Shown: in pieces, positions 1-56,150 of the stretch
Layout: each line of letters opens with the position of its first letter
How positions within the stretch are numbered: position 1 is the stretch's first letter
Origin: Streptomyces bohaiensis
GTDB lineage: Bacteria; Actinomycetota; Actinomycetes; Streptomycetales; Streptomycetaceae
Direction of reading: 5' to 3'
NCBI RefSeq assembly: GCF_012033785.1
Contig: NZ_JAAVJC010000005.1
Span: 1-56,150, forward strand
Length of the DNA stretch: 56,150 nt
The notes under the pieces: generated by a model
Seen by the model: only the letters and a program-made list of their open reading frames with translations
Database searches by the model: none
Told to the model about the DNA's origin: nothing
Program-made: the position numbers and the translations under genes

Positions 1-28
1 CGTCGCGGCTGGGACGCCGCGGTCGGGG

Positions 29-316
29 TCAGGCGTGCTGGTGCCTGCCGCCGTGGTGCGCCGTGCGGCCGGTGATCATCCCGTACAGCCCCAGCAGGAT
101 GACCGAGCCCACGATGGCGCAGATCCAGGTGGAGAGCGAGAAGAAGCCGGCCACGCCGACACCGAAGATCACCACTCCGAGCCATCCGCCGACCAGGCCT
201 CCCAGGATGCCGAGCACGGCGGTCAGGATGATCCCGAAGTTGGCACGACCGGGCAGGATCGCCTTGGCGATCGCACCGGCTATCAGACCGATCACAATCC
301 ACGCGATAACACTCAT
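29..316 (-). CDS. GlsB/YeaQ/YmgE-type small membrane protein
   Basis: Predicted 95-residue integral membrane protein of the transglycosylase-associated (GlsB/YeaQ/YmgE) family, usually linked to general stress; its biochemical role is unknown. The sequence has three glycine-rich hydrophobic segments (about residues 3-20, 28-53 and 57-80), the family-typical LPGR turn after the first segment, and a His-rich tail (HHGGRHQH). The ATG at 316 is preceded by a strong purine-rich ribosome site (GAGGAGGAG), so a much longer upstream reading in the same frame is not used. It is the only gene at this edge. Family assignment is firm; function is not. Confidence 0.9.
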   Translation of the reverse strand: MSVIAWIVIGLIAGAIAKAILPGRANFGIILTAVLGILGGLVGGWLGVVIFGVGVAGFFSLSTWICAIVGSVILLGLYGMITGRTAHHGGRHQHA

Positions 317-529
317 GTCCAGACTCCTCCTCTTACGTGGCCTGATTCCACTATCCCCCCGTCGGGCGAATCCGGCATGAGGAGCGCTGCGGGGCAAGCC
401 GCCGGGCCGGGCGGAAACCGTCGCCGTAACGAGACCGGGGAGACCTTCTGGCGGAGCGGTGAACTTTGGTAACCATGGGTCGTCCCCCCGCCTTGTCCCG
501 CCTGTTCCCGCAAAACGCCCGGAGGGGCC

Positions 530-1705
530 GTGCCCGCACCATCGCCGGAAGCGCAGACCGCGCAACCCACCATCGAGGAGGACCGCCTCACCGGCGCCGT
601 TCCCCAGCGACTGATCCAGCACGGCGGCCTCGCCGGCGCCGCACCCCGGCTCCTCGCCGCGCTCGCCGACACCGGGTCGGCGTCCGAGGCGACCGCGGTG
701 GTCGCCCGCCACGGCCGGTCGCTGTGGCGCGAGGCGATACGCCGGCTCCGTGAGGGCGACGGCGACGACCGCCCGCTGTACTGGGCGCGGCTGGAACTGG
801 CACGCGCGGTCCGCGGCTGGCAGCCGGCGTTCCCGGTCGACACCGGCGCACTGCTGGCGGCGCTCGGGCGGGAGTCGCGCGGCATCGGCCTCAACGGCCT
901 GCCGGCGGGCCCGGACCGGCTGCGCGTCGTGATGACCGGCTTCGACCCCTTCGGTCTGGACGGGGACGTACGGCGCGGCAACCCCTCGGGGGCGGCGGCG
1001 CTGGCGCTGCACGGCACCGTCGTCCGCACCGACTGCGGGCGTTCGGCGCACATCGAGGCGGTGGTGCTGCCGGTGCGCTGGCGCGACTTCACCGACGGCG
1101 TCGTCGAGCAGGCCCTGCGCCCCTACCTGGAGCCGGGCCCCCGCCGCGTCGACCTCTTCATGACGGTCAGCCAGGGCCGACCGGGCGTGTTCGACGTGGA
1201 GCTGCACAACGCCGGCTGGCGGGGCAAGGGCGTCGACAACCTCAAGGAGTCGGCACCGGGCCCGGTCCCGCCGGTACCCGGCGCCGAGGGGGTCCCCAAC
1301 CCGCCGTGGACCGCCGGCACACTGCCGCACGCGGCGATGACCGCCGCGGCCACCGGGCCGCACACCGTGCGCGGCAACGCGGCGGTCACCGAGGTCCCCG
1401 CGGGCGGCGGCGACCCGGTGGCCCGTCCGGACGGCCCGACGGAGGGATCGGCGGCACGGGCGGGGGGCGGTGGGGACTACCTCTCCAACGAGGTCGCGTA
1501 CCGGGCGACGCTGCTGCGCGACCGCATCGCGCCGGGGGTGCCGGGCGGGCACCTCCACACCCCGGTGCTGGAGTTCGCCGAGGAGAACGCCGCGGAGGCG
1601 TCCGGCCGGTTCACCGACGGCACGCTGGTCGCCGGCCGGATGGACGTCACGGCGCAGATCCGCGCGCTGCTCGCCGTCGCGGCGGGCACCCTCCCGGCCG
1701 GCTGA
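530..1705 (+). CDS. Pyroglutamyl-peptidase (C15)-like protein with Ser at the nucleophile position
   Basis: 391-residue protein resembling pyrrolidone-carboxylate peptidase, which removes N-terminal pyroglutamate. The N-terminal ~125 residues are an extra Streptomyces-type extension. The C15 core starts at TGFDPFG (about residue 138) with a following NPS. The block that normally reads YxCN carries Ser319 instead (YLSN), and the downstream catalytic-His block GHLHTP (His343) is kept. So the fold is recognisable but the thiol nucleophile appears replaced. The start is GTG at 530 with GGAGGGG just upstream. A strong hairpin follows the stop. Peptidase activity is uncertain; family membership is fairly sure. 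Confidence 0.8.
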   Translation: MPAPSPEAQTAQPTIEEDRLTGAVPQRLIQHGGLAGAAPRLLAALADTGSASEATAVVARHGRSLWREAIRRLREGDGDDRPLYWARLELARAVRGWQPAFPVDTGALLAALGRESRGIGLNGLPAGPDRLRVVMTGFDPFGLDGDVRRGNPSGAAALALHGTVVRTDCGRSAHIEAVVLPVRWRDFTDGVVEQALRPYLEPGPRRVDLFMTVSQGRPGVFDVELHNAGWRGKGVDNLKESAPGPVPPVPGAEGVPNPPWTAGTLPHAAMTAAATGPHTVRGNAAVTEVPAGGGDPVARPDGPTEGSAARAGGGGDYLSNEVAYRATLLRDRIAPGVPGGHLHTPVLEFAEENAAEASGRFTDGTLVAGRMDVTAQIRALLAVAAGTLPAG

Positions 1706-1762
1706 CCGCGCCGGCCGACCGTTCCGGGGCGGGGCCCGAGCGCGGCCGCGGTCCCACGCAAG

Positions 1763-1813
1763 CGCGGGCCCGGGGATGCCTCCCTCGCCGGGGTGGCGCC
1801 TCCCGGGCCCGCG
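1763..1813. terminator. Bidirectional hairpin terminator
   Basis: Perfect 12-bp arms CGCGGGCCCGGG (1763-1774) and CCCGGGCCCGCG (1802-1813) lie between two convergent genes ending at 1705 and 1829. A smaller GCC/GGC hairpin can nest in the loop. There is no U-tract, which is usual in Streptomyces. Confidence 0.7.
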
Positions 1814-1828
1814 TCGCCGTGCGGCCCG

Positions 1829-2839
1829 TCAGAGCCGCACGACCATCTTCCCCGTGTTGTCGCCCCGCAGGACGCCCAGCAGCGCCTCCGGGGTGTTCTC
1901 CAGCCCGTCCACGAAGGTCTCCCGGTAGCGGAGTTCGCCCGAGTCGACCCAGGGGGCGACCTCCCGGTGGAACTCGGGCAGGGATGCCTGGTGGTCGGTG
2001 ACGATCATGCCCTGCGCGCGGATGCGCTTGCCGACCATCAGGCCGAGGTTGTTCGGCCCGGGCGGCGGCTCCGTCGCGTTGTACTGGGCGATCATCCCGC
2101 AGAGCACGATCCGGCCGTGCGTCCGCATCGCGGTGATCGCCGCCTCCAAGTGGTCACCCCCGACGTTGTCGAAGTAGATGTCGATGCCGTCGGGCGCCGC
2201 CACCGGCAACTGCTCGCCCACCGGGGCCTCGCGGTAGTCGAAGGCCGCGTCGAAGCCGTACTCCGAGGTCAGCAGCTCGACCTTGGCGGGCGAGCCCGCG
2301 CTGCCGACCACTCGGGCGGCGCCCATCAGCCGGGCGAGCTGACCGGCCGTGCTGCCGACCGCACCGGCGGCTCCGGAGACGAAGACGGCGTCGCCCTCCC
2401 TGATGTCCGCGATCTTCCGCAGCCCGACCCAGGCCGTGAAGCCGGGCATGCCGAGGACGCCGAGATAGGCGGAGGGCCGCGGGGTGTCGCGCGGGAGGGG
2501 TGCGACCTGGCGGGCTGGGACGGTCGCGTAGTCGCGCCAGCCGAGGTTGTGCGTCACGAGGTCGCCCGGGGCGAGCCCCTCGGCCTCCGAGGCGACCACC
2601 TCGCCGAGCGCCGCGCCGTCCATGGGCTCGTCCAGCGCGAACGGCGGCACGTAGGACTTGTGGTCGTTCATGCGCCCGCGCATGTAGGGGTCGACCGAGA
2701 GATGGGTGTTGCGCACCAGCACCTCGCCGTCGCCCGGCGCGCGGACCGGTTCCTCGCGCAGGGCGAAGTTCTCGGGGACGGGGGTGCCGTGCGGACGTGA
2801 AACGAGGTGCCAGGCTCGGCCGGTGGCGGGGAGCGACAT
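1829..2839 (-). CDS. NADP-dependent oxidoreductase (CurA/leukotriene B4 dehydrogenase type)
   Basis: 336-residue medium-chain dehydrogenase/reductase without zinc ligands, of the group that reduces enones or oxidises allylic alcohols with NADP(H). Visible features are the N-terminal VSRPHGTP segment, SVDPYMRGRMND, the nucleotide-binding glycine motif VSGAAGAVGS in the middle, DYREAP, DIYFDNVGGDHLEA and the C-terminal YRETFVDGLENTPEALLGVLRGDNTGKMVV, typical of this subfamily. Length matches the family (330-340). It starts with ATG at 2839, downstream of a G-rich repeat block, and appears monocistronic. The physiological substrate cannot be read from the sequence. Confidence 0.93.
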   Translation of the reverse strand: MSLPATGRAWHLVSRPHGTPVPENFALREEPVRAPGDGEVLVRNTHLSVDPYMRGRMNDHKSYVPPFALDEPMDGAALGEVVASEAEGLAPGDLVTHNLGWRDYATVPARQVAPLPRDTPRPSAYLGVLGMPGFTAWVGLRKIADIREGDAVFVSGAAGAVGSTAGQLARLMGAARVVGSAGSPAKVELLTSEYGFDAAFDYREAPVGEQLPVAAPDGIDIYFDNVGGDHLEAAITAMRTHGRIVLCGMIAQYNATEPPPGPNNLGLMVGKRIRAQGMIVTDHQASLPEFHREVAPWVDSGELRYRETFVDGLENTPEALLGVLRGDNTGKMVVRL

Positions 2840-2912
2840 CGGGTTCCTCTCGTCGTGCGGTCGGATGGGTCTGCCGGGACGGCTCGGGCCGGACGGTCCG
2901 AGCCGCCGGGCC

Positions 2913-2986
2913 GGGGCCCGGTGGGGTCGGGGCCCGGTGGGGTCGGGGTCCGGTGGGGTCGGGGTCCGGTGGGGTCGGGGTCCGGT
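2913..2986. repeat. 16-bp G-rich tandem repeat (4.6 copies)
   Basis: Four full units of GGGG(C/T)CCGGTGGGGTC start at 2913, 2929, 2945 and 2961, and a fifth partial unit ends at 2986. The first two carry C and the next three carry T at the fifth base. Each unit has two GGGG runs on the plus strand, so a G-quadruplex is possible. It lies 73 bp upstream of the oxidoreductase start, within its likely leader or promoter region. Confidence 0.9.
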
Positions 2987-3127
2987 GTGCGGCGAGGGCG
3001 GGCCGTCGGCCGTGCCTACCCATCGGGGCGCGGTGGAACGATCGCCACCGCCCGGGAGCGCTGTTCGCCGCTGGTGAACAACGCGGGCCGGCGGCGGCGC
3101 GAGGGCCGGCGGCGGGACGGCGGCGGC

Positions 3128-3508
3128 TCAGCCGTGCTCGCCCGAGAGCAGGCAGAACTCGTTGCCCTCGGGGTCCGCGAAGACATCGAACGACGGATGC
3201 GGCTCCCCCAGCTCCACCCGGCGGGCGCCGAGCCCCAGCAACCGGTCCGCCTCGACCGCCCGGTCGGAGCCGGGGGGCGGCGCGAGGTCCACGTGCAGCC
3301 GGTTCTTGACGGTCTTGCGCTCCGGGACCGGCACGAAGACCAGCACGGGCCCGGGCCGCCACGCGCCACCGGCATCGGAGGGCGGGGCGACCACGGCTCC
3401 CTCGGGCGACTCCTCGGCGACGCGCCAGTCGAGCACCTGCGCCCACCAGTGCGCCTGTGCGACGACGTCACGGCAGTCGACCACCGTGGAGAACCAACGA
3501 ACGGGCAT
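3128..3508 (-). CDS. VOC-family (glyoxalase-like) protein
   Basis: 126-residue protein of the vicinal-oxygen-chelate fold, single-module length. Seen in order: WFSTVVDCRDVVAQAHWWAQVLDWRV (first beta-alpha unit), VLVFVPVPERKTVKNRLHVDLAP (central strand with H near the metal site) and the terminal VFADPEGNEFCLL, which is highly typical of actinobacterial VOC proteins. The start ATG at 3508 follows AAGGAG at good spacing. Many such proteins act in antibiotic or electrophile resistance, but the function here cannot be told from sequence. Confidence 0.88.
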   Translation of the reverse strand: MPVRWFSTVVDCRDVVAQAHWWAQVLDWRVAEESPEGAVVAPPSDAGGAWRPGPVLVFVPVPERKTVKNRLHVDLAPPPGSDRAVEADRLLGLGARRVELGEPHPSFDVFADPEGNEFCLLSGEHG

Positions 3509-3608
3509 GCCTGGCTCCTTCTCGTGCGGAGTGGTTGCGATCACGCCGGGGGCGGAGGGGCACGGGCGGCGCAGCGCGGCGCGAGCCGTGCCGCCCGCCC
3601 GGACAGCG

Positions 3609-3649
3609 CGACGGGGGTGGGACGCACCTGGCCCGCCCCACCCCCGTCG
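3609..3649 (-). terminator. Hairpin terminator downstream of the YtxH-like gene
   Basis: Perfect 13-bp arms CGACGGGGGTGGG (3609-3621) and CCCACCCCCGTCG (3637-3649) with a 15-nt loop, lying about 60 bp past the stop of the gene transcribed from 4005. Confidence 0.65.
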
Positions 3650-3708
3650 GAACCGACACACCGCGCGGCCCCGTGGCCGGGAGCGGGCGGCGGTCGTACG
3701 ACACCGCG

Positions 3709-4005
3709 TCAGGCGGCGCCACTGCCCCAGTCGTCGTCCAGCGGGTTCTGGCGGCCCTGCACCGAGCGCAGCTTCTGGCTCAGCGAACCGGGCAGCCGGT
3801 CACCGGCGCGGTCGGCGACCGCGTGGCCCGCGCGCACCGCGGCCTCCCGGCCGTTGTGGGCCGCGGTCTCCACGCTGTTGCGGACGGCGGGGTTCTCGGC
3901 GATCCGCCGGGCGGACGCGGCGATCCGGTCGTAGCACCCCCGGCCGGCCCGCGCGCCGAGCACGAACCCCACTGCGGCACCGGTGATGAACGTGAGCTTC
4001 CGCAT
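3709..4005 (-). CDS. YtxH-like small membrane-anchored protein
   Basis: 98-residue protein. An N-terminal hydrophobic glycine-rich segment, LTFITGAAVGFVLGARAG, resembles the YtxH membrane segment. It is followed by an amphipathic, Ala/Arg-rich helix-forming region with repeated AVRAGHAVADRAGDR-like pattern and an acidic end. Proteins of this kind are common and uncharacterised in Streptomyces. The start ATG at 4005 was chosen because the hydrophobic segment begins right after it; longer upstream readings are Arg-rich and look non-coding. Confidence 0.75.
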   Translation of the reverse strand: MRKLTFITGAAVGFVLGARAGRGCYDRIAASARRIAENPAVRNSVETAAHNGREAAVRAGHAVADRAGDRLPGSLSQKLRSVQGRQNPLDDDWGSGAA

Positions 4006-4176
4006 CGGAACGCCCCTCTTCCCTGCACTCGTCGTCGCTCCGGACCGGTCGACCCGGAGCCCTACCGTCCGGGTACCCCGATTACCGATTTCAGAGCACC
4101 CCCTGTCATGCGCTAATGTATTGCTCGCAGCGAGGGAGCGCCCCCGGCAACGGGAAGCGGAACCCACGCGGCGCAG

Positions 4177-4249
4177 TCCCCTGTAGCTCAATTGGCAGAG
4201 CAGCCGGCTGTTAACCGGCAGGTTACTGGTTCGAGTCCAGTCGGGGGAG
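4177..4249 (+). tRNA. tRNA-Asn(GTT)
   Basis: Complete class I cloverleaf of 73 nt. The acceptor stem TCCCCTG/CGGGGGA has one G-T pair, the D-stem is GCTC/GAGC, the anticodon stem is GCCGG/CCGGC with loop CTGTTAA (anticodon GTT), and the T-arm has loop TTCGAGT. The discriminator is G and no CCA is encoded. Confidence 0.95.
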
Positions 4250-4256
4250 CATCACC

Positions 4257-4282
4257 CGAAGGGCCCCGTCCGGGGCCCTTCG
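4257..4282 (+). terminator. tRNA-Asn terminator
   Basis: Perfect 12-bp hairpin arms CGAAGGGCCCCG and CGGGGCCCTTCG with a 2-nt spacer, followed by GCGTTT, directly after tRNA-Asn. Confidence 0.8.
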
Positions 4283-4439
4283 GCGTTTCCGGCGCATAGC
4301 GGCCGCCCAGGAGGGAACCGATGTCTCCATGGCCTCGGCGGCGAGCTCGGGCGAGCACCCCCCGACCCGGGCGGGAGATCGTATGAGCGGCTATGCTGCG
4401 GCAGACGACGCGCACTGATGTGCGCGACGCGCCGCTGAT

Positions 4440-4513
4440 GGGGCGGTAGCTCAGCTGGTTAGAGCAACGGACTCATAATCCGTCGGCCGTGGGTTCGAGT
4501 CCCACCCGCCCCA
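4440..4513 (+). tRNA. tRNA-Met(CAT), elongator type
   Basis: Complete 74-nt cloverleaf. Acceptor stem GGGGCGG/CCGCCCC, D-stem GCTC/GAGC, anticodon stem ACGGA/TCCGT with loop CTCATAA (anticodon CAT), T-stem GTGGG/CCCAC, discriminator A. The first pair G-C and the overall pattern fit elongator Met. A CAT-anticodon Ile tRNA (lysidine-modified) cannot be fully excluded. Its 3' end is the integration site of the island to the right. Confidence 0.92.
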
Positions 4514-4524
4514 CACAGCGCCCC
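4490..4524 (+). repeat. attL: 35-bp direct repeat overlapping the tRNA-Met 3' end
   Basis: These 35 bases (T-arm, acceptor 3' strand, then ACACAGCGCCCC-type flank) are identical to 22780-22814. The flanks on both sides differ between the two copies. An intact tRNA at one copy and only its 3' part at the other is the classic footprint of a tyrosine-recombinase integration. Confidence 0.9.
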
Positions 4525-5021
4525 ACGCCATAGCAGCTCTGACCTGCGAAGACACGGTTCCTGGGGTCAATCGGCGTTAGGTGTTCGCCACACGGCGGTG
4601 TGGCGGACTTGGGTCTTCCCCTGTCGAGCGCGTTGCCTACATGGCTGTGACCTGGACTTTTTCTGGTCTCACGGTCGTGGGGGCGGTTAGCGACGATCCC
4701 ACGGCCGAGTCACCCCGCGCGATCCGACGCAGGCCCCGGGGCCGTGCACGATCTCAGTACCGCTCCGCGAACCCCATCATCAGCGTCCCCGACGACAGCT
4801 CGGCGCCCCGAGCGGATCGCCGAGGTGCCACCGTTGCGACGAAGACCAGGCGGGGCAGGCTGCGCGGGTGAGACAGGGCCACGCCGAGGGGTCGCGGCAG
4901 GCGCAGTCGACGGCGGCGCCCCGCACCCTCCAAGCTTGAGCGTGCGTCACCGAGGACCGATCGCCACTGGCACCCTTCCAGTTCACCGAAGTGGCCAGGC
5001 CCGACGGTCAGACAGCGCTCA
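4525..5021. other. Gene-free left end of the island
   Basis: No convincing coding region. It contains a short hairpin CGCCACAC/GTGTGGCG near 4586-4607 and a T-rich stretch near 4660. This is where an integrase gene would be expected next to the intact tRNA, but no integrase motif could be recognised in either strand. Confidence 0.5.
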
Positions 5022-5967
5022 GGGCCTGTCCGGCGGGTCATGGGACTGTCCGATCGGCCGCTCGTTGGTTGGTCATGGGTCGGGGAGATTCGACGAATCG
5101 CGAGTGGTCGCTGCTGGAGCTGCCTGCTCCGGGTGGCCGTGGCGGCCGATGGAAGGATCACTGCGTCGTGCTCAACGGGATCCTGTTCCGGGTCCGTACC
5201 GGTGTGCCACGGCGCGACCTGCCGGAACGCCACGGTTCGTGGAAGACCGTCTACGAGCGGCATCGCCGCTGGTCCGTGGACGGCACCTGGGACCGGCTCT
5301 TGCAGCCCGGCCTGGACCGACGCCGACCTCGCCGGACGGATCGAGTGGGGCATGGTCGGCGTCGACTCGACGTCCTGCCGGGCACACCAGCCCGCGGCCG
5401 GCGCCCGTAAGGCCAAGCCGCAGCTCCCGAAAAGAGGACGACGCCCCGGCACCACCGCCCCGATGAGGGACTCGAACGGTCCCGGGACGGCCTGCCCTCC
5501 ACGATCCGCCGTGCCGGTGAAGGCGGCTGCCACCCCTTGGCTTGACTGATCACTCCAGGTCAGTGGGGGTGACGCCCCGCAGATGATCGGGGTCCTGGAC
5601 CGGATCCCGGTTCCCCGCCCGCTGGTCGGGCGGCCCCGGACCAGGCCCGATCACGTCAGCGGGGACAAGGCTTACAGCTCCCGCCGCGATCGCCGCTACC
5701 TGCGAAGGCGGCACATCGAACACACGATCCCCGAGCCGAAGGACCAGCGGGCCGACCGTCGGCACGGAGGCAGCGTGGGCGGCAGACCAGCCGGCTTCGA
5801 CCGCAGGCGCTACCGACGACGCAACGAGGCCGAGCGGACCGTCAACCGAGTCAAGAACTCCCGCGCGGTCGCCACCCGTTACGACAAGCGGGCCTCCGTC
5901 TTCCACGGCACGGTCACCGCAGCGGCAGTCCGATGAAGGCTCCGCCATGATCCGCCGGACAGCGCCT
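5022..5967 (+). mobile_element. IS5-family insertion sequence remnant
   Basis: About 0.95 kb flanked by inverted repeats. The left end has CTGTCCGGCGGGTCAT (5026-5041), and the right end (5947-5962), read in reverse complement, is CTGTCCGGCGGATCAT, a 15/16 match. It encloses a broken DDE transposase. Size and ends fit an IS5-type element. I could not define a target duplication. Confidence 0.8.
5075..5936 (+). pseudogene. IS5-family transposase, frameshifted
   Basis: The transposase is readable only by switching frames. The N-terminal part from ATG 5075 (NREWSLLELPAP, then GILFRVRTGVPRRDLPER and GSWKTVYERHRRW) is the DUF4096-like segment. The reading then shifts near 5310 to a second frame with GMVGVDSTSCRAHQ (first catalytic Asp). 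This is followed by lost sequence and a stop at 5547-5549. The C-terminal part contains SGDKAYSSR (second Asp) and RRRNEAERTVNR (Glu), ending ATRYDKRASVFH. The catalytic DDE residues are present but the gene cannot make one protein. Confidence 0.88.
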
Positions 5968-6015
5968 GGGGCTCGGACCGCTCATGCCCAACCAACGCCG
6001 AATCTCCGACTCAGG

Positions 6016-7665
6016 TCACTGGCTGCAATCGCCCATGGATGCCCGCACCATCGTGCGTAGAGCCGCGCGGTCCGGCTTTCCCGCCGGGTTCAGAGGCACT
6101 TCCTCCAGCAGCAGGAGGCGTTCGGGGTGTTTGCGTCTCTCCACCCCGAGCGTGGTGAGATGCCGGCCCACGGATGCGAGATCGACGGTGCGCCCTGCGC
6201 GCGCCACGATGCAACTGGCCAGGCGCTCACCCATCAGGGCGTCGGGCACTCCCACGCAGACCACGTCTCGGATGTCGGGGTGAGAGGTGAGTCCCCGTTC
6301 GACCTCGGCCGGGCTGATGTTGGCTCCTCCCCTGATCACGATGTCCTTGAGTCGCCCCACGACGCGGAGGAGGCCGGCCTCGTCGATGACTCCGAGGTCG
6401 CCGGTGCGGACCCATCCGTCGGGCGCCCGGTAGCGCGCGTCGAGTTCGGGCGCCCCGACGTAGCACATCGGGGACATCGGCCCCCGGGATTCGATCTCAC
6501 CCACGTCACCTGCCGGCAGCGGCTCGTGTGTGGCCGGGTCGGTGATGCGTATGTCGGTGACCATCGGGTCGGGGCGGCCCGCGACGAGACCCGAGGCGTC
6601 TTGGGGAGGCACCGTCGTGGCCAGGCCGGTGTGACAGTTGACCCCGTCGGCGGACCCGTAGAGGTTGACGACGGAACAGCCGAAGGCTCGGGCGGCGTCG
6701 GCGGCGGTCGTCTCGTCGAGCGCGGCGCCGCCCAGGACGATGGCCGTCGGTGCGGGCAGGGGCTCGTGGTCGGGGTCGAGGCTGGAGAGCATCATCCGCA
6801 CCATGGTGGGGACTCCGAAGACATGGGTCGGTCGATGGCTACGGATGGCGTCCAGGGCAGCCTCAGGCGTGAAGTGTTCCAGCAGGACGAGCGTTCCGCC
6901 GTGTCTGGCCAGGGTGACCGCTGTGCCGTTGGAGCCGAACGCTGACGCGAGGGGGACGAGGAAGAGACAGCGTGGGGGTGTCGCGTCGGGGATCAGGGAG
7001 GCGAGAAAGTTTCCGCGCCCGCCTGCCAGAGCGTTGTGGGAGTAGGCCACCATCTTGGGCTCCGCCTCCGACCCGGAGGAGACCAGGATACGGGCCGGAT
7101 CGTCGGCGCGGGGCCGGGCCGGCAGGAACGGCCCGGGGGCGGTCCTGGAAAGGGTGCGCAGGGGCACAGCGCCGCCGGGGGCGTCGGCGCCCACGGCAAT
7201 CACCTGGCGAAGATGCGGCAATGCCGGGCGCAACTGGACGAAGTCGGCGGCGTGGTGGTGGTCCCGGTGACGGGTCGCCGCGATCACGGCGACCGCTTCG
7301 GAGCGGCGCAGCAGGCACTCGCTCTCCATGACCCCGCGACCGACGGGGAACGGAAGGGCCACCGCCCCCAGGGCAGCCAGGGCCAGATCCGCCATGACGG
7401 CGTCCCGGCCGTTGGGGAGTTGCACGCCGACCACATCGCCCGGGCCGATGCCGAGGCTCTGCAGGCCGGCGGCAAGAGAGCGCACCCTGCGGTCGAGCGC
7501 GGTGTAGCAGAGCGCACCCTTGGCGTCCAGGACGGCGGTGCGGTGCGGGTCGGCGACCAGCCGGGCCCGGAAGAGGCTGTACAGGTCGAGGTCGGGGCAG
7601 GTGCCGTCGACGGCCCAGGCTCGGCGGAGTTCGGTCGGCAGGAGGTCGTGGAGAACAACGGTCAT
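6016..7665 (-). CDS. AMP-dependent acyl ligase (acyl-CoA synthetase-like)
   Basis: 549-residue ANL-family adenylating enzyme that should activate a carboxylic acid as acyl-AMP, probably for transfer to CoA. Core motifs in order: the P-loop-like SSGSEAEPKM in place of the usual TSGSTGxPKG, NLYGSADG, GDVGEIESRGP, the hinge region WVRTGDLGVIDE and GRLKDIVIRGGANISPAEVE, and the C-terminal catalytic Lys in NPAGKPDRAAL. The altered P-loop (Glu-Ala-Glu in place of Thr-Gly-x) is unusual. The start ATG at 7665 overlaps the upstream CoA-transferase stop (ATGA), so the two are translationally coupled. The substrate is unknown, but the neighbours suggest a fatty or branched acid handled as a CoA ester. 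Confidence 0.9.
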   Translation of the reverse strand: MTVVLHDLLPTELRRAWAVDGTCPDLDLYSLFRARLVADPHRTAVLDAKGALCYTALDRRVRSLAAGLQSLGIGPGDVVGVQLPNGRDAVMADLALAALGAVALPFPVGRGVMESECLLRRSEAVAVIAATRHRDHHHAADFVQLRPALPHLRQVIAVGADAPGGAVPLRTLSRTAPGPFLPARPRADDPARILVSSGSEAEPKMVAYSHNALAGGRGNFLASLIPDATPPRCLFLVPLASAFGSNGTAVTLARHGGTLVLLEHFTPEAALDAIRSHRPTHVFGVPTMVRMMLSSLDPDHEPLPAPTAIVLGGAALDETTAADAARAFGCSVVNLYGSADGVNCHTGLATTVPPQDASGLVAGRPDPMVTDIRITDPATHEPLPAGDVGEIESRGPMSPMCYVGAPELDARYRAPDGWVRTGDLGVIDEAGLLRVVGRLKDIVIRGGANISPAEVERGLTSHPDIRDVVCVGVPDALMGERLASCIVARAGRTVDLASVGRHLTTLGVERRKHPERLLLLEEVPLNPAGKPDRAALRTMVRASMGDCSQ

Positions 7666-9437
7666 GTCAGGCTCCAGGGGGTGCTGAGGGCGATTGCGCC
7701 GTGACTGTCGTTGCTGACGAGGCCGGCGAAGTGCGGGTCGTCAGCGATACGCGCCAGATCGGTGGTGACGGCGACTGCGGGTGTCCCCCGGCCGGTCACG
7801 GTCGCCAGCGCCTCACTCGTCGGCAGCTTGTCGAGTCCGGCTGGAGGTTCGGCCACCTGCTCGTCCGCGACCGCGACCCAGCCGTCGGCCGTTTGCAGCG
7901 GCCGACGGAATCCGGGGCGGCTCCGGTGCTCCCGCCCCTGGGCCAGCCGGCTCAACGCCGGAGCGGTCAGGACGTCCGCGGCCCCGAGGAGCGAAGATTC
8001 GGCCCGCACTCCGCATCCCGTCCGTTCCCGCAGCAGCAGTGCGGCGAGGACGGTCTCGGTGCCGAGCATCCCGCCCAGGACGTCCAGCAGCGTCATCAGC
8101 GACGGTGCAGGCACCTCACCCTCGGGACGAACCGCCTCGCCGACACCGGTACGGGCCTGGACCATGAAGTCGGTACCCATGGGCGGCGTACGCAGACGTC
8201 CCGCCCATCCGCTGGTGTAGGCGTACACGAGAGAGGGCCGGACCCGCGCGAGGTCGTCGGAGTCCAGCCCCAGCTCGGCGGCCTTGCCGGGTGCCCAGTT
8301 GTGCAGAAAGACGTCGGCGCCGCTCACCAGGTCGAGCAGCTGCCGCCGGCCCGACTCCGCCTTGATGTCGATCTCGACGGCCCGCTTGCCCCGGTTCAGG
8401 GCGAGCCATCGGGCGGAGACGCCGGAACAGGTCGGTGGCATCCCGCGCAGAGGGTCCCCGCCCGGTGGCTCGATGCGGATGACGTCCGCCCCCAGCATGC
8501 CCAGCAGGTGTGCCGCGAGAGGGCCCTGAATGCGTCTGCCCGCTTCCAGCACGGTGAGTCCGGCGAGTGGCAGGTCGGCCGGAGGGGCCGCCTGGCCGGG
8601 CCTGTGTGACGCGGGGTGGGCGGGCCGGAGAGACCACGGGGTCGCGCCGGTGTCCTCGGCGGCCCGCTCCCGGAGGGAGCGCAGTCTGCACACCTGGGCA
8701 CCGGAACTGTCCGCCGCGGCCCGCAGGGCCGGCCAGCTGGTGGCGCGGGCCGTGTGGTGCAACGCCTCCGGAAGGGGGGCGCAGGCGGTGGCGTACCGGA
8801 ACTGGAAGGGCCGCCATCCCGCCCGGATCGCCTCGGCCGGGGCGTCCAGAGCTCGCCAGAACGCGGCCCACGCGCCGGGGTCGAGCGTCTCCAGTTCGAA
8901 GTGGACGTCGTCCGCCGAGGTGAACGGTGGTCCGCCAGGCGCGAGTTCGGTCGCCTCGCTGTCTTCGGCGGCTGCGGCTGCGAGGTACTGCGAGACCGTC
9001 AGCAGCGCGGCGTGGTCCGCACGCGTCGCGGCCCTGCGGGTGGTGCCGCCGCGGGCCTGGCCGAGAAGCGCCGCCAGCAGACCCTGGACCGTCAGCACTG
9101 CGGTGGCGGTCGAGACGAAGTCGGCGGCGATCCCCCGCGGGGCACCGTGCCGCCTGCCGTGCACCGCCATGATGCCGCTGACTGCTTGGGCAGTGGCCTC
9201 GTCGACGGCTCCGCCCGGCCTCTCCGACCAGCGCACCGAGGCTTCCACGGGCACGAAGCCGGGACCGGCCAGGGTGAGATGGCCGACGGAGGAGGCCGGT
9301 GGCACCGCTGTGCGCGTCCGGGCACCGAGCCGCCGCAGATGGTCCGTGACGACGCCCATGATCGCCGGCGGTCCGGACGCGTCGAAGTTCAAGGTGTCCA
9401 GGGGCCGGTCCGTCCGGCTTCCTCCAGGTGACGCCAT
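7662..9437 (-). CDS. CaiB/BaiF (family III) CoA-transferase
   Basis: 591-residue protein. The C-terminal half (from about residue 315) is a clear family III CoA-transferase, beginning LAGLTVLEAGRRIQGPLAAH, with GADVIRIEPPGGDPLR, LNRGKRAVEIDIK and DVFLHNWAPGKAAELGL. The segment GTDFMVQARTG carries the family's catalytic Asp. The N-terminal half looks like a degenerate, diverged second copy without a clear motif. The ATG at 9437 has a GGGAAGGGAGA ribosome site. It is first gene of a two-gene operon with the AMP ligase and divergent from the acyl-CoA dehydrogenase. It likely moves CoA between acyl groups in the same pathway. Confidence 0.87.
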   Translation of the reverse strand: MASPGGSRTDRPLDTLNFDASGPPAIMGVVTDHLRRLGARTRTAVPPASSVGHLTLAGPGFVPVEASVRWSERPGGAVDEATAQAVSGIMAVHGRRHGAPRGIAADFVSTATAVLTVQGLLAALLGQARGGTTRRAATRADHAALLTVSQYLAAAAAEDSEATELAPGGPPFTSADDVHFELETLDPGAWAAFWRALDAPAEAIRAGWRPFQFRYATACAPLPEALHHTARATSWPALRAAADSSGAQVCRLRSLRERAAEDTGATPWSLRPAHPASHRPGQAAPPADLPLAGLTVLEAGRRIQGPLAAHLLGMLGADVIRIEPPGGDPLRGMPPTCSGVSARWLALNRGKRAVEIDIKAESGRRQLLDLVSGADVFLHNWAPGKAAELGLDSDDLARVRPSLVYAYTSGWAGRLRTPPMGTDFMVQARTGVGEAVRPEGEVPAPSLMTLLDVLGGMLGTETVLAALLLRERTGCGVRAESSLLGAADVLTAPALSRLAQGREHRSRPGFRRPLQTADGWVAVADEQVAEPPAGLDKLPTSEALATVTGRGTPAVAVTTDLARIADDPHFAGLVSNDSHGAIALSTPWSLT

Positions 9438-9583
9438 GTCTCTCCCTTCCCGGGACGGCGCTCGGCGCCGCTCCGGACGCGTGGTCTCGGGAACCGGCGG
9501 GCGTGCGAACCCGACCAGCTCCACGGACAGACAGTCGGACAACCGTTCCCACGGGTTCCCGGAGAACGAGAGAGGAGAAGCCG

Positions 9584-10792
9584 GTGGATGACGCGAACAC
9601 CGCACACACCGACCCTCGCGAGGCCGAACCGGCCGCGGCCGCGCTGCGGGAACGAGTGGGCGATTTCGTCCGTACCCGGGTCATGCCGCGCGAGGGCGAC
9701 CTCGACGGAGGCGGTGCGCCTGCGGCCGCCGCACTCCGCGACCTGAGAGCCCAAGCCCGGGGTGAAGGGCTGTGGGCGCTGCCACTTCCCACCGAACTCG
9801 GAGGTGGAGGAGCTGATTTCCGCACCTACACGACGTGGGCGGAGGTGGAGGGGGCGAGTGACCACGGCCCCGCCGCGCTGGGGTCCGCGTCTCTGCTCGA
9901 TGTCACCATGCTGGCGCGGCACGCCGGGCCACGCGTGCGGCGCGAGTTCCTGGTCCGCCTGGTCGCCGGGGAACTGCGCGCCTGCTACGCGATGACCGAA
10001 CCGGATCTGCCCGGCACCGACCCACTGCTGACGGCCACCCGGGCGGAGCGACGGCCGGACGGCGGCTGGCGCATCACCGGGCGAAAGTGGTTCACCTCCG
10101 GCGCGGCCGATGCGGACCTGGTGACGGTTCTCGCCCGCTCGGACGGCGGCCCCGGCGACCGCGCGGGCCTGTCCCTGCTCCTTGTCCCGACCACCGCCCC
10201 GGGGTTCCGTGTGGTCCGCGAACTGCCGGTCTGCGGGGTCGGCGGCCAGTACGAGATAGAGCTCGACGGGGTGGCGGTGCCCGCCGACCATCTTGTCGGA
10301 ACGCGGGGCGCGGCTCTGGCCGTGGCGGGTGAGCGGCTGCGGATCGGGCGTACGCTTCGCTGTCTTCGCTGGCTGGGCCAGGCGCAGCGAGCCTTCGACC
10401 TGTTGTGCGAGCGCGCCGCGACCCGCACGGGTTCGCGCGGCCCCCTCAGCGGGCATCAGCTGGTCCAGCAGCACGTGTTCGATGCCCTGCTGGCGCTGCG
10501 CGGCGCGCGTGCGCTGGTCCACCAGGCGGTGGAGCGGATCGCCGCGGGCGCGGACGCGCGCGTCGAGATCGGACTCGCGAAGGTCGCCACCGCCAGGATG
10601 CTCCAGCAGGTCGCGGACTCGGCGATCCAGGTGCACGGCGCGGCTGGGCTCGGTCCTGACACGCCGCTGCCGGCGCTCTTCCGCACCGGCCGCGCCGCCC
10701 GTCTCCTCGACGGTCCGGACGAGCTGCACATCACCTCGGTCGCCCGCGCCGTCCTGCGCGGGTACTCCGTCGGGGACGCTACGTCCGGGTGA
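9584..10792 (+). CDS. Acyl-CoA dehydrogenase family protein
   Basis: 402-residue flavoprotein of normal family length. Seen: an N-terminal helical domain (ALRERVGDFVRTRVMPREGD), the FAD-binding middle domain with CYAMTEPDLPGTDP and GGWRITGRKWFTSGA, and a C-terminal helical domain ending IQVHGAAGLGPDTPLPALFRTGR and LDGPDELH, where the catalytic base region lies. The GTG start at 9584 follows GAGGAGAAG. It is divergently transcribed from the CoA-transferase across a 146-bp shared promoter region. Its end overlaps the convergent GH88-like gene by 14 bp. It probably introduces a double bond into the acyl-CoA made by its neighbours. Confidence 0.9.
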   Translation: MDDANTAHTDPREAEPAAAALRERVGDFVRTRVMPREGDLDGGGAPAAAALRDLRAQARGEGLWALPLPTELGGGGADFRTYTTWAEVEGASDHGPAALGSASLLDVTMLARHAGPRVRREFLVRLVAGELRACYAMTEPDLPGTDPLLTATRAERRPDGGWRITGRKWFTSGAADADLVTVLARSDGGPGDRAGLSLLLVPTTAPGFRVVRELPVCGVGGQYEIELDGVAVPADHLVGTRGAALAVAGERLRIGRTLRCLRWLGQAQRAFDLLCERAATRTGSRGPLSGHQLVQQHVFDALLALRGARALVHQAVERIAAGADARVEIGLAKVATARMLQQVADSAIQVHGAAGLGPDTPLPALFRTGRAARLLDGPDELHITSVARAVLRGYSVGDATSG

Positions 10793-11885
10793 GGTCGACG
10801 ACGCCCACGAGGGCGGCCAGGCCCACTGCCAGGAAGTAGTCGCCCCAGATCACCTCGTGGCGGACGGCCACACCCCGGTCGGCCTCGTAGCAGCCGTCCA
10901 GCAGCATGCCCGAGGGGCGATCGGGACCGCCACGGGAGAGGTGCCGCCGCACCAGGCGATTCAGGATTGCCGTGGCCCGCTCGGTGTACCGACCGGCCCG
11001 GCGACCGGGCACCCGAGCCAGTTTCAGCAGGGCGACGGCGGTGATCGCGGCGGCCGAGGTGTCGCACGGTCCGTCGCGCCGGGTGTGGTCGGCCAGGGGC
11101 ACCAGCGGACCGGTCAGCACACCCTCCCCGGCCAGCAGCCGCTCGACGGTGCGGTCCACGGGCGTGGAGAGCCTCCGTGCCACCTCGGGCCGCAGCAGCG
11201 CGTCCACGGTGGCCAGGAGAAGCCAGGCGGGACCGCGACTCCAGCCCGGTGCGGGCGACGCGCACCTCTGCCAGCGTGCGGTCTCCTCGTCGAAGCGCCA
11301 TGCGGGGAGAACGCCGTCACCTCCCAGGCACAGTGCGAGGTGGGCGTCGAGGTGAGACGCCGCCGCGGCAGCTCCGTCCGGGCCTGCGGCGGCCAGGAGA
11401 GGCACCATCCCGGGGACGCCGTCCGCCCGGGCCAGAAACCGGGGACCGCCCAGCGCCCCACCCCACGGGACCATGCCCAGGCGCGCGTCCACCGCGTCCA
11501 GGCAGGCGGCGGCGGCGCGGGCGCGGAGCGCGGCCGCGGCCCGCGCGTCGAAGGCGCCGCGGGGCAGGTGTTCCGCGGCGGTCCCGTACCACAGGATCAA
11601 TCCTCGGGTCGCGGTGTCGGCTTCCGCCCAGGGACCGAGTCGACGCATGCAGTCGGCCGCGGCACTCCGGTGGTCCGGGTCTCCGGTTCTGCCGGCACGC
11701 AGCCACAACAGCCCCGCCCAGAACCCTCCGGTCCAGGAGCCGCGGCGCGTCGACGTCCAGCGACCGTCGGCGGGGTCGGCATACAGCGGGAAGCGCTCGC
11801 CCACCTCGGCCTCGGTCGCCGCGACACGGGCGAGGACACTGTCCAGCGCGTAGCCGGCCCACTGTGGGGCACCCGGCGCCGTCAC
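10779..11885 (-). CDS. Glycoside hydrolase family 88/105-like (unsaturated uronyl hydrolase fold)
   Basis: 368-residue (alpha/alpha)6-barrel-like protein. Typical features are GSWTGGFWAGLLWLRAG near the N-terminus, RGLILWYGTAAEH, GWSRGPAWLLLATV in the middle (the GQaW-like segment), DTSAAAITAVALLKLA and the C-terminal VIWGDYFLAVGLAAL. Known members hydrate unsaturated uronic acids. Some relatives act on sugar-modified natural products. The GTG start overlaps the stop of the upstream MFS gene (GTGA), so it is co-translated with an exporter. No signal peptide is seen, suggesting a cytoplasmic enzyme. Substrate unknown; pairing with acyl-CoA genes is odd for polysaccharide catabolism. Confidence 0.8.
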   Translation of the reverse strand: MTAPGAPQWAGYALDSVLARVAATEAEVGERFPLYADPADGRWTSTRRGSWTGGFWAGLLWLRAGRTGDPDHRSAAADCMRRLGPWAEADTATRGLILWYGTAAEHLPRGAFDARAAAALRARAAAACLDAVDARLGMVPWGGALGGPRFLARADGVPGMVPLLAAAGPDGAAAAASHLDAHLALCLGGDGVLPAWRFDEETARWQRCASPAPGWSRGPAWLLLATVDALLRPEVARRLSTPVDRTVERLLAGEGVLTGPLVPLADHTRRDGPCDTSAAAITAVALLKLARVPGRRAGRYTERATAILNRLVRRHLSRGGPDRPSGMLLDGCYEADRGVAVRHEVIWGDYFLAVGLAALVGVVDLTRT

Positions 11886-13084
11886 CGGGCAGCCGCCCGT
11901 CGGTCACGGTGAGCCCACGCAACGGCGACCACCCCGGCCGCCGCGAGCTCGCACGCGACCAGCAGCCAGGCCGCGCCATACCGCTCGGCCTGCATCAGCA
12001 GTCCGAATACCGGCGGCCCCAGGGCGAATCCCGCGAAGAAGCCGGCGGCGACGAGCGCCGAGTCGTGGCCCGCGCGCCCCGGGAGGGAGCGCTGCACCAC
12101 CAGGACCATGGTCACGGCGTTCGCCGACACCGCGAGAAGCCCGATGCCCGCCGCGCCCACCCACACCAGGGGCGGTACGTCCCGGGAGGCGATCAGCATC
12201 GCCACCGCGCCCACGGCTCCCAGGGCGAGCAGGCCGGGCAGCCACTCGGCGCGCCCGGGCCGCGCCACCCGGGCCCACCCCACACGGCCGACGACTCCCG
12301 CCACTCCCAGTACGGCGACGAGCACGCCTGCCTCCGTCGCTCCCATCGAGAGAGCACGCACCCCGTAGAGGGTCAGATAGGTGTTGACCGAGGCAATCGC
12401 CGCACCGAGCAGAAGAGAGAAGACCGCGAGCCGGGCGACCATTCCACGGAACGCGTAGCCGGCACGCACACCCGCCGCGGCCCGGCGCGGGCGCTCCGGG
12501 GGCAGGGCCCGCCACGTCCCCCACGCCAGCAGCAGCGCTCCTACGGCAGCGGCCCAGAAGGCGCTCCGCCACCCGAGGCCGCCGGCCAGAGCGGCCAGCG
12601 GCAGCCCCGCCGCGAAGGCCCCGAGCTGAACCCCGGACTGTTTCGTCCCCAGCACCGCACCTCGTCGCTCGGCCGGCACGACGGCGAGGACGGCGGTGTT
12701 CGTCGCCGGGTTGGCCAGTGCCTGCGGGATGCCTCCGAGGGCGACGGCGCACAGCAACAGTCCCGGGCCCGGCGCCGATCCGATGAGGGCGAGCGCACCG
12801 CCGGCCGCCAGGAGCAGAACCATCAGCGAACGTCGGGACCCGACGTGGTCCACGATGCGGCCGCCGAGCGGGGAGAGCACGGCAGCCGTACCGAACCCGA
12901 TCGTCGTCGTCAGCCCCAGCACCACCGGGGAGACATCGAGTTCATCGACCAGCAGTGGGCCCAGCGCGCCCAGCAGGAACAGCTGGATCATCGAGAACGC
13001 CATACACGCCGTCAGCAGGGAGGTGAGCGGCCACGCACGGGCCGGGGCACGCCCCGGTGCCGAGACCGCCGATCGGTCCGTCAT
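11882..13084 (-). CDS. MFS transporter
   Basis: About 400 residues with 12 hydrophobic segments. The motif-A-like loop GGRIVDHVGSRRS lies between TM2 and TM3 and a second symmetrical loop in the middle (GRVGWARVARPGR). The ATG at 13084 is preferred because GGAG precedes it by 9 nt; a GTG at 13099 is the alternative. It is coupled to the GH88-like gene, which it precedes by a 4-nt overlap. It is likely an exporter of a small molecule, perhaps the product of the neighbouring acyl cluster. Confidence 0.88.
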   Translation of the reverse strand: MTDRSAVSAPGRAPARAWPLTSLLTACMAFSMIQLFLLGALGPLLVDELDVSPVVLGLTTTIGFGTAAVLSPLGGRIVDHVGSRRSLMVLLLAAGGALALIGSAPGPGLLLCAVALGGIPQALANPATNTAVLAVVPAERRGAVLGTKQSGVQLGAFAAGLPLAALAGGLGWRSAFWAAAVGALLLAWGTWRALPPERPRRAAAGVRAGYAFRGMVARLAVFSLLLGAAIASVNTYLTLYGVRALSMGATEAGVLVAVLGVAGVVGRVGWARVARPGRAEWLPGLLALGAVGAVAMLIASRDVPPLVWVGAAGIGLLAVSANAVTMVLVVQRSLPGRAGHDSALVAAGFFAGFALGPPVFGLLMQAERYGAAWLLVACELAAAGVVAVAWAHRDRRAAAR

Positions 13085-13195
13085 GCCACGCAGCTCCACT
13101 CGACTCGGACGGATTCAGCGCACACTCCAGTGAGTCGGCCCGGCGGACGAGATCGTTCCCCCACGCCTGGGCATGGTGAAGGCCGAACCCTCAGG

Positions 13196-13990
13196 ATGCG
13201 GCTGTGGCGCATCAGCACTCCCGTGACGGAACCCGCCACTCCCCGGCGCCACTCGAACCACGGTGCGAGGGTGACGCCCGTGAGAAGTCCGGGTGGCTGC
13301 TCAAGGGGCGCGTGGGACTCGATGTTCGCGGCCGTCTGCGTGCTGCTCGCGGCGGTCGGCCACACGCACAGCTCCGGCACCGCGATCCCGTGGTGGCTCC
13401 TGGTCTCGGCCTTCGTCCTGACCACGGGCCTGACCTGGACTCTCGCGGCCCGCGAGCGCGGACGCCTCGCACTGCCCTCGACAGCCCTCGCGCCCCGGCT
13501 GTCCTCCACTGGGTCTTCACCCTCGCCGACCCTCCGCCGCACACGCCAGGCCCTCCGGACGATGCCTCATCCGGCCACGGGGTGGGGCGAACACCGGCGG
13601 AGCACGGGAGCGCGACGCCGTCCGACTGCCCCCTGCGCGAGGCGAGGCACCAGCACCCGCCCGAGGCAGCGGGCTTCGACATGATCGCAGGAACGGGCGG
13701 CCACGACCCGTGGTCGATGCCGGCGGGCATGCTGCTCGCGCATCTCGCGGCCACGGGCCCTCAGCGGCCTCTGGCCGGCGAACGAACGCGCCACGTTCCA
13801 GCTTCTGCGCGCGCTGGCCGGGCTGTTGCGCACGCCGCTGAACCTCATCCGTGCGTCACCATCCATCAGGCCCCGGCCCACGCCACGCATCCGGGCAGCT
13901 CGTCACGACCGGCCGCCACGTCTGGTGCTTCTGGCTCATGTCATCAGCACCCGGGGCCCCTGCGGCGACGGCTGTCCCTGAGGACAGCGA
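13196..13990 (+). pseudogene. Decayed copy of the His-rich membrane protein gene
   Basis: The reading starts at ATG 13196, and from about 13320 the protein (MFAAVCVLLAAVGHTHSSGT, then WWLLVSAFVLTTGLTWTLAA) matches the N-terminal membrane part of the intact gene at 20779 (VFAALCVVLAAGGHVMMSDT, then LATAFALTGGVSWALAG). A shift near 13500 and another near 13760 are needed to continue. The last part, GLWPANERATFQLLRALAGLL (about 13768-13830), matches GVWLAFGERAAHQILRSVVGWL of the intact copy. The His-rich loop is mostly lost. Decay is seen directly; the shared origin is inferred from these aligned blocks. Confidence 0.75.
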
Positions 13991-14149
13991 GATCCTCCTC
14001 GAGCGCCCGGCGTCCCATGGGCGCTCGGGGCCCGGTGCTGCCCCGTGGCAGGCCGTCGCACACGACCGGCGCGCCCCACGCACGCCAGCCCTCACCGGAA
14101 AGACCTGTGGCGACGACCCGAGCCCAGACACCAGCCGGCGGCACCTCCG

Positions 14150-14450
14150 CCCGGCGCTCCCCCGCATCCGACACGGCCGTCACCCAACTCGCCCTGGCTG
14201 CACGCGACGGCGACCCCGCGCGGCCCGCCGGGACTGGCAGCGCGCGGCGGAGCAGGCACAACGCCACGATCCTCCCGGCTGCGACGAGGGGACAGCTCTC
14301 ACCGAGCTCCCTCCTGGCTCTGTCCGTGGAACGCCGGGGGTCCGATCCCCCGGCGCCGCGGTCGCGGGCGGGAGCACGCGGGCGGATGTCTGTGCTGTTG
14401 CAGGTAGCAGTCGACCGTGCCGAGCGCTCGGTGCACGGTGGGTGCTCACA
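14150..14450 (+). pseudogene. Decayed ECF sigma factor remnant
   Basis: Blocks of the intact sigma gene at 21821 survive in order: TAVTQLALAARDGD (about 14176) corresponds to EATACALAAKYGD, and DWQRAAEQAQRHDPPGCDEG (about 14232) corresponds to DWQGAAERGQFHPPGFDEE. The whole region 2 and linker between these blocks is missing. A trace of the region 4 end (VRSP...ADVC against VRSR...ASLC) is weaker. It sits behind the decayed membrane gene exactly as in the intact pair, so the two genes were probably duplicated together. Confidence 0.65.
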
Positions 14451-14569
14451 GAACGCTGAATCGCACACCGTGCACCGGGAACTCACCGCGCACACGGCCC
14501 GACCAACTCCTGAGGAGGAGGGTGGAACGCCCTCCGAGCCGGATACGCAGGTGGCTGGAGGGCTGTTTG

Positions 14570-15205
14570 ATGGGCGGGCTCGATGTCCGGATGCGCGACG
14601 TCCACTGCTGGCACGGAAGGACAGCGGCTGTCTCCGAGGTCGACCTGGAGATCGCCGCGGGGCAGCGGGTCGCGCTGACGGGAACGAACGGCTCCGGCAA
14701 GACGACACTGATGCGTGCTGTTCTCGGCCTGCACCGGCACTTCAGCGGGACCGTCCTGGTGGGCGGGTGCTCCGCCCGCACGGCCACCGAATGGGCACAG
14801 CGCCGCCGTGCCTGCGCCTGGATTCCCCAGAAGCCGGCCGCCGGCCGGTTCCCCCTCCTCGGGTCCGAGCTGCTCGCCAGCAGCGGTGCGGCGGGAGAGG
14901 CCGCGGACGCCGCCGCCCGGCTCGGGGTCGCCTCACTGACGGGAAACCCCCTGCACACCCTCTCCGGAGGTCAGCTCCAGCGGATGTACCTCGCCCGCGC
15001 CATCGGGTCCATAGCGGCCGGCGCCGACGTGCTGATCGCCGACGAACCCACCGCGGCACTGGACTTCGACGGGCAGGACGAGGCAGCCGACATCCTCACC
15101 GGGCTGCCCGTCACGCTGATCGTCGTGACGCACGACCGCGCCCTCGCCAACCGCTGCGACCGGGTCCTGGAGATGGCCGCCGGCAGGCTGCGGGAGATCG
15201 CGTGA
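14570..15205 (+). CDS. Metal ABC transporter, ATP-binding protein (ZnuC/TroB-like)
   Basis: 211-residue ATPase of a Zn/Mn-type importer. Walker A is GTNGSGKTT, the Q-loop is IPQKPAAGRFP, the signature is TLSGGQLQR, Walker B with catalytic Glu is VLIADEPTAALD, and the switch His is in VTHDR. ATG 14570 has GGAGGG 7 nt upstream. It is the first gene of a three-gene operon with permease and lipoprotein, the permease start overlapping its stop (GTGA). It is slightly shorter than usual (ZnuC 230-250) but complete. Confidence 0.92.
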   Translation: MGGLDVRMRDVHCWHGRTAAVSEVDLEIAAGQRVALTGTNGSGKTTLMRAVLGLHRHFSGTVLVGGCSARTATEWAQRRRACAWIPQKPAAGRFPLLGSELLASSGAAGEAADAAARLGVASLTGNPLHTLSGGQLQRMYLARAIGSIAAGADVLIADEPTAALDFDGQDEAADILTGLPVTLIVVTHDRALANRCDRVLEMAAGRLREIA

Positions 15206-16068
15206 ACATCGCCTCCCAGGACCTCGGCACCCTGATCCAGTTGATGCCCGTGCAGAGAGCTGCCCTCGCGCTGCTGCTGGCCGCTGTCGGGCTGCCCGTG
15301 ATCGGGGTGATCATCGTCGGGCTCGACATCATGCCGGTGCGCTTCGCGATGATGCACGTGGCACTGCTCGGCATCGCGGTGGGGCTGCTCACCGGTCTCG
15401 ACCCGATGCTCTGTGCGCTGGTCGCCTGCGCCCTGGCCGGCGCCGGGGTGGCTCCGCTCGCCCGTACCCCCGACGGCCTCTCCGGCGCCATGGGGCTGCT
15501 GATGAGCCTGGCCATCGCGGCCGCCCTCCTGGTCCTGGCCGTCTCCGGTGTCAACGCCTCCGGCGCCTTCGCGCTGCTCTGGGGCTCGATTCTCTCGGTC
15601 GGAACCGCGGACCTGGTGGTGCTCGGCGCACTGGCGGTCGTGGTTCCCGGCCTGTTCTGGTGGCGACGGCGCGACATCGGCCTGCTGCTGTACGACAGAG
15701 AGCTCGCGCAGTGCTCGGGTGTCCCGGTCCGTGCTCTGACCCTGGCGTTGCTGGTGCTGGTCGCGGTGGCCGTCGCCGGGGCGATCAAGCTCACCGGGGC
15801 GCTGCTCGTGGACGCCCTGACTCTCCTGCCCGCCCTCGCCGCCCGCAGACTCGGCACCTCGCTGCGATCGATCGTCCTCTGGGCGATCGGCATCGGTGTG
15901 CTGGTGAACCTCACCGGTTTCCTGCTGGCCCTCTCCCTGGACTGGCCCCCCGGCCCCGTCCTCGTGCTCACGGCGGGGGCTGTCGTCCTCGCCGTCCATC
16001 TCATCCCCGAACGGAGACTCAGTTCATGGCGCGCACCCGCCTCCCCCGCACTTCCCTCATCGCACTGA
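15202..16068 (+). CDS. Metal ABC transporter permease (ZnuB/TroC-like, ABC-3 family)
   Basis: 288-residue integral membrane protein with about eight hydrophobic segments and the ABC-3 family pattern: MMHVALLGIAVGLL (a conserved loop after TM2), ALLWGSILSVG, LLYDRELAQCSGVPV (coupling-helix region) and GALLVDALTLLPALAARRL near the end. The GTG start at 15202 overlaps the ATPase stop. The C-terminus runs into the lipoprotein gene, which begins 43 bp before this gene ends. It forms the membrane pore for the metal importer. Confidence 0.92.
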   Translation: MNIASQDLGTLIQLMPVQRAALALLLAAVGLPVIGVIIVGLDIMPVRFAMMHVALLGIAVGLLTGLDPMLCALVACALAGAGVAPLARTPDGLSGAMGLLMSLAIAAALLVLAVSGVNASGAFALLWGSILSVGTADLVVLGALAVVVPGLFWWRRRDIGLLLYDRELAQCSGVPVRALTLALLVLVAVAVAGAIKLTGALLVDALTLLPALAARRLGTSLRSIVLWAIGIGVLVNLTGFLLALSLDWPPGPVLVLTAGAVVLAVHLIPERRLSSWRAPASPALPSSH

Positions 16069-16871
16069 CGGTGGCACTCGCCTTCACCGCGGCCTGCGGC
16101 TCGGACGCCGGTTCCTCCTCGACGGACGACGCCGGCTCGCCGTCGTCGGAGGCTCCCGAACCCGAAGACCGCGGGGGCGACGACGGTGACCAGCCGGTGG
16201 TCGTCGCGACCACGACGTGGCAGGGGGCCTTCGCCAGTGCCGCCGGAATCGAGGAGGTCACGGTCATCGTGCCGCAGTCCGTGCACCACGCGCCGGACTA
16301 CGACCCCAAGCCGTCCGACCTGGCAGCGATCGCGGAGGCGGACTTCGTCCTCTACGCGCCGTTCGAGCCCTACGCGGAGCAGATCAAGGACGCCGCCGGC
16401 TCCGACGCGGAACTCGTGGAGGTCGATCTCAACAACGACCCCGAGGTCGTGACCGCCGAGGTCGCCCGTCTCGGTGCTCTGTTCGGTACCGAGCAGACGG
16501 CAGAGCAGTGGAACGAGACCTTCGAGAGCGAGACCGCCGAGCTGGCCTCCTCCGTCGAGGACAGCTGGCCGGACGAGGAGAGTCCCCGGGTGGTCGCCCA
16601 GGTCTTCACCGGGTGGGCGGCGAAACTGGCGGGAGCGACGACAGTGGGCACCTACGGGCCGGAGTCGGTGACCCCGGCGCAGCTCGCCGAGCTGTCGGCC
16701 GAGGAGCCGGACCTCGTGCTGGACAACGCCCACATGTCCACCGGTGAGGTCCTGCCGGGCACCGATGCCGTGCAGATCGACGTCGTCAACTATCCCGGTG
16801 ACGACCTCGACCTGCTCAAGGTCTACCGCGATGTGGCGGAACAGCTGCGGGAGGCGCTCGCCCGGTCCTGA
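16026..16871 (+). CDS. Metal ABC transporter substrate-binding lipoprotein (ZnuA-like)
   Basis: 281 residues. A lipoprotein signal peptide ends at the lipobox FTAAC (Cys about residue 24), followed by a Ser/Asp-rich linker. The mature part has VVVATTTWQGAF and a binding-site segment SVHHAPDYDPKPSD that supplies His ligands. ADFVLYAPFEPY and VLDNAHMSTG follow. It lacks the long His-rich loop of classical ZnuA. It probably captures Zn or Mn outside the membrane and delivers it to the permease encoded just upstream. A candidate terminator hairpin follows its stop. Confidence 0.88.
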   Translation: MARTRLPRTSLIALTVALAFTAACGSDAGSSSTDDAGSPSSEAPEPEDRGGDDGDQPVVVATTTWQGAFASAAGIEEVTVIVPQSVHHAPDYDPKPSDLAAIAEADFVLYAPFEPYAEQIKDAAGSDAELVEVDLNNDPEVVTAEVARLGALFGTEQTAEQWNETFESETAELASSVEDSWPDEESPRVVAQVFTGWAAKLAGATTVGTYGPESVTPAQLAELSAEEPDLVLDNAHMSTGEVLPGTDAVQIDVVNYPGDDLDLLKVYRDVAEQLREALARS

Positions 16872-16880
16872 CGTCCCGGC

Positions 16881-16917
16881 GGGTGCGGCACGACAGGCTG
16901 CCGGTCGCACCGCACCC
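16881..16917 (+). terminator. Candidate terminator of the metal ABC operon
   Basis: Arms GGGTGCGG (16881-16888) and CCGCACCC (16910-16917) extended inward by CGAC/GTCG after a 2-nt mismatch, 10 bp past the stop codon. Confidence 0.55.
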
Positions 16918-17517
16918 ACCGGGCCGAGGTTGTTCAGGCTCGGACGACCGGGGAGAGCACCGGCTACACGCCGTGAGGTTCTGCGTACCTCCGGCCTGAC
17001 GCGTGGCCCGGGGCCGCAGGGACCCGGGTGGGATGCCGGCCCGGGGTCACCCCGCTGCGCAAGGGTCCCGGCCGCCCGGCTCCACCAGGTACGGTCCGGC
17101 GGGTGCGGCGACGTCGCCGCACCCGGCGGACCGCGGAGGCGCAAGCAGCAGCACCGCGGTGGCGTTCGAGGAGGAGGCAGGTCGACCGCGGGAGCGAAGC
17201 GGCGGCGGAGACCTCGCGGCCCGAGTCCGCGAACTCAACCAGGCCGATGCCGAGCGGGCTGGAGGCACTTCTCACCATCACGACGTGCGAGGTTGACACT
17301 CTTGTCCGCCGTGTGACCGGTCTCGAGGACGAGCTCGCTCCGGCCCGCACACCTCCGCCGGCGTCGATCGCGTGCCGGGGGCGACGTCCGTTCCGTCGAT
17401 CGCTGCCGCTCTCCGCGTGCCGAGTGGCCGGTCGCGCGGGCCGGCCGGTTCCCGTCCGGCCCGGGAACCCGATCGGGGGCCGCCGCCGAACTCACCGATC
17501 CCCGGTGCTCGCTGACC
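16918..17517. other. Gene-free 600-bp stretch inside the island
   Basis: No recognisable gene in any frame; several open but Arg-rich, low-complexity readings overlap. It contains a near-perfect 38-bp palindrome at 17094-17131 (arms GTCCGGCGGGTGCGGCGAC and its complement with one central-arm mismatch pair). Probably decayed sequence between two convergent metal operons. Confidence 0.5.
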
Positions 17518-18012
17518 TCATTCGCCATGACGGACCACCACTGCGCTCGCCCGCACCTCGCCGGCCTGGCGGAAGACGAGCGTGAAGTCCAGCTCTTCCC
17601 CGAGCACCAGCGGACGCTTGAGGTGGACCATGATGTTCTGCGTGAACGCGGTCATCGCCAGCGTCTGCTCCGGCGCGAACGTGATCGAGTCGATCATCTC
17701 CATCCGTCCGGAGCCCTCGCTGAGGTGGACGTGGTCGGAGAACATCGTCTCGCCGACCTCACCGGCGTCCACCGCGATCAGCTCGTCCCCCGCGGTGGCC
17801 TCGTTGGTGACGGTGAAGAACAGAGCGGTCATCTGCCGGTCGTCCAGGATCGGACGGTAGACGCGGCCGTCGCTGACAGTCACGCTTCCCGGCACGCCCG
17901 CTTGGCCCGCCCCGACCCACAGAGCGAGCAACGCGAGTGTGCAGACGGCCGCGAGGACCGGTGCGGCGACCGGGCGCAGGGCGCGCGGTACACGTGGGGC
18001 TCGGAGGTTCAT
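17518..18012 (-). CDS. PCu(A)C-like periplasmic copper chaperone, degenerate ligands
   Basis: 164 residues. An N-terminal hydrophobic segment (about 14-38) acts as a membrane anchor or signal. The rest is a cupredoxin-like DUF461 domain: RQMTALFFTVTN, FSDHVHLSEGSGRMEM and QNIMVHLKRPLVLGEELDF. Classical PCu(A)C binds Cu(I) through H-x10-M-x21-H-x-M. Here the Met residues are kept (Met104, Met128), but the first His position appears to be Asp93 (next to His94) and the second is Asn126. ATG 18012 overlaps the CopA stop (ATGA). It is likely a copper-handling partner of the ATPase, possibly with changed affinity. Confidence 0.8.
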   Translation of the reverse strand: MNLRAPRVPRALRPVAAPVLAAVCTLALLALWVGAGQAGVPGSVTVSDGRVYRPILDDRQMTALFFTVTNEATAGDELIAVDAGEVGETMFSDHVHLSEGSGRMEMIDSITFAPEQTLAMTAFTQNIMVHLKRPLVLGEELDFTLVFRQAGEVRASAVVVRHGE

Positions 18013-20324
18013 GCGGCCCACCGCCCGGTTGCGGCACGGGGTGAAGGGCGGGTCGCGCGTCCGTCGCTCCGCGGTGTCCAGGCACGCAGCTGGAGGCTGT
18101 GCGCCACCACGAGCACCGAGCTCACCGACATGGCCGCTGCGGCGACCATGGGGTTGAGCCAGCCGGTGGCGGCGAGGGGCAGGGTGACCACGTTGTAGCC
18201 GAACGCCCAGAGAAGGTTGATCCGGATGGTGCGGCTGGTCCGACGTGCCAGCGCCGACGCGTCGGCGAGCGCGGTGAGACCGCCCCGCATCAGGGTGATG
18301 TCGGCGGCCCCGGCGGCGGCGTCCGTGCCCTCCCCCATGCAGACGCCGAGGTCGGCTCCGGCCAGCGCGACAGTGTCGTTGACGCCGTCGCCGACAAAGG
18401 CGACACGGTGGCCTGCCTCTCGCAGCGATCGGACGAGGTCGGCCTTGGACTCGGGGGTGCAGCGGGAGTGGATCTCCTCGACGCGCAGTTCCGCGGCGAC
18501 GGCCTGCGCCGCCCCGGCGCCGTCGCCGGTGGCGATCACGGGGCGGATACCGAGGCGGCGGAGCCGGTCGACTGCGCGGTAGGCGTCGGCGCGCGGGGTG
18601 TCGCCGAGCGCGAGGACGGCCTCGGGTTCACCGTCGACGACGACGGACACCGCGGTCCGTCCCATGGTGTCGGCCTCCCGCACCGCGGATGCCAGCTCCT
18701 CGGGAAGGCCGGTGCCGGGTACCCCGACCTCGATCGTGCGACCGTCGACGACACCCGCGACTCCGTGGCCGGCGCGCGCGGTGAAGTCGGTGACCGCGGG
18801 AAGGGTCTCACCTCGCAGCGCCTCGCCGGCGTGGGCGACGACCGCGCGCCCGAGGGGATGTTCGGAGCCCTGCTCCACGGCGCCGGCCCAGCGCAGCACC
18901 TCTGACTCCGACAGTCGCCCGTCCCGAGCGGTCACGGCGACCACCCGCATCCGGCCGGTGGTCAGGGTGCCGGTCTTGTCGAGCACCACCGTGTCCACCC
19001 GCCGCAGAGTCTCCAGCGCGCGCGGGCCGGAGACCAGGACGCCGAGTTGCGCTCCGCGGCCCGTGGCTGCGAGCAGCGCGGTCGGGGTCGCCAGGCCCAG
19101 GGCGCAGGGGCAGGCCACGACCAGGACGGCGACCGCGCTGGTCAGCGCGGCCTGCGGTGCGGCGCCCGCCCCCAGCCAGAACCCGAGGACCGTCACGGCC
19201 ACGGTGATGACGACGGGGACGAACCCGCCCGCCACCCGGTCCACCATCCGCTGAACCCGCGCCTTCTCGTCCTGCGCGTGCTCCACACGCCGGGCGATCT
19301 CCGCCAGCCGCGTGTCCCGGCCGATCGCCGTGGCGCGCACGGTGAGCATGCCGCCGGCGTTGACCGCACCGCCGAGCACCGTGGAGCCGGGACCGACCTC
19401 CGCCGGTCGGGACTCACCGGTGAGCAGGGAGAGATCGAGCGCGCCGCGCCCGTCGACCACCTCGCCGTCGGTCGCCACGCGCTCTCCGGGCCGCACCCGG
19501 AACAGCCTCCCGACGGTGAGCTCGGCGAGCGGCAGACGGTGCTCGACCGAGTCGTCCACCACCGACACCTCGTCCGGTACCAACCGCTCCAGGGCGCGCA
19601 ACGCCGTTCCGGCGCCCCGTTTCGCGCGGCCTTCCAACTCGCGGCCGAGCAGCACGAAGAGCGGCACCGCGACGGCTGCCTCCAGGTAGATGTGGGCCAT
19701 GCCGTCGGCGGCGGAGGGCAGGAAGGTGAACGGCATGGTCATGCCTGGCTCCCCGGCGCCGCCCAGGAAGAGCGCGTACAGCGACCAGCCGAAGGAGGCC
19801 AGCACACCGACGGACACCAGGGTGTCCATCGACGCGGAGGCATCGCGCAACCCTGCCCAGGCACGCTGGTGGAACGGCCAGGCGCTCCACACGACGACCG
19901 GCGCGGTGAGGAGAAGACACAGCCACTGCCAGTTCGTGAACTGCAGTGGGGGCGCCATGGAGAGGACGAGGACGGGGAGCCCGAGCGCCGCGGTCACCAC
20001 CAGGCGGTGCATCGGTGACGGGCCCGAGCCGCCACGGGGCGTCGGCACGGACCGCGGTTCGTCCGGCACGTGAGGTTCCGCCGGGTACCCCGCGCTGGTG
20101 ACCGCATGCGCCAGCTCCTCGACAGTGGTCCCCCGGGGGTGCCGCACCGTGGCACGGCCGGTCACCAGGTTCACGGAGGCGCTCACCCCCTCCAGCTTCG
20201 CGAGTCGCTTCTCGACTCGTCGCACGCAGGCGGCGCAGGTCATGCCGGCCACGGTGAGCACGCTGGTCTGTTCCGCGACGGGGAGTCCGGCCGCCGACGG
20301 GGTCGATGGCACGGCCATGGTCAC
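18009..20324 (-). CDS. copA: Copper-exporting P1B-type ATPase
   Basis: 771 residues. An N-terminal heavy-metal-associated domain with GMTCAACV (Cys30, Cys33) is followed by eight membrane segments. The intramembrane CPC motif (VVACPCALG, near residue 404), the phosphorylation site DKTGTLTTG (near 448), SEHPLGRAVV, and GDGVNDTVALAGADLGV are all present. The TM7-TM8 pattern FGYN and MSVSS marks Cu(I) specificity (P1B-1). The GTG start overlaps the upstream small-protein stop. It is the middle gene of the copper operon with a His-tailed protein and a PCu(A)C-like protein. It exports cytoplasmic copper using ATP. Confidence 0.94.
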   Translation of the reverse strand: MTMAVPSTPSAAGLPVAEQTSVLTVAGMTCAACVRRVEKRLAKLEGVSASVNLVTGRATVRHPRGTTVEELAHAVTSAGYPAEPHVPDEPRSVPTPRGGSGPSPMHRLVVTAALGLPVLVLSMAPPLQFTNWQWLCLLLTAPVVVWSAWPFHQRAWAGLRDASASMDTLVSVGVLASFGWSLYALFLGGAGEPGMTMPFTFLPSAADGMAHIYLEAAVAVPLFVLLGRELEGRAKRGAGTALRALERLVPDEVSVVDDSVEHRLPLAELTVGRLFRVRPGERVATDGEVVDGRGALDLSLLTGESRPAEVGPGSTVLGGAVNAGGMLTVRATAIGRDTRLAEIARRVEHAQDEKARVQRMVDRVAGGFVPVVITVAVTVLGFWLGAGAAPQAALTSAVAVLVVACPCALGLATPTALLAATGRGAQLGVLVSGPRALETLRRVDTVVLDKTGTLTTGRMRVVAVTARDGRLSESEVLRWAGAVEQGSEHPLGRAVVAHAGEALRGETLPAVTDFTARAGHGVAGVVDGRTIEVGVPGTGLPEELASAVREADTMGRTAVSVVVDGEPEAVLALGDTPRADAYRAVDRLRRLGIRPVIATGDGAGAAQAVAAELRVEEIHSRCTPESKADLVRSLREAGHRVAFVGDGVNDTVALAGADLGVCMGEGTDAAAGAADITLMRGGLTALADASALARRTSRTIRINLLWAFGYNVVTLPLAATGWLNPMVAAAAMSVSSVLVVAHSLQLRAWTPRSDGRATRPSPRAATGRWAA

Positions 20325-20566
20325 CGCACCGCCATACCGTGGTCGTGCCCGCCCCCACCGGTACCGGACGGCGCCTCGCCTTCACCCGGGTGCATGTCAG
20401 GAGAGACGGGCCCCATCAGGGATCCGACCAGCAGAGCCGTCGCGAACGCGCCGAGCAGGAGGAGGACGAAGCCTCCGACGCGCACAGCAGGGGAGCGGAC
20501 CTCGAACGGCTGCGGGGCGTCGACGTTCCCGCTCGGCGGCCCGATCGGCTGTGGTGATGCCCTCAT
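20321..20566 (-). CDS. Small single-pass membrane protein with His-rich C-terminus
   Basis: 81 residues. A Pro-rich N-terminus (about 1-27) is followed by one strong membrane segment, GGFVLLLLGAFATALLVGSL. The short exported or periplasmic tail ends GGGHDHG. The His/Asp/Met tail (MHPGEG, HDHG) suggests metal binding. First gene of the copper operon, overlapping copA by 4 nt, so it probably helps copper transfer or sensing. No named family recognised. Confidence 0.75.
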   Translation of the reverse strand: MRASPQPIGPPSGNVDAPQPFEVRSPAVRVGGFVLLLLGAFATALLVGSLMGPVSPDMHPGEGEAPSGTGGGGHDHGMAVR

Positions 20567-20680
20567 GTGCGGTGCTCCGTAATGACAGGTGGCTACCGGC
20601 CACCGGCCCGCGTCGTCCCGACCGGTCTTCCTCGACGGGGCGCAATTCCGGCAGCCTTCGGTTTGGCCAGTCAGTCGGAA

Positions 20681-20700
20681 GGGAATCCTGGTTGGTTCCC
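20681..20700. promoter_or_regulatory. Imperfect palindrome between divergent copper operon and sigma module
   Basis: GGGAATCCTG/GTTGGTTCCC is a 20-bp imperfect inverted repeat in the 212-bp shared promoter region between the copper operon (starting 20566, leftward) and the His-rich protein gene (20779, rightward). It could be an operator or contain an ECF -35 element (GGAAT). Position is the main argument. Confidence 0.3.
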
Positions 20701-20778
20701 ACGCTCCTGTGCCTACCGGCCCCCGCCAACGGACCCGGTGGCGGATACGGGGCCGACCAGTGCGAGCATGTCCCCACT

Positions 20779-21678
20779 GTGAAGAGTTGCCCCTGGGTGC
20801 GCACTGTCAGGGCCGTGGTGTTCGCGGCCCTGTGCGTGGTGCTCGCCGCCGGGGGCCACGTCATGATGTCGGACACGGCACTGCCGCTGTGGTCCCTGGC
20901 GACGGCGTTCGCGCTCACGGGCGGTGTGAGCTGGGCTCTCGCCGGCGTCGAACGCGGCGCCCTCGCCGTCACGTCGGCGGCCGTTGCTCTTCAGGCCGCA
21001 CTGCACGTCGGGTTCTCCCTGGTACCGATGGCTCAGGCATCGGTACCCGTCGCCAGTGCCCCCTCGGTCGATGCGTCGGTGCAGGCGGCAGACGCGAGAA
21101 TGCGGGAGCTGGCGGCTTCGCTGGTCTGCGGTGACAGCGGTGGAGCCCTCTCCCTGCCCGAGGCCCGACGCGTCGTGGCGGCCTTGGGCCTCGGTGATCT
21201 CTCATTCCCCGGGTCCCGTGCCCAGGATCCCGGGCACGCGGAGGGCCACCACGACGGTCCAGGGGACGGGCACGGAGGCGGGCACCACGAAGACGCTTCG
21301 CACGACGCAGGTGCCGCGCCGAGCCACGCCCCCTCGGGGCCGGCAGGTGACGAGCCACATGCGGCGCACGGCGGAGCGGACGCCGGTGCACTCGACCATC
21401 TCGCGCACGTCTCCCATGGCGGTATGTTCGCCGCTCACCTTCTCGCCGCACTGCTCAGCGGAGTCTGGCTCGCCTTCGGCGAGCGCGCCGCCCACCAGAT
21501 CCTCCGGTCCGTCGTCGGCTGGCTCTTCGGCCCTCTCGCGCTCGCTCTCGCCCGCGTCCCCCTGCCCTGCGCCGCCCGCATCACCCCGGGCTTCCGGCGT
21601 CCTCGCCCGCTCCGCCGGTGCTTCCTGTCCTTCTGCGTCGTCCTGAGAGGTCCGCCCGTGGGGGCCGCTGTCGCCTGA
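20779..21678 (+). CDS. Membrane protein with long His-rich loop, partner of ECF sigma
   Basis: About 299 residues from GTG 20779 (GTG 20797 is possible). Three or more hydrophobic segments at the N-terminus (VFAALCVVLAAGGH, LATAFALTGGVSWALAG, LQAALHVGFSLVP). A long soluble loop then carries many His, Asp and Gly residues (GHAEGHHDGPGDGHGGGHH and more). A C-terminal membrane pair follows (MFAAHLLAALLSGVWLAFGE, VVGWLFGPLALALARV). I know no named family. The loop suggests metal sensing or storage. It precedes an ECF sigma gene by 142 bp and a decayed copy of both lies at 13.2-14.45 kb, so the two probably function together, perhaps as sensor/anti-sigma and sigma. Confidence 0.75.
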   Translation: MKSCPWVRTVRAVVFAALCVVLAAGGHVMMSDTALPLWSLATAFALTGGVSWALAGVERGALAVTSAAVALQAALHVGFSLVPMAQASVPVASAPSVDASVQAADARMRELAASLVCGDSGGALSLPEARRVVAALGLGDLSFPGSRAQDPGHAEGHHDGPGDGHGGGHHEDASHDAGAAPSHAPSGPAGDEPHAAHGGADAGALDHLAHVSHGGMFAAHLLAALLSGVWLAFGERAAHQILRSVVGWLFGPLALALARVPLPCAARITPGFRRPRPLRRCFLSFCVVLRGPPVGAAVA

Positions 21679-21820
21679 CAGCGGCACGTCCGCGGCTGAC
21701 CGCCCCTTGGGCGGTCTGCGACCTGCGGCCCGACACCCCGCTGCCGCGGGGCCCACGACTCAGCACCCTCACGTGTCTCCGTGACGGTGCCCCCCGTCTC
21801 GCACAAGGACGACTTCCGCC

Positions 21821-22456
21821 ATGCCTCCTGTCGTACCCCTGCCCGCGCCACCTGTCCGCGCTTCCTCCGACCACGCCTCCCGTGACGCGGAGGCCACAGC
21901 CTGCGCCCTCGCGGCGAAGTACGGGGACGAAGCCGCCACGGAGCGGCTGTTCCAGCTGCTGAACCGCGATGTGTGGCGCTTCGTCGCGTACCTCGCCTCC
22001 GACGCGCAGGCCGCCGACGACCTCACGCAGGAGACGTTCCTGCGCGCACTCGGCAGCCTGCACCGCTTCGAGGGCCGTTCCTCGGCCCGCACCTGGTTGT
22101 TGACCATCGCCCGCCGCACCGTGATCGACAGCATCCGCACCGCAGCCGCACGCCCGCGCTCCTGCGGGGCGGAGGACTGGCAGGGTGCTGCCGAGCGCGG
22201 CCAGTTCCACCCGCCCGGGTTCGACGAGGAGGTGGCGCTGTCCGACCTCATCGCGGCACTCCCCGAGGACCGCCGCGAGGCCTTCGTACTCACCCAGCTT
22301 CTGGGCGTTCCCTACCAGGACGCGGCGGACGCCTGCCGGTGCCCGGTCGGGACGGTCCGCTCCCGAGTGGCACGCGCCCGCGCCTCGCTCTGCAAGGAGG
22401 TGCTGGCCGCCGAGACCGACGCCGACGCTCCCGCGTTGTTGAGCGCCGCCGCCTGA
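21821..22456 (+). CDS. ECF RNA polymerase sigma factor
   Basis: 211 residues. Region 2 reads LNRDVWRFVAYLASDAQAADDLTQETFLRALGSLHRFEG, including the DDLTQETF core contact, then SARTWLLTIARRTVIDSIR. Region 4 has LPEDRREAFVLTQLLGVPYQDAADACRCPVGTVRSRVARAR, a helix-turn-helix for -35 recognition. No anti-sigma gene of the zinc-binding ZAS type is adjacent. The upstream His-rich membrane protein is the only candidate. A perfect terminator follows at once. Its position opposite the copper operon suggests control of copper or metal homeostasis. Confidence 0.93.
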   Translation: MPPVVPLPAPPVRASSDHASRDAEATACALAAKYGDEAATERLFQLLNRDVWRFVAYLASDAQAADDLTQETFLRALGSLHRFEGRSSARTWLLTIARRTVIDSIRTAAARPRSCGAEDWQGAAERGQFHPPGFDEEVALSDLIAALPEDRREAFVLTQLLGVPYQDAADACRCPVGTVRSRVARARASLCKEVLAAETDADAPALLSAAA

Positions 22457-22462
22457 CGGCAC

Positions 22463-22500
22463 GATGAGTGCGCCGGGCACGCGTGCCCGGCGCACTCATC
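22463..22500 (+). terminator. Strong terminator after the sigma gene
   Basis: Perfect 19-bp arms starting GATGAGTGCGCC and ending GGCGCACTCATC with no spacer, 7 bp after the stop codon. Confidence 0.9.
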
Positions 22501-22779
22501 ATCCGCAGCCGCAGACGGGCTGCGATCCACTACGGAGCGTGACCACCCTGGCAGGTCCTTGGGCTGCGAGGACTGGAGGGCTCCCGGAGAGTCGGCACCC
22601 AGGCAGCGTGAACGGTTGCCTTCGACGGCCCCACGGTGCGGCAAACTTCCGTGAAAGGTGGTGCTGCGACCGCCCAACCGATGCCCATGCGAGCGTGATC
22701 GAGAGGGACGCAGCGCGATGGAAACGGGCCACTTTGTCCGTTGTTCTGGCATCGTTGCAGGTGAGAGGCGTCACTTGAA

Positions 22780-22814
22780 TGGGTTCGAGTCCCACCCGCC
22801 CCACACAGCGCCCC
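22780..22814 (+). repeat. attR: second copy of the 35-bp tRNA-Met-derived repeat
   Basis: Identical to 4490-4524. Only the T-arm and 3' acceptor of the tRNA are present here, with no D-arm or anticodon arm upstream, so it is not a functional tRNA. Confidence 0.9.
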
Positions 22815-23416
22815 CACCTCGAATCGCTCCGAGCTGCGGCTGCGGCACTCCCGGGCGACATCACCTGCGGGGCGAGCAGTGCACCGGCTGCGGCGACGCG
22901 AGACCCCATGCTTGCAGAGCGACCCGCGCACGGCCCCGAGCTTGAGCTGCTGTGATGCCGCATGCAAGTCGCGGAGGAGGTGGCGCCTCCGCCGTCACGG
23001 GCGGCGCCTGGTCGGCCCGGGGACTGTGGCGCGGCTCGGCAGGGGGTGAACTCGTCACATCGGTCGACCCAGATGCTGCCACCGGCGTCATGCCCGCAGT
23101 GGTGTTCCGCCCGCCGACCTCTCCACAGAACCCGAACTGCGGACCCGACCGTTCCGGTGCCGCCTCCCCATGCCTCTTCCCGAGGAGAGACAGGGACGCA
23201 GGCGAGTGACCCGCCAAGAGACTGTGACTCCGACATCACCCGCGCGTCAGGCCTCGTGAGCTTGCAAGGCTCTCTCGACACGTCAGGAGCGTGGCGCGGT
23301 GACGCTCGGCGTCGACCCAGTGCACGGCATCACTACGCCGTGCCCAGCCGGGGCGCGACGAGAGCCTGTACTGTCGCCCACAAGCCGGATGGCAACGTGA
23401 GGACCGGGAGTTCGAC
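22815..23416. other. Gene-free 600-bp stretch right of attR
   Basis: No supported gene. Several overlapping open frames are Arg/Pro/Ser-rich and lack recognisable domains or ribosome sites. Probably decayed sequence between the island and the SUKH genes. Confidence 0.5.
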
Positions 23417-24103
23417 GTGGCCCGGGATATCAGCTCCTTCCCCTACCTCGAAGCTCTGTTGGCGATGCTCGGGGAGCCGCGAGGGCATGGCGAGGATGCC
23501 GCGGCCTGGGCGCGGTTGGAGACCGAGCTGGGTTGCGAGTTGCCTGCTGACTTCAAGCGGGTGAGTGAGCTGCATGCCCCGGTGGAGATCAACGGGCACA
23601 TGAGCTTGCACCATCCCGCGACACAGAAGTGGAACCTTGCCGAGCGGATTGCTGGGGTGGCGAGGGCTTTCGGGGAGGTTGCGTGGGACTGGGAGTTCAT
23701 GGCGGGTGACCCTCGCCCGGCCCTCGGGACCACTGAGCTGACGTTCGGCGGGCCGGGCGGTCTTGTCCCAGTCCTTGGTACAGACCGGGGTGAGCGGGTC
23801 TTCTGGGCTCCTCGGGTTGTCGACAGAGGCGGGCAGGTCTTCTGCCTCTGGGACGACGACGAGTTCTACCGGCATGACATGTCGCTCTCGGAGTGGCTGT
23901 ACCGCTACCTGGTGGGCAAGGATCTCTTCGGTCCGAACAGCGCGGCCTTCTACCCCGGACCGGTCAAGCTGAAGAGCTTGCCGATGTCCTACGAGGACAC
24001 ACCCGCGCCTGGGCCAGCGACTCGGCCAGCTCGGCCTCCGGGCTTGCCGATGTCCTACGAGGACACACCCGTCGTCTGGTACGGGCCGGAGCGAGGAATG
24101 TGA
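23417..24103 (+). CDS. SMI1/KNR4 (SUKH) family protein, first of a pair
   Basis: 228 residues. SUKH-type features: AWARLETELGCELPADFKRVSELHAP near the N-terminus, VFWAPRVVDRGGQVFCLWDDDEFYRHDMSLSEWLYRYLVGKD, and GPNSAAFYPGP. Members often serve as immunity proteins against polymorphic toxins or contact-dependent nucleases. The C-terminus repeats LPMSYEDTP twice, caused by an internal 66-bp partial duplication. The GTG start at 23417 is set by a GGACCGGGAG ribosome site. Its stop overlaps the next SUKH gene (GTGA). No toxin gene is visible nearby. Confidence 0.82.
   Translation: MARDISSFPYLEALLAMLGEPRGHGEDAAAWARLETELGCELPADFKRVSELHAPVEINGHMSLHHPATQKWNLAERIAGVARAFGEVAWDWEFMAGDPRPALGTTELTFGGPGGLVPVLGTDRGERVFWAPRVVDRGGQVFCLWDDDEFYRHDMSLSEWLYRYLVGKDLFGPNSAAFYPGPVKLKSLPMSYEDTPAPGPATRPARPPGLPMSYEDTPVVWYGPERGM
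23976..24071 (+). repeat. 30-bp direct repeat at the 3' end of the SUKH gene
   Basis: The same 30 bases (encoding LPMSYEDTP) occur at 23976-24005 and 24042-24071, offset by 66 bp, in frame. This indicates an in-frame tandem duplication. Confidence 0.9.
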
Positions 24104-24654
24104 CCGCGATGCGGACGGAACTGGTCGACCTCCTCGGCGAGAGCCCGTGCCGGCAGGTGGCGCTGCGCCGGCACTGGCGAGTGGTGGAGGAGCAGATAGG
24201 CAGAGAGCTGCCGGAGGACTACCGCTGGTTCGTCGAGGAGTACGGCGACGCTCTGATCGCCGGCTCTCTTTACGTCCCGCATCCGGCGTCGCTCTCCGAC
24301 TTCGCCGGCTCCGGGGACCTGCCCGAGTTCATCGACTCGCTTACCGATAGCTGGCAAAAGGCGTTGCCGTTTCTACCGAAGGGGCTGCCGGAGCGAGTCG
24401 AGGCCGTCCGGGACGAGGTGATCCCCTGGGCCGATCACACCTACAACGGCGATACGTGCCTGCTGCTGCCTCCCGCACCCGGGTGGCCGAAGTGGGAAAT
24501 CGCCATCCTCTTCCGACAGTGCCCAGACGTCGCCGTGTTCGAAGGAGGAGTCGTGGAGTTCATCCACCGGCTGCTCATCCAGGGCATCTTCCCGCGAGGC
24601 TGGCCGACCGGACAGACCCCCTGGACGCCGTGCGACGATGACGACGTCGAGTGA
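24100..24654 (+). CDS. SMI1/KNR4 (SUKH) family protein, second of a pair
   Basis: 184 residues from GTG 24100, which overlaps the upstream stop and has GGAG 8 nt before it; ATG 24109 is the alternative. Core features are VVEEQIGRELPEDYRWFVEEYGDALIAGSLYVPHP, DTCLLLPPAPGWPKWEIAILFRQCPDVAVFEGGVVEFIHRLL and an acidic C-terminus ending DDDDVE. The SUKH fold is likely. Two overlapping, distinct SUKH genes suggest a small immunity module separated from its toxin. Confidence 0.8.
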   Translation: MTAMRTELVDLLGESPCRQVALRRHWRVVEEQIGRELPEDYRWFVEEYGDALIAGSLYVPHPASLSDFAGSGDLPEFIDSLTDSWQKALPFLPKGLPERVEAVRDEVIPWADHTYNGDTCLLLPPAPGWPKWEIAILFRQCPDVAVFEGGVVEFIHRLLIQGIFPRGWPTGQTPWTPCDDDDVE

Positions 24655-24830
24655 GCGGGGTCATGAGCAGCACGCGTGCATGAGCCGCCCGCAACGCCGC
24701 ACGGTCTGCGGGCGGTCTGCGGCGTGCGGTGACCCGCCACACCCCCAGCGCCGCCGTCCCGGTCCTCGCCGAGAGTGTGATCGGAGCCGCCCTGCGCCCC
24801 GGCCCCCGCGGGGCGGTGTCGGCCCACGGC

Positions 24831-24863
24831 CACGGCCGGCGGCGCGGTGAGCCGCCGGCCGTG
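24831..24863 (-). terminator. Terminator of the minus-strand biosynthetic operon
   Basis: Perfect 13-bp arms CACGGCCGGCGGC (24831-24843) and GCCGCCGGCCGTG (24851-24863) with a 7-nt loop, about 40 bp past the stop of the fatty acyl-AMP ligase gene. Confidence 0.75.
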
Positions 24864-24903
24864 CCCCGCACGGACTCCGTCCCGAGCGACTGCCCGCGGC
24901 GGG

Positions 24904-26577
24904 TCACGCCGCGGGAGGCTCCGTCACGGGAGGCGCCGTCACGAGCCGGACGGCCGAGGAGCGACGCAGCTTCCCGGAGGAGGTCTTGGGCAGCGTTCCC
25001 GGCGCGACGATGTGCACGGAGGCCGGCCGTGCGCCCAGCGCGTCGACCACGCGGGTGGTGATCAGCGAGCGGAGGAGCCGCTCCTGCTCGGGGTCGCCGT
25101 GGTGCCGCGACTCCGCCGCGACGGCGAAGCTCTCCCGCCGGGCGCCGGCGTCCAGCCGGACGGCGACGACGTTGCCCGCCCGGACCCCCGCCACGGAGTC
25201 GGCCGCCCGTTCGATGTCGGTGGGGTAGAGGTTGCGGCCGCCGACGATGATGACGTCCTTGGCGCGGCCGCAGACCACGATCTCGCCGTCGACCAGGTAG
25301 CCGAGGTCACCGGTGTCGAGCCAGCCTTCCTCGTCGGTGAGGGGCGCCGGGCCGTCTGCGGTCAGGTAGCCGCGGGCGATCGACGTGCCGCGCAGTCGGA
25401 GCCGGCCCACGGTGCGGTCACCGACCGGTGCGCCGGTGCCGTCGACGACGGACGCCTCCAGGCCCGGCAGCGGCGGCCCGAGGCGAGCGAAGGTGTCCTC
25501 CCCGAGACGGTCGGTGGAGAGCCCGGTGAAGAGCGGTGCGGCGGAGACGGCGACGGTGGCCTCCGCCATGCCGTAGGCCGGCCGGATGCAGGCGGCGGGC
25601 ATGCCGAACCGGGCGCCGGCGGTCGTGAAGGCGCCCACCGAGGCCACGTCGATGGGTTCGGCGCCGTTGAGCGCGAGGCGGAGCGAGGAGAGGTCGAGCG
25701 CGTCGCCGTCCGGTACGCGGGCGAGGGCGCGGGTGAGGAGCGCGTAGCCGAAGTTCGGCGCGCCCGTGACGGTCCCTCGGTACTCGCTGATCAGGGTGGC
25801 CCAGCTGAGCGGGGAGCCGAGGAAGTCGGCAGGGGTGGACTTCACCAGCTCCAGGCCGAGGGCCATGGGCGTGATCAGCAGGTTGATCAGGCCCATGTCG
25901 TGGAAGAGCGGGAGCCAGGAGACGACCACGTCGCGGTCCGGGTCCAGTGCGGATACCTGGTCCATGCCGGTGATGTTGGCGTGGAGGTTGCGGTGGCTGA
26001 TCATGACCGCTTTGGGGGCGCTGACCGAGCCGCTGGTGAGCTGGAGGAGCGCGAGATCGTCCTCGCCGGGGGGCGGGGGGAGCACCGGTTCGGCGTGGCC
26101 CCCGCGCTCACCGGTGCCCTCGCCGCCACCCGCGGGTTCGGCGGGATCAGCGGCGAGGTGGAGGAGCTCCGACAGCGGCCGGTGGGCGATGCCCTGCCCG
26201 GTCAGCGCCGGGGCGACGGCAGCGAAGTCGTCGCCTGTCAGCACGAGTTCGGCGCCGGTGGTCGCCAGCACCCGCAGGGTGTCCCGGGACCACTCCCCCA
26301 GGTCGGTGCGGGCCGTGGGCTGCTGGAGCAGGGTGACGGTGCCGCCGGCCAGCCAGACGGCCTGCACCGCCGGGGCGACCTGTGCGGGGTCGGCGGTGAG
26401 CAGCGCGACCACGTCGCGGGGGCGGACGCCGCCGGCGGCCAGTTCGGCCGCCATCCGCCGGGCCTGCCGGTGGATGTCTCCCCAGCCGCGCCGCACGGGG
26501 GCGGCCGGCGCGCCGGTGACCATGCCGCGGGAGGAGGTGGCGGCGGTGGACCGCAGCATGTCGAGGAAGCGGTTCAC
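24904..26577 (-). CDS. Fatty acyl-AMP ligase (FAAL-type)
   Basis: 557-residue ANL enzyme that should activate a fatty acid as acyl-AMP and load it on an ACP rather than CoA. Motifs: LTSGSVSAPKAVMISHRNL (P-loop), SWLPLFHDMGLINLL (characteristic of FAALs), RPAYGMAEAT, LDTGDLGYLVDGEIVVCGRAKDVIIVGGRNLYPTDIE and the C-terminal Lys in LPKTSSGKLRRS. The GTG start overlaps the SDR stop (GTGA). It is the last gene of a ten-gene operon that also encodes a PPTase-ACP fusion, its most likely acceptor. It probably starts or feeds the lipid chain of the cluster product. Confidence 0.9.
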   Translation of the reverse strand: MNRFLDMLRSTAATSSRGMVTGAPAAPVRRGWGDIHRQARRMAAELAAGGVRPRDVVALLTADPAQVAPAVQAVWLAGGTVTLLQQPTARTDLGEWSRDTLRVLATTGAELVLTGDDFAAVAPALTGQGIAHRPLSELLHLAADPAEPAGGGEGTGERGGHAEPVLPPPPGEDDLALLQLTSGSVSAPKAVMISHRNLHANITGMDQVSALDPDRDVVVSWLPLFHDMGLINLLITPMALGLELVKSTPADFLGSPLSWATLISEYRGTVTGAPNFGYALLTRALARVPDGDALDLSSLRLALNGAEPIDVASVGAFTTAGARFGMPAACIRPAYGMAEATVAVSAAPLFTGLSTDRLGEDTFARLGPPLPGLEASVVDGTGAPVGDRTVGRLRLRGTSIARGYLTADGPAPLTDEEGWLDTGDLGYLVDGEIVVCGRAKDVIIVGGRNLYPTDIERAADSVAGVRAGNVVAVRLDAGARRESFAVAAESRHHGDPEQERLLRSLITTRVVDALGARPASVHIVAPGTLPKTSSGKLRRSSAVRLVTAPPVTEPPAA

Positions 26578-27446
26578 GCGTCTCTCCTGGTGGTGGGGCG
26601 GGGCCCGGGGAACTGCGAGCGCGTGATGGCGTCGACGGCGGCGTCGGGCAGCCAGTGGCTCACCGCGATGAGGCCGCGCGACATGAGCCCGACGGGGTAG
26701 CGGGCGCGGGGGCGGCGGGTGAGCGCGGCGCGCTCGATGACCTGGGCGACCTTCTCCGGGCTCAGTGCCAGACTCGTCCGCCGCTCCACGTAGGCGGCGC
26801 TGACGCGCTGTTCGACGGCGGCGTGGAACTGGTCGTAGGGGCCCCCGGTGGGCCCGGGGATGGTGGCGTTGATCTTGGTGGGGAAGGGGGTGCGGATCGG
26901 ACCGGGTTCGACGAGGACGACGTCGATCCCGAAGCCGCGGACCTCCAGCCGGAGCGCGTCGGTGACGGCCTCGACGGCGTACTTGGTGGCGTGCAGGAAT
27001 CCTGCGCCCGGGAGGGAGAAGTGGGCGCCCATGGAGGTGACGTTGACGATGCGTCCGGCCGAGGCGTCCCGCATTGCGGGCAGGACGAGCTGGGACAGCC
27101 GGGAGAGGCCGAAGAAGTTGGTCTCGAACATGCGGCGCGCCTCGTCGAGGTCGGTCGCCTCGAAGGCGGCCTGGATGCCGTAGGCGGCGTTGTTCACCAG
27201 GATGCCGACGGCGCCGTGCTCGGCCTCGACGCGGCGGACCGCGGCCGTCATGGCCGTCTCGTCGGTGACGTCGAGCGGGAGGGTGGTCGCGCCGGCGTCG
27301 GCCAGCTCGGCCAGGCCGGCGACCTCTCGCGCGGTGGCGTAGACGGGGTGGCCGGCCCGGAGGAAGCGCCAGGCGGCGGCCCGGCCGACGCCGGTGGAGC
27401 AGCCGGTGATGAGGACCGCGCGGGAGGCGGCCGGTGCGGTGTTCAC
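26574..27446 (-). CDS. Short-chain dehydrogenase family protein lacking the catalytic Tyr
   Basis: 290 residues with a classical SDR Rossmann start, VLITGCSTGVGRAAA, NNAAYG, Asn110 (ETNFFG) and Ser138 (NVTSMG). The YxxxK position reads LHATK (Leu151, Lys155), so the usual Tyr is missing while Lys is kept. The C-terminus (LTRRPRARYPVGLMSRGLIAVSHWLPDAAVD) matches the 17-beta-HSD-like SDRs with a membrane-associated end. GTG 27446 overlaps the upstream stop. It may bind NAD(P) without normal dehydrogenase action or use another base. Confidence 0.85.
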   Translation of the reverse strand: MNTAPAASRAVLITGCSTGVGRAAAWRFLRAGHPVYATAREVAGLAELADAGATTLPLDVTDETAMTAAVRRVEAEHGAVGILVNNAAYGIQAAFEATDLDEARRMFETNFFGLSRLSQLVLPAMRDASAGRIVNVTSMGAHFSLPGAGFLHATKYAVEAVTDALRLEVRGFGIDVVLVEPGPIRTPFPTKINATIPGPTGGPYDQFHAAVEQRVSAAYVERRTSLALSPEKVAQVIERAALTRRPRARYPVGLMSRGLIAVSHWLPDAAVDAITRSQFPGPRPTTRRDA

Positions 27447-28054
27447 GTGGTGGTGTCCCGGTCTGCGGTGGTGGGTTCGGTCTCCGCCGACCGGCTGCCG
27501 GGGCGGGGGAGGAAGCGGCCGGTGTGGTGGGTGTAGGCGGTGTACTCGGCGCCGAACTCCGAGGCGGCGAGCTTGCGTTCCTCCTTCGCGGCCACCGCGT
27601 TGAGCTGCACCGCCATGTAGGTGAGCAGCGCGAGCGTGACGAGGTGCGGGAAGACGGCGACGGCCGCGAGGAACGCCAGCAGGTAGGAGCTGTAGAAGGG
27701 GTGCCGCACCCTGCGGTAGGCGCCCCAGGTGACGAGGTGCCGGGGCGCGTCGTCACTCTGGTGCCACAGCGCGATGGGGATGCGGTGGGTGCCGAGCGTC
27801 AGCGAGACCAGGGCGATCGCGGCGGCCGCGAGGACGACGGCGGCCAGGCGGGTCCCCGTCAGCCAGTCCTGCGGCACGTGCGGTGCCAGTTCGGCGAGTT
27901 CGGCTCCCACCAGCAGGCCGGGCGCGACACCGACCGGGGCGGCCAGGGACCACCATCGGAGGTTGAGTTCGCCGTCGCGGCGGAAGAAGATCCGGGGCGT
28001 CACGGCGATGAGGACGAAGGTCAGCACGACGAGCAGCAGGGCGGGATCGGTCAT
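27443..28054 (-). CDS. ICMT/PEMT-like integral membrane methyltransferase family protein
   Basis: 203 residues with about five membrane segments. The conserved C-terminal block is LVTWGAYRRVRHPFYSSYLLAFLA (the RHPxY motif of isoprenylcysteine carboxyl methyltransferase relatives), followed by AVAAKEERKLAASEFGAEYTAYTHHTGRFLP (the EE...Y..Y pattern for SAM/substrate binding). Such proteins methylate lipophilic substrates at the membrane. The ATG at 28054 lies 30 nt after the preceding gene's stop, and its end overlaps the SDR start. It might O-methylate the lipid product; substrate unknown. Confidence 0.82.
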   Translation of the reverse strand: MTDPALLLVVLTFVLIAVTPRIFFRRDGELNLRWWSLAAPVGVAPGLLVGAELAELAPHVPQDWLTGTRLAAVVLAAAAIALVSLTLGTHRIPIALWHQSDDAPRHLVTWGAYRRVRHPFYSSYLLAFLAAVAVFPHLVTLALLTYMAVQLNAVAAKEERKLAASEFGAEYTAYTHHTGRFLPRPGSRSAETEPTTADRDTTT

Positions 28055-28084
28055 GGTGAGGCTCCAGGCGCGGGCGTGGGCCGG

Positions 28085-28975
28085 TCAGTGATCGGCGGGG
28101 TCGGGCAGCCGGGAGCTGATGAGCGCGGCGAGGTCGCCGAGGGTCTCGACCGTGGCGAAGTCGTCACGGGAGAGGACGATGTCGTAGTCCTCCTGGAGGT
28201 CCACGACCAGTTCGACGGAGGCCATGCTGTCCAGTGCCAGGTCGGCGAGCCGGAGGCCGGGGGTGATCTCCTCGACGGGCAGCGAGACGAACGCGGCGAT
28301 CTTCGGGGCCAGTTCGGCGAAGGTGTGCTCGGACACGGGCGGTACTCCTGTGTGGGACGGGGTGGCGGCCACGCTGAAGCAGCCGCGCGACAGGTCGAGG
28401 GTGAGGTAGGGCAGGTCGCGGGTGGGCGCGCGCACCGTGCGGGCGGTTCCGGCGCGCGCGCCGGGGTCGTCCAGGGCGTAGTCCCGCAGCCGGGTCCGCG
28501 CGTTGTCGGGGTCCGCCTTGTACAGCGCCTCCTTGACGGTCCACAGCCGTAGCAGCGAGGCGGGGCGCCGGGGGGCGGGGAGGGCGGCGAGATGGTCCTG
28601 TTCGCGGTCGGTGAGGAAGAACCGTGCGGTCCCCGGGGCCGGGGTCCGCAGTTCGATGTCGGCCCCGAGACCGGAGAGGGCGGAGGTGCCACCGGCCGCG
28701 ACGACGGCGACGGCGAGGTCGCCGGCGTAGGAGAGCGACGCCCGCGGCTGGGGGAAGCCGTGGACGGAGGTGTCGGTGTCGAGCCCTGCCGCGGCCAGCG
28801 CGCCGCGCAGCGCCCGCCGCGCGGTGAGCCACAGCCGTCGCCGGTGCCCGCCGGTGAGCCGCGCGTACTGCCGTGCCTCCCCGGGGGTGAGGGCGGTGAC
28901 CGGTAGCGGGTGGGAGGCGATCGCCACGCGCAGGGTGAGGCCGGCGACCGCCGGCGGCACGGGGGTCGGGGTCAC
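28085..28975 (-). CDS. Phosphopantetheinyl transferase-ACP fusion protein
   Basis: 296 residues with no stop between two domains. Residues 1-210 form an Sfp-type PPTase: LSYAGDLAVAVVA, the metal/CoA motif GADIEL (104-109) and WTVKEALYK (145-153). Residues 214-296 form an acyl carrier protein with the pantetheine site LALDSMASVEL (Ser250). The PPTase could charge the ACP in cis. An internal GTG at 28336 with AGGAG 8 nt upstream would also give a free 83-residue ACP. The start GTG 28975 overlaps the ferritin-like gene's stop (GTGA). The ACP is the likely partner of the FAAL and KAS III-like enzymes in the operon. Confidence 0.88.
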   Translation of the reverse strand: MTPTPVPPAVAGLTLRVAIASHPLPVTALTPGEARQYARLTGGHRRRLWLTARRALRGALAAAGLDTDTSVHGFPQPRASLSYAGDLAVAVVAAGGTSALSGLGADIELRTPAPGTARFFLTDREQDHLAALPAPRRPASLLRLWTVKEALYKADPDNARTRLRDYALDDPGARAGTARTVRAPTRDLPYLTLDLSRGCFSVAATPSHTGVPPVSEHTFAELAPKIAAFVSLPVEEITPGLRLADLALDSMASVELVVDLQEDYDIVLSRDDFATVETLGDLAALISSRLPDPADH

Positions 28976-29541
28976 GGCGTGTCCGGTTCGGGTCCGGCGA
29001 GGAACGCCACGCGGTCGCCGTACTCGGCGAGGGTCTTGGCGTAGACCTCCTGGTCGGCCTCGGTGAACCGCTGGATCGTGGCCTGGATGTGCTCGGCGCC
29101 GTAGCGCTCCTCCATGCTCTCCAGCGCCTCGCGCACGTACTGGATGTGCCACCGCTCGTCGAGCATGATCTGCTCCAGGGTCTGCTTCACCCGGGGGTGC
29201 AGACCGGGGACGCGCAGCTGGCGGTGGTACTGGCCGATCACCCGCTTCTCCAGCACCTGGGTGATCGCCATGACCTCCATGAGGTTGGTGGGCATGCCGA
29301 CCGCGTCCAGGTACTGGTCCTGGTACGACTCGCGGAGCTTGATGGGGTGGGCGTCGAGGTCGTTGATGCACTCGTTCCAGTACTTCGCGTGGTTGGCCTC
29401 GTCGGCGAAGTGGTGGGTGACCTCCGCCTGGAGCGGGCCGGGCCGCACCATCCGGGAGACGCGCCCGAAGAACAGGGCGGCGTTGATCTCGGAGCTGCGG
29501 TAGTAGCTCAGCAGCCAGCGGTCGTTCTCACTCAGCGACAT
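28972..29541 (-). CDS. Ferritin-like di-iron protein (possible oxygenase)
   Basis: 189 residues, four-helix ferritin-like. Metal ligands follow the E...ExxH...E...ExxH pattern: Glu in SSEINAALF, EANH in ADEANHAKYW, Glu in VLEKRVIGQY and ERWH in LDERWHIQYV. No transmembrane segment. Such proteins oxidise small substrates or amines using O2. The start ATG 29541 follows the reductase stop by 12 nt. In this operon it is one of two di-iron proteins (the other AurF-like), so oxidation or desaturation of the lipid or its amine is plausible. The reaction itself cannot be told. Confidence 0.8.
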   Translation of the reverse strand: MSLSENDRWLLSYYRSSEINAALFFGRVSRMVRPGPLQAEVTHHFADEANHAKYWNECINDLDAHPIKLRESYQDQYLDAVGMPTNLMEVMAITQVLEKRVIGQYHRQLRVPGLHPRVKQTLEQIMLDERWHIQYVREALESMEERYGAEHIQATIQRFTEADQEVYAKTLAEYGDRVAFLAGPEPDTP

Positions 29542-29553
29542 GGAGCGCTCCGA

Positions 29554-30681
29554 TCACGAGGTTGAGCCGGCCCGTACCGGTCCGGCGTCGGCGCCCTGGC
29601 GGCCCCAACGGGTGGCGACCAGCGACCGGCAGGTGGCGGCGACCAGGGGAAGGCCGGCGGGGGTGGGCATGCCCGGCCACGCCTCGCGCAGCCGGTCGTT
29701 GGTGAACTCCTTGGGGTGGAACATCTGCTCCGCGAACGGCGCGACGGTGCGCAGCGCGCCGGCGGCCGGGCTGCCGCGGAGGCCGTCGGCAGCGGCGAGC
29801 AGGTGGCGGAAGGTCGCGTCGTCGCAGAACTCGGGCCGCAGCAGCCGTCGGCGGCGGAACGCGGGGTCCTCGCCGAACACGTCGAAGGCGGTGTCCATGA
29901 CGTCGGTCAGCGGCAGCGCCTGCCCGGCGGTGGGTGCGAGGTGGTAGACGCCGGTGGGCGCGTCGGCCGAGGCGAGCCGGACGACGGCGGCGCTGGTGAA
30001 GGCGGCGGTGGCGAGGTAGAGCCGGGTGTGGGGCAGCCCCGGCATGACGGTCATCAGGCCGTAGAAGAACATCTTCAACGTGTTGTGGAAGACGTTGTAC
30101 TGGGTGACGGCGCCCCGGTCGTCGTCGGCGACGATGGTGGACAGCCGGGCGACGGACAGCGGCAGGTCGGGGAACTCGGCGGCGACGAGGCGTTCGCCCG
30201 CTGCCTTGGACCATTCGTAGTGGTTGGCGTTCTCGGCCTCCCCCACCAGTGCCGTCTCCGGTACGGGGCCGGTGCGCAGCCCGGCGCTGACGAGGGTGGA
30301 CAGCAGGACGAGGCGTTCCAGCGCGGGGCAGCGCGCCGCGAAGTCGGCGACGCGGCGGGTGCCGTCGACGTTGACGCGCTCGGCGACGGGGCGGCTGACG
30401 TCGAAGGCGGTGCGCGCCGCGGAGTGCACGACGGCGGTGACGTCGCCGGTGACGGCGGCGAGCGGCGCCTCGTGGGTGAGATCGGCCGGCAGGACCTCGA
30501 CCCGGCCGTCGGCGGCGGGCCCGAGTTCGGGGAGCAACCGGGCTGTCTTGGCGTCGAGTTCGGCACGGTCGGCGGCGCGGACCGTCAGGACGAGCCGGGT
30601 GTCGGTGTCGGCGAGGAAGCGGGCCGCGACCCGGCGCCCGATGTACCCGTCGGCCCCGGTGACGACCACGCGGCCGCTCAT
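29554..30681 (-). CDS. NAD(P)-dependent extended SDR, thioester-reductase-like
   Basis: 375 residues with VVVTGADGYIGRRVAARFL (glycine motif), AVVHSAARTAFD, LSTLVSAGLRTG, HYEWSKAAGERLVA (YxxSK catalytic pair) and a long C-terminal substrate domain (MFFYGLMTVMPGLPHTRLYLAT). The organisation resembles the thioester-reductase/fatty acyl reductase branch that releases carrier-bound acids as aldehydes or alcohols. ATG 30681 overlaps the upstream ligase stop (ATGA). It likely reduces an acyl- or aminoacyl-thioester in the pathway. A simple sugar-epimerase role is less likely in this setting. Confidence 0.82.
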   Translation of the reverse strand: MSGRVVVTGADGYIGRRVAARFLADTDTRLVLTVRAADRAELDAKTARLLPELGPAADGRVEVLPADLTHEAPLAAVTGDVTAVVHSAARTAFDVSRPVAERVNVDGTRRVADFAARCPALERLVLLSTLVSAGLRTGPVPETALVGEAENANHYEWSKAAGERLVAAEFPDLPLSVARLSTIVADDDRGAVTQYNVFHNTLKMFFYGLMTVMPGLPHTRLYLATAAFTSAAVVRLASADAPTGVYHLAPTAGQALPLTDVMDTAFDVFGEDPAFRRRRLLRPEFCDDATFRHLLAAADGLRGSPAAGALRTVAPFAEQMFHPKEFTNDRLREAWPGMPTPAGLPLVAATCRSLVATRWGRQGADAGPVRAGSTS

Positions 30682-31583
30682 GACGGGCTCCCCTGTGCGG
30701 CGGCGCGGACGTCGGGCCAGCCGTCGGGGTCGGCGCCCCAGCGGTGGGTCAGGGCGTACAGCCAGCGTTCGATGCCGAAGGCGACGCAGCCGGTGCTGGC
30801 GGGGCGGCCGTCGCGGACGATGCCGTAGGCGGTGCCGAAGTGGTCCTCGTGCAGGTTGACCGAGGCGAGGGCCAGCTGCCCGTACAGCGCCTCGTGCTTG
30901 GTGGGGCTGATCCGCTGCGCGAGGTGGCGGGGGTCGGCGGCGGGGTCGAAGAACGGATCGGTCGCGGCCTCCCAGCGCACCGGCAGGTCGAGTGCGGCCA
31001 TGAGCCGCGCGACGGCGGCGCGGGTCGTGGTGAGGAACTCCCGGACCTCCTCGCGGGAGCCGACGCAGACGAGTTCCCGCATCTGGAAGCTCCACTGGCG
31101 GCGCAGCGGCGCGTAGTGCTCCTCGCGGCGGAAGCAGGTGTTGCGGGTGGTGACGTGGAGCGGGGCGCGCAGTTCCTCGCCGCGGTGGTGCAGGTAGACG
31201 TGGTAGCAGGCCGCGGGGGTGAGGACGTCCGCGGGCGGGGTGAGGCTGCTCGGCGGTACCGGCTCGCCGGGGACGCGGGCGTCCCGGAACGCGCGGAGGT
31301 CGGTGTCCTCGGGCGAGAGGGTCGCGGCGAGGGTCGCCAGGTGGGGGAAGGACCGGAGGTAGTCGACGGGGTCGAGGTCCGCGGCGCGCAGCACAGCCGG
31401 GTGGTGCTCGGGTTCCGGCGGGCGGGCTCCGGCGAGGGAGACGAACGCGTTGTCGCAGGCGGTGGCCAGGGCGAGCAGCGGACCGGTGAGGGTGGCGTGG
31501 CCGCTCTCGTGCCAGCGCAGGCCGGCGGCGCGCAGTCCCGCCGGGAGGACGGGGGCTTCGGCGGGGGCTTCGGCGGGGGTCAC
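30678..31583 (-). CDS. Amino acid:[carrier protein] ligase (class II aaRS-like)
   Basis: 301 residues resembling the truncated atypical seryl-tRNA synthetase homologues that charge carrier proteins instead of tRNA. Motif 2-like RNTCFRREEHYAPLRRQWSFQMRELVCVG and motif 3-like TGCVAFGIERWLYAL form the adenylation site. CYHVYLHHRGEEL, SPTKHEALYG and NLHEDHFGTAYGI are also family-typical. The tRNA-binding coiled-coil arm is absent. The GTG start overlaps the stop of a carrier protein gene, its expected acceptor. It should activate a small amino acid (Gly, Ala or Ser-type) as aminoacyl-AMP and transfer it to that carrier's pantetheine arm. Confidence 0.85.
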   Translation of the reverse strand: MTPAEAPAEAPVLPAGLRAAGLRWHESGHATLTGPLLALATACDNAFVSLAGARPPEPEHHPAVLRAADLDPVDYLRSFPHLATLAATLSPEDTDLRAFRDARVPGEPVPPSSLTPPADVLTPAACYHVYLHHRGEELRAPLHVTTRNTCFRREEHYAPLRRQWSFQMRELVCVGSREEVREFLTTTRAAVARLMAALDLPVRWEAATDPFFDPAADPRHLAQRISPTKHEALYGQLALASVNLHEDHFGTAYGIVRDGRPASTGCVAFGIERWLYALTHRWGADPDGWPDVRAAAQGSPS

Positions 31584-31852
31584 GGGGCGGTGGTCCGCTC
31601 CGTGGCGGTGGCGTCCGTGTCGAGGAAGGTGGCGGCGATGGTGGTGATGTCGCGGAAGTCCCCGGCCGTCAGCTCCTCGACGTCGACGGGGCGTCGGCGC
31701 AGCCGCTCCAGGAGCAGGATCAGCTCGGGCAGGTGGAGGGAGGTGAGGTGGCGTCCCTCCCACAGCGGCAGGTCGTCGGTGAGGCCGCCGGGCGGCAGAT
31801 CGCGGGCTCGCGCGGTCACCCAGTTCCGTACCTGGTCGACGTCAGAAGGCAT
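31580..31852 (-). CDS. Carrier protein, partner of the aminoacyl ligase
   Basis: 90 residues, predicted helical. LPLWEGRHLTSLHLPELILLLERLRRRPVDVEELTAGDFRDI aligns with the aminoacyl-carrier-protein pattern, where the pantetheine Ser lies in a DS(L/M) motif. Here the Ser is kept but the preceding Asp is Thr (TSL). It sits directly between the di-iron gene (11-bp overlap) and the ligase gene (4-nt overlap). The tight coupling supports its being the ligase's acceptor. Whether it is pantetheinylated with the changed motif is uncertain. Confidence 0.78.
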   Translation of the reverse strand: MPSDVDQVRNWVTARARDLPPGGLTDDLPLWEGRHLTSLHLPELILLLERLRRRPVDVEELTAGDFRDITTIAATFLDTDATATERTTAP

Positions 31853-32777
31853 CGGCGGGTTCTTTCTGCAGGATTCCGGTGGAGAGGAGGAAGCGGAGGC
31901 ACCGGTCGGAGTAGTTCCGGCGGTGGGCCCGCTGGGAGGGCGCGTTCCAGGCGTCCTCGGCGGCCTGCCAGGGGTCGGCGAGGCCCAGATCGGCGTAGAC
32001 GTCGGGGTTGTAGTACTCGCGCCAGGTGGTGACGAAGAACTGGCCGATCCGGTCGCGGACCTCGTCGCGGGTGGCCGCGTCCCACTCCGGGGCGTGGGTG
32101 TCCCACAGGGCCTGCACGATGGCCCGGTTGAACACCAGGTGCCGGGTCTCGTCGGCGTGGTGGGCCTGGTTGATGAACCGGGCCAGCGGGTGCAGCCGCT
32201 CGTCGCGGGCCTGGTGGACGTTGTAGGCGTCGGCGTGCTCCTCGAACAGCAGCGCCTTGGCGAAGAAGAGGACGTCGGCGACGGACCGGTCGCCCTCGGC
32301 GGGGAAGGGGATGTTCCTGCTGCGGTAGAGGGTGCCGTAGCGGCGGCAGAAGCCCCCGAAGTAGACGCTGTGCTTGTTCTCCTCGTCGAGGAAGTGGTGG
32401 AGGTAGTCGGAGATCTCCAGCAGGTCGCTGCGGTAGAGGCGGCTCGCCAGGCCCTCCATCAGTGCCTTCTCGCCGTGGATGTTCAGGCTGAAGAAGTTGG
32501 ACGCCTCCAGGAAGGCGAACCGCCTGAACTCCTCCGAATCGGGTTCCGGTTGGTGGGGCGTGCCGTGGAGGGAGGTGATCTCGGGGGTGAAGAACCAGTC
32601 GGCGCCGGGGTCGACGGAGTCCGGCCAGCTGAGCGCGGCGTAGGGGTTCTGGTACTTCGCGCGGGAGACCTCGCTGAGGCGGTCGACGGTGCCCGAGACG
32701 GCGGCGATCGCCGCGCGCAGCCGGGCGCCCCGGCCGGCGCGCGCCCCGCTGCCGCCGCCTGCGCTCGTCGCGGTCAT
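31842..32777 (-). CDS. AurF/CmlI-like di-iron N-oxygenase family protein
   Basis: 311 residues. Metal-binding helices are seen as FLEASNFFSLNIHGEKALMEGL, YLHHFLDEENKHSVYFGGF (ExxH), ALLFEEHADAYN, and NQAHHADETRHLVFNRAIV (ExxH), in the order typical of AurF/CmlI. Known members oxidise amines to hydroxylamine, nitroso or nitro groups. ATG 32777 overlaps the KAS III-like stop (ATGA). Together with the aminotransferase and aminoacyl transfer genes in this cluster, N-oxidation of an amine or of an N-N intermediate is the best inference. Confidence 0.85.
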   Translation of the reverse strand: MTATSAGGGSGARAGRGARLRAAIAAVSGTVDRLSEVSRAKYQNPYAALSWPDSVDPGADWFFTPEITSLHGTPHQPEPDSEEFRRFAFLEASNFFSLNIHGEKALMEGLASRLYRSDLLEISDYLHHFLDEENKHSVYFGGFCRRYGTLYRSRNIPFPAEGDRSVADVLFFAKALLFEEHADAYNVHQARDERLHPLARFINQAHHADETRHLVFNRAIVQALWDTHAPEWDAATRDEVRDRIGQFFVTTWREYYNPDVYADLGLADPWQAAEDAWNAPSQRAHRRNYSDRCLRFLLSTGILQKEPADAF

Positions 32778-33736
32778 GCGGTCACCTCCACCACGGTGGC
32801 CTGCCAGTTCAGGCCGTGGCCCGCCATGGCGAGCAGGATGCGCTGGCCCGGACGGAGTTCGGCGGACTCCAGCAGGGACGACAGGTTGATGATGTTGTCG
32901 GCGGAGATGGCGTGGGCGACGTCGGGGAGGGTGCGCTGCCAGACCCGTTCGTGGTCGATGCCGAGGAGTCCCGCGACGATCCGCCAGGCGTGCCGGTTGG
33001 TGTTCTGCGGGACGACCCAGTCGATGTCCGCGGTGGTGAGCCCGGCGCGTGCCAGTGTCTGCCGGACCAGGAGCGGGACGTAGGAGAAGAAGGTCCCGAC
33101 CGACTCGTCGTCGCTCGCCGTGTGCAGCCCGCCGTTGGTGATCTGGTGCGTGGCGACCAGCCGCAGCCCCCGGGTGCCGGGAGCGGGGCGGGCGGTGACC
33201 AGGCAGGCCGCCGCGCCGTCGGAGATGACGTTGTAGGACTGCTCGTAGCGTGCGCCGGGCGGGAACCGGTCGGCGGAGACGCACAGGACGCGTTCCCACT
33301 CCGGCTCGGAGGCCAGCAGGGCGTCGGCCAGTCGCAGCGCCCCGAGCATGCCGGTGCAGCCCTGCTGGGTGAGGCCGAACACCACCGCCGTGTCGAGTCC
33401 GAGATCCGTCTGGAGGTGGCCGGCGGGGAACTCCATCAGGTGCTTGACGTCCCCGGTGGCCTCCCAGGCGGCCAGGTCGCCGATGCTGCCGTTCTGGGGC
33501 AGGCAGGTGTTGTAGACAATGGCGTCGACGCCGTCGTTCAGGGGCAGTCGGTCGGTGGCACCGCGGGCCAGGTCGTAACTGCCGTCACCGGGAGGGCAGA
33601 CGTGGTGCCGCGCGAACCCCGCCGCGAGAAGATCGTCCGGGGAGGAGCAGAGCCGCCCGGCCGCCGCGGACTCCGCCAGTTCGTACCGGGTGGCTCCGAG
33701 GCTGTAGGCCATGTCGCCGATGAACGCGCGCGCCAC
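32774..33736 (-). CDS. KAS III-like beta-ketoacyl synthase
   Basis: About 320 residues from GTG 33736. Catalytic triad: Cys in LTQQGCTGMLG, His in VVPQNTNRHAW and Asn in AHAISADNIINLSS. Members condense an acyl-CoA or acyl starter with malonyl- or acyl-ACP. GTG 33736 (GGAG 9 nt upstream) is preferred over ATG 33808 because a good sigma-70-like -10 element (CATACT) lies just after that ATG, so the ATG would not be in the mRNA. It is the first gene of the ten-gene operon. Confidence 0.85.
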   Translation of the reverse strand: MARAFIGDMAYSLGATRYELAESAAAGRLCSSPDDLLAAGFARHHVCPPGDGSYDLARGATDRLPLNDGVDAIVYNTCLPQNGSIGDLAAWEATGDVKHLMEFPAGHLQTDLGLDTAVVFGLTQQGCTGMLGALRLADALLASEPEWERVLCVSADRFPPGARYEQSYNVISDGAAACLVTARPAPGTRGLRLVATHQITNGGLHTASDDESVGTFFSYVPLLVRQTLARAGLTTADIDWVVPQNTNRHAWRIVAGLLGIDHERVWQRTLPDVAHAISADNIINLSSLLESAELRPGQRILLAMAGHGLNWQATVVEVTA

Positions 33737-33799
33737 GGGAGGGGACTCCGATCCGGAGGGAGCAGGCAGTCGCCCCCGGAGGGGCGCACTGGGATGCCG

Positions 33800-33828
33800 A
33801 GTATGCATAGGCGATCAAGAGCGGTCAA
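33800..33828 (-). promoter_or_regulatory. Promoter of the ten-gene biosynthetic operon
   Basis: On the minus strand, -35 TTGACC (33823-33828), 17-bp spacer, -10 CATACT (33800-33805). Predicted start near 33793, giving a leader of about 55 nt before GTG 33736. Confidence 0.65.
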
Positions 33829-33876
33829 CTTCCACCCAGAATCTGTCAACTGTGTTGCAAATACGCTCAGTTGAGC
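33824..33876. promoter_or_regulatory. Candidate operator repeats upstream of the KAS III-like gene
   Basis: GTCAACT occurs at 33824-33830 and 33845-33851 (21 bp apart), the first overlapping the -35. A further inverted copy lies within GCTCAGTTGAGC (33865-33876), itself nearly palindromic. The arrangement suggests an activator or repressor site different from the TCTCAG boxes seen at the plus-strand operons. Confidence 0.45.
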
Positions 33877-34262
33877 ACCCGGCCATGAGGCGGTCGGTGA
33901 TGAACGGCGCAAGCCGGTGAAGCGGTGGTGCACATCGCCGACGGCACGCGCGGAGCCGTGCCCGACGTCGGCGGGCGCACTCCTTCGACGGTCCGGTCGC
34001 TGCGGGACGGGAGCGTTGCCGACGCCCTCACGCCACGGCCCGAGTGGGCGATGCGTCGACACCTCCCCTCCGCAGGCCCGGGGCCGGCGCGTCGTCGGAG
34101 CCGAGCCGGTCGGACGGGGTGCGGAAGTCAGCCCGCCGCGCCCGTCCCTGCGCGGCCGGTGGTGTTCCAGAGCACGCACGCCCCGGCCCGGCACCGGCAC
34201 CGGCACCAGCGGCGCCGGGCCGTGCCCTGACAGGTCGCCCGGTCGACGCCCCCGCGGTCGGG
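33829..34262. other. Intergenic region with operator at one side and terminator at the other
   Basis: No gene seen. The right half is Arg/Pro-coding-like in all frames without a ribosome site. A hairpin with arms GGCCCGGC (34185-34192) and GCCGGGCC (34214-34221) could terminate the phosphatase gene. Confidence 0.5.
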
Positions 34263-36476
34263 TCAGGTCGCGGTCAGGGCCAGGATGGCGCGGTCGTCGT
34301 CGATGTGGTGGGTGCCGGTGAAGTCGTGCACGGCTCCGGTCACGGCGGTGACGAGGTCCCGGGCGGTGTGCTCCGCCGGCAGGCCTCCCAGCGCGTGGGA
34401 CAGGCGCTCCTCACCGAACTGCTGCCCCTGGGGGTCGCGGGCCTCGGTGATGCCGTCGGTGTAGAGCAGCAGGCTTTCCCGGGGGCGCAGCAGCAGGCGG
34501 TGGGAGGTGAGATGCGGGTCGAGGCCGATACCGAGGAGGGCGCCGGGCGTGTGCACGGCGGAGACGGTGCGGTCGGCGTCCACGGTCACCGGGAGGGTGT
34601 GGCCGGCCCGCGTCAGCTCCACCTCCGCTCCCCGGTCGCCCGGGGTCAGTTGTCCGTAGATCAGCGTGACGAACCCGTTGCCGTGGCCGTCCGGCCGGTT
34701 GACCAGCGCCCGGTTGACGGCACCGACGACGTCCTGCGGCGTCGGCAGGAGGGGGGCCACGGCGCGGACGGTGTGGCGGACCAACGCGGTCGTGGTGGCG
34801 GCGGTCGCCCCGCGGCCGCACACGTCCCCGAGCATGAAGGCCCAGCGGCCGTCCTCCAGGGGGAACAGGTCGTAGAAGTCCCCTCCGATGTCCAGCCCTT
34901 CACCGCACGGGTGGTAGTAGGTCGCGACGTCGACCCCGGGGACCTGCGGCAGGTCGGGCAGGAGCAGCCCCGCTTGGAGGTCGCGGGCGAGGGCGGCCCG
35001 GGAGGTGTACTGCCGGGCGTTGCGGGCTGCGGCGGCCGTCCGGCGGGCGAGCTCCTCGGCGAGCGCCACGGTGTGCCCGTCGAAGGTGTGCTCGCCGGTG
35101 GACAGCAGTGTGAGGGTGCCGAACGCCGTCCTGCGGTCCATCAACGGGACGCAGAGATAGCCGGTGACACCCAGGTCCTGCCAGGGGCCGGGACCGGTGG
35201 GGGTGCGGCGGGCGACCTCGGTGACCCCCGACGCCAGGACGCGCGCCACCGCGTCGTCCGCCGCGTCGTAGACGGGAATGTGCGAGGCGAGGAGGGCTTC
35301 CTCGCTGCCGGTGGGGGCGGCGGTGCCGATGCGGTCGACCCGCCCGTTCTCGATGACGTCGACCGCGCAGAGCGGCGCCAGCCGCGGTACGCAGGCGGCC
35401 GCCAGCTGTTGCAGTGCCTGCGCGGCGTCCAGGTCCGAGGCGAGGGCGGTGCTGGCCTCCAACAGGAACGCGAGGTCCTCTCGCGCGGCCTTCTCCCGTT
35501 CCTCGGCCGCCAGCCGGGCCGCTTCGGCGTGATGCCGTTCGATGGCCAGCGCCGCCGTGTCGGCGAAGACCCGGGCCAGCGCGAGGTCCGCCTCCTGGGG
35601 GATGCGCGGGACGCGGTGGTACATGGCGAAGGTGCCCAGCAGCGAGCCGTCGCGGCCCAGGATCGGGGTGGACCAGCACGCGGCCAGCGCGGCCCGGTCG
35701 GCCAGGGCGCGGAAGTCGTCCCAGAACGGGTCCTGCGCGATGTCGGTGACGATCACCGTCTGCCGGCGATGCGCGGCGGTGCCGCAGGACCCGACGCCCT
35801 CACCCGTGGCGATCCCGTCGATCGCCTGGTTGTAGAAGTCCGGAAGGCTCGGGGCGGCACCGTGGCGGAGTCGTCGGCCGTCGGGGTCGGCGAGCAGGAC
35901 CGAGACCAGCACTCGACCGGGCGCCAGCTCCTCGATCACCCGCGCCATGCCGTCCAGCACGTCGGGCAGCGGCGCTTGACGCGCGATCTGCTCCAGCAGC
36001 GCGCGGTGCTCCGCCGTCAGCTGCTGCGCCTGCTGGACCTGGGTGACCTCCACGGCCAGGATCCGGACGCCCATCACGTTCCCGCCGGCGTCCAGCCGAG
36101 GCTCGTACCGGACGTCGTAGAACCCCTCGCGGACGTCGCTGCCCTCCCCGAGCACCGCCCGGGTGCTGCGCGCCGCATGGGGCTTGCCGCTCCGGTAGAC
36201 CCGGTCCAGCGCGGCGATGACCCCCTGTCCGGCCAGCTCGGGAAGCAACTCGCCCAGGGGCTCGCCGAGTCGGACCCGGTCCTCCCCGACCGCTGCCAGG
36301 AACGCGGGATTCGCCGCCTGCACCATGTGCGCCGGTCCGGCCAGGGAGGCGAAGACCGCGGTCGACTCGCCGAACAGCGCCCGCAGGTCGTCCTGTGTCT
36401 CGTCCCCCGGGCCGGGCCCGCCGAGCGCGGGTCCGGACGACTGCTGTGGGGCGGGCTGCGCCGGAACGCGCGTCAT
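34263..36476 (-). CDS. PAS-GAF-GAF-SpoIIE serine phosphatase
   Basis: 737 residues. Order of domains: a PAS-like sensor (about 25-150, HMVQAANPAFLAAVGED and EVTQVQQAQQ), GAF 1 (about 155-330, GEGVGSCGTAAHRRQTVIVTDI), a coiled linker, GAF 2 (about 340-480, TGYLCVPLMDRRTAFGTLTLL) and a PP2C/SpoIIE phosphatase domain (about 500-737, GGDFYDLFPLEDGRWAFMLGDVCGRG; LLLYTDGITEARD; DDDRAIL). The Asp residues of GDVCGRG and DGITE are metal ligands. ATG 36476 overlaps the STAS gene stop. It should dephosphorylate a STAS anti-anti-sigma factor, most simply the adjacent one. Confidence 0.93.
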   Translation of the reverse strand: MTRVPAQPAPQQSSGPALGGPGPGDETQDDLRALFGESTAVFASLAGPAHMVQAANPAFLAAVGEDRVRLGEPLGELLPELAGQGVIAALDRVYRSGKPHAARSTRAVLGEGSDVREGFYDVRYEPRLDAGGNVMGVRILAVEVTQVQQAQQLTAEHRALLEQIARQAPLPDVLDGMARVIEELAPGRVLVSVLLADPDGRRLRHGAAPSLPDFYNQAIDGIATGEGVGSCGTAAHRRQTVIVTDIAQDPFWDDFRALADRAALAACWSTPILGRDGSLLGTFAMYHRVPRIPQEADLALARVFADTAALAIERHHAEAARLAAEEREKAAREDLAFLLEASTALASDLDAAQALQQLAAACVPRLAPLCAVDVIENGRVDRIGTAAPTGSEEALLASHIPVYDAADDAVARVLASGVTEVARRTPTGPGPWQDLGVTGYLCVPLMDRRTAFGTLTLLSTGEHTFDGHTVALAEELARRTAAAARNARQYTSRAALARDLQAGLLLPDLPQVPGVDVATYYHPCGEGLDIGGDFYDLFPLEDGRWAFMLGDVCGRGATAATTTALVRHTVRAVAPLLPTPQDVVGAVNRALVNRPDGHGNGFVTLIYGQLTPGDRGAEVELTRAGHTLPVTVDADRTVSAVHTPGALLGIGLDPHLTSHRLLLRPRESLLLYTDGITEARDPQGQQFGEERLSHALGGLPAEHTARDLVTAVTGAVHDFTGTHHIDDDRAILALTAT

Positions 36477-36877
36477 GGGTGGTGCCTCTCGGTCGGCCGG
36501 GCCGGACGCTCGCGGTCGGCAGGATCACGACGGTGGTCGTCGGCGGCCAACGCCGCCTCGGTGTCGGCGTGCACCGGCAGTATCCGGTCCAGCCCCGTCA
36601 GCGCCAGCGGACGCGCCACCGTCGGGGGAACACACGACAGGCGCAGCGCCCGGTCCTGGGCGCTCAGCTGCTGCCACAGCCGCACCAGGGCGCCGATCCC
36701 GGAGGAGTCGCAGAAGGACAGCGCGCCGCAGTCGACCACGACGGGCCCCGCACCCGGGTCGTTCACCGGTTCGCGTTCGCCGGCTTCACGGAGCTGGACC
36801 ACGCTGTCGAAGTCGAACTCCCCACGCAGGGTCAGCACCACGCCCCGCGCCTCCTGCCTGACGTCCACCGAGAACAC
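36473..36877 (-). CDS. STAS-domain anti-anti-sigma factor
   Basis: 134 residues. A single STAS domain: VVLTLRGEFDFDSVVQLREA, VVVDCGALSFCDSSGIGALVRLWQQ with the phosphorylatable Ser in CDSSGIG, then LTGLDRILPVHAD and a charged tail. The GTG start at 36877 has GGAGG 9 nt upstream, better than ATG 36922. It is coupled to a SpoIIE phosphatase by a 4-nt overlap. Switching by phosphorylation of the Ser and reversal by the phosphatase is the family's known mode. The target sigma factor is not in this window. Confidence 0.88.
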   Translation of the reverse strand: MFSVDVRQEARGVVLTLRGEFDFDSVVQLREAGEREPVNDPGAGPVVVDCGALSFCDSSGIGALVRLWQQLSAQDRALRLSCVPPTVARPLALTGLDRILPVHADTEAALAADDHRRDPADRERPARPTERHHP

Positions 36878-37215
36878 TCTCAGCTTCCTCCGTGTAGAGC
36901 CCGTTGTCGACAACCGGCTCATCCTAGAGGTCGCCCATCTCGCGGGAGGGCACGGGCCACCGGCCGCGTGCCGGCCGCCCGTGCCCCGGGGCGGGCCCGG
37001 GCCCGGGCCCGCCCCGCCGACGGGTGCGGGGTTCGCCGTCGGTTCGGAACGACGACGAAGCCCCCGGCGGGCGAGGTGCGAGAGGCGACGAGGGGTGGCG
37101 GCCGGAGCCCGGCCGGCTTCACCGCCGGACCCCGCTTGCCGGTCCCGCGGGGTGCCGGGAGGATGGGGCGCACGCAACGGCGAGGGGCGCGGGCGGCGCC
37201 ACCGAAGGAGGACGT
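36878..37215. other. Divergent promoter region with a 30-bp palindrome
   Basis: Shared upstream region of the STAS gene (leftward) and the methyltransferase (rightward). A perfect all-G/C palindrome CGGGGCGGGCCCGGG plus its complement occupies 36987-37016 and can form a long stem or cruciform. No gene. Confidence 0.6.
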
Positions 37216-38019
37216 GTGACGCGTCAGGCGGACCGGCCGGAGCCGGGCAGGCGGATCGACACCTCCGTACCGCACTCGGCACGGATCTGGAACCACTGGC
37301 TCGGCGGCACGGACAACTACCCCGTCGACCGAGAGGCCGGCGACGCCTACGCCGCCGCCTTCCCCGCGGTCCGCGACGTCGCACGCGCCAGCCGGGGGTT
37401 CTTGGCGCGCGGCGTGCGGTACCTGGTCCGCGAGGCCGGGATGAACCAGTTCCTCGATGTCGGCACCGGGCTGCCGACCGTCGACAACACCCACCAGGTG
37501 GCGCAGCGGCACGACCCGGGCGCCCGGGTCGTCTACGTCGACCACGACCCGCTGGTCCTGATGCACGCGGAAGCGCTGCTCTCCTCGACCCCCGAGGGGG
37601 CCACGCAGTACGTCGAGGCCGACCTGCACGACCCCCACCACATCCTCGCCGCCGCGGGCGACCTTCTCGACCTCGACCGGCCCGTCGCACTCGTCCTGTC
37701 CGACGTCCTCGGGCACGTCCCGAACGACGCCGAGGCCCGAGCAGCGGTCGACCACCTGCTCGCAGGGCTCGCTCCGGGCAGCCACCTTCTTCTCTCCCAC
37801 GCCGTCGTGAGCGAGGGGGCGTCGGTTGCGCAGCAGGGGTACGACGACACCGGCGCCGTACCGTACAAGCTGCGCACACCGGAACAGGTCCGGACGCTGT
37901 TCGCCGGGCTGGACCTGGTCGAGCCCGGCGTGGTGCCGCTGACGGAGTGGCGACCGGAATCGGCGATGCCCGCCACCTTCGACGGAGTCGGCTGGGGCGG
38001 CATCGGCCGACTGCGCTGA
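37216..38019 (+). CDS. SAM-dependent methyltransferase, DUF574-type
   Basis: 267 residues. The family signature ARIWNHWLGGTDNYPVDREAGD is followed by MNQFLDVGTGLPTVDNTHQVAQ (SAM-binding glycine motif), VVYVDHDPLVLMHAEALL and LVLSDVLGHVPN. This family is very abundant in Streptomyces with largely unknown substrates. The GTG start at 37216 is 4 nt after GGAGGACGT. It appears monocistronic. Its relation to the cluster is uncertain. Confidence 0.9.
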   Translation: MTRQADRPEPGRRIDTSVPHSARIWNHWLGGTDNYPVDREAGDAYAAAFPAVRDVARASRGFLARGVRYLVREAGMNQFLDVGTGLPTVDNTHQVAQRHDPGARVVYVDHDPLVLMHAEALLSSTPEGATQYVEADLHDPHHILAAAGDLLDLDRPVALVLSDVLGHVPNDAEARAAVDHLLAGLAPGSHLLLSHAVVSEGASVAQQGYDDTGAVPYKLRTPEQVRTLFAGLDLVEPGVVPLTEWRPESAMPATFDGVGWGGIGRLR

Positions 38020-38709
38020 GCCTTCCTCCCAAGGGACGCCGACGACTGCACGGAGCCCACCCCACCCGAGTGCTTCCCCCGGGGGCGGGGCGCGCGGTTC
38101 TCGCACGGCGCCGGCCCGGCCGCCTCACCTCGGCGGGGGCGGACGCCGCCGAGGGCCCGGCCGGCCCTGGCGTCAGCATGCCGCGTGGCCGCCCACGCCC
38201 CGCGGAACCCGCCGTCCGAATCAGCCCGCGTCCGGCGCGGGCCCGCTGTCCGGTTTCCTTCCCCGCGCCCGCGCGCCGATCCGGTGCCCTCTTCGCTCCC
38301 GCTTGCGTGCCGGGCTCGCGCCGAGGGCGCTACCGGCGGCGCGCACGCCGGCAAGCGGCCCCATCCGCCTCCACCGGGCCCCCGTTCACCACCAGCAAGC
38401 ACGGTGATCCGCCCGAACCGGGCTCCGCACGCCCGGTTCGGGCCGTCCGAATCCGTTATCGGACACCGTTTCTCGCAAATCGGCCAAGGTTCGCGGCCGA
38501 CCACCCCGAACTTTCGGCCACCGTTGCCGTACCGGCGAGTAGGGCGCGAACATCATTCTCCACAGGGGGTCTCGATCCGATTCCGGAAGCGAGCAAAGCC
38601 GTTGACACCGGGGGGCAACGGTGGCAGCGGTTGCCGGAAGGCACGGCTCCCCGCAGCGGGAATGTCAGGGGTTCACTGCAAGGTCGCAGCAGGAAGGCAG
38701 CCACCACCA
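38020..38709. other. 690-bp upstream region of the SARP gene
   Basis: No gene supported. The right half (about 38450-38710) is less G+C rich than its surroundings and should hold the SARP promoter. I see no clear TCTCAG boxes here, so autoregulation through that motif is not evident. Confidence 0.5.
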
Positions 38710-39471
38710 GTGAAGATCAATCTTCTGGGGCCAATGGAGGTCACTGATGACGGGGTCCAGTTGCGGATACCGGGGGAGAAGTTACGCGCGGTCCTCGCCG
38801 CACTCGCACTGTCCGTACGCCGGTCGGTGTCCCGAAGCGAATTGATTGACGAATTGTGGGGGGAAACACCACCGAACAGCGCAGGAAATTCACTTCACGG
38901 CCACATCGCGCGCCTGCGACGCGTCCTCGTCGCCCACGGCGGCAGATCGGAGCTGCGGGACGTCATCCGCACCTCCCCCACCGGCTACGTGCTGGACCTC
39001 GCCCCCGAGAACGTGGACGTCTCCCGGCTCTTCCGCCTCGTGGCCCGCGCCGACGCCGCCGCGGCGCACGACCCGCGCACCGCCGTCGACCTGCTCAACG
39101 AGGCGCTGGCGCTCTGGCGCGGGCCGGCGCTGGTCGACGCCGGCAACGGCATGATCTGCCAGGTCGCCTACACCCAGCTGGAGGAGGTCAGACTGGGGGC
39201 GTACGAACGACTCTTCGACATCCGGCTGCGGTTGGACCAGGCCAGGGCCGTCATTCCCGACCTGGAGCTGCTGCACGCCCGCTACCCGCTGCACGAGCGG
39301 TTCTGCGAGCAGCTCATCACCGCGCTCTACCTGTCGGGGCGCCAGGCCGACGCGCTCAACACCTACCACCGCACCCGCGACTACCTCTCGCAGCACCTCG
39401 GCCTGCAACCCGGCCACGGCCTGCGCGACCGGGTGCAGGACATACTCCGCCAGGCGCCCCACCTCATCTGA
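38710..39471 (+). CDS. SARP-family (AfsR/DnrI-like) transcriptional activator
   Basis: 253 residues. An N-terminal OmpR-like winged helix: VKINLLGPMEVTDDGVQLRIPGEKLRAVLAALALSVRRSVSRSELIDELWGE, then GNSLHGHIARLRRVL. A bacterial transcriptional activation domain (BTAD) follows: LFRLVARADAAAAHD, LNEALALWRGPALVD, LRLDQARAVIPDLELLHARYPLHERFCEQLITALYLSGRQADALNTYHRTR. No ATPase extension, so the small SARP type. It starts with GTG 38710. SARPs bind 7-bp direct repeats spaced 11 bp near -35. Matching repeats occur at 40601-40640 and 48567-48595, making this the likely pathway-specific activator. Confidence 0.92.
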   Translation: MKINLLGPMEVTDDGVQLRIPGEKLRAVLAALALSVRRSVSRSELIDELWGETPPNSAGNSLHGHIARLRRVLVAHGGRSELRDVIRTSPTGYVLDLAPENVDVSRLFRLVARADAAAAHDPRTAVDLLNEALALWRGPALVDAGNGMICQVAYTQLEEVRLGAYERLFDIRLRLDQARAVIPDLELLHARYPLHERFCEQLITALYLSGRQADALNTYHRTRDYLSQHLGLQPGHGLRDRVQDILRQAPHLI

Positions 39472-39504
39472 GGGCGGCGGCGCGAGCCGGCCGGGGAGAC
39501 CGGC

Positions 39505-40512
39505 TCACACCGACTTCGTGACCCGCAGGATCTGCCAGACGGCCCCCAGCCGCGCCTTCCCGTGGAACGCCAGGTACTCGGGATGGACCAGCTGGGGGCC
39601 CCACTTCTCCTTGTACGCCAGCTGGCTCGCGGCGGGGTAGATCTTCTCCCCGTGCTCGGCCAGCAGCCGCATGACGCGAGCGGTGCTCCGGCTGGACCGC
39701 GGCGGGTCGTGTTCCGGGGACAGGCCGGTGAACGGGGTGAAGCCGAAGTGCAGCCACGGCGCGCCCTCCTCGCGGAACGTCTCCAGCGCGGTGAGGTTGA
39801 TGGCCTCCATGACGCCCGGGGGCGCCTGCGGGACCCGCCGGCTCAGGTCGTGCAGCCATCCGGGACGCGACCCGTAGGCGGGCGAGTAGGAGATGTACGC
39901 GATCGGTTCGCCGTCGAGCCGGCCCAGCAGCAGCCGACGGGCGTGCTGCGCGGGCCCGCCCAGCTCTCCGACCAGGAACTCGATCTCCTTGACGTGCCGG
40001 CCCTTGCCACGGAGCCACGCGGTATCGATGCCCTCGATGCGGGCGCCCACCTCCTCCGGCGCGACCTCCGTGACCTCCAACCCGCTGCGTCGCGCGCGCG
40101 AGATCTTGTTGCGCAGCTTCATGAAGCGCGTACCGCGCAGCGAGAACTCCGGCAGGTGGACCGAGTAGGAGGAACCGACCTGGTTGACGGTGTAGCCGCA
40201 CCGGGCGTAGAGCTCGACGTCGGGCCCGAGCAGCTGGACCGCGACGGCCTTGCGGCGCCGCTCGCGCGCGTGGGCGAGGAAGGCGCGCAGCAGCGGCTCC
40301 CGTTCCGCCGGCGGCGCCCAGACGCCGCCGAACTGCACCAGGTACCGCCCGGCCTCCCGGTAGGCGATGACGCCCTCGGACGCAGGGGCGGTGAAGTAGG
40401 CGTTGCCCGCGTTGAGCGCGAGGAACGCGCTGGGGTTGTCGCCGTGGCTGCGCAGCTTCTCCAGCACCTCCAGCACCTCGTCGTCGGAGACGGTGCCGCC
40501 GGGGTTCGTCAT
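39505..40512 (-). CDS. MprF/VlmA-like aminoacyltransferase (DUF2156)
   Basis: 335 residues made of two GNAT-like folds as in the catalytic part of lysylphosphatidylglycerol synthase. Seen: FGGVWAPPAEREPLLRAFLAHARERRRKAVAVQLLG, YSVHLPEFSLRGTRFMKLRNKISRARRSGLEV (family-typical basic segment), GRLDGEPIAYISYSPAYGSRPGWLHDLSRR, GVMEAINLTALE and WLHFGFTPFTGL. Known members move an amino acid from aminoacyl-tRNA to lipid. VlmA of valanimycin moves Ser from Ser-tRNA to a hydroxylamine. Here an aminoacyl donor could be the cluster's Ser-type tRNA-like RNA or the ligase-charged carrier. ATG 40512 diverges from the aldehyde dehydrogenase operon. Confidence 0.85.
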   Translation of the reverse strand: MTNPGGTVSDDEVLEVLEKLRSHGDNPSAFLALNAGNAYFTAPASEGVIAYREAGRYLVQFGGVWAPPAEREPLLRAFLAHARERRRKAVAVQLLGPDVELYARCGYTVNQVGSSYSVHLPEFSLRGTRFMKLRNKISRARRSGLEVTEVAPEEVGARIEGIDTAWLRGKGRHVKEIEFLVGELGGPAQHARRLLLGRLDGEPIAYISYSPAYGSRPGWLHDLSRRVPQAPPGVMEAINLTALETFREEGAPWLHFGFTPFTGLSPEHDPPRSSRSTARVMRLLAEHGEKIYPAASQLAYKEKWGPQLVHPEYLAFHGKARLGAVWQILRVTKSV

Positions 40513-40600
40513 CTCACTCCTGTGGTCCGAGGTGTCGGTGGGCGGGGCCGCGGCCCCGCACCATGCTCTTCACCTGCGCTGCCATCCCGCTGAAACGGCT

Positions 40601-40640
40601 GTCTCAGCGCGTTCTCAGTCCCGTCTCCGGGGATTCTCAG
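40601..40640 (+). promoter_or_regulatory. SARP-type boxes: four 7-bp repeats at 11-bp spacing
   Basis: GTCTCAG (40601), TTCTCAG (40612), GTCTCCG (40623) and TTCTCAG (40634) start exactly 11 bp apart on one face of the helix, 78 bp before the aldehyde dehydrogenase start. This is the known geometry of SARP operators. They also lie in the shared region with the aminoacyltransferase gene. Confidence 0.8.
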
Positions 40641-40717
40641 GTGGCTCTGTGAAGGTCTGACCCGTCACCTGGAGTGCGGAATTCCCGTCATCGGCGGGCC
40701 GGAGAGCGGAGGGCTGC

Positions 40718-42400
40718 GTGAGCAGCGATGTCGCAATGACCCCGACGTCGACGGAAGAACCGACCGAAGCGTCTTCTTCCGGTATCACGACCTATCTGTC
40801 CCTGGTGGGCGGCGAGACCGTTCCCGGTGAGGAGTGGGTCTATGTCGTCGACTCCGACGCCCTGCTCGACAACGCGTTCGCGACGCTGTCCCTGAAAAGA
40901 AAACTCGAACGCGGAAAAGTCTCGGCAAAGAATCTTCCGCCGACCATCGTCGGCCGGGTGGCGCGGGCCGACCGCGCCACCACGGAACGCGCCCTGGCGG
41001 CGGCGGCCGCGGCGACGGGGCCGTGGTCGCAGGTCCCTCCGGAGATCCGCATCGACCGGTTCGGGGAACTGCTCCGCCGCCGGCTCGTCGAGCGGTCCGA
41101 ACAGCTGACCGAGGTGCTGGTCAGGGAGGGGCACCCCCTCGCGCTGGCGCGGTGGCAGGTGTCGGGCGCCCTGGAGGTGTTCGGGCCGGAATCGCTGGGT
41201 TTCTACCGTTCCCAGATGCTGCAGGAGTTCCACCACGGGGACCGGCGGATCTCGGTCCGCCGGCGTCCCGACGGCGTGGTCTGCCTCAACCCGCCGCAGA
41301 ACGCGCCGCTCTCCAGCGCCCTGCTGGGAGTGACCGCCATCATGGCCGGTAACTCCCTTGTGGTCCGCGCGCCCCGTAGTGCGCCCCTGGGCGCGATGTA
41401 CGTGCTGCAGGAAGTCGTCGCGCCGGTCCTGGCCGAACTCGGCGCCCCGCCCGGCACGCTCAACGCGGTCTGCGGCGACCCCGCCCCCATGCTGAACGCC
41501 TGGCTGGAGAGCCCGCTGGTCGACGACATCATGTACTTCGGCAGCAGCGAGAACGGCATCCGCTTCCAGGAGCGCTGCATCGCCGCGGGGAAGAAACCGA
41601 TCCTGGAACTCGCCGGGAACGACGTCGTCCTGGTCTGGAAGGACGCCGACCTCGACGCGGCCGCGGACGCCATCACGGAGAGCTTCTACGGCTCCGGCCA
41701 GCTGTGCATGATCCCCAACCAGGTGGTCGTCCATCCCGACGTCTGCGACCGGCTGCTGGCGCTGCTGACCGAGCGGGCGGCGCGCATCCGGCCGGGCCGG
41801 GCCGCGGAAGAGGGCGTCCTGCTGACGCCCGTCCTGCGGAACGAGAAGTTCTTCTCCTGCCTCCAGGACGCCCTGGACCGGGGCGCCGAACTGGTCTGCG
41901 GCGGCCACGCCGTGCAGGAGGACGGCACCCGGGACACCGCCGGCATCTTCCTGGAGCCGACCGTGGTGCTGGTGCGCAGCGGGCTGGAGAAGGCGCGCGA
42001 GGTGCAGGCGGTCCGCGAGGAGACGTTCTTCCCGCTGCTGCCGGTGATCGTGGCGGAGCCGGCCCCCGACGACGTGCAGCTCGACCGGTTCGTCGACTTC
42101 GTCAACAGCAACGCCTACGGGCTGCGGAACTCCGCCTGGGCGAGCGACCCGGAGGTGGTCGACGCCGTCGTCGGCCGGATCACCCAGGGCGGGCTGCTGA
42201 AGGTCAACGACTCCCACATCGGCTTCCTGCCCTACCTGCCCACCCACGGCGGCACCGGGCTGACCGGCGGCGCCTTCGGCGAGGCCAACTACCCGATCCT
42301 GCGCACCTCCCACGTCCAGGGCGTCAGCGTCGCCACCGGCGTCCGTCCCACCGAGGCGGTCTTCGGCGCCTGGCAGGCGATGCGCGCCGCCGCCGACTGA
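40718..42400 (+). CDS. Aldehyde dehydrogenase family protein (possible acyl-thioester reductase)
   Basis: 560 residues, longer than a typical ALDH (about 480), with an N-terminal extension of about 75 residues. Core motifs: PPQNAPLSSALLGVTAIMAGNSLVVRAP (cofactor region), GSSENG, Glu in ILELAGNDVVLVW, catalytic Cys in YGSGQLCMIPNQVVVHP, EETFFPLLPVI and HGGTGLTGGAFGEANY. The GTG start at 40718 is preceded by GGAGGG. First gene of the plus-strand operon and just downstream of SARP boxes. It may oxidise an aldehyde or, in reverse, reduce a carrier- or CoA-bound acid to the aldehyde needed by the downstream aminotransferase. Confidence 0.88.
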   Translation: MSSDVAMTPTSTEEPTEASSSGITTYLSLVGGETVPGEEWVYVVDSDALLDNAFATLSLKRKLERGKVSAKNLPPTIVGRVARADRATTERALAAAAAATGPWSQVPPEIRIDRFGELLRRRLVERSEQLTEVLVREGHPLALARWQVSGALEVFGPESLGFYRSQMLQEFHHGDRRISVRRRPDGVVCLNPPQNAPLSSALLGVTAIMAGNSLVVRAPRSAPLGAMYVLQEVVAPVLAELGAPPGTLNAVCGDPAPMLNAWLESPLVDDIMYFGSSENGIRFQERCIAAGKKPILELAGNDVVLVWKDADLDAAADAITESFYGSGQLCMIPNQVVVHPDVCDRLLALLTERAARIRPGRAAEEGVLLTPVLRNEKFFSCLQDALDRGAELVCGGHAVQEDGTRDTAGIFLEPTVVLVRSGLEKAREVQAVREETFFPLLPVIVAEPAPDDVQLDRFVDFVNSNAYGLRNSAWASDPEVVDAVVGRITQGGLLKVNDSHIGFLPYLPTHGGTGLTGGAFGEANYPILRTSHVQGVSVATGVRPTEAVFGAWQAMRAAAD

Positions 42401-42610
42401 CCGGCCGCCCCGCTGACCGGCCGACTGGCAGCCGGCCGCCCGGCCGGCTGCCGCACCATCCGCCACCGGCCGCACCGCCCCCCAGCACGCCCACCGCCCG
42501 ACGCGCCCGCGCGTCCCGCACACCGGCCCGCCGCCCTCCGGGGTCGCGCACCCGCCGTCACCCGCCGTCACCCGTTCCGCTGAGCCGGACAGAAGTCCCG
42601 AGGGGGTCCC

Positions 42611-43750
42611 TTGCGTTCGCTGCAATCCGCACGTGAGACGTGCGAGAAGTTCCTGCCCGGCCTGCTCGACCGGCTCGCCGACGTCCCGCTGGAGGAGCTG
42701 GAGGCGCCCCGCAGCGTCGCCTTCGACGACTTCCGGGCCGCCGGCGGCCCGGCCCTGCTGGTCCCCGCCTCCTACGGCGGTATCGGCGCCGACCCGCTGC
42801 AGGCGCTCGCGGTGGTGCGGGCCCTCGCGTCGCGCGCCCCCTCGCTGGCCGTCGCCACCACGATGCACCACTTCTCGGTGGCGACGCTCTTCACGCTCGC
42901 CGACAGCATCCAGAGCAGCGGCATGGAGTGGGCCCTGCTGGAGGGCATCGCCGAGCAGCGGCTGCTGGTCGCGTCCGGCTTCGCCGAGGGCCGCCCCGGT
43001 CGGGGCATCCTCTCGCCGACGATGTCGGCGGTCGAGGCCGAAGGAGGCTACCGCGTCAACGGCGCCAAGAAGCCCTGCAGCCTCGCGCACTCGATGGACC
43101 TGCTCACCGCGAGCGTGGCGCTGCCCGCCGCCGACGGCGGGGAGCCGTCCATGGCGGTGCTGCTGGTGCCCCGGGAGACCGAGGGGATCTCCGTCCACCC
43201 CTTCTGGGGCAGCCGGACGCTGGCCGGCGCCGAGAGCGACGAGGTGCGGCTGACCGACGTCTTCGTCGACGAGAAGCTGCTGATGCGCACCGAGCCCTCG
43301 GTCGCCGGCCGGCTCGACGACCTGCAGACCGTCGGCCTCATCTGGTTCGAGCTGCTGATCTCCGCCTGCTACCTCGGCATCGTCAGCGGCCTGGTGGAAC
43401 GGGTGGTGGACGGCGGACGCGGCAGCGCCGCGGACCGTGCCCGGGTGCTGACCCGACTGGAGACGGGCGCCCTGCTGCTGGAGGGCACCGCCCGGATGAT
43501 CGCGGACGGCGACACCGACAACGCCGACCTGGCACGCACCCTCGTCGCCCGCTACGGCGTGCAGGACGCGCTGCGGGACGCGCTGGGCCAGGCCGTGGAG
43601 CTCCTGGGCGGGTCGGCGTTCATGTCCTCCTCCGACGTCGGCTACCTCGCCGGCGCCGCGCACGGCCTGTCGTTCCACCCGCCGTCGCGGGCGAGCTTCA
43701 CCGACCCCTATCTCGACCACGCCGCGGGCCGGCCGCTGCGCCTGACCTGA
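42611..43750 (+). CDS. Acyl-CoA dehydrogenase-like flavoprotein (dehydrogenase or N-hydroxylase)
   Basis: 379 residues from a TTG at 42611 (GAGGGGG upstream). It has the acyl-CoA-dehydrogenase fold: an N-terminal helical part (VPASYGGIGADPLQALAVVRALASR), FAEGRPGRGILSPTMSAVEAEGGYRVNGAKKPCSLAHSMD (FAD beta-domain), and a C-terminal helical bundle (LGGSAFMSSSDVGYLAGAAHGLSFHPPSR). The acyl-CoA-recognition sequences are weak, as in two-component flavin monooxygenases such as VlmH. A flavin reductase gene at 55419 could supply reduced flavin. It is therefore either a desaturase or an amine N-hydroxylase; the second fits the cluster better. Confidence 0.82.
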   Translation: MRSLQSARETCEKFLPGLLDRLADVPLEELEAPRSVAFDDFRAAGGPALLVPASYGGIGADPLQALAVVRALASRAPSLAVATTMHHFSVATLFTLADSIQSSGMEWALLEGIAEQRLLVASGFAEGRPGRGILSPTMSAVEAEGGYRVNGAKKPCSLAHSMDLLTASVALPAADGGEPSMAVLLVPRETEGISVHPFWGSRTLAGAESDEVRLTDVFVDEKLLMRTEPSVAGRLDDLQTVGLIWFELLISACYLGIVSGLVERVVDGGRGSAADRARVLTRLETGALLLEGTARMIADGDTDNADLARTLVARYGVQDALRDALGQAVELLGGSAFMSSSDVGYLAGAAHGLSFHPPSRASFTDPYLDHAAGRPLRLT

Positions 43751-43762
43751 CGAGGGAGAGCC

Positions 43763-45100
43763 ATGACATCGACCCCAGCCGCACCTATGCCGCCGCTGCG
43801 CACCCCGGCCCCGCCGGCCGTGCGGACGGCCGTCCCCGGGCGGGACGAACTCGGGGCCCTCTACCGGGCCCACCTCAGCAAGGGCCGGGCCACGCTCGGC
43901 GAACTCTTCGGCGGTCACGTCGAGGTCGCCTCCCAGGGGGCCTGGGTCACCACCGCCGACGGCAGCCGCTTCCTCAACTGCGGCGGCTACGGCGTCTTCC
44001 TCTCCGGGGCGCGGCACCCCACGGTGGTGCGGCACGTCGCCGAGCAGCTGGCGACGCACCCCGTGGCGACGCGGCTGTTCCTGGAGCCCCAGGCGGCGCT
44101 GGCGGCCGACGCGCTGGTCGCCGTCGCGCCCGCCGGGCTGGAGCGGGTGCACTTCGCCGGCTCGGGGGCGGAGGCGGTGGAGGCCGCGGTGAAGCTGGCG
44201 CGCACCCGCGGCCGCCGCCGGCTGGTCGCCACCGAGAACGGTTACCACGGCAAGACGATGGGCGCGCTGAGCCTGACCGGCCGGAGCGTCTTCCAGGAGC
44301 CGTTCCGCCCGCTGCTGCCGGACACCACCCACGTCCCGTTCGGCGACGCCGCCGCCCTGGAGGCCGTGGTGGCGGCCCATCCGGGCGAGGCGTGCGTGGT
44401 GCTGGAGCCCGTCCAGGGCGAGGCGGGGGTGGTGATCCCGCCCGACGGCTACCTGCGGGCGGTGCAGGAGATCTGCCGCCGCCACGGCGCCTTCCTGGTG
44501 CTGGACGAGATCCAGACGGGGCTCGGGCGGCTCGGCTCGTGGTGGGGCGTAGACCGCGAGGGCGTCACCCCCGACGTGCTGCTGGTCGGCAAGGGCCTCA
44601 GCGGCGGGATCGTCCCGGTCTCGGCGGTGGTCGCCACCCACGCGGCGTTCCGGGCGTTCGACCGGGACCCCTACCTGCACACCTCCACCTTCGCGGGGGC
44701 GCCCCTGGCGATGGCGGCCGTCCGCGGGGCCCTGGCCGCGCTGCACGAGGACGACCTCGTCACCCGCTCCCGGCAGCTCGGCGCGGAGATCCTGCCGGAG
44801 CTGGAACGGATCGTCCGCGCCCACTACGGCACCGCCGTCCGCGAGGTCCGGGGCCGGGGGTTGCTGCTGGGGATCGAGTTCGCCGAGCCCGGCCCGGCCG
44901 GCGACCTGCTGATCGAGCTGATCATGAACGGCGTCATCGCCAACCACTCCCTCAACTCGCACCTCGTCCTGCGCTTCACCCCGCCCGCGGTGCTCACCCG
45001 CGGCGACCTGGACTTCTTCTACGAGGCGGTCGACCGGGCGTGCCGCGCGCAGAGCGTCCGCTACGGAACGACGACAGAAGGCGGCAGCAACCATGCGTAG
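43763..45100 (+). CDS. Class III (omega) aminotransferase
   Basis: 445 residues, PLP-dependent. SRFLNCGGYGVFLSGARHP, HFAGSGAEAVEAAVKLART (phosphate cup), ENGYHGKTMGALSLTG, LVLDEIQTGLGRLGSWWGVD (Asp for the pyridine nitrogen), and the Schiff-base Lys in LLVGKGLSGGIVPVSA, then HTSTFAGAPLAMAA. Full family length. ATG 43763 is 12 nt after the previous stop. Its end overlaps the SRPBCC gene by 8 nt. It would convert an aldehyde (for example a fatty aldehyde) to an amine. Confidence 0.93.
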   Translation: MTSTPAAPMPPLRTPAPPAVRTAVPGRDELGALYRAHLSKGRATLGELFGGHVEVASQGAWVTTADGSRFLNCGGYGVFLSGARHPTVVRHVAEQLATHPVATRLFLEPQAALAADALVAVAPAGLERVHFAGSGAEAVEAAVKLARTRGRRRLVATENGYHGKTMGALSLTGRSVFQEPFRPLLPDTTHVPFGDAAALEAVVAAHPGEACVVLEPVQGEAGVVIPPDGYLRAVQEICRRHGAFLVLDEIQTGLGRLGSWWGVDREGVTPDVLLVGKGLSGGIVPVSAVVATHAAFRAFDRDPYLHTSTFAGAPLAMAAVRGALAALHEDDLVTRSRQLGAEILPELERIVRAHYGTAVREVRGRGLLLGIEFAEPGPAGDLLIELIMNGVIANHSLNSHLVLRFTPPAVLTRGDLDFFYEAVDRACRAQSVRYGTTTEGGSNHA

Positions 45101-45623
45101 CGTCAGCGTCACCCTCAGGATCGCCGACCAGGACGCCCAGCAGGCGTTCGACCGGGTCAGCGCGTTCAGCCGCTACCCGGAGCTGACCGACGTGATCCGG
45201 TCGGTGGAGACCCGGCAGGTCTCCCCCTCCGCGGAGATCAGCGACTGGGAGGTCTACTTCCGCAACGGCGTGCTGTGCTGGAGCGAGAGCGACCTCTTCG
45301 ACCGGGAGACCCTCACCATCACCTTCGAGCAGGTGGACGGCGACTTCGCGGAGTTCCGCGGCACCTGGCGGATGGAGGCCGACGGGCCGCACTGCCTGGT
45401 GGTCTTCGCCGCCGAGTTCGACTTCGGCATCCCCAGCCTCGCCGGCATCCTGGACCCGGTCGCGCAGCGGGTGTTCAAGGAGACCATCGCCCGCGTGGTC
45501 ATCGGACTGTTCGCGGGCGGCGCCGAGGTGGTGGGCGACGAGGCCGTCGCCCGGGCGGTCGCCGACGCGCGGGCCGTCGCCGAGGCGCGGGCCGCGGCGG
45601 CGGGCGCTCCGGGGGCGCTCTGA
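45093..45623 (+). CDS. SRPBCC (polyketide cyclase-like) family protein
   Basis: 176 residues with the START/Bet v1-like pattern: AFDRVSAFSRYPELTDVIRSVET, SDWEVYFRNGVLCWSESDLFD, ITFEQVDGDFAEFRGTWRM, FAAEFDFGIPSLAGILDPVAQRVFKETIARVVIGL, then an Ala/Arg-rich tail. Members bind hydrophobic ligands and act as aromatase/cyclase or lipid carriers. ATG 45093 overlaps the aminotransferase end; its stop TGA overlaps the next ATG. No aromatic polyketide synthase is present, so a lipid-binding or condensation-assisting role is more likely. Confidence 0.82.
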   Translation: MRSVSVTLRIADQDAQQAFDRVSAFSRYPELTDVIRSVETRQVSPSAEISDWEVYFRNGVLCWSESDLFDRETLTITFEQVDGDFAEFRGTWRMEADGPHCLVVFAAEFDFGIPSLAGILDPVAQRVFKETIARVVIGLFAGGAEVVGDEAVARAVADARAVAEARAAAAGAPGAL

Positions 45624-46183
45624 TGGATGCCCGCAACCTCTTCGAGACGCCGACGACCTACCGGCTGATCCGGCTGGAGTACGCGCTGGGGCTGGCGGTC
45701 GCCACGGTCCTGCTGCTGGCCAACCTGGGCGAGGTCCGCTGGGTCGCCTTCGTCGCGCTGTTCGTGTACATCGACCTCATCGGCTACATCCCGGGGGCGA
45801 TGGCCCACCACCGCAGCCCGACCGGGGAGGTCCACCGGGCCTACTACGTGCTCTACAACGTGATGCACAGCCTGGTGACGCAGGGGCTGGTGGTCCTCGC
45901 CTGGATCTGGCTGTGGGGCGCGGAGTGGGCGCTGCTCGCCATCCCGATCCACCTCTTCGGCGACCGCGCGCTCTTCGGCAACTTCCTCAAGCCGTTCGCG
46001 GTGAGCTTCGAGCCGGTCCCCCACCCCGCCTACGCGCGGCTCGCCGCCGACATGGCGGCGCCGGCAGCCGGTCGCCCCGCCGCCCCCGGCGCCTCCCCCG
46101 GCGCCTCCGCGTCCGAGGACGGCCCCGCCGGCGCGCCCGAGGCGACCGGCACCGCCGCCGCCCACCGGGCCCCGAACACCTGA
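45623..46183 (+). CDS. Small integral membrane protein of the cluster
   Basis: 186 residues with about four membrane segments (LEYALGLAVATVLLLANLG, WVAFVALFVYIDLIGYIPG, LYNVMHSLVTQGLVVLAWIW, WALLAIPIHLFGDRALFG). Conserved-looking His and acidic residues lie on the same side (AHHRSPTGEVHRAYY, NVMHS, HLFGDRALF), which may form a metal or catalytic centre. A low-complexity Ala/Pro tail follows. Valanimycin's cluster also encodes an essential integral membrane protein (VlmO); equivalence is a guess from context. ATG 45623 overlaps the SRPBCC stop (TGATG). Confidence 0.75.
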   Translation: MDARNLFETPTTYRLIRLEYALGLAVATVLLLANLGEVRWVAFVALFVYIDLIGYIPGAMAHHRSPTGEVHRAYYVLYNVMHSLVTQGLVVLAWIWLWGAEWALLAIPIHLFGDRALFGNFLKPFAVSFEPVPHPAYARLAADMAAPAAGRPAAPGASPGASASEDGPAGAPEATGTAAAHRAPNT

Positions 46184-46242
46184 GGGCGCGCCCGCACGCT
46201 CCGCGGCGCACCGACGACACCTCTTCCGGAAGGGGACACACC

Positions 46243-46482
46243 ATGTCCGACACCTACCAGCGCCTCGTCCACCTGCTCGCCGGCTCCTTCGGCCTGGACG
46301 CGGCGGACATCACGCCGGACAGCACGCTCGGCGGCCTCGAACTGGACTCCCTCGCCCTCGTCGAGCTGTCGGTCGCCTCCCAGGAGGAGTTCGGGGTGGA
46401 GCTCGACGACAGCGAGGTCGACCTCGACTCCACCATCGCGCACGCGGCCGGGGTCATCTCCGGGAAGCTGACGGCCGTCTGA
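46243..46482 (+). CDS. Acyl carrier protein
   Basis: 79 residues. The pantetheine site is in LELDSLALVELSVASQEEFGVELDD, a standard ACP pattern with DSL, followed by STIAHAAGVISGKL. ATG 46243 has GGAAGGGG upstream. Its stop overlaps the KAS II start (TGATG). The third carrier in the cluster, expected to work with the adjacent KAS II in chain extension. Confidence 0.93.
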   Translation: MSDTYQRLVHLLAGSFGLDAADITPDSTLGGLELDSLALVELSVASQEEFGVELDDSEVDLDSTIAHAAGVISGKLTAV

Positions 46483-47735
46483 TGAGCGGACCCACAGGGG
46501 CGCCGCCCCGGGAGCCGTTCCACGCCGCCGTCACCGGGGTCGGTCTCGTCACCGCCGCCGGCGTCGGGGTGGCCCGCACCTGGGAGGTGCTGCACGCCGC
46601 CCGGGGCACCGCGGCGGTCGACCATCCGGACCTCGCCGGACTGCCGGTCGACTTCGCGTGCTCGGTGCCCGACTTCGACCCCGGGGCGCTCATCGAACGC
46701 AAGCAGCAGTGGCGGCTCGACCGGAGCAGCCAGCTGGTACTGGTGGCGGCGCACGAGGCGCTCGCCGACTCGGGGCTGGACCGGGACGCCTGGGACGCCA
46801 CCCGGGTCGGGGTCGTCCTGGGCAACGGCATCGGCGGCGCCGCGACCTGGGAGAAGCAGCACACCGTGCTGTTGGAACGGGGCCCGCGCCGGGTCTCCCC
46901 GCTCCTGGTGCCGATGCTCTCCCCCAACATGTGCGCCGGCTACGTCTCGATGATGTGCGGTGCCCGCGGGCCCAGCTTCGTGACCGCGACGGCCTGCGCC
47001 TCGGGGACCACGGCGACGGGTGTGGCGCGCGAGCTGCTGCGGTCGGGGCTGTGCGACGTGGTCGTCACCGGCGGCACCGAGGCTCCGCTGGTGCCGTCGC
47101 TGGTCACCGGGTTCAGCCAGATGGGGGCGCTGGCCGCCCGGCGCGAGGACCTGGCCGCGACCTCCCGGCCCTTCGACGCGGACCGCGGCGGTTTCGTACC
47201 GGCCGAGGGGGCGGGGGTGCTGGTCCTGGAGCGGCCGGAGCACGCCCGGGCGCGCGGCGCGCACGTCCGGGCGATGGTCAGCGGTTACGGCGCCTCGGCC
47301 GACGCCCACCACGCGACGGCGCCCGACCCGGACGGCGTCGGCGCCGAGCTCGCGCTCCGGGCCGCGCTGACCGACGCCGGCGTCGGAGCCGACGCGGTCG
47401 ACCACGTCAACGCGCACGGCACCGCCACCCGGCTCAACGACGCCACCGAGGCCCGGATGATCCACCGGGTGCTGGGCGAGAGGCCCGCCGTCACCTCGGT
47501 CAAGGGGGTGGTGGGCCACTCGCTCGCGGCGGCCGGCGCCATCGAGGCGGTGGTGACGGCGCTGACCGTCGAGAGCGGCCACATCCCGCCGACGGCCAAC
47601 CTGGAGAGCCTGGACCCGGAGCTGGAGGTGGACATGGTCCACAAGGCCGGCCGCCGGACACCGGTCGAGGTGGCCGTCAGCAACTCGTTCGGGTTCGGGG
47701 GTCAGAATGCCGTGCTGGTCCTCACCCGGGCCTGA
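46482..47735 (+). CDS. KAS II (FabF-like) beta-ketoacyl synthase
   Basis: 417 residues. Catalytic Cys in TATACASGTTATG, His in VNAHGTATRLNDATEA and His in VKGVVGHSLAAAGA; NSFGFGGQNAVLVL ends the protein. All three catalytic residues are present, so it is an active condensing enzyme rather than a chain-length factor. It is coupled to the ACP gene. It probably extends the acyl chain, with malonyl-ACP from primary metabolism. Its 3' end overlaps a convergent gene by 14 bp. Confidence 0.94.
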   Translation: MSGPTGAPPREPFHAAVTGVGLVTAAGVGVARTWEVLHAARGTAAVDHPDLAGLPVDFACSVPDFDPGALIERKQQWRLDRSSQLVLVAAHEALADSGLDRDAWDATRVGVVLGNGIGGAATWEKQHTVLLERGPRRVSPLLVPMLSPNMCAGYVSMMCGARGPSFVTATACASGTTATGVARELLRSGLCDVVVTGGTEAPLVPSLVTGFSQMGALAARREDLAATSRPFDADRGGFVPAEGAGVLVLERPEHARARGAHVRAMVSGYGASADAHHATAPDPDGVGAELALRAALTDAGVGADAVDHVNAHGTATRLNDATEARMIHRVLGERPAVTSVKGVVGHSLAAAGAIEAVVTALTVESGHIPPTANLESLDPELEVDMVHKAGRRTPVEVAVSNSFGFGGQNAVLVLTRA

Positions 47736-48501
47736 GCGGGTCGCGGCAGTGCCCGGGCGTCGCGGGCACCGCCGCGGCCAGGGCCCGGACCACGGTCGCC
47801 GCGGCCAGGGCGTGGCCGCGTCCGGTGCGGCGGGTCCGGTCCCGGCTCCACGCCGGCACGGCCCCCGACTCGGCCCGCGGCGGGTCCAGGTCGACGCAGA
47901 GCGCGCCGTGGCGGACCGCGACGGCCCTGACCCGGTCCGCCATGCGGCGCTGCTGCTCCGCGGCCGGGTCGCGCCTGCCGCCCGTCCCGGGGCGGGCGGC
48001 GGGTCCGAGCCCCACCAGCGCCACGTCGTACCCGGCGTCGCGCAACGGGGCGACGGTCCGGGTGAGTTCCGCGGTCGCGCCGCGCAGGTCCGGCGTCTCC
48101 CGCGTGGCGTACCCGGCGCCCCAGCACAGCAGGGCGAGGTCGCCGCGGAAGGCGAGCGCGGCGGGCAGCTGCACGGAGCGCACCTGCGCGGCGGTGGTCG
48201 GACGCCGCCCCAGCAGGTTGAGGTGGGCGAGGTCCGCCGCGACCTCGCGCAGTGCCGCCGCGACCCGGTCGTACCAGGGCCACGGCGCGTAGCCGGGCAC
48301 CGGCTCGGCCGACCGTTCGACCGGGATGTCCCCGATCACGACGAGCCGGCGCCACCGCGCGCCGGCGAGCAGCCGCTGCGCCTCGCCGGGGCGCAGGCAG
48401 CCGGGGTCGTCGGCCTCCCCCGTCGCGTACGGCACCGGCCCGGGCGTCTCGTTGATGGCGTTCCCCTCCCTCGCCGCCCTCTCTCCGCACCCCGAGGGCA
48501 T
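47722..48501 (-). CDS. SGNH-hydrolase-like protein without obvious nucleophile
   Basis: 259 residues resembling an SGNH/GDSL esterase. The block I equivalent is LVVIGDIPVERSAEP, where the GDS Ser seems replaced by Ile. LALLCWGAGYATRETPDLRG is a block III-like stretch with the GxN Asn changed to Ala (WGAGYA). YDVALVGLGP and DRTRRTGRGHALAAATVV (the DxxH region; His kept) follow. So hydrolytic activity is doubtful. It is divergent from the tRNA-like/methyltransferase unit and shares its SARP-box region. Confidence 0.65.
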   Translation of the reverse strand: MPSGCGERAAREGNAINETPGPVPYATGEADDPGCLRPGEAQRLLAGARWRRLVVIGDIPVERSAEPVPGYAPWPWYDRVAAALREVAADLAHLNLLGRRPTTAAQVRSVQLPAALAFRGDLALLCWGAGYATRETPDLRGATAELTRTVAPLRDAGYDVALVGLGPAARPGTGGRRDPAAEQQRRMADRVRAVAVRHGALCVDLDPPRAESGAVPAWSRDRTRRTGRGHALAAATVVRALAAAVPATPGHCRDPLRPG

Positions 48502-48566
48502 CTCGTTGTTGCCCGTCGCGCGGCCGGTCCACTCCCCCGGCGGCGGCCGTTCCGGGACCGAGCACC

Positions 48567-48595
48567 GTCTCAGGAGAATCTCAGCGGGATCTCAG
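48567..48595 (+). promoter_or_regulatory. SARP-type boxes: three 7-bp repeats at 11-bp spacing
   Basis: GTCTCAG (48567), ATCTCAG (48578) and ATCTCAG (48589) start exactly 11 bp apart, 59 bp before the tRNA-like gene. Same heptamer and spacing as upstream of the aldehyde dehydrogenase operon. Confidence 0.8.
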
Positions 48596-48653
48596 CCCGC
48601 TCCGGAAGCATCGGGGGCACGGCAGGAACGCGGCCCGACCGCCTCCTCGACCG

Positions 48654-48740
48654 GGAGAGGTACCCGAAGTGGCCCAACGGGGATCCGGAGCGATCCGGAT
48701 CGGGTGCAAGCCCCCGCAGGTTCGAATCCTGCCCTCTCCG
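48654..48740 (+). tRNA. Ser-type class II tRNA-like gene with abnormal anticodon hairpin
   Basis: An 87-nt cloverleaf. Acceptor GGAGAGG/CCTCTCC (48654-48660 with 48733-48739), T8-A9, D-stem CCCG/CGGG with GG in the loop, variable arm GGGT-GCAA-GCCC (48702-48713), T-stem GCAGG/CCTGC with loop TTCGAAT, discriminator G (48740). These are serine features. The anticodon arm is GATCCGG/CCGGATC (48682-48688, 48695-48701) with a 6-nt loop AGCGAT, or an 8-nt loop if only 5 bp pair. There is no normal 7-nt loop with U33, so decoding is unlikely. SerRS ignores the anticodon, so charging is still possible. It may be a dedicated donor RNA or a pseudogene. Confidence 0.75.
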
Positions 48741-48962
48741 CCGACCGTCCGACGCCGCGCCCCGGCGGTGCGCCCGGGGCGGCCGCCCGCCGCCGGCGCC
48801 CGACCGGGTGCCCGCCGCAAGGTGCCCGACCGGGTGCCCGATCGGCCAGGGGCCGCCGCGCCGCCCCCGTCATTCCCGCCCGGTTCCCGCCGGGCCCAGC
48901 CGTGGACTCCGCCGGCGATCGCCGGCGCCTCTCGGACGTTGCGACGAGCGAAGGACATGCGC

Positions 48963-49643
48963 ATGATCGACAAACTGCTGAAGCGGCCGCTCGAAGTGGT
49001 GGAGACCAACTTCCGGCGGCCCACCGGACGCTCCGGCACGCTGGTCGGCCACCTGATGGCACGCCAGCACCGCACCCTGACGGTGTGGGCGGCCGAGCAC
49101 ATGGACGTACGGCGCTCGCAGCGGGTCCTGGACATCGGCTGCGGCAGCGGCATGGCGGTCGAGCTGCTCTCCCGCCGGGCGAGCAGCGGGTTCGTCGCCG
49201 GCGTGGACTACTCGCCCGAGATGGTCCGCCAGTCCGTGCGCCGCAACGTCGACGGCATCGCTCGGGGCCGGGTGGAGATCAAGGAGGGCGACGCGGGCAA
49301 CCTGCCGTACCCCGAGTCGTCGTTCGATCAGGTGAGCGCCATCGAGACGTTCTACTTCTGGCCCGACCCGATGCGGGGCCTCGCCGAGGCCTACCGCGTC
49401 CTGCGGCCCGGCGGCCAGGTGGCGATCACCCTGGAGATGAGCCGGGAGGCGGCCGAGCAGCCCTCCCCGATCCAGCGATACTTCGGGCGACGGTTCACGG
49501 AGCGGTCGGAGCGCGAGGGGCTGCGCATCCTCTCGGGGGCGGATCTGGTGGAGATGCTGACCAAGGCGGGATTCCAGGAGGGCCGGTTCGTCTCCGAGCC
49601 GCGCCGCTCGCTCGGCTGGGTCTGCGCGCTGGCGCGGAAGTGA
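48963..49643 (+). CDS. Class I SAM-dependent methyltransferase
   Basis: 226 residues: VLDIGCGSGMAVELLSR (motif I), FVAGVDYSPEMVRQSVRRN, EGDAGNLPYPESSFDQVSAIETFYFWPDPMRGLAEAYRVLRPGGQVAITLEM (motifs II-III, ubiE-like), ending RRSLGWVCALARK. ATG 48963 was chosen because AAGGA lies 7 nt before it; ATG 48957 is too close. First protein gene after the tRNA-like gene, followed 16 nt later by the P450 gene. It likely methylates an oxygen, nitrogen or carbon of the product. Confidence 0.9.
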   Translation: MIDKLLKRPLEVVETNFRRPTGRSGTLVGHLMARQHRTLTVWAAEHMDVRRSQRVLDIGCGSGMAVELLSRRASSGFVAGVDYSPEMVRQSVRRNVDGIARGRVEIKEGDAGNLPYPESSFDQVSAIETFYFWPDPMRGLAEAYRVLRPGGQVAITLEMSREAAEQPSPIQRYFGRRFTERSEREGLRILSGADLVEMLTKAGFQEGRFVSEPRRSLGWVCALARK

Positions 49644-49659
49644 GAGGGGGGAACCACCG

Positions 49660-51108
49660 ATGACGACGTCACCTGGCACCCGCGCCTCCGCCGCACCGGC
49701 GGCCGCGCCGACCGGCTCCGCCCCGCCCCTCGCGCCGGAGGGCAGCGGACTGCCGGTACTGGGCAGCATCCTCGACTTCCGCCGCGACATCCTGCTGGCC
49801 ATGCACCGGGGGTGGCGCGACCACGGCGACCTGGTGCGGTACCGGCTGGGCCCGGTGGTGGTGCACGGCGTCTCCAGCCCCGAGCTGGCCGCCGAGGTGC
49901 TCACCGACAGCGCCGCCTACGGCAAGCTCGGCCCGGACAACCCGCTCCGGCTGATCCTGGGCGAGGGCCTGCTCACCAGCGACGACCACGAGAGCTGGAT
50001 GCGCAACCGGCGCATGATGCAGCCGATCTACACCAAGCAGGCCATCGCCCGCATGTACGAGTCGATGTCCGCGTCGACGGCGGCGCAGGTCGCGCACATG
50101 GCGCGCAGCCACCGCAGCGGCGACGTCGTGGACATCCACGGCGAGATGATGCGGGTGACCCTCGACATCGTCAGCCGCTGCATGTTCAGCACCGACGTCG
50201 AGCAGACCCGCGACGGCATCAGCCCCGAGGCCGTGGACGTCGCCATCAACTACGCCTTCGACCGGCTGCAGAACCCCTTCAGCCCGCCGACCCACTGGCC
50301 GACCCCCCGCAACCGCCGCTTCCGGCGCGTGATGGAGGGCATCGACGCGATGACCTACGGCATCATCGCGGAGCGCCGCGCGGCGGCCGCCGCCGGCACC
50401 GTGCGGGGCGACGGCACGCCCGACCTGCTGGACATGCTGCTGGAGGTCCGGGACGCCGACACCGGGCAGGGGATGAGCGACCGCGAGGTCCGCGACGAGG
50501 TCATCACGACCTTCGGCGCCGGCCACGAGACCACCGCCATCACGCTGACCTGGGCGTTCTATCTGCTCTCCCGCCACCGCGAGGTGCTGCGCCGGGTGCA
50601 GGAGGAGGTGGACGCGGTCCTCGGGGACGCCATGCCCACCATGGCCGACCTCGCCGCGATGCCGTACGCCCTCCAGGTCTTCGAGGAGGCGCTGCGGCTG
50701 TACCCCTCGGCGCCGATCGTGCCGCGGTTGGCGCTGCGGGACACCGAGTTGGGCGGGTACACCGTGCCGGCCGGCTCCCGGCTGCTGGTCGACCTCTTCA
50801 CCATCCACCGCCACGAGCGGCACTGGGAGGACCCGGAGCGGTTCGACCCGGACCGGTTCTCCGCCGAGGGCAAGCGGGGACGGCACCGGTTCGCCCACAT
50901 GCCCTTCGGCGCCGGCCCGCACCTGTGCATAGGCAAGCACTTCGCGCTGATGGAGGCGCACCTGCTGCTGGCGGCCCTGGTGCGGCGGTACGAGTTCCGC
51001 CACGTACCGGCGCACCGCGTGGTCAACCAGGCGTCGATCACGCTGCGGCCGCGGTACGGCATGGAGATGACCGTGCACACGCGGTCCCGGGCGACCGGCA
51101 CGGGCTAG
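49660..51108 (+). CDS. Cytochrome P450
   Basis: 482 residues. Oxygen-binding I-helix TTFGAGHETTAITL, K-helix ExxR in FEEALRLYPSAPIVPRLALR, FDPDRFSAEG, and the heme loop FGAGPHLCIGKHFAL with Cys423. The pattern resembles fatty-acid-oxidising P450s (CYP102-like heme domains) more than typical small Streptomyces CYP105/107. GAGGGGGGAACC precedes ATG 49660. It probably hydroxylates or desaturates the lipid chain. No ferredoxin gene is seen. Confidence 0.93.
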   Translation: MTTSPGTRASAAPAAAPTGSAPPLAPEGSGLPVLGSILDFRRDILLAMHRGWRDHGDLVRYRLGPVVVHGVSSPELAAEVLTDSAAYGKLGPDNPLRLILGEGLLTSDDHESWMRNRRMMQPIYTKQAIARMYESMSASTAAQVAHMARSHRSGDVVDIHGEMMRVTLDIVSRCMFSTDVEQTRDGISPEAVDVAINYAFDRLQNPFSPPTHWPTPRNRRFRRVMEGIDAMTYGIIAERRAAAAAGTVRGDGTPDLLDMLLEVRDADTGQGMSDREVRDEVITTFGAGHETTAITLTWAFYLLSRHREVLRRVQEEVDAVLGDAMPTMADLAAMPYALQVFEEALRLYPSAPIVPRLALRDTELGGYTVPAGSRLLVDLFTIHRHERHWEDPERFDPDRFSAEGKRGRHRFAHMPFGAGPHLCIGKHFALMEAHLLLAALVRRYEFRHVPAHRVVNQASITLRPRYGMEMTVHTRSRATGTG

Positions 51109-51214
51109 ACCGGACCGGACCCGGCGGGTCGGTCGCGGGGCCCGCCCGAGCCGCAACTGACCCGCCGCCGCCGCGAACGCGCCCCGGGCCGACCGGCACC
51201 GTCCCGACACCCCC

Positions 51215-51249
51215 CGATCCGAAACCGCCACCGATCCGAAACCGCCACC
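51215..51249 (+). repeat. 17-bp tandem direct repeat
   Basis: CGATCCGAAACCGCCAC occurs twice head to tail within about 51215-51249, just upstream of the AttH/CrtC-like gene's ATG (51268). Confidence 0.7.
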
Positions 51250-51267
51250 GAACGGAAGACGGACCCG

Positions 51268-52287
51268 ATGAACATCGACCCCAGCACCGCGGACGCCGCA
51301 CGACTGAACTGGACGCAGTACCGCCCGGGGCAGCGGGCGGGCCACTACGAGAGCTTCTACCAGCGGGGCAACCACCCGACCGAGCCCCGCGCGTTCTGGA
51401 TCCGCTACACCGTCTTCAGCCCCGAGGGGATGCCGGAGTCGGCCATCGGCGAGCTGTGGGCGGTCCACTTCGACGGCACCACCGGTCGGCACGTGGTGGC
51501 GAAGGAGGAGCACCCGATCGCCGACTGCCACTTCTCGCCGGACTCCTTCGGCGCGCGGATCGACGGGAGCGTCCTGGAGCCGGGCGCGCTGCGCGGCGAG
51601 GCCCGCGGCACGGACGGCCGGATCGGCTGGGACCTGACCTACAAGGGGTCCGAGCCTCCGCTGCTGCTGCTCCCGCCGCGGATGTACACCGGCGGCTTCC
51701 CCAAGGCGAAGAGCCTCGTCGGTCTGCCGCTGGCGACCTACTCCGGCACCCTCACCGTGGACGGCGAGACCGTCGACATCGACGGCTGGACCGGCAGTCA
51801 GAACCACAACTGGGGCAGCCGGCACACCGACCACTACGCCTTCGGGCAGGTCGCCGGGTTCGACGGCGAGCCCGACACGTTCCTGGAGATCGTGACCGGC
51901 CGGACCCGCGTGGCCGGGCCCGTCATGACGCCGAAGGTCACCTTCCTGGTGCTGCGCCACCACGACCGGGAGTACCAGCTCTCCTCCCTCGGCAGGGCGC
52001 TGCGCGCCAAGGGCGACTTCGGCTACTTCTACTGGGACTTCGCCAGCTCGGACGAGGCGGTCGCCATCCGCGGCCGGTTCACCGCGGCCCCGGCCGACTT
52101 CGTCGGCCTCAACTACTACAACCCGCCCGGCGGCATCAAGCACTGCCTCAACACCAAGATCGGCCGGTGCGACCTCCAGATCACCAACAAGGCGACCGGC
52201 CGGGTGGAGCGCCTGACCGCCTCCGACCGGGCGCTGATGGAGATCCTCACCGACGACCGCGACCACGGAGTCCCGATCCGCGCATGA
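51268..52287 (+). CDS. AttH/CrtC-like lipocalin-fold protein
   Basis: 339 residues. Two beta-barrel-like halves with the family blocks RAFWIRYTVFSPEG, FDGTTGRHVVAKEEHP, DLTYKGSEPPLLLLPPRMYTGGFPKAKSL and the distinctive SQNHNWGSRHTDHYAFGQV, then YFYWDFASSDEAVAI. Relatives include carotenoid 1,2-hydratase and AttH-like proteins in natural product clusters, acting on hydrophobic substrates. GGAAGACGGACCC precedes ATG 51268; the stop overlaps the MMPL start (ATGA). A hydratase or cyclisation role is possible but unproven. Confidence 0.75.
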   Translation: MNIDPSTADAARLNWTQYRPGQRAGHYESFYQRGNHPTEPRAFWIRYTVFSPEGMPESAIGELWAVHFDGTTGRHVVAKEEHPIADCHFSPDSFGARIDGSVLEPGALRGEARGTDGRIGWDLTYKGSEPPLLLLPPRMYTGGFPKAKSLVGLPLATYSGTLTVDGETVDIDGWTGSQNHNWGSRHTDHYAFGQVAGFDGEPDTFLEIVTGRTRVAGPVMTPKVTFLVLRHHDREYQLSSLGRALRAKGDFGYFYWDFASSDEAVAIRGRFTAAPADFVGLNYYNPPGGIKHCLNTKIGRCDLQITNKATGRVERLTASDRALMEILTDDRDHGVPIRA

Positions 52288-54701
52288 ACCTTCGCACCGA
52301 CCGACCGCGCCCGGAGGGACACCGCGACTCCGGTGTGCCGACCCGCCTGGCGCGGTTGACCAGCCGTCACCGCCGCCCGCTGGCCGTGGTGTGGCTGCTG
52401 CTGCTCGCCGTGGCCGGCGTGCAGGCGTTCTCCCTGCCCGGCCTGCTCAGCGGGGGCGGCTGGTACGCCGCCGGCTCCGGTTCCGCCGAGGCGGCCGCAC
52501 GCCTCGCCGACGACGGGTTCGAGGGGCGCGGCGCCACCTCCGTCACCGTCGTCATCACCGACCACCGGTACCGGTCGGGGCAGCCGCAGTTCGAGGCGCG
52601 GGTCGCCGAGGCCGCCGACGCCGTCCTGCGCGACGACCGGCTGCGCGCCTCGGAGAGCTACGGCTGGACCACGCTCACCGAGGAGGAGAACCGCGGCGCG
52701 TTCCTCGGCGAGGACGGCCGCACCGCCCTGGTGCGCGTGGGCTCCGACCTCGACGACGGCACGGCCCGCCGCGTGCTGCCCGACATCCAGGAGGGGCTCG
52801 ACTCCCGGTTCGGGCCCGAGGAGCTGGACGTGTCGCTGGTGAGCCAGGCGGCGCTGTGGGGCGAGGTCAACCACCTCAGCGAGCGCGGGCTGATCCTCGC
52901 CAAGGTGGTGACCCTGCCGATCATCCTGCTGGTGCTGCTGCTGATCTTCCGCAGCGTGGCGGCGGCGCTGGCCACGCTGCTGGTGGGGGTGACGGCCGTC
53001 GTCTTCGCCTTCGGGCTGCTGGCGGTGGTCGCCCGGCAGGTGGAGCTGTCGGTGTTCGTGCAGAGCGCCGCCGCCATGCTCGGACTGGGCGTCGGGGTCG
53101 ACTACTCGCTCTTCATGATCATGCGGTTCAAGGACGAGCTGCGGGCGGAGGGCGACTCCTCGCGGGAGGCCGTGGAGCGGGCGATGGCCCGCACGCTGCG
53201 CACCTCCGGGGAGACGGTCCTCGCCTCGGGGCTGACCATCGTCGCCGCGATGTCCACGTTGTTCCTGGTCGACCTCGGGGTGATCCGCTCCATGGCGCTG
53301 GGCGCCGTGGTGGTGGTGGCCCTCGCGGTGCTGATCAGCGTGCTGCTACTGCCGGTCCTGCTGCACCTCCTGGGCCCCCGCATCGAGTGGGGCCGGGTGG
53401 GACGACCCCGGGACGCCGCGCGGCGCGGTGAGCGCTGGACCCGCGTCACCCGGCGGGTGATGGCCCGTCCGGTGCTGTTCCTCGCCATCGGGGTGGGCGC
53501 CATGCTGGTGCTGGCGCTGCCGGCGCTGCGGTTGGAGACGTTCACCCCGGACGCCCGGGTGGTCCCCGCCGACACCGCGGTCCGCCAGGGGTACGACACC
53601 GCCCGCGACGCGTTCGGGGTGGGCAGCGCCGCGCCGTTGCAGGTGGTCGTCTCGGCGTCCGACCCCGTGCGGGAGATGCCGGCGGCGGCCCGTGCCGACC
53701 TGCTGGAGTTCCACGACGCCCTGGCCGGGCTGCCCGGCGCGGTCCGCGTCGACTCGGCGGTGGCGACCCTGCGCGCGGTGAACCCGCAGGACCCCCTCCT
53801 CGTGCCGGCCGACACCGGCGGGCTGCCCGACGACGCCCGCGCCACCCTCGGCCACTTCGTCTCCGCCGACGGCACGACGCTGCTCATCGAGGTGGTGGGC
53901 GACGACACCGCCTCCTCCGAGGCGGTGCAGCGGCTGCTGGAGGAGGTCCGGGCCGAGGCGGAGGTGCTGGCCGCGGCCGGTGACTGGCGCGTGGCCGTGG
54001 GCGGGGAGACGGCGGAGGGGGTGGACGCCAACGCGGTAATCGAGGACGCGCTGCTTCCCGTCATCGCCACCATGCTCGCCGTGATCTACCTGCTGCTGCT
54101 GTTCACGTTCCGCTCGCTCTTCCTGCCGCTGAAGGCCATCGCCATCAACCTGCTGTCGGTGAGCGCCACCTACGGCGTGCTGGTGCTGATCTTCCAGGAC
54201 GGCTGGCTGAGCGGGCCGCTGGGGCTCGACGCCGACGGCCGGCTCACCAACTTCGTGCCCGTCCTGCTGGTGACGCTGCTGTTCAGCCTCTCCACGGACT
54301 ACGAGGTCTTCCTGCTGAGCAGGGTCCGCGAGGACTACCTCGCCACCGGGGACAACACCGGCAGCGTCGCGCGGGGCATGGCGGACACCATGCCGCTGAT
54401 CTCCGGTGCCGCCGTCCTCATGGTCGCGGTCTTCTCCGCCTTCGCCTTCACCGGCATCATCCCGATCCAGCAACTCGGCCTCGGCATGGCCCTGGCCATC
54501 GCGCTGGACGCCACCGTCATCCGGCTGCTGATCGTCCCCGCCTCGATGCGGCTGATGAGCCGGTGGAACTGGTGGCTGCCCTTCCGCCGCCAGGACCCGC
54601 CCGCCGTACCGGGCACCGGCACGCCGTCCGGGCCGTCCGGCCCCCCGGACGTGCCGCAGCCCGCCTCCACCGCCCCAGCGAAGGGACCGCACCCGTCATG
54701 A
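52284..54701 (+). CDS. MMPL-family lipid/drug exporter
   Basis: 805 residues, RND-superfamily. Two repeats of an exported loop plus six-helix bundle: the first bundle contains LGLGVGVDYSLFMIMRFKDEL (family Asp-Tyr pair) and the second LLFSLSTDYEVFLLSRVRED, with LALDATVIRLLIVPASMRL near the end. A short Pro-rich cytoplasmic tail follows. Proton-driven export of lipids or lipophilic metabolites is the known role. It overlaps the AttH/CrtC-like gene and the following SRPBCC gene by 4 nt each. It is the likely exporter of the cluster product. Confidence 0.94.
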   Translation: MNLRTDRPRPEGHRDSGVPTRLARLTSRHRRPLAVVWLLLLAVAGVQAFSLPGLLSGGGWYAAGSGSAEAAARLADDGFEGRGATSVTVVITDHRYRSGQPQFEARVAEAADAVLRDDRLRASESYGWTTLTEEENRGAFLGEDGRTALVRVGSDLDDGTARRVLPDIQEGLDSRFGPEELDVSLVSQAALWGEVNHLSERGLILAKVVTLPIILLVLLLIFRSVAAALATLLVGVTAVVFAFGLLAVVARQVELSVFVQSAAAMLGLGVGVDYSLFMIMRFKDELRAEGDSSREAVERAMARTLRTSGETVLASGLTIVAAMSTLFLVDLGVIRSMALGAVVVVALAVLISVLLLPVLLHLLGPRIEWGRVGRPRDAARRGERWTRVTRRVMARPVLFLAIGVGAMLVLALPALRLETFTPDARVVPADTAVRQGYDTARDAFGVGSAAPLQVVVSASDPVREMPAAARADLLEFHDALAGLPGAVRVDSAVATLRAVNPQDPLLVPADTGGLPDDARATLGHFVSADGTTLLIEVVGDDTASSEAVQRLLEEVRAEAEVLAAAGDWRVAVGGETAEGVDANAVIEDALLPVIATMLAVIYLLLLFTFRSLFLPLKAIAINLLSVSATYGVLVLIFQDGWLSGPLGLDADGRLTNFVPVLLVTLLFSLSTDYEVFLLSRVREDYLATGDNTGSVARGMADTMPLISGAAVLMVAVFSAFAFTGIIPIQQLGLGMALAIALDATVIRLLIVPASMRLMSRWNWWLPFRRQDPPAVPGTGTPSGPSGPPDVPQPASTAPAKGPHPS

Positions 54702-55216
54702 CCGAGCAGACCGCCGCGACCCCCGGCGAAGCCGACACCCCGTCCCGGGTGAGCGAGTCCGTCGTCGTCCGGGTGCCGCCCGAGACCGCCTACGCCGCCG
54801 TGAGCGACGTGGCCCGCATGGGCGAGTGGAGCCCGGAGTGCAGGGGCGCGTGGGTGCTCGGCAAGGGCCCCGTGCGGGTCGGCACCCGCTTCGTCGGCCG
54901 CAACCGGGCGCGCTGGCTGCCCTGGCCGACGCTGTGCCGCGTGGTCGAGGCGGAGCCCGGGCGCGCCTTCGCCTTCCACGTCGGGTTCCTCGGCATCCCG
55001 GTCGCCGGGTGGGCGTACCGGTTCCGCCCGCTGCCGGAGGGGTGCGAGGTGCGCGAGGAGTGGCACGACCGCCGGTCCGGCCCGCTCGGCGCGGCGCTCA
55101 CCGCCGTGACGCCGCTGGTGACCGGCGTCGTCCGCCGTCGGTCGCGCAACCGGACCACGATGCGCGCCACCCTCCTCGCGCTGCGCGACGCGCTGGAGGC
55201 CGAACAGGAGGGGTGA
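54698..55216 (+). CDS. SRPBCC family protein
   Basis: 172 residues: VSESVVVRVPPETAYAAVSDVARMGEWSPECRGAWVLG, GPVRVGTRFVGRNRARW, CRVVEAEPGRAFAFHV, GWAYRFRPLPEGCEVREEWHDRR. This polyketide cyclase/dehydrase 2-like fold binds hydrophobic ligands. It is coupled to the MMPL exporter (ATGA), suggesting presentation or modification of a lipophilic intermediate. Catalysis is not evident. Confidence 0.87.
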   Translation: MTEQTAATPGEADTPSRVSESVVVRVPPETAYAAVSDVARMGEWSPECRGAWVLGKGPVRVGTRFVGRNRARWLPWPTLCRVVEAEPGRAFAFHVGFLGIPVAGWAYRFRPLPEGCEVREEWHDRRSGPLGAALTAVTPLVTGVVRRRSRNRTTMRATLLALRDALEAEQEG

Positions 55217-55339
55217 CGGGCCGGACCGCCCGTCGCCGCTCCGGCCCGCCACCTCCCGCGCCCGGCCCCGCACCGGCACCGCCCCGCCACCGCCCGCCGG
55301 CTCCTCCGCCGGTCCGGCCCGCCGCAGAAGCACGTCGCA

Positions 55340-55378
55340 CGTCGTACCCGCACGCCGTACCCGCACGTCGCATCACGA
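55340..55378 (+). repeat. 13-bp imperfect tandem repeat (3 units)
   Basis: CGTCGTACCCGCA, CGCCGTACCCGCA and CGTCGCATCACGA follow each other in the 202-bp gap before the flavin reductase gene. The first two differ by one base. Possibly regulatory. Confidence 0.5.
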
Positions 55379-55418
55379 GCACGCCCGACCGGAGACACCC
55401 GGAGAGGAAGGAGCCCCC

Positions 55419-55952
55419 ATGCCGCACGTCATAGCCGGCGCGCCGAGCAGCGGACCCGAGGCGGAGCCGGTGCCCGGCAGGAAGCCGTGCCTGGACTTCT
55501 TCTCCGGCCTGGCCGCCGGGGTCGCCCTCGTCACCGCGTCCACCGACGACGGGCCCGTCGGGACGACCGTCTCGACCGTCACCTCGCTCTCGGCGGAGCC
55601 GCCGCTGCTGCTGCTCTGCCTCGCCCACTCCTCGCGCACCCTGGACGCGCTGCGCACCCGCGACCGCTTCGCCGTCCACCTGCTGGCGGAGGGCCAGTCC
55701 CTCCGCGCCCGCCGGTTCTCCTCGGCACCGCCGGCGGAGCGGTTCGCCGCGGAGTCGTACGAGGAGAGCCTGGGCGCGCCCGTCCTGGCGGACGCCCTGA
55801 GCTGGGCGGTCTGCCGCACGGCCGAGATCCGCCCCTACGGGGACCACTGCCTGGTCGTCGGACGGCTCACCGCGCTGCGCGCCGGGCCGGGCCGGCCGCT
55901 GATCTGGCACGATCGCGCCTTCCACGCTCTGGCCGAGCAGGGGCCGCGATGA
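55419..55952 (+). CDS. Flavin reductase family protein
   Basis: 177 residues: FFSGLAAGVALVTASTDDGPVGTTVSTVTSLSAEPPLLLLCLAHSSRTLDALR is the typical FMN-binding split-barrel start; FAVHLLAEGQSLRARRFSS, SWAVCRTAEIRPYGDHCLVVGRL and LIWHDRAFHAL follow. It supplies reduced FMN/FAD from NAD(P)H to a partner monooxygenase, here perhaps the acyl-CoA-dehydrogenase-like protein (42611) by analogy with VlmR/VlmH. ATG 55419 has AGGAAGGAG upstream; its stop overlaps the next start (ATGA). Confidence 0.92.
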   Translation: MPHVIAGAPSSGPEAEPVPGRKPCLDFFSGLAAGVALVTASTDDGPVGTTVSTVTSLSAEPPLLLLCLAHSSRTLDALRTRDRFAVHLLAEGQSLRARRFSSAPPAERFAAESYEESLGAPVLADALSWAVCRTAEIRPYGDHCLVVGRLTALRAGPGRPLIWHDRAFHALAEQGPR

Positions 55953-56150
55953 GCCTCCCGGTCGCCGACCTGCCGCCGTGGTCCGCGGCACCCGCCGCGC
56001 CCACCGCGCCCGCAGCCCGGGTCACCGACGACCTGACCGTCGACATCGCCGTCGTCGGCGCGGGACTCGCCGGCCTCGCCACCGCCCACCACCTGCTGGA
56101 CCGGGACCCGTCGGCCGACGTGGCCGTGGTCGACGCCCGCCGGCCGGCGG
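55949..56150 (+). CDS. FAD-dependent oxidoreductase, truncated by the window edge
   Basis: Only the first 67 residues are visible. VDIAVVGAGLAGLATAHHLLDRD is the Rossmann dinucleotide motif (GxGxxG), followed by VAVVDARRP (end of the second strand). It looks like a DAO/glycine-oxidase-type enzyme. It is coupled to the flavin reductase gene, so the cluster continues to the right. Reaction unknown. Confidence 0.8.
   Translation, partial: MSLPVADLPPWSAAPAAPTAPAARVTDDLTVDIAVVGAGLAGLATAHHLLDRDPSADVAVVDARRPA

What the first reader, a model, noticed from the sequence alone, without database searches (positions are those of the whole stretch)
48654..48740. Ser-type tRNA-like gene with a non-decoding anticodon hairpin inside the biosynthetic cluster
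The sequence folds into a complete class II cloverleaf with serine features (long variable arm with GCAA tetraloop, discriminator G, acceptor GGAGAGG), but the anticodon arm is a 7-bp stem with a 6-nt loop and no U33. SerRS is known to read the variable arm and acceptor, not the anticodon, so it could still be serylated while staying out of translation. The same cluster encodes an MprF/VlmA-like transferase, a family that uses aminoacyl-tRNA. SARP boxes just upstream imply co-regulation with the cluster. Inference: a tRNA dedicated to secondary metabolism. I know of no described example.
Basis: partly seen in the sequence, partly recalled or inferred. Interest (0 to 1): 0.93.

Follow-up and report, generated by a model that had tools for sequence, protein, structure and literature searches.

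The report
Anticodon-less serine tRNA for azoxy biosynthesis
A Streptomyces gene cluster of the kind that makes azoxy natural products encodes an RNA built like a serine tRNA but without a normal anticodon loop; in the Streptomyces genomes sampled, relatives turn up only where a gene for the amino-acid-transferring enzyme VlmA is present, so it is likely a serine carrier reserved for making the natural product and predicted to be unusable for making protein.

Summary
In 199 Streptomyces genomes the RNA occurs in 21, all among the 38 with VlmA, 0 of 161 without. Where both share a contig (15 of 21) they lie 163 bp to 13.1 kb apart. On a tree of 108 VlmAs, 57 of 57 RNA-linked ones fall in one clade of 63. 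A SARP-type repeat precedes 65 of 78 distinct RNA genes (0.4% of random stretches). A divergent seryl-tRNA synthetase accompanies 10 of 21 RNA genomes and 0 of 17 other VlmA genomes. The best-scoring ordinary tRNAs examined are tRNA-Ser. Most likely: SARP-switched RNA, charged by SerRS, spent by VlmA, kept out of translation. Expression, charging and transfer are untested. Ten searches of an open-access library found no description.

The parts
48654..48740 (+). tRNA-Ser-like RNA gene without a decoding anticodon loop (acceptor 48654-48660/48733-48739, D arm 48663-48681, T arm 48716-48732, discriminator G 48740)
   Evidence: ARAGORN tRNA-???; fold; family alignment and covariation; own covariance model R1 97.8 bits
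48682..48701 (+). anticodon arm turned into an 8-bp hairpin with GCGA tetraloop
   Evidence: fold; stem covaries in relatives; loop sizes of relatives
48702..48713 (+). long (class II) variable arm, GGGU-GCAA-GCCC
   Evidence: fold; 4 pairs, 96.9% of cells paired in 24 relatives
48567..48595 (+). SARP-type box: three heptamers (GTCTCAG, ATCTCAG, ATCTCAG) at 11-bp spacing, first TCAG 84 bp upstream of the RNA
   Evidence: sequence; pattern upstream of 65 of 78 distinct RNA genes, 76 of 20,000 random stretches
40602..40640 (+). second SARP-type box (TCTCAG at 40602, 40613, 40635) between the VlmA-like gene and the ALDH operon
   Evidence: two repeats at 11 bp upstream of VlmA in 20 of 31 RNA-type loci, 0 of 32 others
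39505..40512 (-). VlmA-like aminoacyl-tRNA-dependent transferase (LPG_synthase_C / DUF2156)
   Evidence: Pfam PF09924 E 2.7e-63; homologues in azoxy-type clusters
38710..39471 (+). SARP regulator (BTAD + Trans_reg_C)
   Evidence: Pfam
40718..42400 (+). aldehyde dehydrogenase family protein (predicted aldehyde-forming step)
   Evidence: Pfam PF00171
42611..43750 (+). VlmH-like flavin-dependent N-hydroxylase candidate (acyl-CoA dehydrogenase fold)
   Evidence: Pfam, DszC-like matches; conserved gene order
43787..45100 (+). class III aminotransferase (predicted alkylamine-forming step)
   Evidence: Pfam PF00202
45623..46183 (+). VlmO-like membrane protein candidate
   Evidence: 55% identity to the protein between the VlmB-like and SRPBCC genes of an annotated plasmid cluster
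55419..55952 (+). flavin reductase (VlmR-like partner candidate)
   Evidence: Pfam PF01613

Best explanation
The locus encodes a serine-tRNA-like RNA that has no normal anticodon loop and sits in an azoxy-type gene cluster, where it is predicted to be charged with serine and to hand that serine to the VlmA-like transferase instead of to the ribosome. Steps: (1) the cluster's SARP activator likely binds the repeats at 48567-48595 and switches the RNA on together with the operon at 40.7 kb (motif shown, binding inferred); (2) the transcript is trimmed and given CCA like a tRNA (inferred from the intact acceptor/T-arm geometry and G73); (3) a SerRS that reads the long variable arm, acceptor stem and G73, but not the anticodon, would charge it: in the window's genome the one SerRS found, in a sister subclade possibly a cluster-encoded divergent SerRS (genes shown, charging inferred); (4) VlmA would move the seryl group to an alkyl-hydroxylamine, the known VlmA reaction, ahead of azoxy formation; (5) lacking a decoding loop, the RNA should not read codons, so its serine would not be drawn off by translation.
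For: Co-occurrence: RNA in 21 of 199 Streptomyces genomes, all among the 38 with VlmA, 0 of 161 without (Fisher p 2e-18); class-wide 4 of 4 RNA genomes among 8 VlmA genomes of 296, partly the same genomes; plasmids: 10 of 11 RNA records carry VlmA, which is on 13 of 72,556, several being near-copies of one another. Linkage: 15 of 15 same-contig genomes within 13.2 kb, 6 within 400 bp. Phylogeny: 57 of 57 RNA-linked VlmAs in one clade (support 90), 6 changes against 36.3 in shuffles. RNA: of 89 distinct members G73 is in 89, G2-C71 in 89, A3-U70 in 89, G1-C72 in 88, one identical T arm in 84; changes on both sides in 11 of 26 pairs and in all 6 anticodon-stem pairs counted. Serine: the ten ordinary tRNAs examined among the model's next-best matches (57.7-65.5 bits) are all tRNA-Ser, six of them UGA genes of Streptomyces with GGAGA acceptors. 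Regulation: SARP box upstream of 65 of 78 RNA genes. Synthetase: divergent SerRS in 10 of 21 RNA genomes, 0 of 17 VlmA genomes without RNA. Chemistry: VlmA uses Ser-tRNA in valanimycin (passages of PMC12945691; PMC4052509); VlmJ/VlmK-like genes, which act late in that serine-derived pathway, occur in some RNA-type loci and in 1 of 32 loci of the other type.
Against: No expression, charging or transfer data. Five VlmAs inside the RNA clade have no RNA found: L168 (MAG), L205 (Nocardia), L211 (genome with two VlmAs) and the pair G073/G086b; four of these loci were also checked with filters off. So the RNA is not strictly required, or was missed. In G033, G145 and G117 no copy shares a contig with VlmA, and G003, G033, G145 and G117 hold 4-10 copies each, mostly scattered. 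One genome (G259) has an RNA but only a VlmA of the other clade in the sequence held; nothing azoxy-like lies within about 10 kb of that RNA. In the window's own genome the best ordinary tRNA for the model is tRNA-Tyr (52 bits), and the T arm is nearer to host tRNA-Tyr (15/17) than to host tRNA-Ser (11-12/17). The window's own cluster has no VlmB, VlmJ, VlmK or SerRS homologue by tblastn. A forced 5+7 register gives U at 33 in 8 of 90 members.
Confidence: 0.82

Rival explanations
1. The RNA is not a donor but a regulatory decoy: it binds SerRS or VlmA without being spent, for example to tune SerRS activity.
For: Tandem and scattered multi-copy genes could suit a titrating RNA; no charging data exist.
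Against: Acceptor end, G73 and T arm are the most conserved parts, as expected if the 3' end is used; the conserved partner is an aminoacyl-tRNA-using enzyme; one subclade has its own SerRS.
Confidence: 0.08
2. The RNA is charged, but with another amino acid, or spent by another enzyme than VlmA.
For: T arm nearest to host tRNA-Tyr; a VlmA relative has been proposed to use alanyl-tRNA in azodyrecin biosynthesis (passage of PMC9379638).
Against: G73 in 89 of 89 members is, from memory, the serine discriminator among class II tRNAs, and host Leu and Tyr genes end in A; next-best ordinary tRNAs are tRNA-Ser; SerRS paralogues go with the RNA. Going by gene numbers in the passage, azodyrecin's VlmO and VlmA genes are neighbours, which is the RNA-free order.
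Confidence: 0.06
3. It is a working tRNA with an unusual loop, for example a quadruplet-decoding or frameshift-suppressing tRNA.
For: ARAGORN assigns a 4-nt anticodon 'gcga'; ARAGORN gives ordinary anticodons, of differing amino acids, to some relatives.
Against: Loops differ in size (3 to 8 nt) and letters; 0 of 81 distinct arms is a 17-nt arm with U33; the window's loop closes to a GNRA tetraloop.
Confidence: 0.02
4. It is a tRNA pseudogene or integration-site relic carried along with the cluster.
For: Some copies lie on plasmids and away from VlmA; the orphan in G259 has letter changes in an otherwise near-invariant T arm.
Against: Compensatory changes, near-invariant acceptor and discriminator, own SARP-type boxes and presence in Streptomyces, Kitasatospora, Kutzneria, Micromonospora and a Streptosporangiaceae bacterium.
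Confidence: 0.02

Closest known systems
Valanimycin VlmA/VlmL system (Streptomyces viridifaciens)
   Same: VlmA-family transferase, VlmH/VlmR/VlmO-type genes, SARP gene, seryl-tRNA as donor; a cluster SerRS in one subclade here
   Different: In the passages read the donor is simply seryl-tRNA(Ser) and no cluster-encoded tRNA is mentioned; how serine is steered away from translation is called unknown (PMC4052509). Whether the vlm cluster has this RNA could not be checked.
Azodyrecin / KA57-A clusters
   Same: VlmA, VlmH, VlmO, aminotransferase; an S. rochei strain (L173), the species of the KA57-A producer, is in the set
   Different: L173 and its kind have another VlmA clade and gene order; no RNA in 17 of 17 such genomes (two more such genomes do hold an RNA away from the listed VlmA). 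For azodyrecin the authors assume the cellular tRNA pool (passage of PMC9379638)
Housekeeping tRNA-Ser
   Same: G73, class II variable arm, GGAG acceptor start in 3 of 4 host genes, similar D arm in the UGA gene
   Different: The four tRNA-Ser genes of the window's genome have ordinary anticodons TGA, GCT, CGA, GGA
Non-proteinogenic staphylococcal tRNA-Gly for cell-wall bridges (recalled)
   Same: a tRNA set aside from translation to feed a Fem-type transferase
   Different: Glycine, class I, keeps an anticodon, serves peptidoglycan
tmRNA and viral tRNA-like structures (recalled)
   Same: charged tRNA-like ends without a decoding loop
   Different: tmRNA is alanylated and works on the ribosome; viral ones are 3' ends of genomes; none feeds small-molecule synthesis

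Membership tests
canonical tRNA-Ser | class II cloverleaf with discriminator G73 | tested here: met
   G73 in 89 of 89 distinct members
canonical tRNA-Ser | 7-nt anticodon loop with U33 and a serine anticodon | tested here: not met
   0 of 81 distinct arms is a 17-nt arm with U33; 1 of 90 folds with a 7-nt loop, without U33
canonical tRNA-Ser | acceptor and D-stem elements read by bacterial SerRS (G1-C72, G2-C71, A3-U70, C11-G24; recalled) | tested here: met
   88, 89, 89 and 88 of 89
canonical tRNA-Ser | charged with serine | not testable with these tools
   needs a charging assay
Rfam RF00005 tRNA | reaches gathering score 29 bits | tested here: not met
   one search lists only the two normal tRNAs at 4177 and 4440
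tRNA-Sec (RF01852) | reaches gathering score 47 bits | tested here: not met
   25.5 bits
aliphatic azoxy biosynthetic cluster | VlmA and VlmH homologues close together | tested here: met
   window 39505-40512 and 42611-43750; criterion from PMC9379638. VlmH assignment rests on fold family and gene order, not on a VlmH sequence
aliphatic azoxy biosynthetic cluster | VlmB, VlmO and VlmR homologues | tested here: inconclusive
   VlmO-like 45623-46183, flavin reductase 55419-55952; no VlmB-like found in the window
aliphatic azoxy biosynthetic cluster | makes an azoxy compound | not testable with these tools
   no product data
SARP regulon | direct heptamer repeats at 11-bp period upstream, SARP gene in cluster | tested here: met
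   site definition from passages of PMC7040171; binding not tested

The most novel reading that the evidence does not exclude
A whole family of cellular tRNAs has given up decoding to become private amino-acid carriers of a secondary-metabolite pathway, in one lineage with a matching private SerRS: an orthogonal serine charging system, switched on by a SARP, that solves how antibiotic producers divert aminoacyl-tRNA from translation. It would be the first described class of anticodon-less donor tRNAs for small-molecule synthesis and a marker for finding tRNA-dependent natural products.
Probability: 0.75. Interest if true: 0.95.

Novelty: new variant of a known kind. Interest (0 to 1): 0.92.

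Why it matters
[quoted passage not shown] A dedicated RNA that can be charged but cannot decode would answer that for its relatives and is easy to test. It would also show tRNAs evolving into pathway-specific carriers, offer a natural SerRS/tRNA pair that could be orthogonal to translation, and give a 90-nt genomic tag, missed by Rfam's tRNA cut-off in the window, for one large clade of VlmA clusters.

Tried and rejected
Exact loop pattern in viral contigs: no hit. RNA in phage records: one partial match (52% of the query). Rfam at relaxed E-values gave only sub-threshold hits (tRNA-Sec, Y RNA, a plastid 3'UTR). Divergent RNA in clade members lacking it (L100, L104, L205, L168): best 19.6 bits with filters off, rejected. 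VlmB identity of window 51268-52287: no similarity. Fixed amino-acid differences between VlmAs with and without the RNA at an 85% cut-off: none. Idea that the RNA is unannotated everywhere: withdrawn. The plasmid gene table lacks RNA genes, and skipped locus tags (OG956_RS39415, RS39425, RS39485, OG338_RS00150) suggest that some copies are already called as some tRNA. First impression that the nearest ordinary tRNA is tRNA-Tyr: corrected on checking, since the higher-scoring ordinary tRNAs (57.7-65.5 bits; six of six, four of twelve genomes examined) are tRNA-Ser. A loose script test (forced 5+7 register) flagged U33 in 8 of 90 members and, in one (L008), a purine 37 too; none has a 17-nt arm, and L008 folds as 7 bp with a 3-nt loop, so they were not counted as canonical. 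The SerRS homologue search showed only that the paralogue family is large in Streptomyces and Kitasatospora (120 of 7,997 listed) and gave no VlmL name. In the tree L197 is labelled RNA- because its genome's RNAs share a contig with its second VlmA, and L192 was kept apart because its RNA is elsewhere. R1 searches of more than 40 genomes ran with stricter filters that can lose weak matches.

Full report
OBSERVATION. The element at 48654-48740 (+) is a full class II tRNA-like gene: 7-bp acceptor GGAGAGG/CCTCTCC, D arm with GG in the loop, variable arm with GCAA loop, T arm GCAGG-TTCGAAT-CCTGC and discriminator G. ARAGORN reports 'tRNA-???' with a 4-nt 'gcga'; Rfam's tRNA model does not accept it and tRNA-Sec scores 25.5 bits against a cut-off of 47. 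The same genome has four normal tRNA-Ser genes (UGA, GCU, CGA, GGA), so this RNA is not needed for serine codons.

FAMILY. A blastn search of 199 Streptomyces genomes gave matches in 26, many full length. Twenty-four sequences were aligned. Counted on that MAFFT alignment with a structure I wrote, 94.7% of cells pair (shuffles 88.6%, 0 of 500 as high; slid versions at most 58.7%), and 11 of 26 pairs show changes on both sides, including all 6 pairs of the anticodon stem. So the arm is kept as a stem while its loop is free. A covariance model R1 was built. Over 74 loci it found 95 matches, 89 distinct full-length RNAs. Isolated anticodon arms fold with loops of 4 nt (46), 5 nt (26), 3 nt (12), 6 nt (3), 8 nt (2) and 7 nt (1) of 90, one of them truncated. 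Arms are 16-24 nt long; 5 of 81 distinct arms have the canonical 17 nt and their position 33 is C, C, A, G, C, never U. In a forced 5+7 register 8 of 90 show U at 33, none of them a 17-nt arm. Pairing of the six outer positions, anchored at the ends, is 80.0% against 65.4% when 3' halves are shuffled among members (maximum of 2000 shuffles 70.0%).

OCCURRENCE FOLLOWS VlmA. R1 at 74 bits or more marks 53 copies in 21 of 199 Streptomyces genomes. The next matches, 57.7-65.5 bits in six genomes, are all ordinary tRNA-Ser(UGA) genes; at 52 bits come others, of which the one in the window's genome is tRNA-Tyr. VlmA at E<=1e-20 marks 38 genomes. All 21 lie in the 38; 0 of 161 others have the RNA (Fisher p 2e-18). 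In 15 of 21 genomes RNA and VlmA share a contig, always within 13.2 kb, and within 400 bp, divergently, in six; G113, G102 and G193 are in 230-1420 contigs; in G033, G145 and G117 no copy shares VlmA's contig. Class-wide, 4 of 296 genomes reach 74 bits and all 4 are among the 8 with VlmA; 12 more have only 59.6-62.5-bit matches, and the four of these that I looked at are ordinary tRNA-Ser (some genomes recur from the genus set). In 72,556 plasmid records, 11 hold the RNA over at least 80% of its length by blastn and 13 hold VlmA; 10 are shared, several being near-copies, and the 11th is, by length and coordinates, the second contig of G117, whose VlmA is on the first.

TWO KINDS OF VlmA CLUSTER. 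A scan of genomes with organism names gave 80 VlmA loci, the best of 251. R1 matched in 19 of them at 78 bits or more within the fetched flanks. Of 48 genomes then searched whole, 28 of 31 with the ALDH-VlmH-aminotransferase-SRPBCC-VlmO order have the RNA (8 of the 28 known; L207, whose flank shows only VlmA and SARP, is counted here by its place in the tree); 0 of 17 with the VlmO-VlmA-VlmH order, S. rochei among them, do. Of 21 further genomes 11 have the RNA, including two whose listed VlmA is of the second kind: L197, which has another VlmA on the RNA's contig, and L192, whose genome (G259) shows no second VlmA in the sequence held. The G259 RNA has no VlmA or other azoxy-cluster homologue within about 10 kb and carries changes in the T arm, perhaps a relic. 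On a tree of 108 VlmAs all 57 RNA-linked proteins fall in one clade of 63 (57 with, 5 without, 1 not searchable; support 90); the label needs 6 changes against 36.3 after shuffling. The RNA reaches Kitasatospora, Kutzneria, Micromonospora and a Streptosporangiaceae bacterium. One gain in the ancestor of this VlmA clade with a few losses is the simplest history (inference).

THE CLUSTER. VlmA-like 39505-40512, SARP 38710-39471, aldehyde dehydrogenase, acyl-CoA-dehydrogenase-type VlmH candidate, class III aminotransferase, SRPBCC protein, VlmO-like membrane protein, ACP, ketosynthase, methyltransferase, P450, MMPL transporter and flavin reductase. In a plasmid relative the genes stand close together with annotation: serS, ACP, KAS III, VlmB-like, a VlmO-like protein, SRPBCC, aminotransferase, acyl-CoA dehydrogenase, aldehyde dehydrogenase, MmgE/PrpD (VlmK-like), diacylglycerol kinase (VlmJ-like), the RNA, DUF2156 (the VlmJ/VlmK labels follow the Pfam/annotation types named in PMC9379638 and are my assignment). 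VlmJ and VlmK complete valanimycin from a Val- and Ser-derived intermediate (passage of PMC4052509), which fits serine. The window itself shows no VlmB, VlmJ, VlmK or cluster SerRS homologue.

REGULATION. Upstream of the window RNA stand three heptamers ending TCTCAG-type at 11-bp steps. TCAG-N7-TCAG occurs in the 150 bp upstream of 65 of 78 distinct RNA genes (three in a row in 51), first repeat 45-117 bp before the RNA, and in 76 of 20,000 random 150-mers. Of 19 copies in loci fetched for scattered copies 18 have it. The same box lies between VlmA and the ALDH operon (window 40602-40640; 20 of 31 RNA-type loci in 330 bp; 0 of 32 of the other type in up to 1500 bp; 430 of 20,000 random 330-mers). 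SARP sites are direct heptamers with 4-bp spacers (passages of PMC7040171). This puts the RNA in the cluster's regulon by motif; binding is inferred.

SYNTHETASE. Every one of the 38 VlmA genomes has a normal SerRS (82.6-94.3 bits to the N-terminal Pfam domain). A second one whose N-terminal, tRNA-binding domain scores only 26-38 bits lies within about 15 kb of VlmA (nine genomes) or 2.6 kb from the RNA (G193) in 10 of the 21 RNA genomes and in none of the 17 others (the G115 match, 26.0 bits, is under Pfam's cut-off of 28.2). Ten genomes, with and without the RNA, also have a further SerRS of 54-83 bits elsewhere. Seven divergent ones were read: 425 aa, and those scanned have the class II core; they are 36-37% identical to housekeeping SerRS. 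All ten genomes fall in one 25-row subclade of the tree; the window's genome shows a single SerRS. I infer housekeeping charging in the window's subclade and a private SerRS in the other.

WHY SERINE. All 89 distinct members have G73, G2-C71 and A3-U70, 88 have G1-C72. From memory, bacterial SerRS reads the variable arm, acceptor and G73 and ignores the anticodon, while Leu and Tyr tRNAs carry A73; the host Leu and Tyr genes do end in A. The best-scoring ordinary tRNAs examined are tRNA-Ser, several with acceptor GGAGAGT, one letter from the RNA's GGAGAGG. Against this, the window RNA's T arm is nearer to host tRNA-Tyr (15/17) than to host tRNA-Ser (11-12/17). All 89 members have A51-U63 in the T stem where the four host tRNA-Ser have G51-C63; from memory this could weaken EF-Tu binding, a hint only.

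LITERATURE. Ten full-text searches of the open-access library listed no paper that I could recognise, from titles and abstract starts, as describing a cluster-encoded tRNA for such pathways. I read passages, not whole texts, of PMC9379638, PMC12945691, PMC4052509, PMC7040171 and PMC6662830. PMC9379638 assumes the cellular tRNA pool for azodyrecin and notes SerRS genes near some VlmA groups; PMC4052509 calls the diversion of Ser-tRNA from translation unknown. Most subscription papers are not in the library.

VERDICT. The RNA family and its tie to one clade of VlmA clusters are shown. That it is serylated and spent by VlmA is the best explanation (0.82) and untested.

Noticed in passing
L022-L025 around 1501-1575 (-): A different, nearly identical 75-nt class I tRNA-like RNA with an 8-nt loop (ARAGORN 'ctga') lies next to a conserved 457-460 aa protein in four Streptomyces genomes (the one scanned has no Pfam match), and on five Streptomyces plasmids at 98-99% identity.
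   Followed up: partly
genomes G003, G033, G145, G117, G038: Extra copies of the RNA (up to 10 in a genome) lie far from VlmA; 18 of 19 examined have SARP-type boxes. On the G117 plasmid three lie around an annotated pentalenolactone-type gene set. Why they spread is unexplained.
   Followed up: partly
window 28085-33736 (-): A second biosynthetic block: amino acid:[carrier protein] ligase related to SerRS (30678-31583) beside a 90-aa ORF, AurF-type N-oxygenase, KAS III, reductase, a phosphopantetheinyl transferase/carrier protein and a COQ7/rubrerythrin-like protein.
   Followed up: partly
own genome G000:C37:4988-5058 (L072): A 72-nt odd tRNA-like gene (33 bits to Rfam tRNA, ARAGORN gives a 2-nt anticodon), without a long variable arm.
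   Followed up: no
window 23930-24025 (-): ARAGORN's tRNA-Thr call has no Rfam support and is probably a false positive.
   Followed up: no
G259 (genome of L192), C112:94650-94740; L281: An RNA copy in a genome whose only VlmA found is of the RNA-free clade, with T-arm changes and no azoxy genes within about 10 kb; a relic, or its cluster is missing from the assembly.
   Followed up: yes
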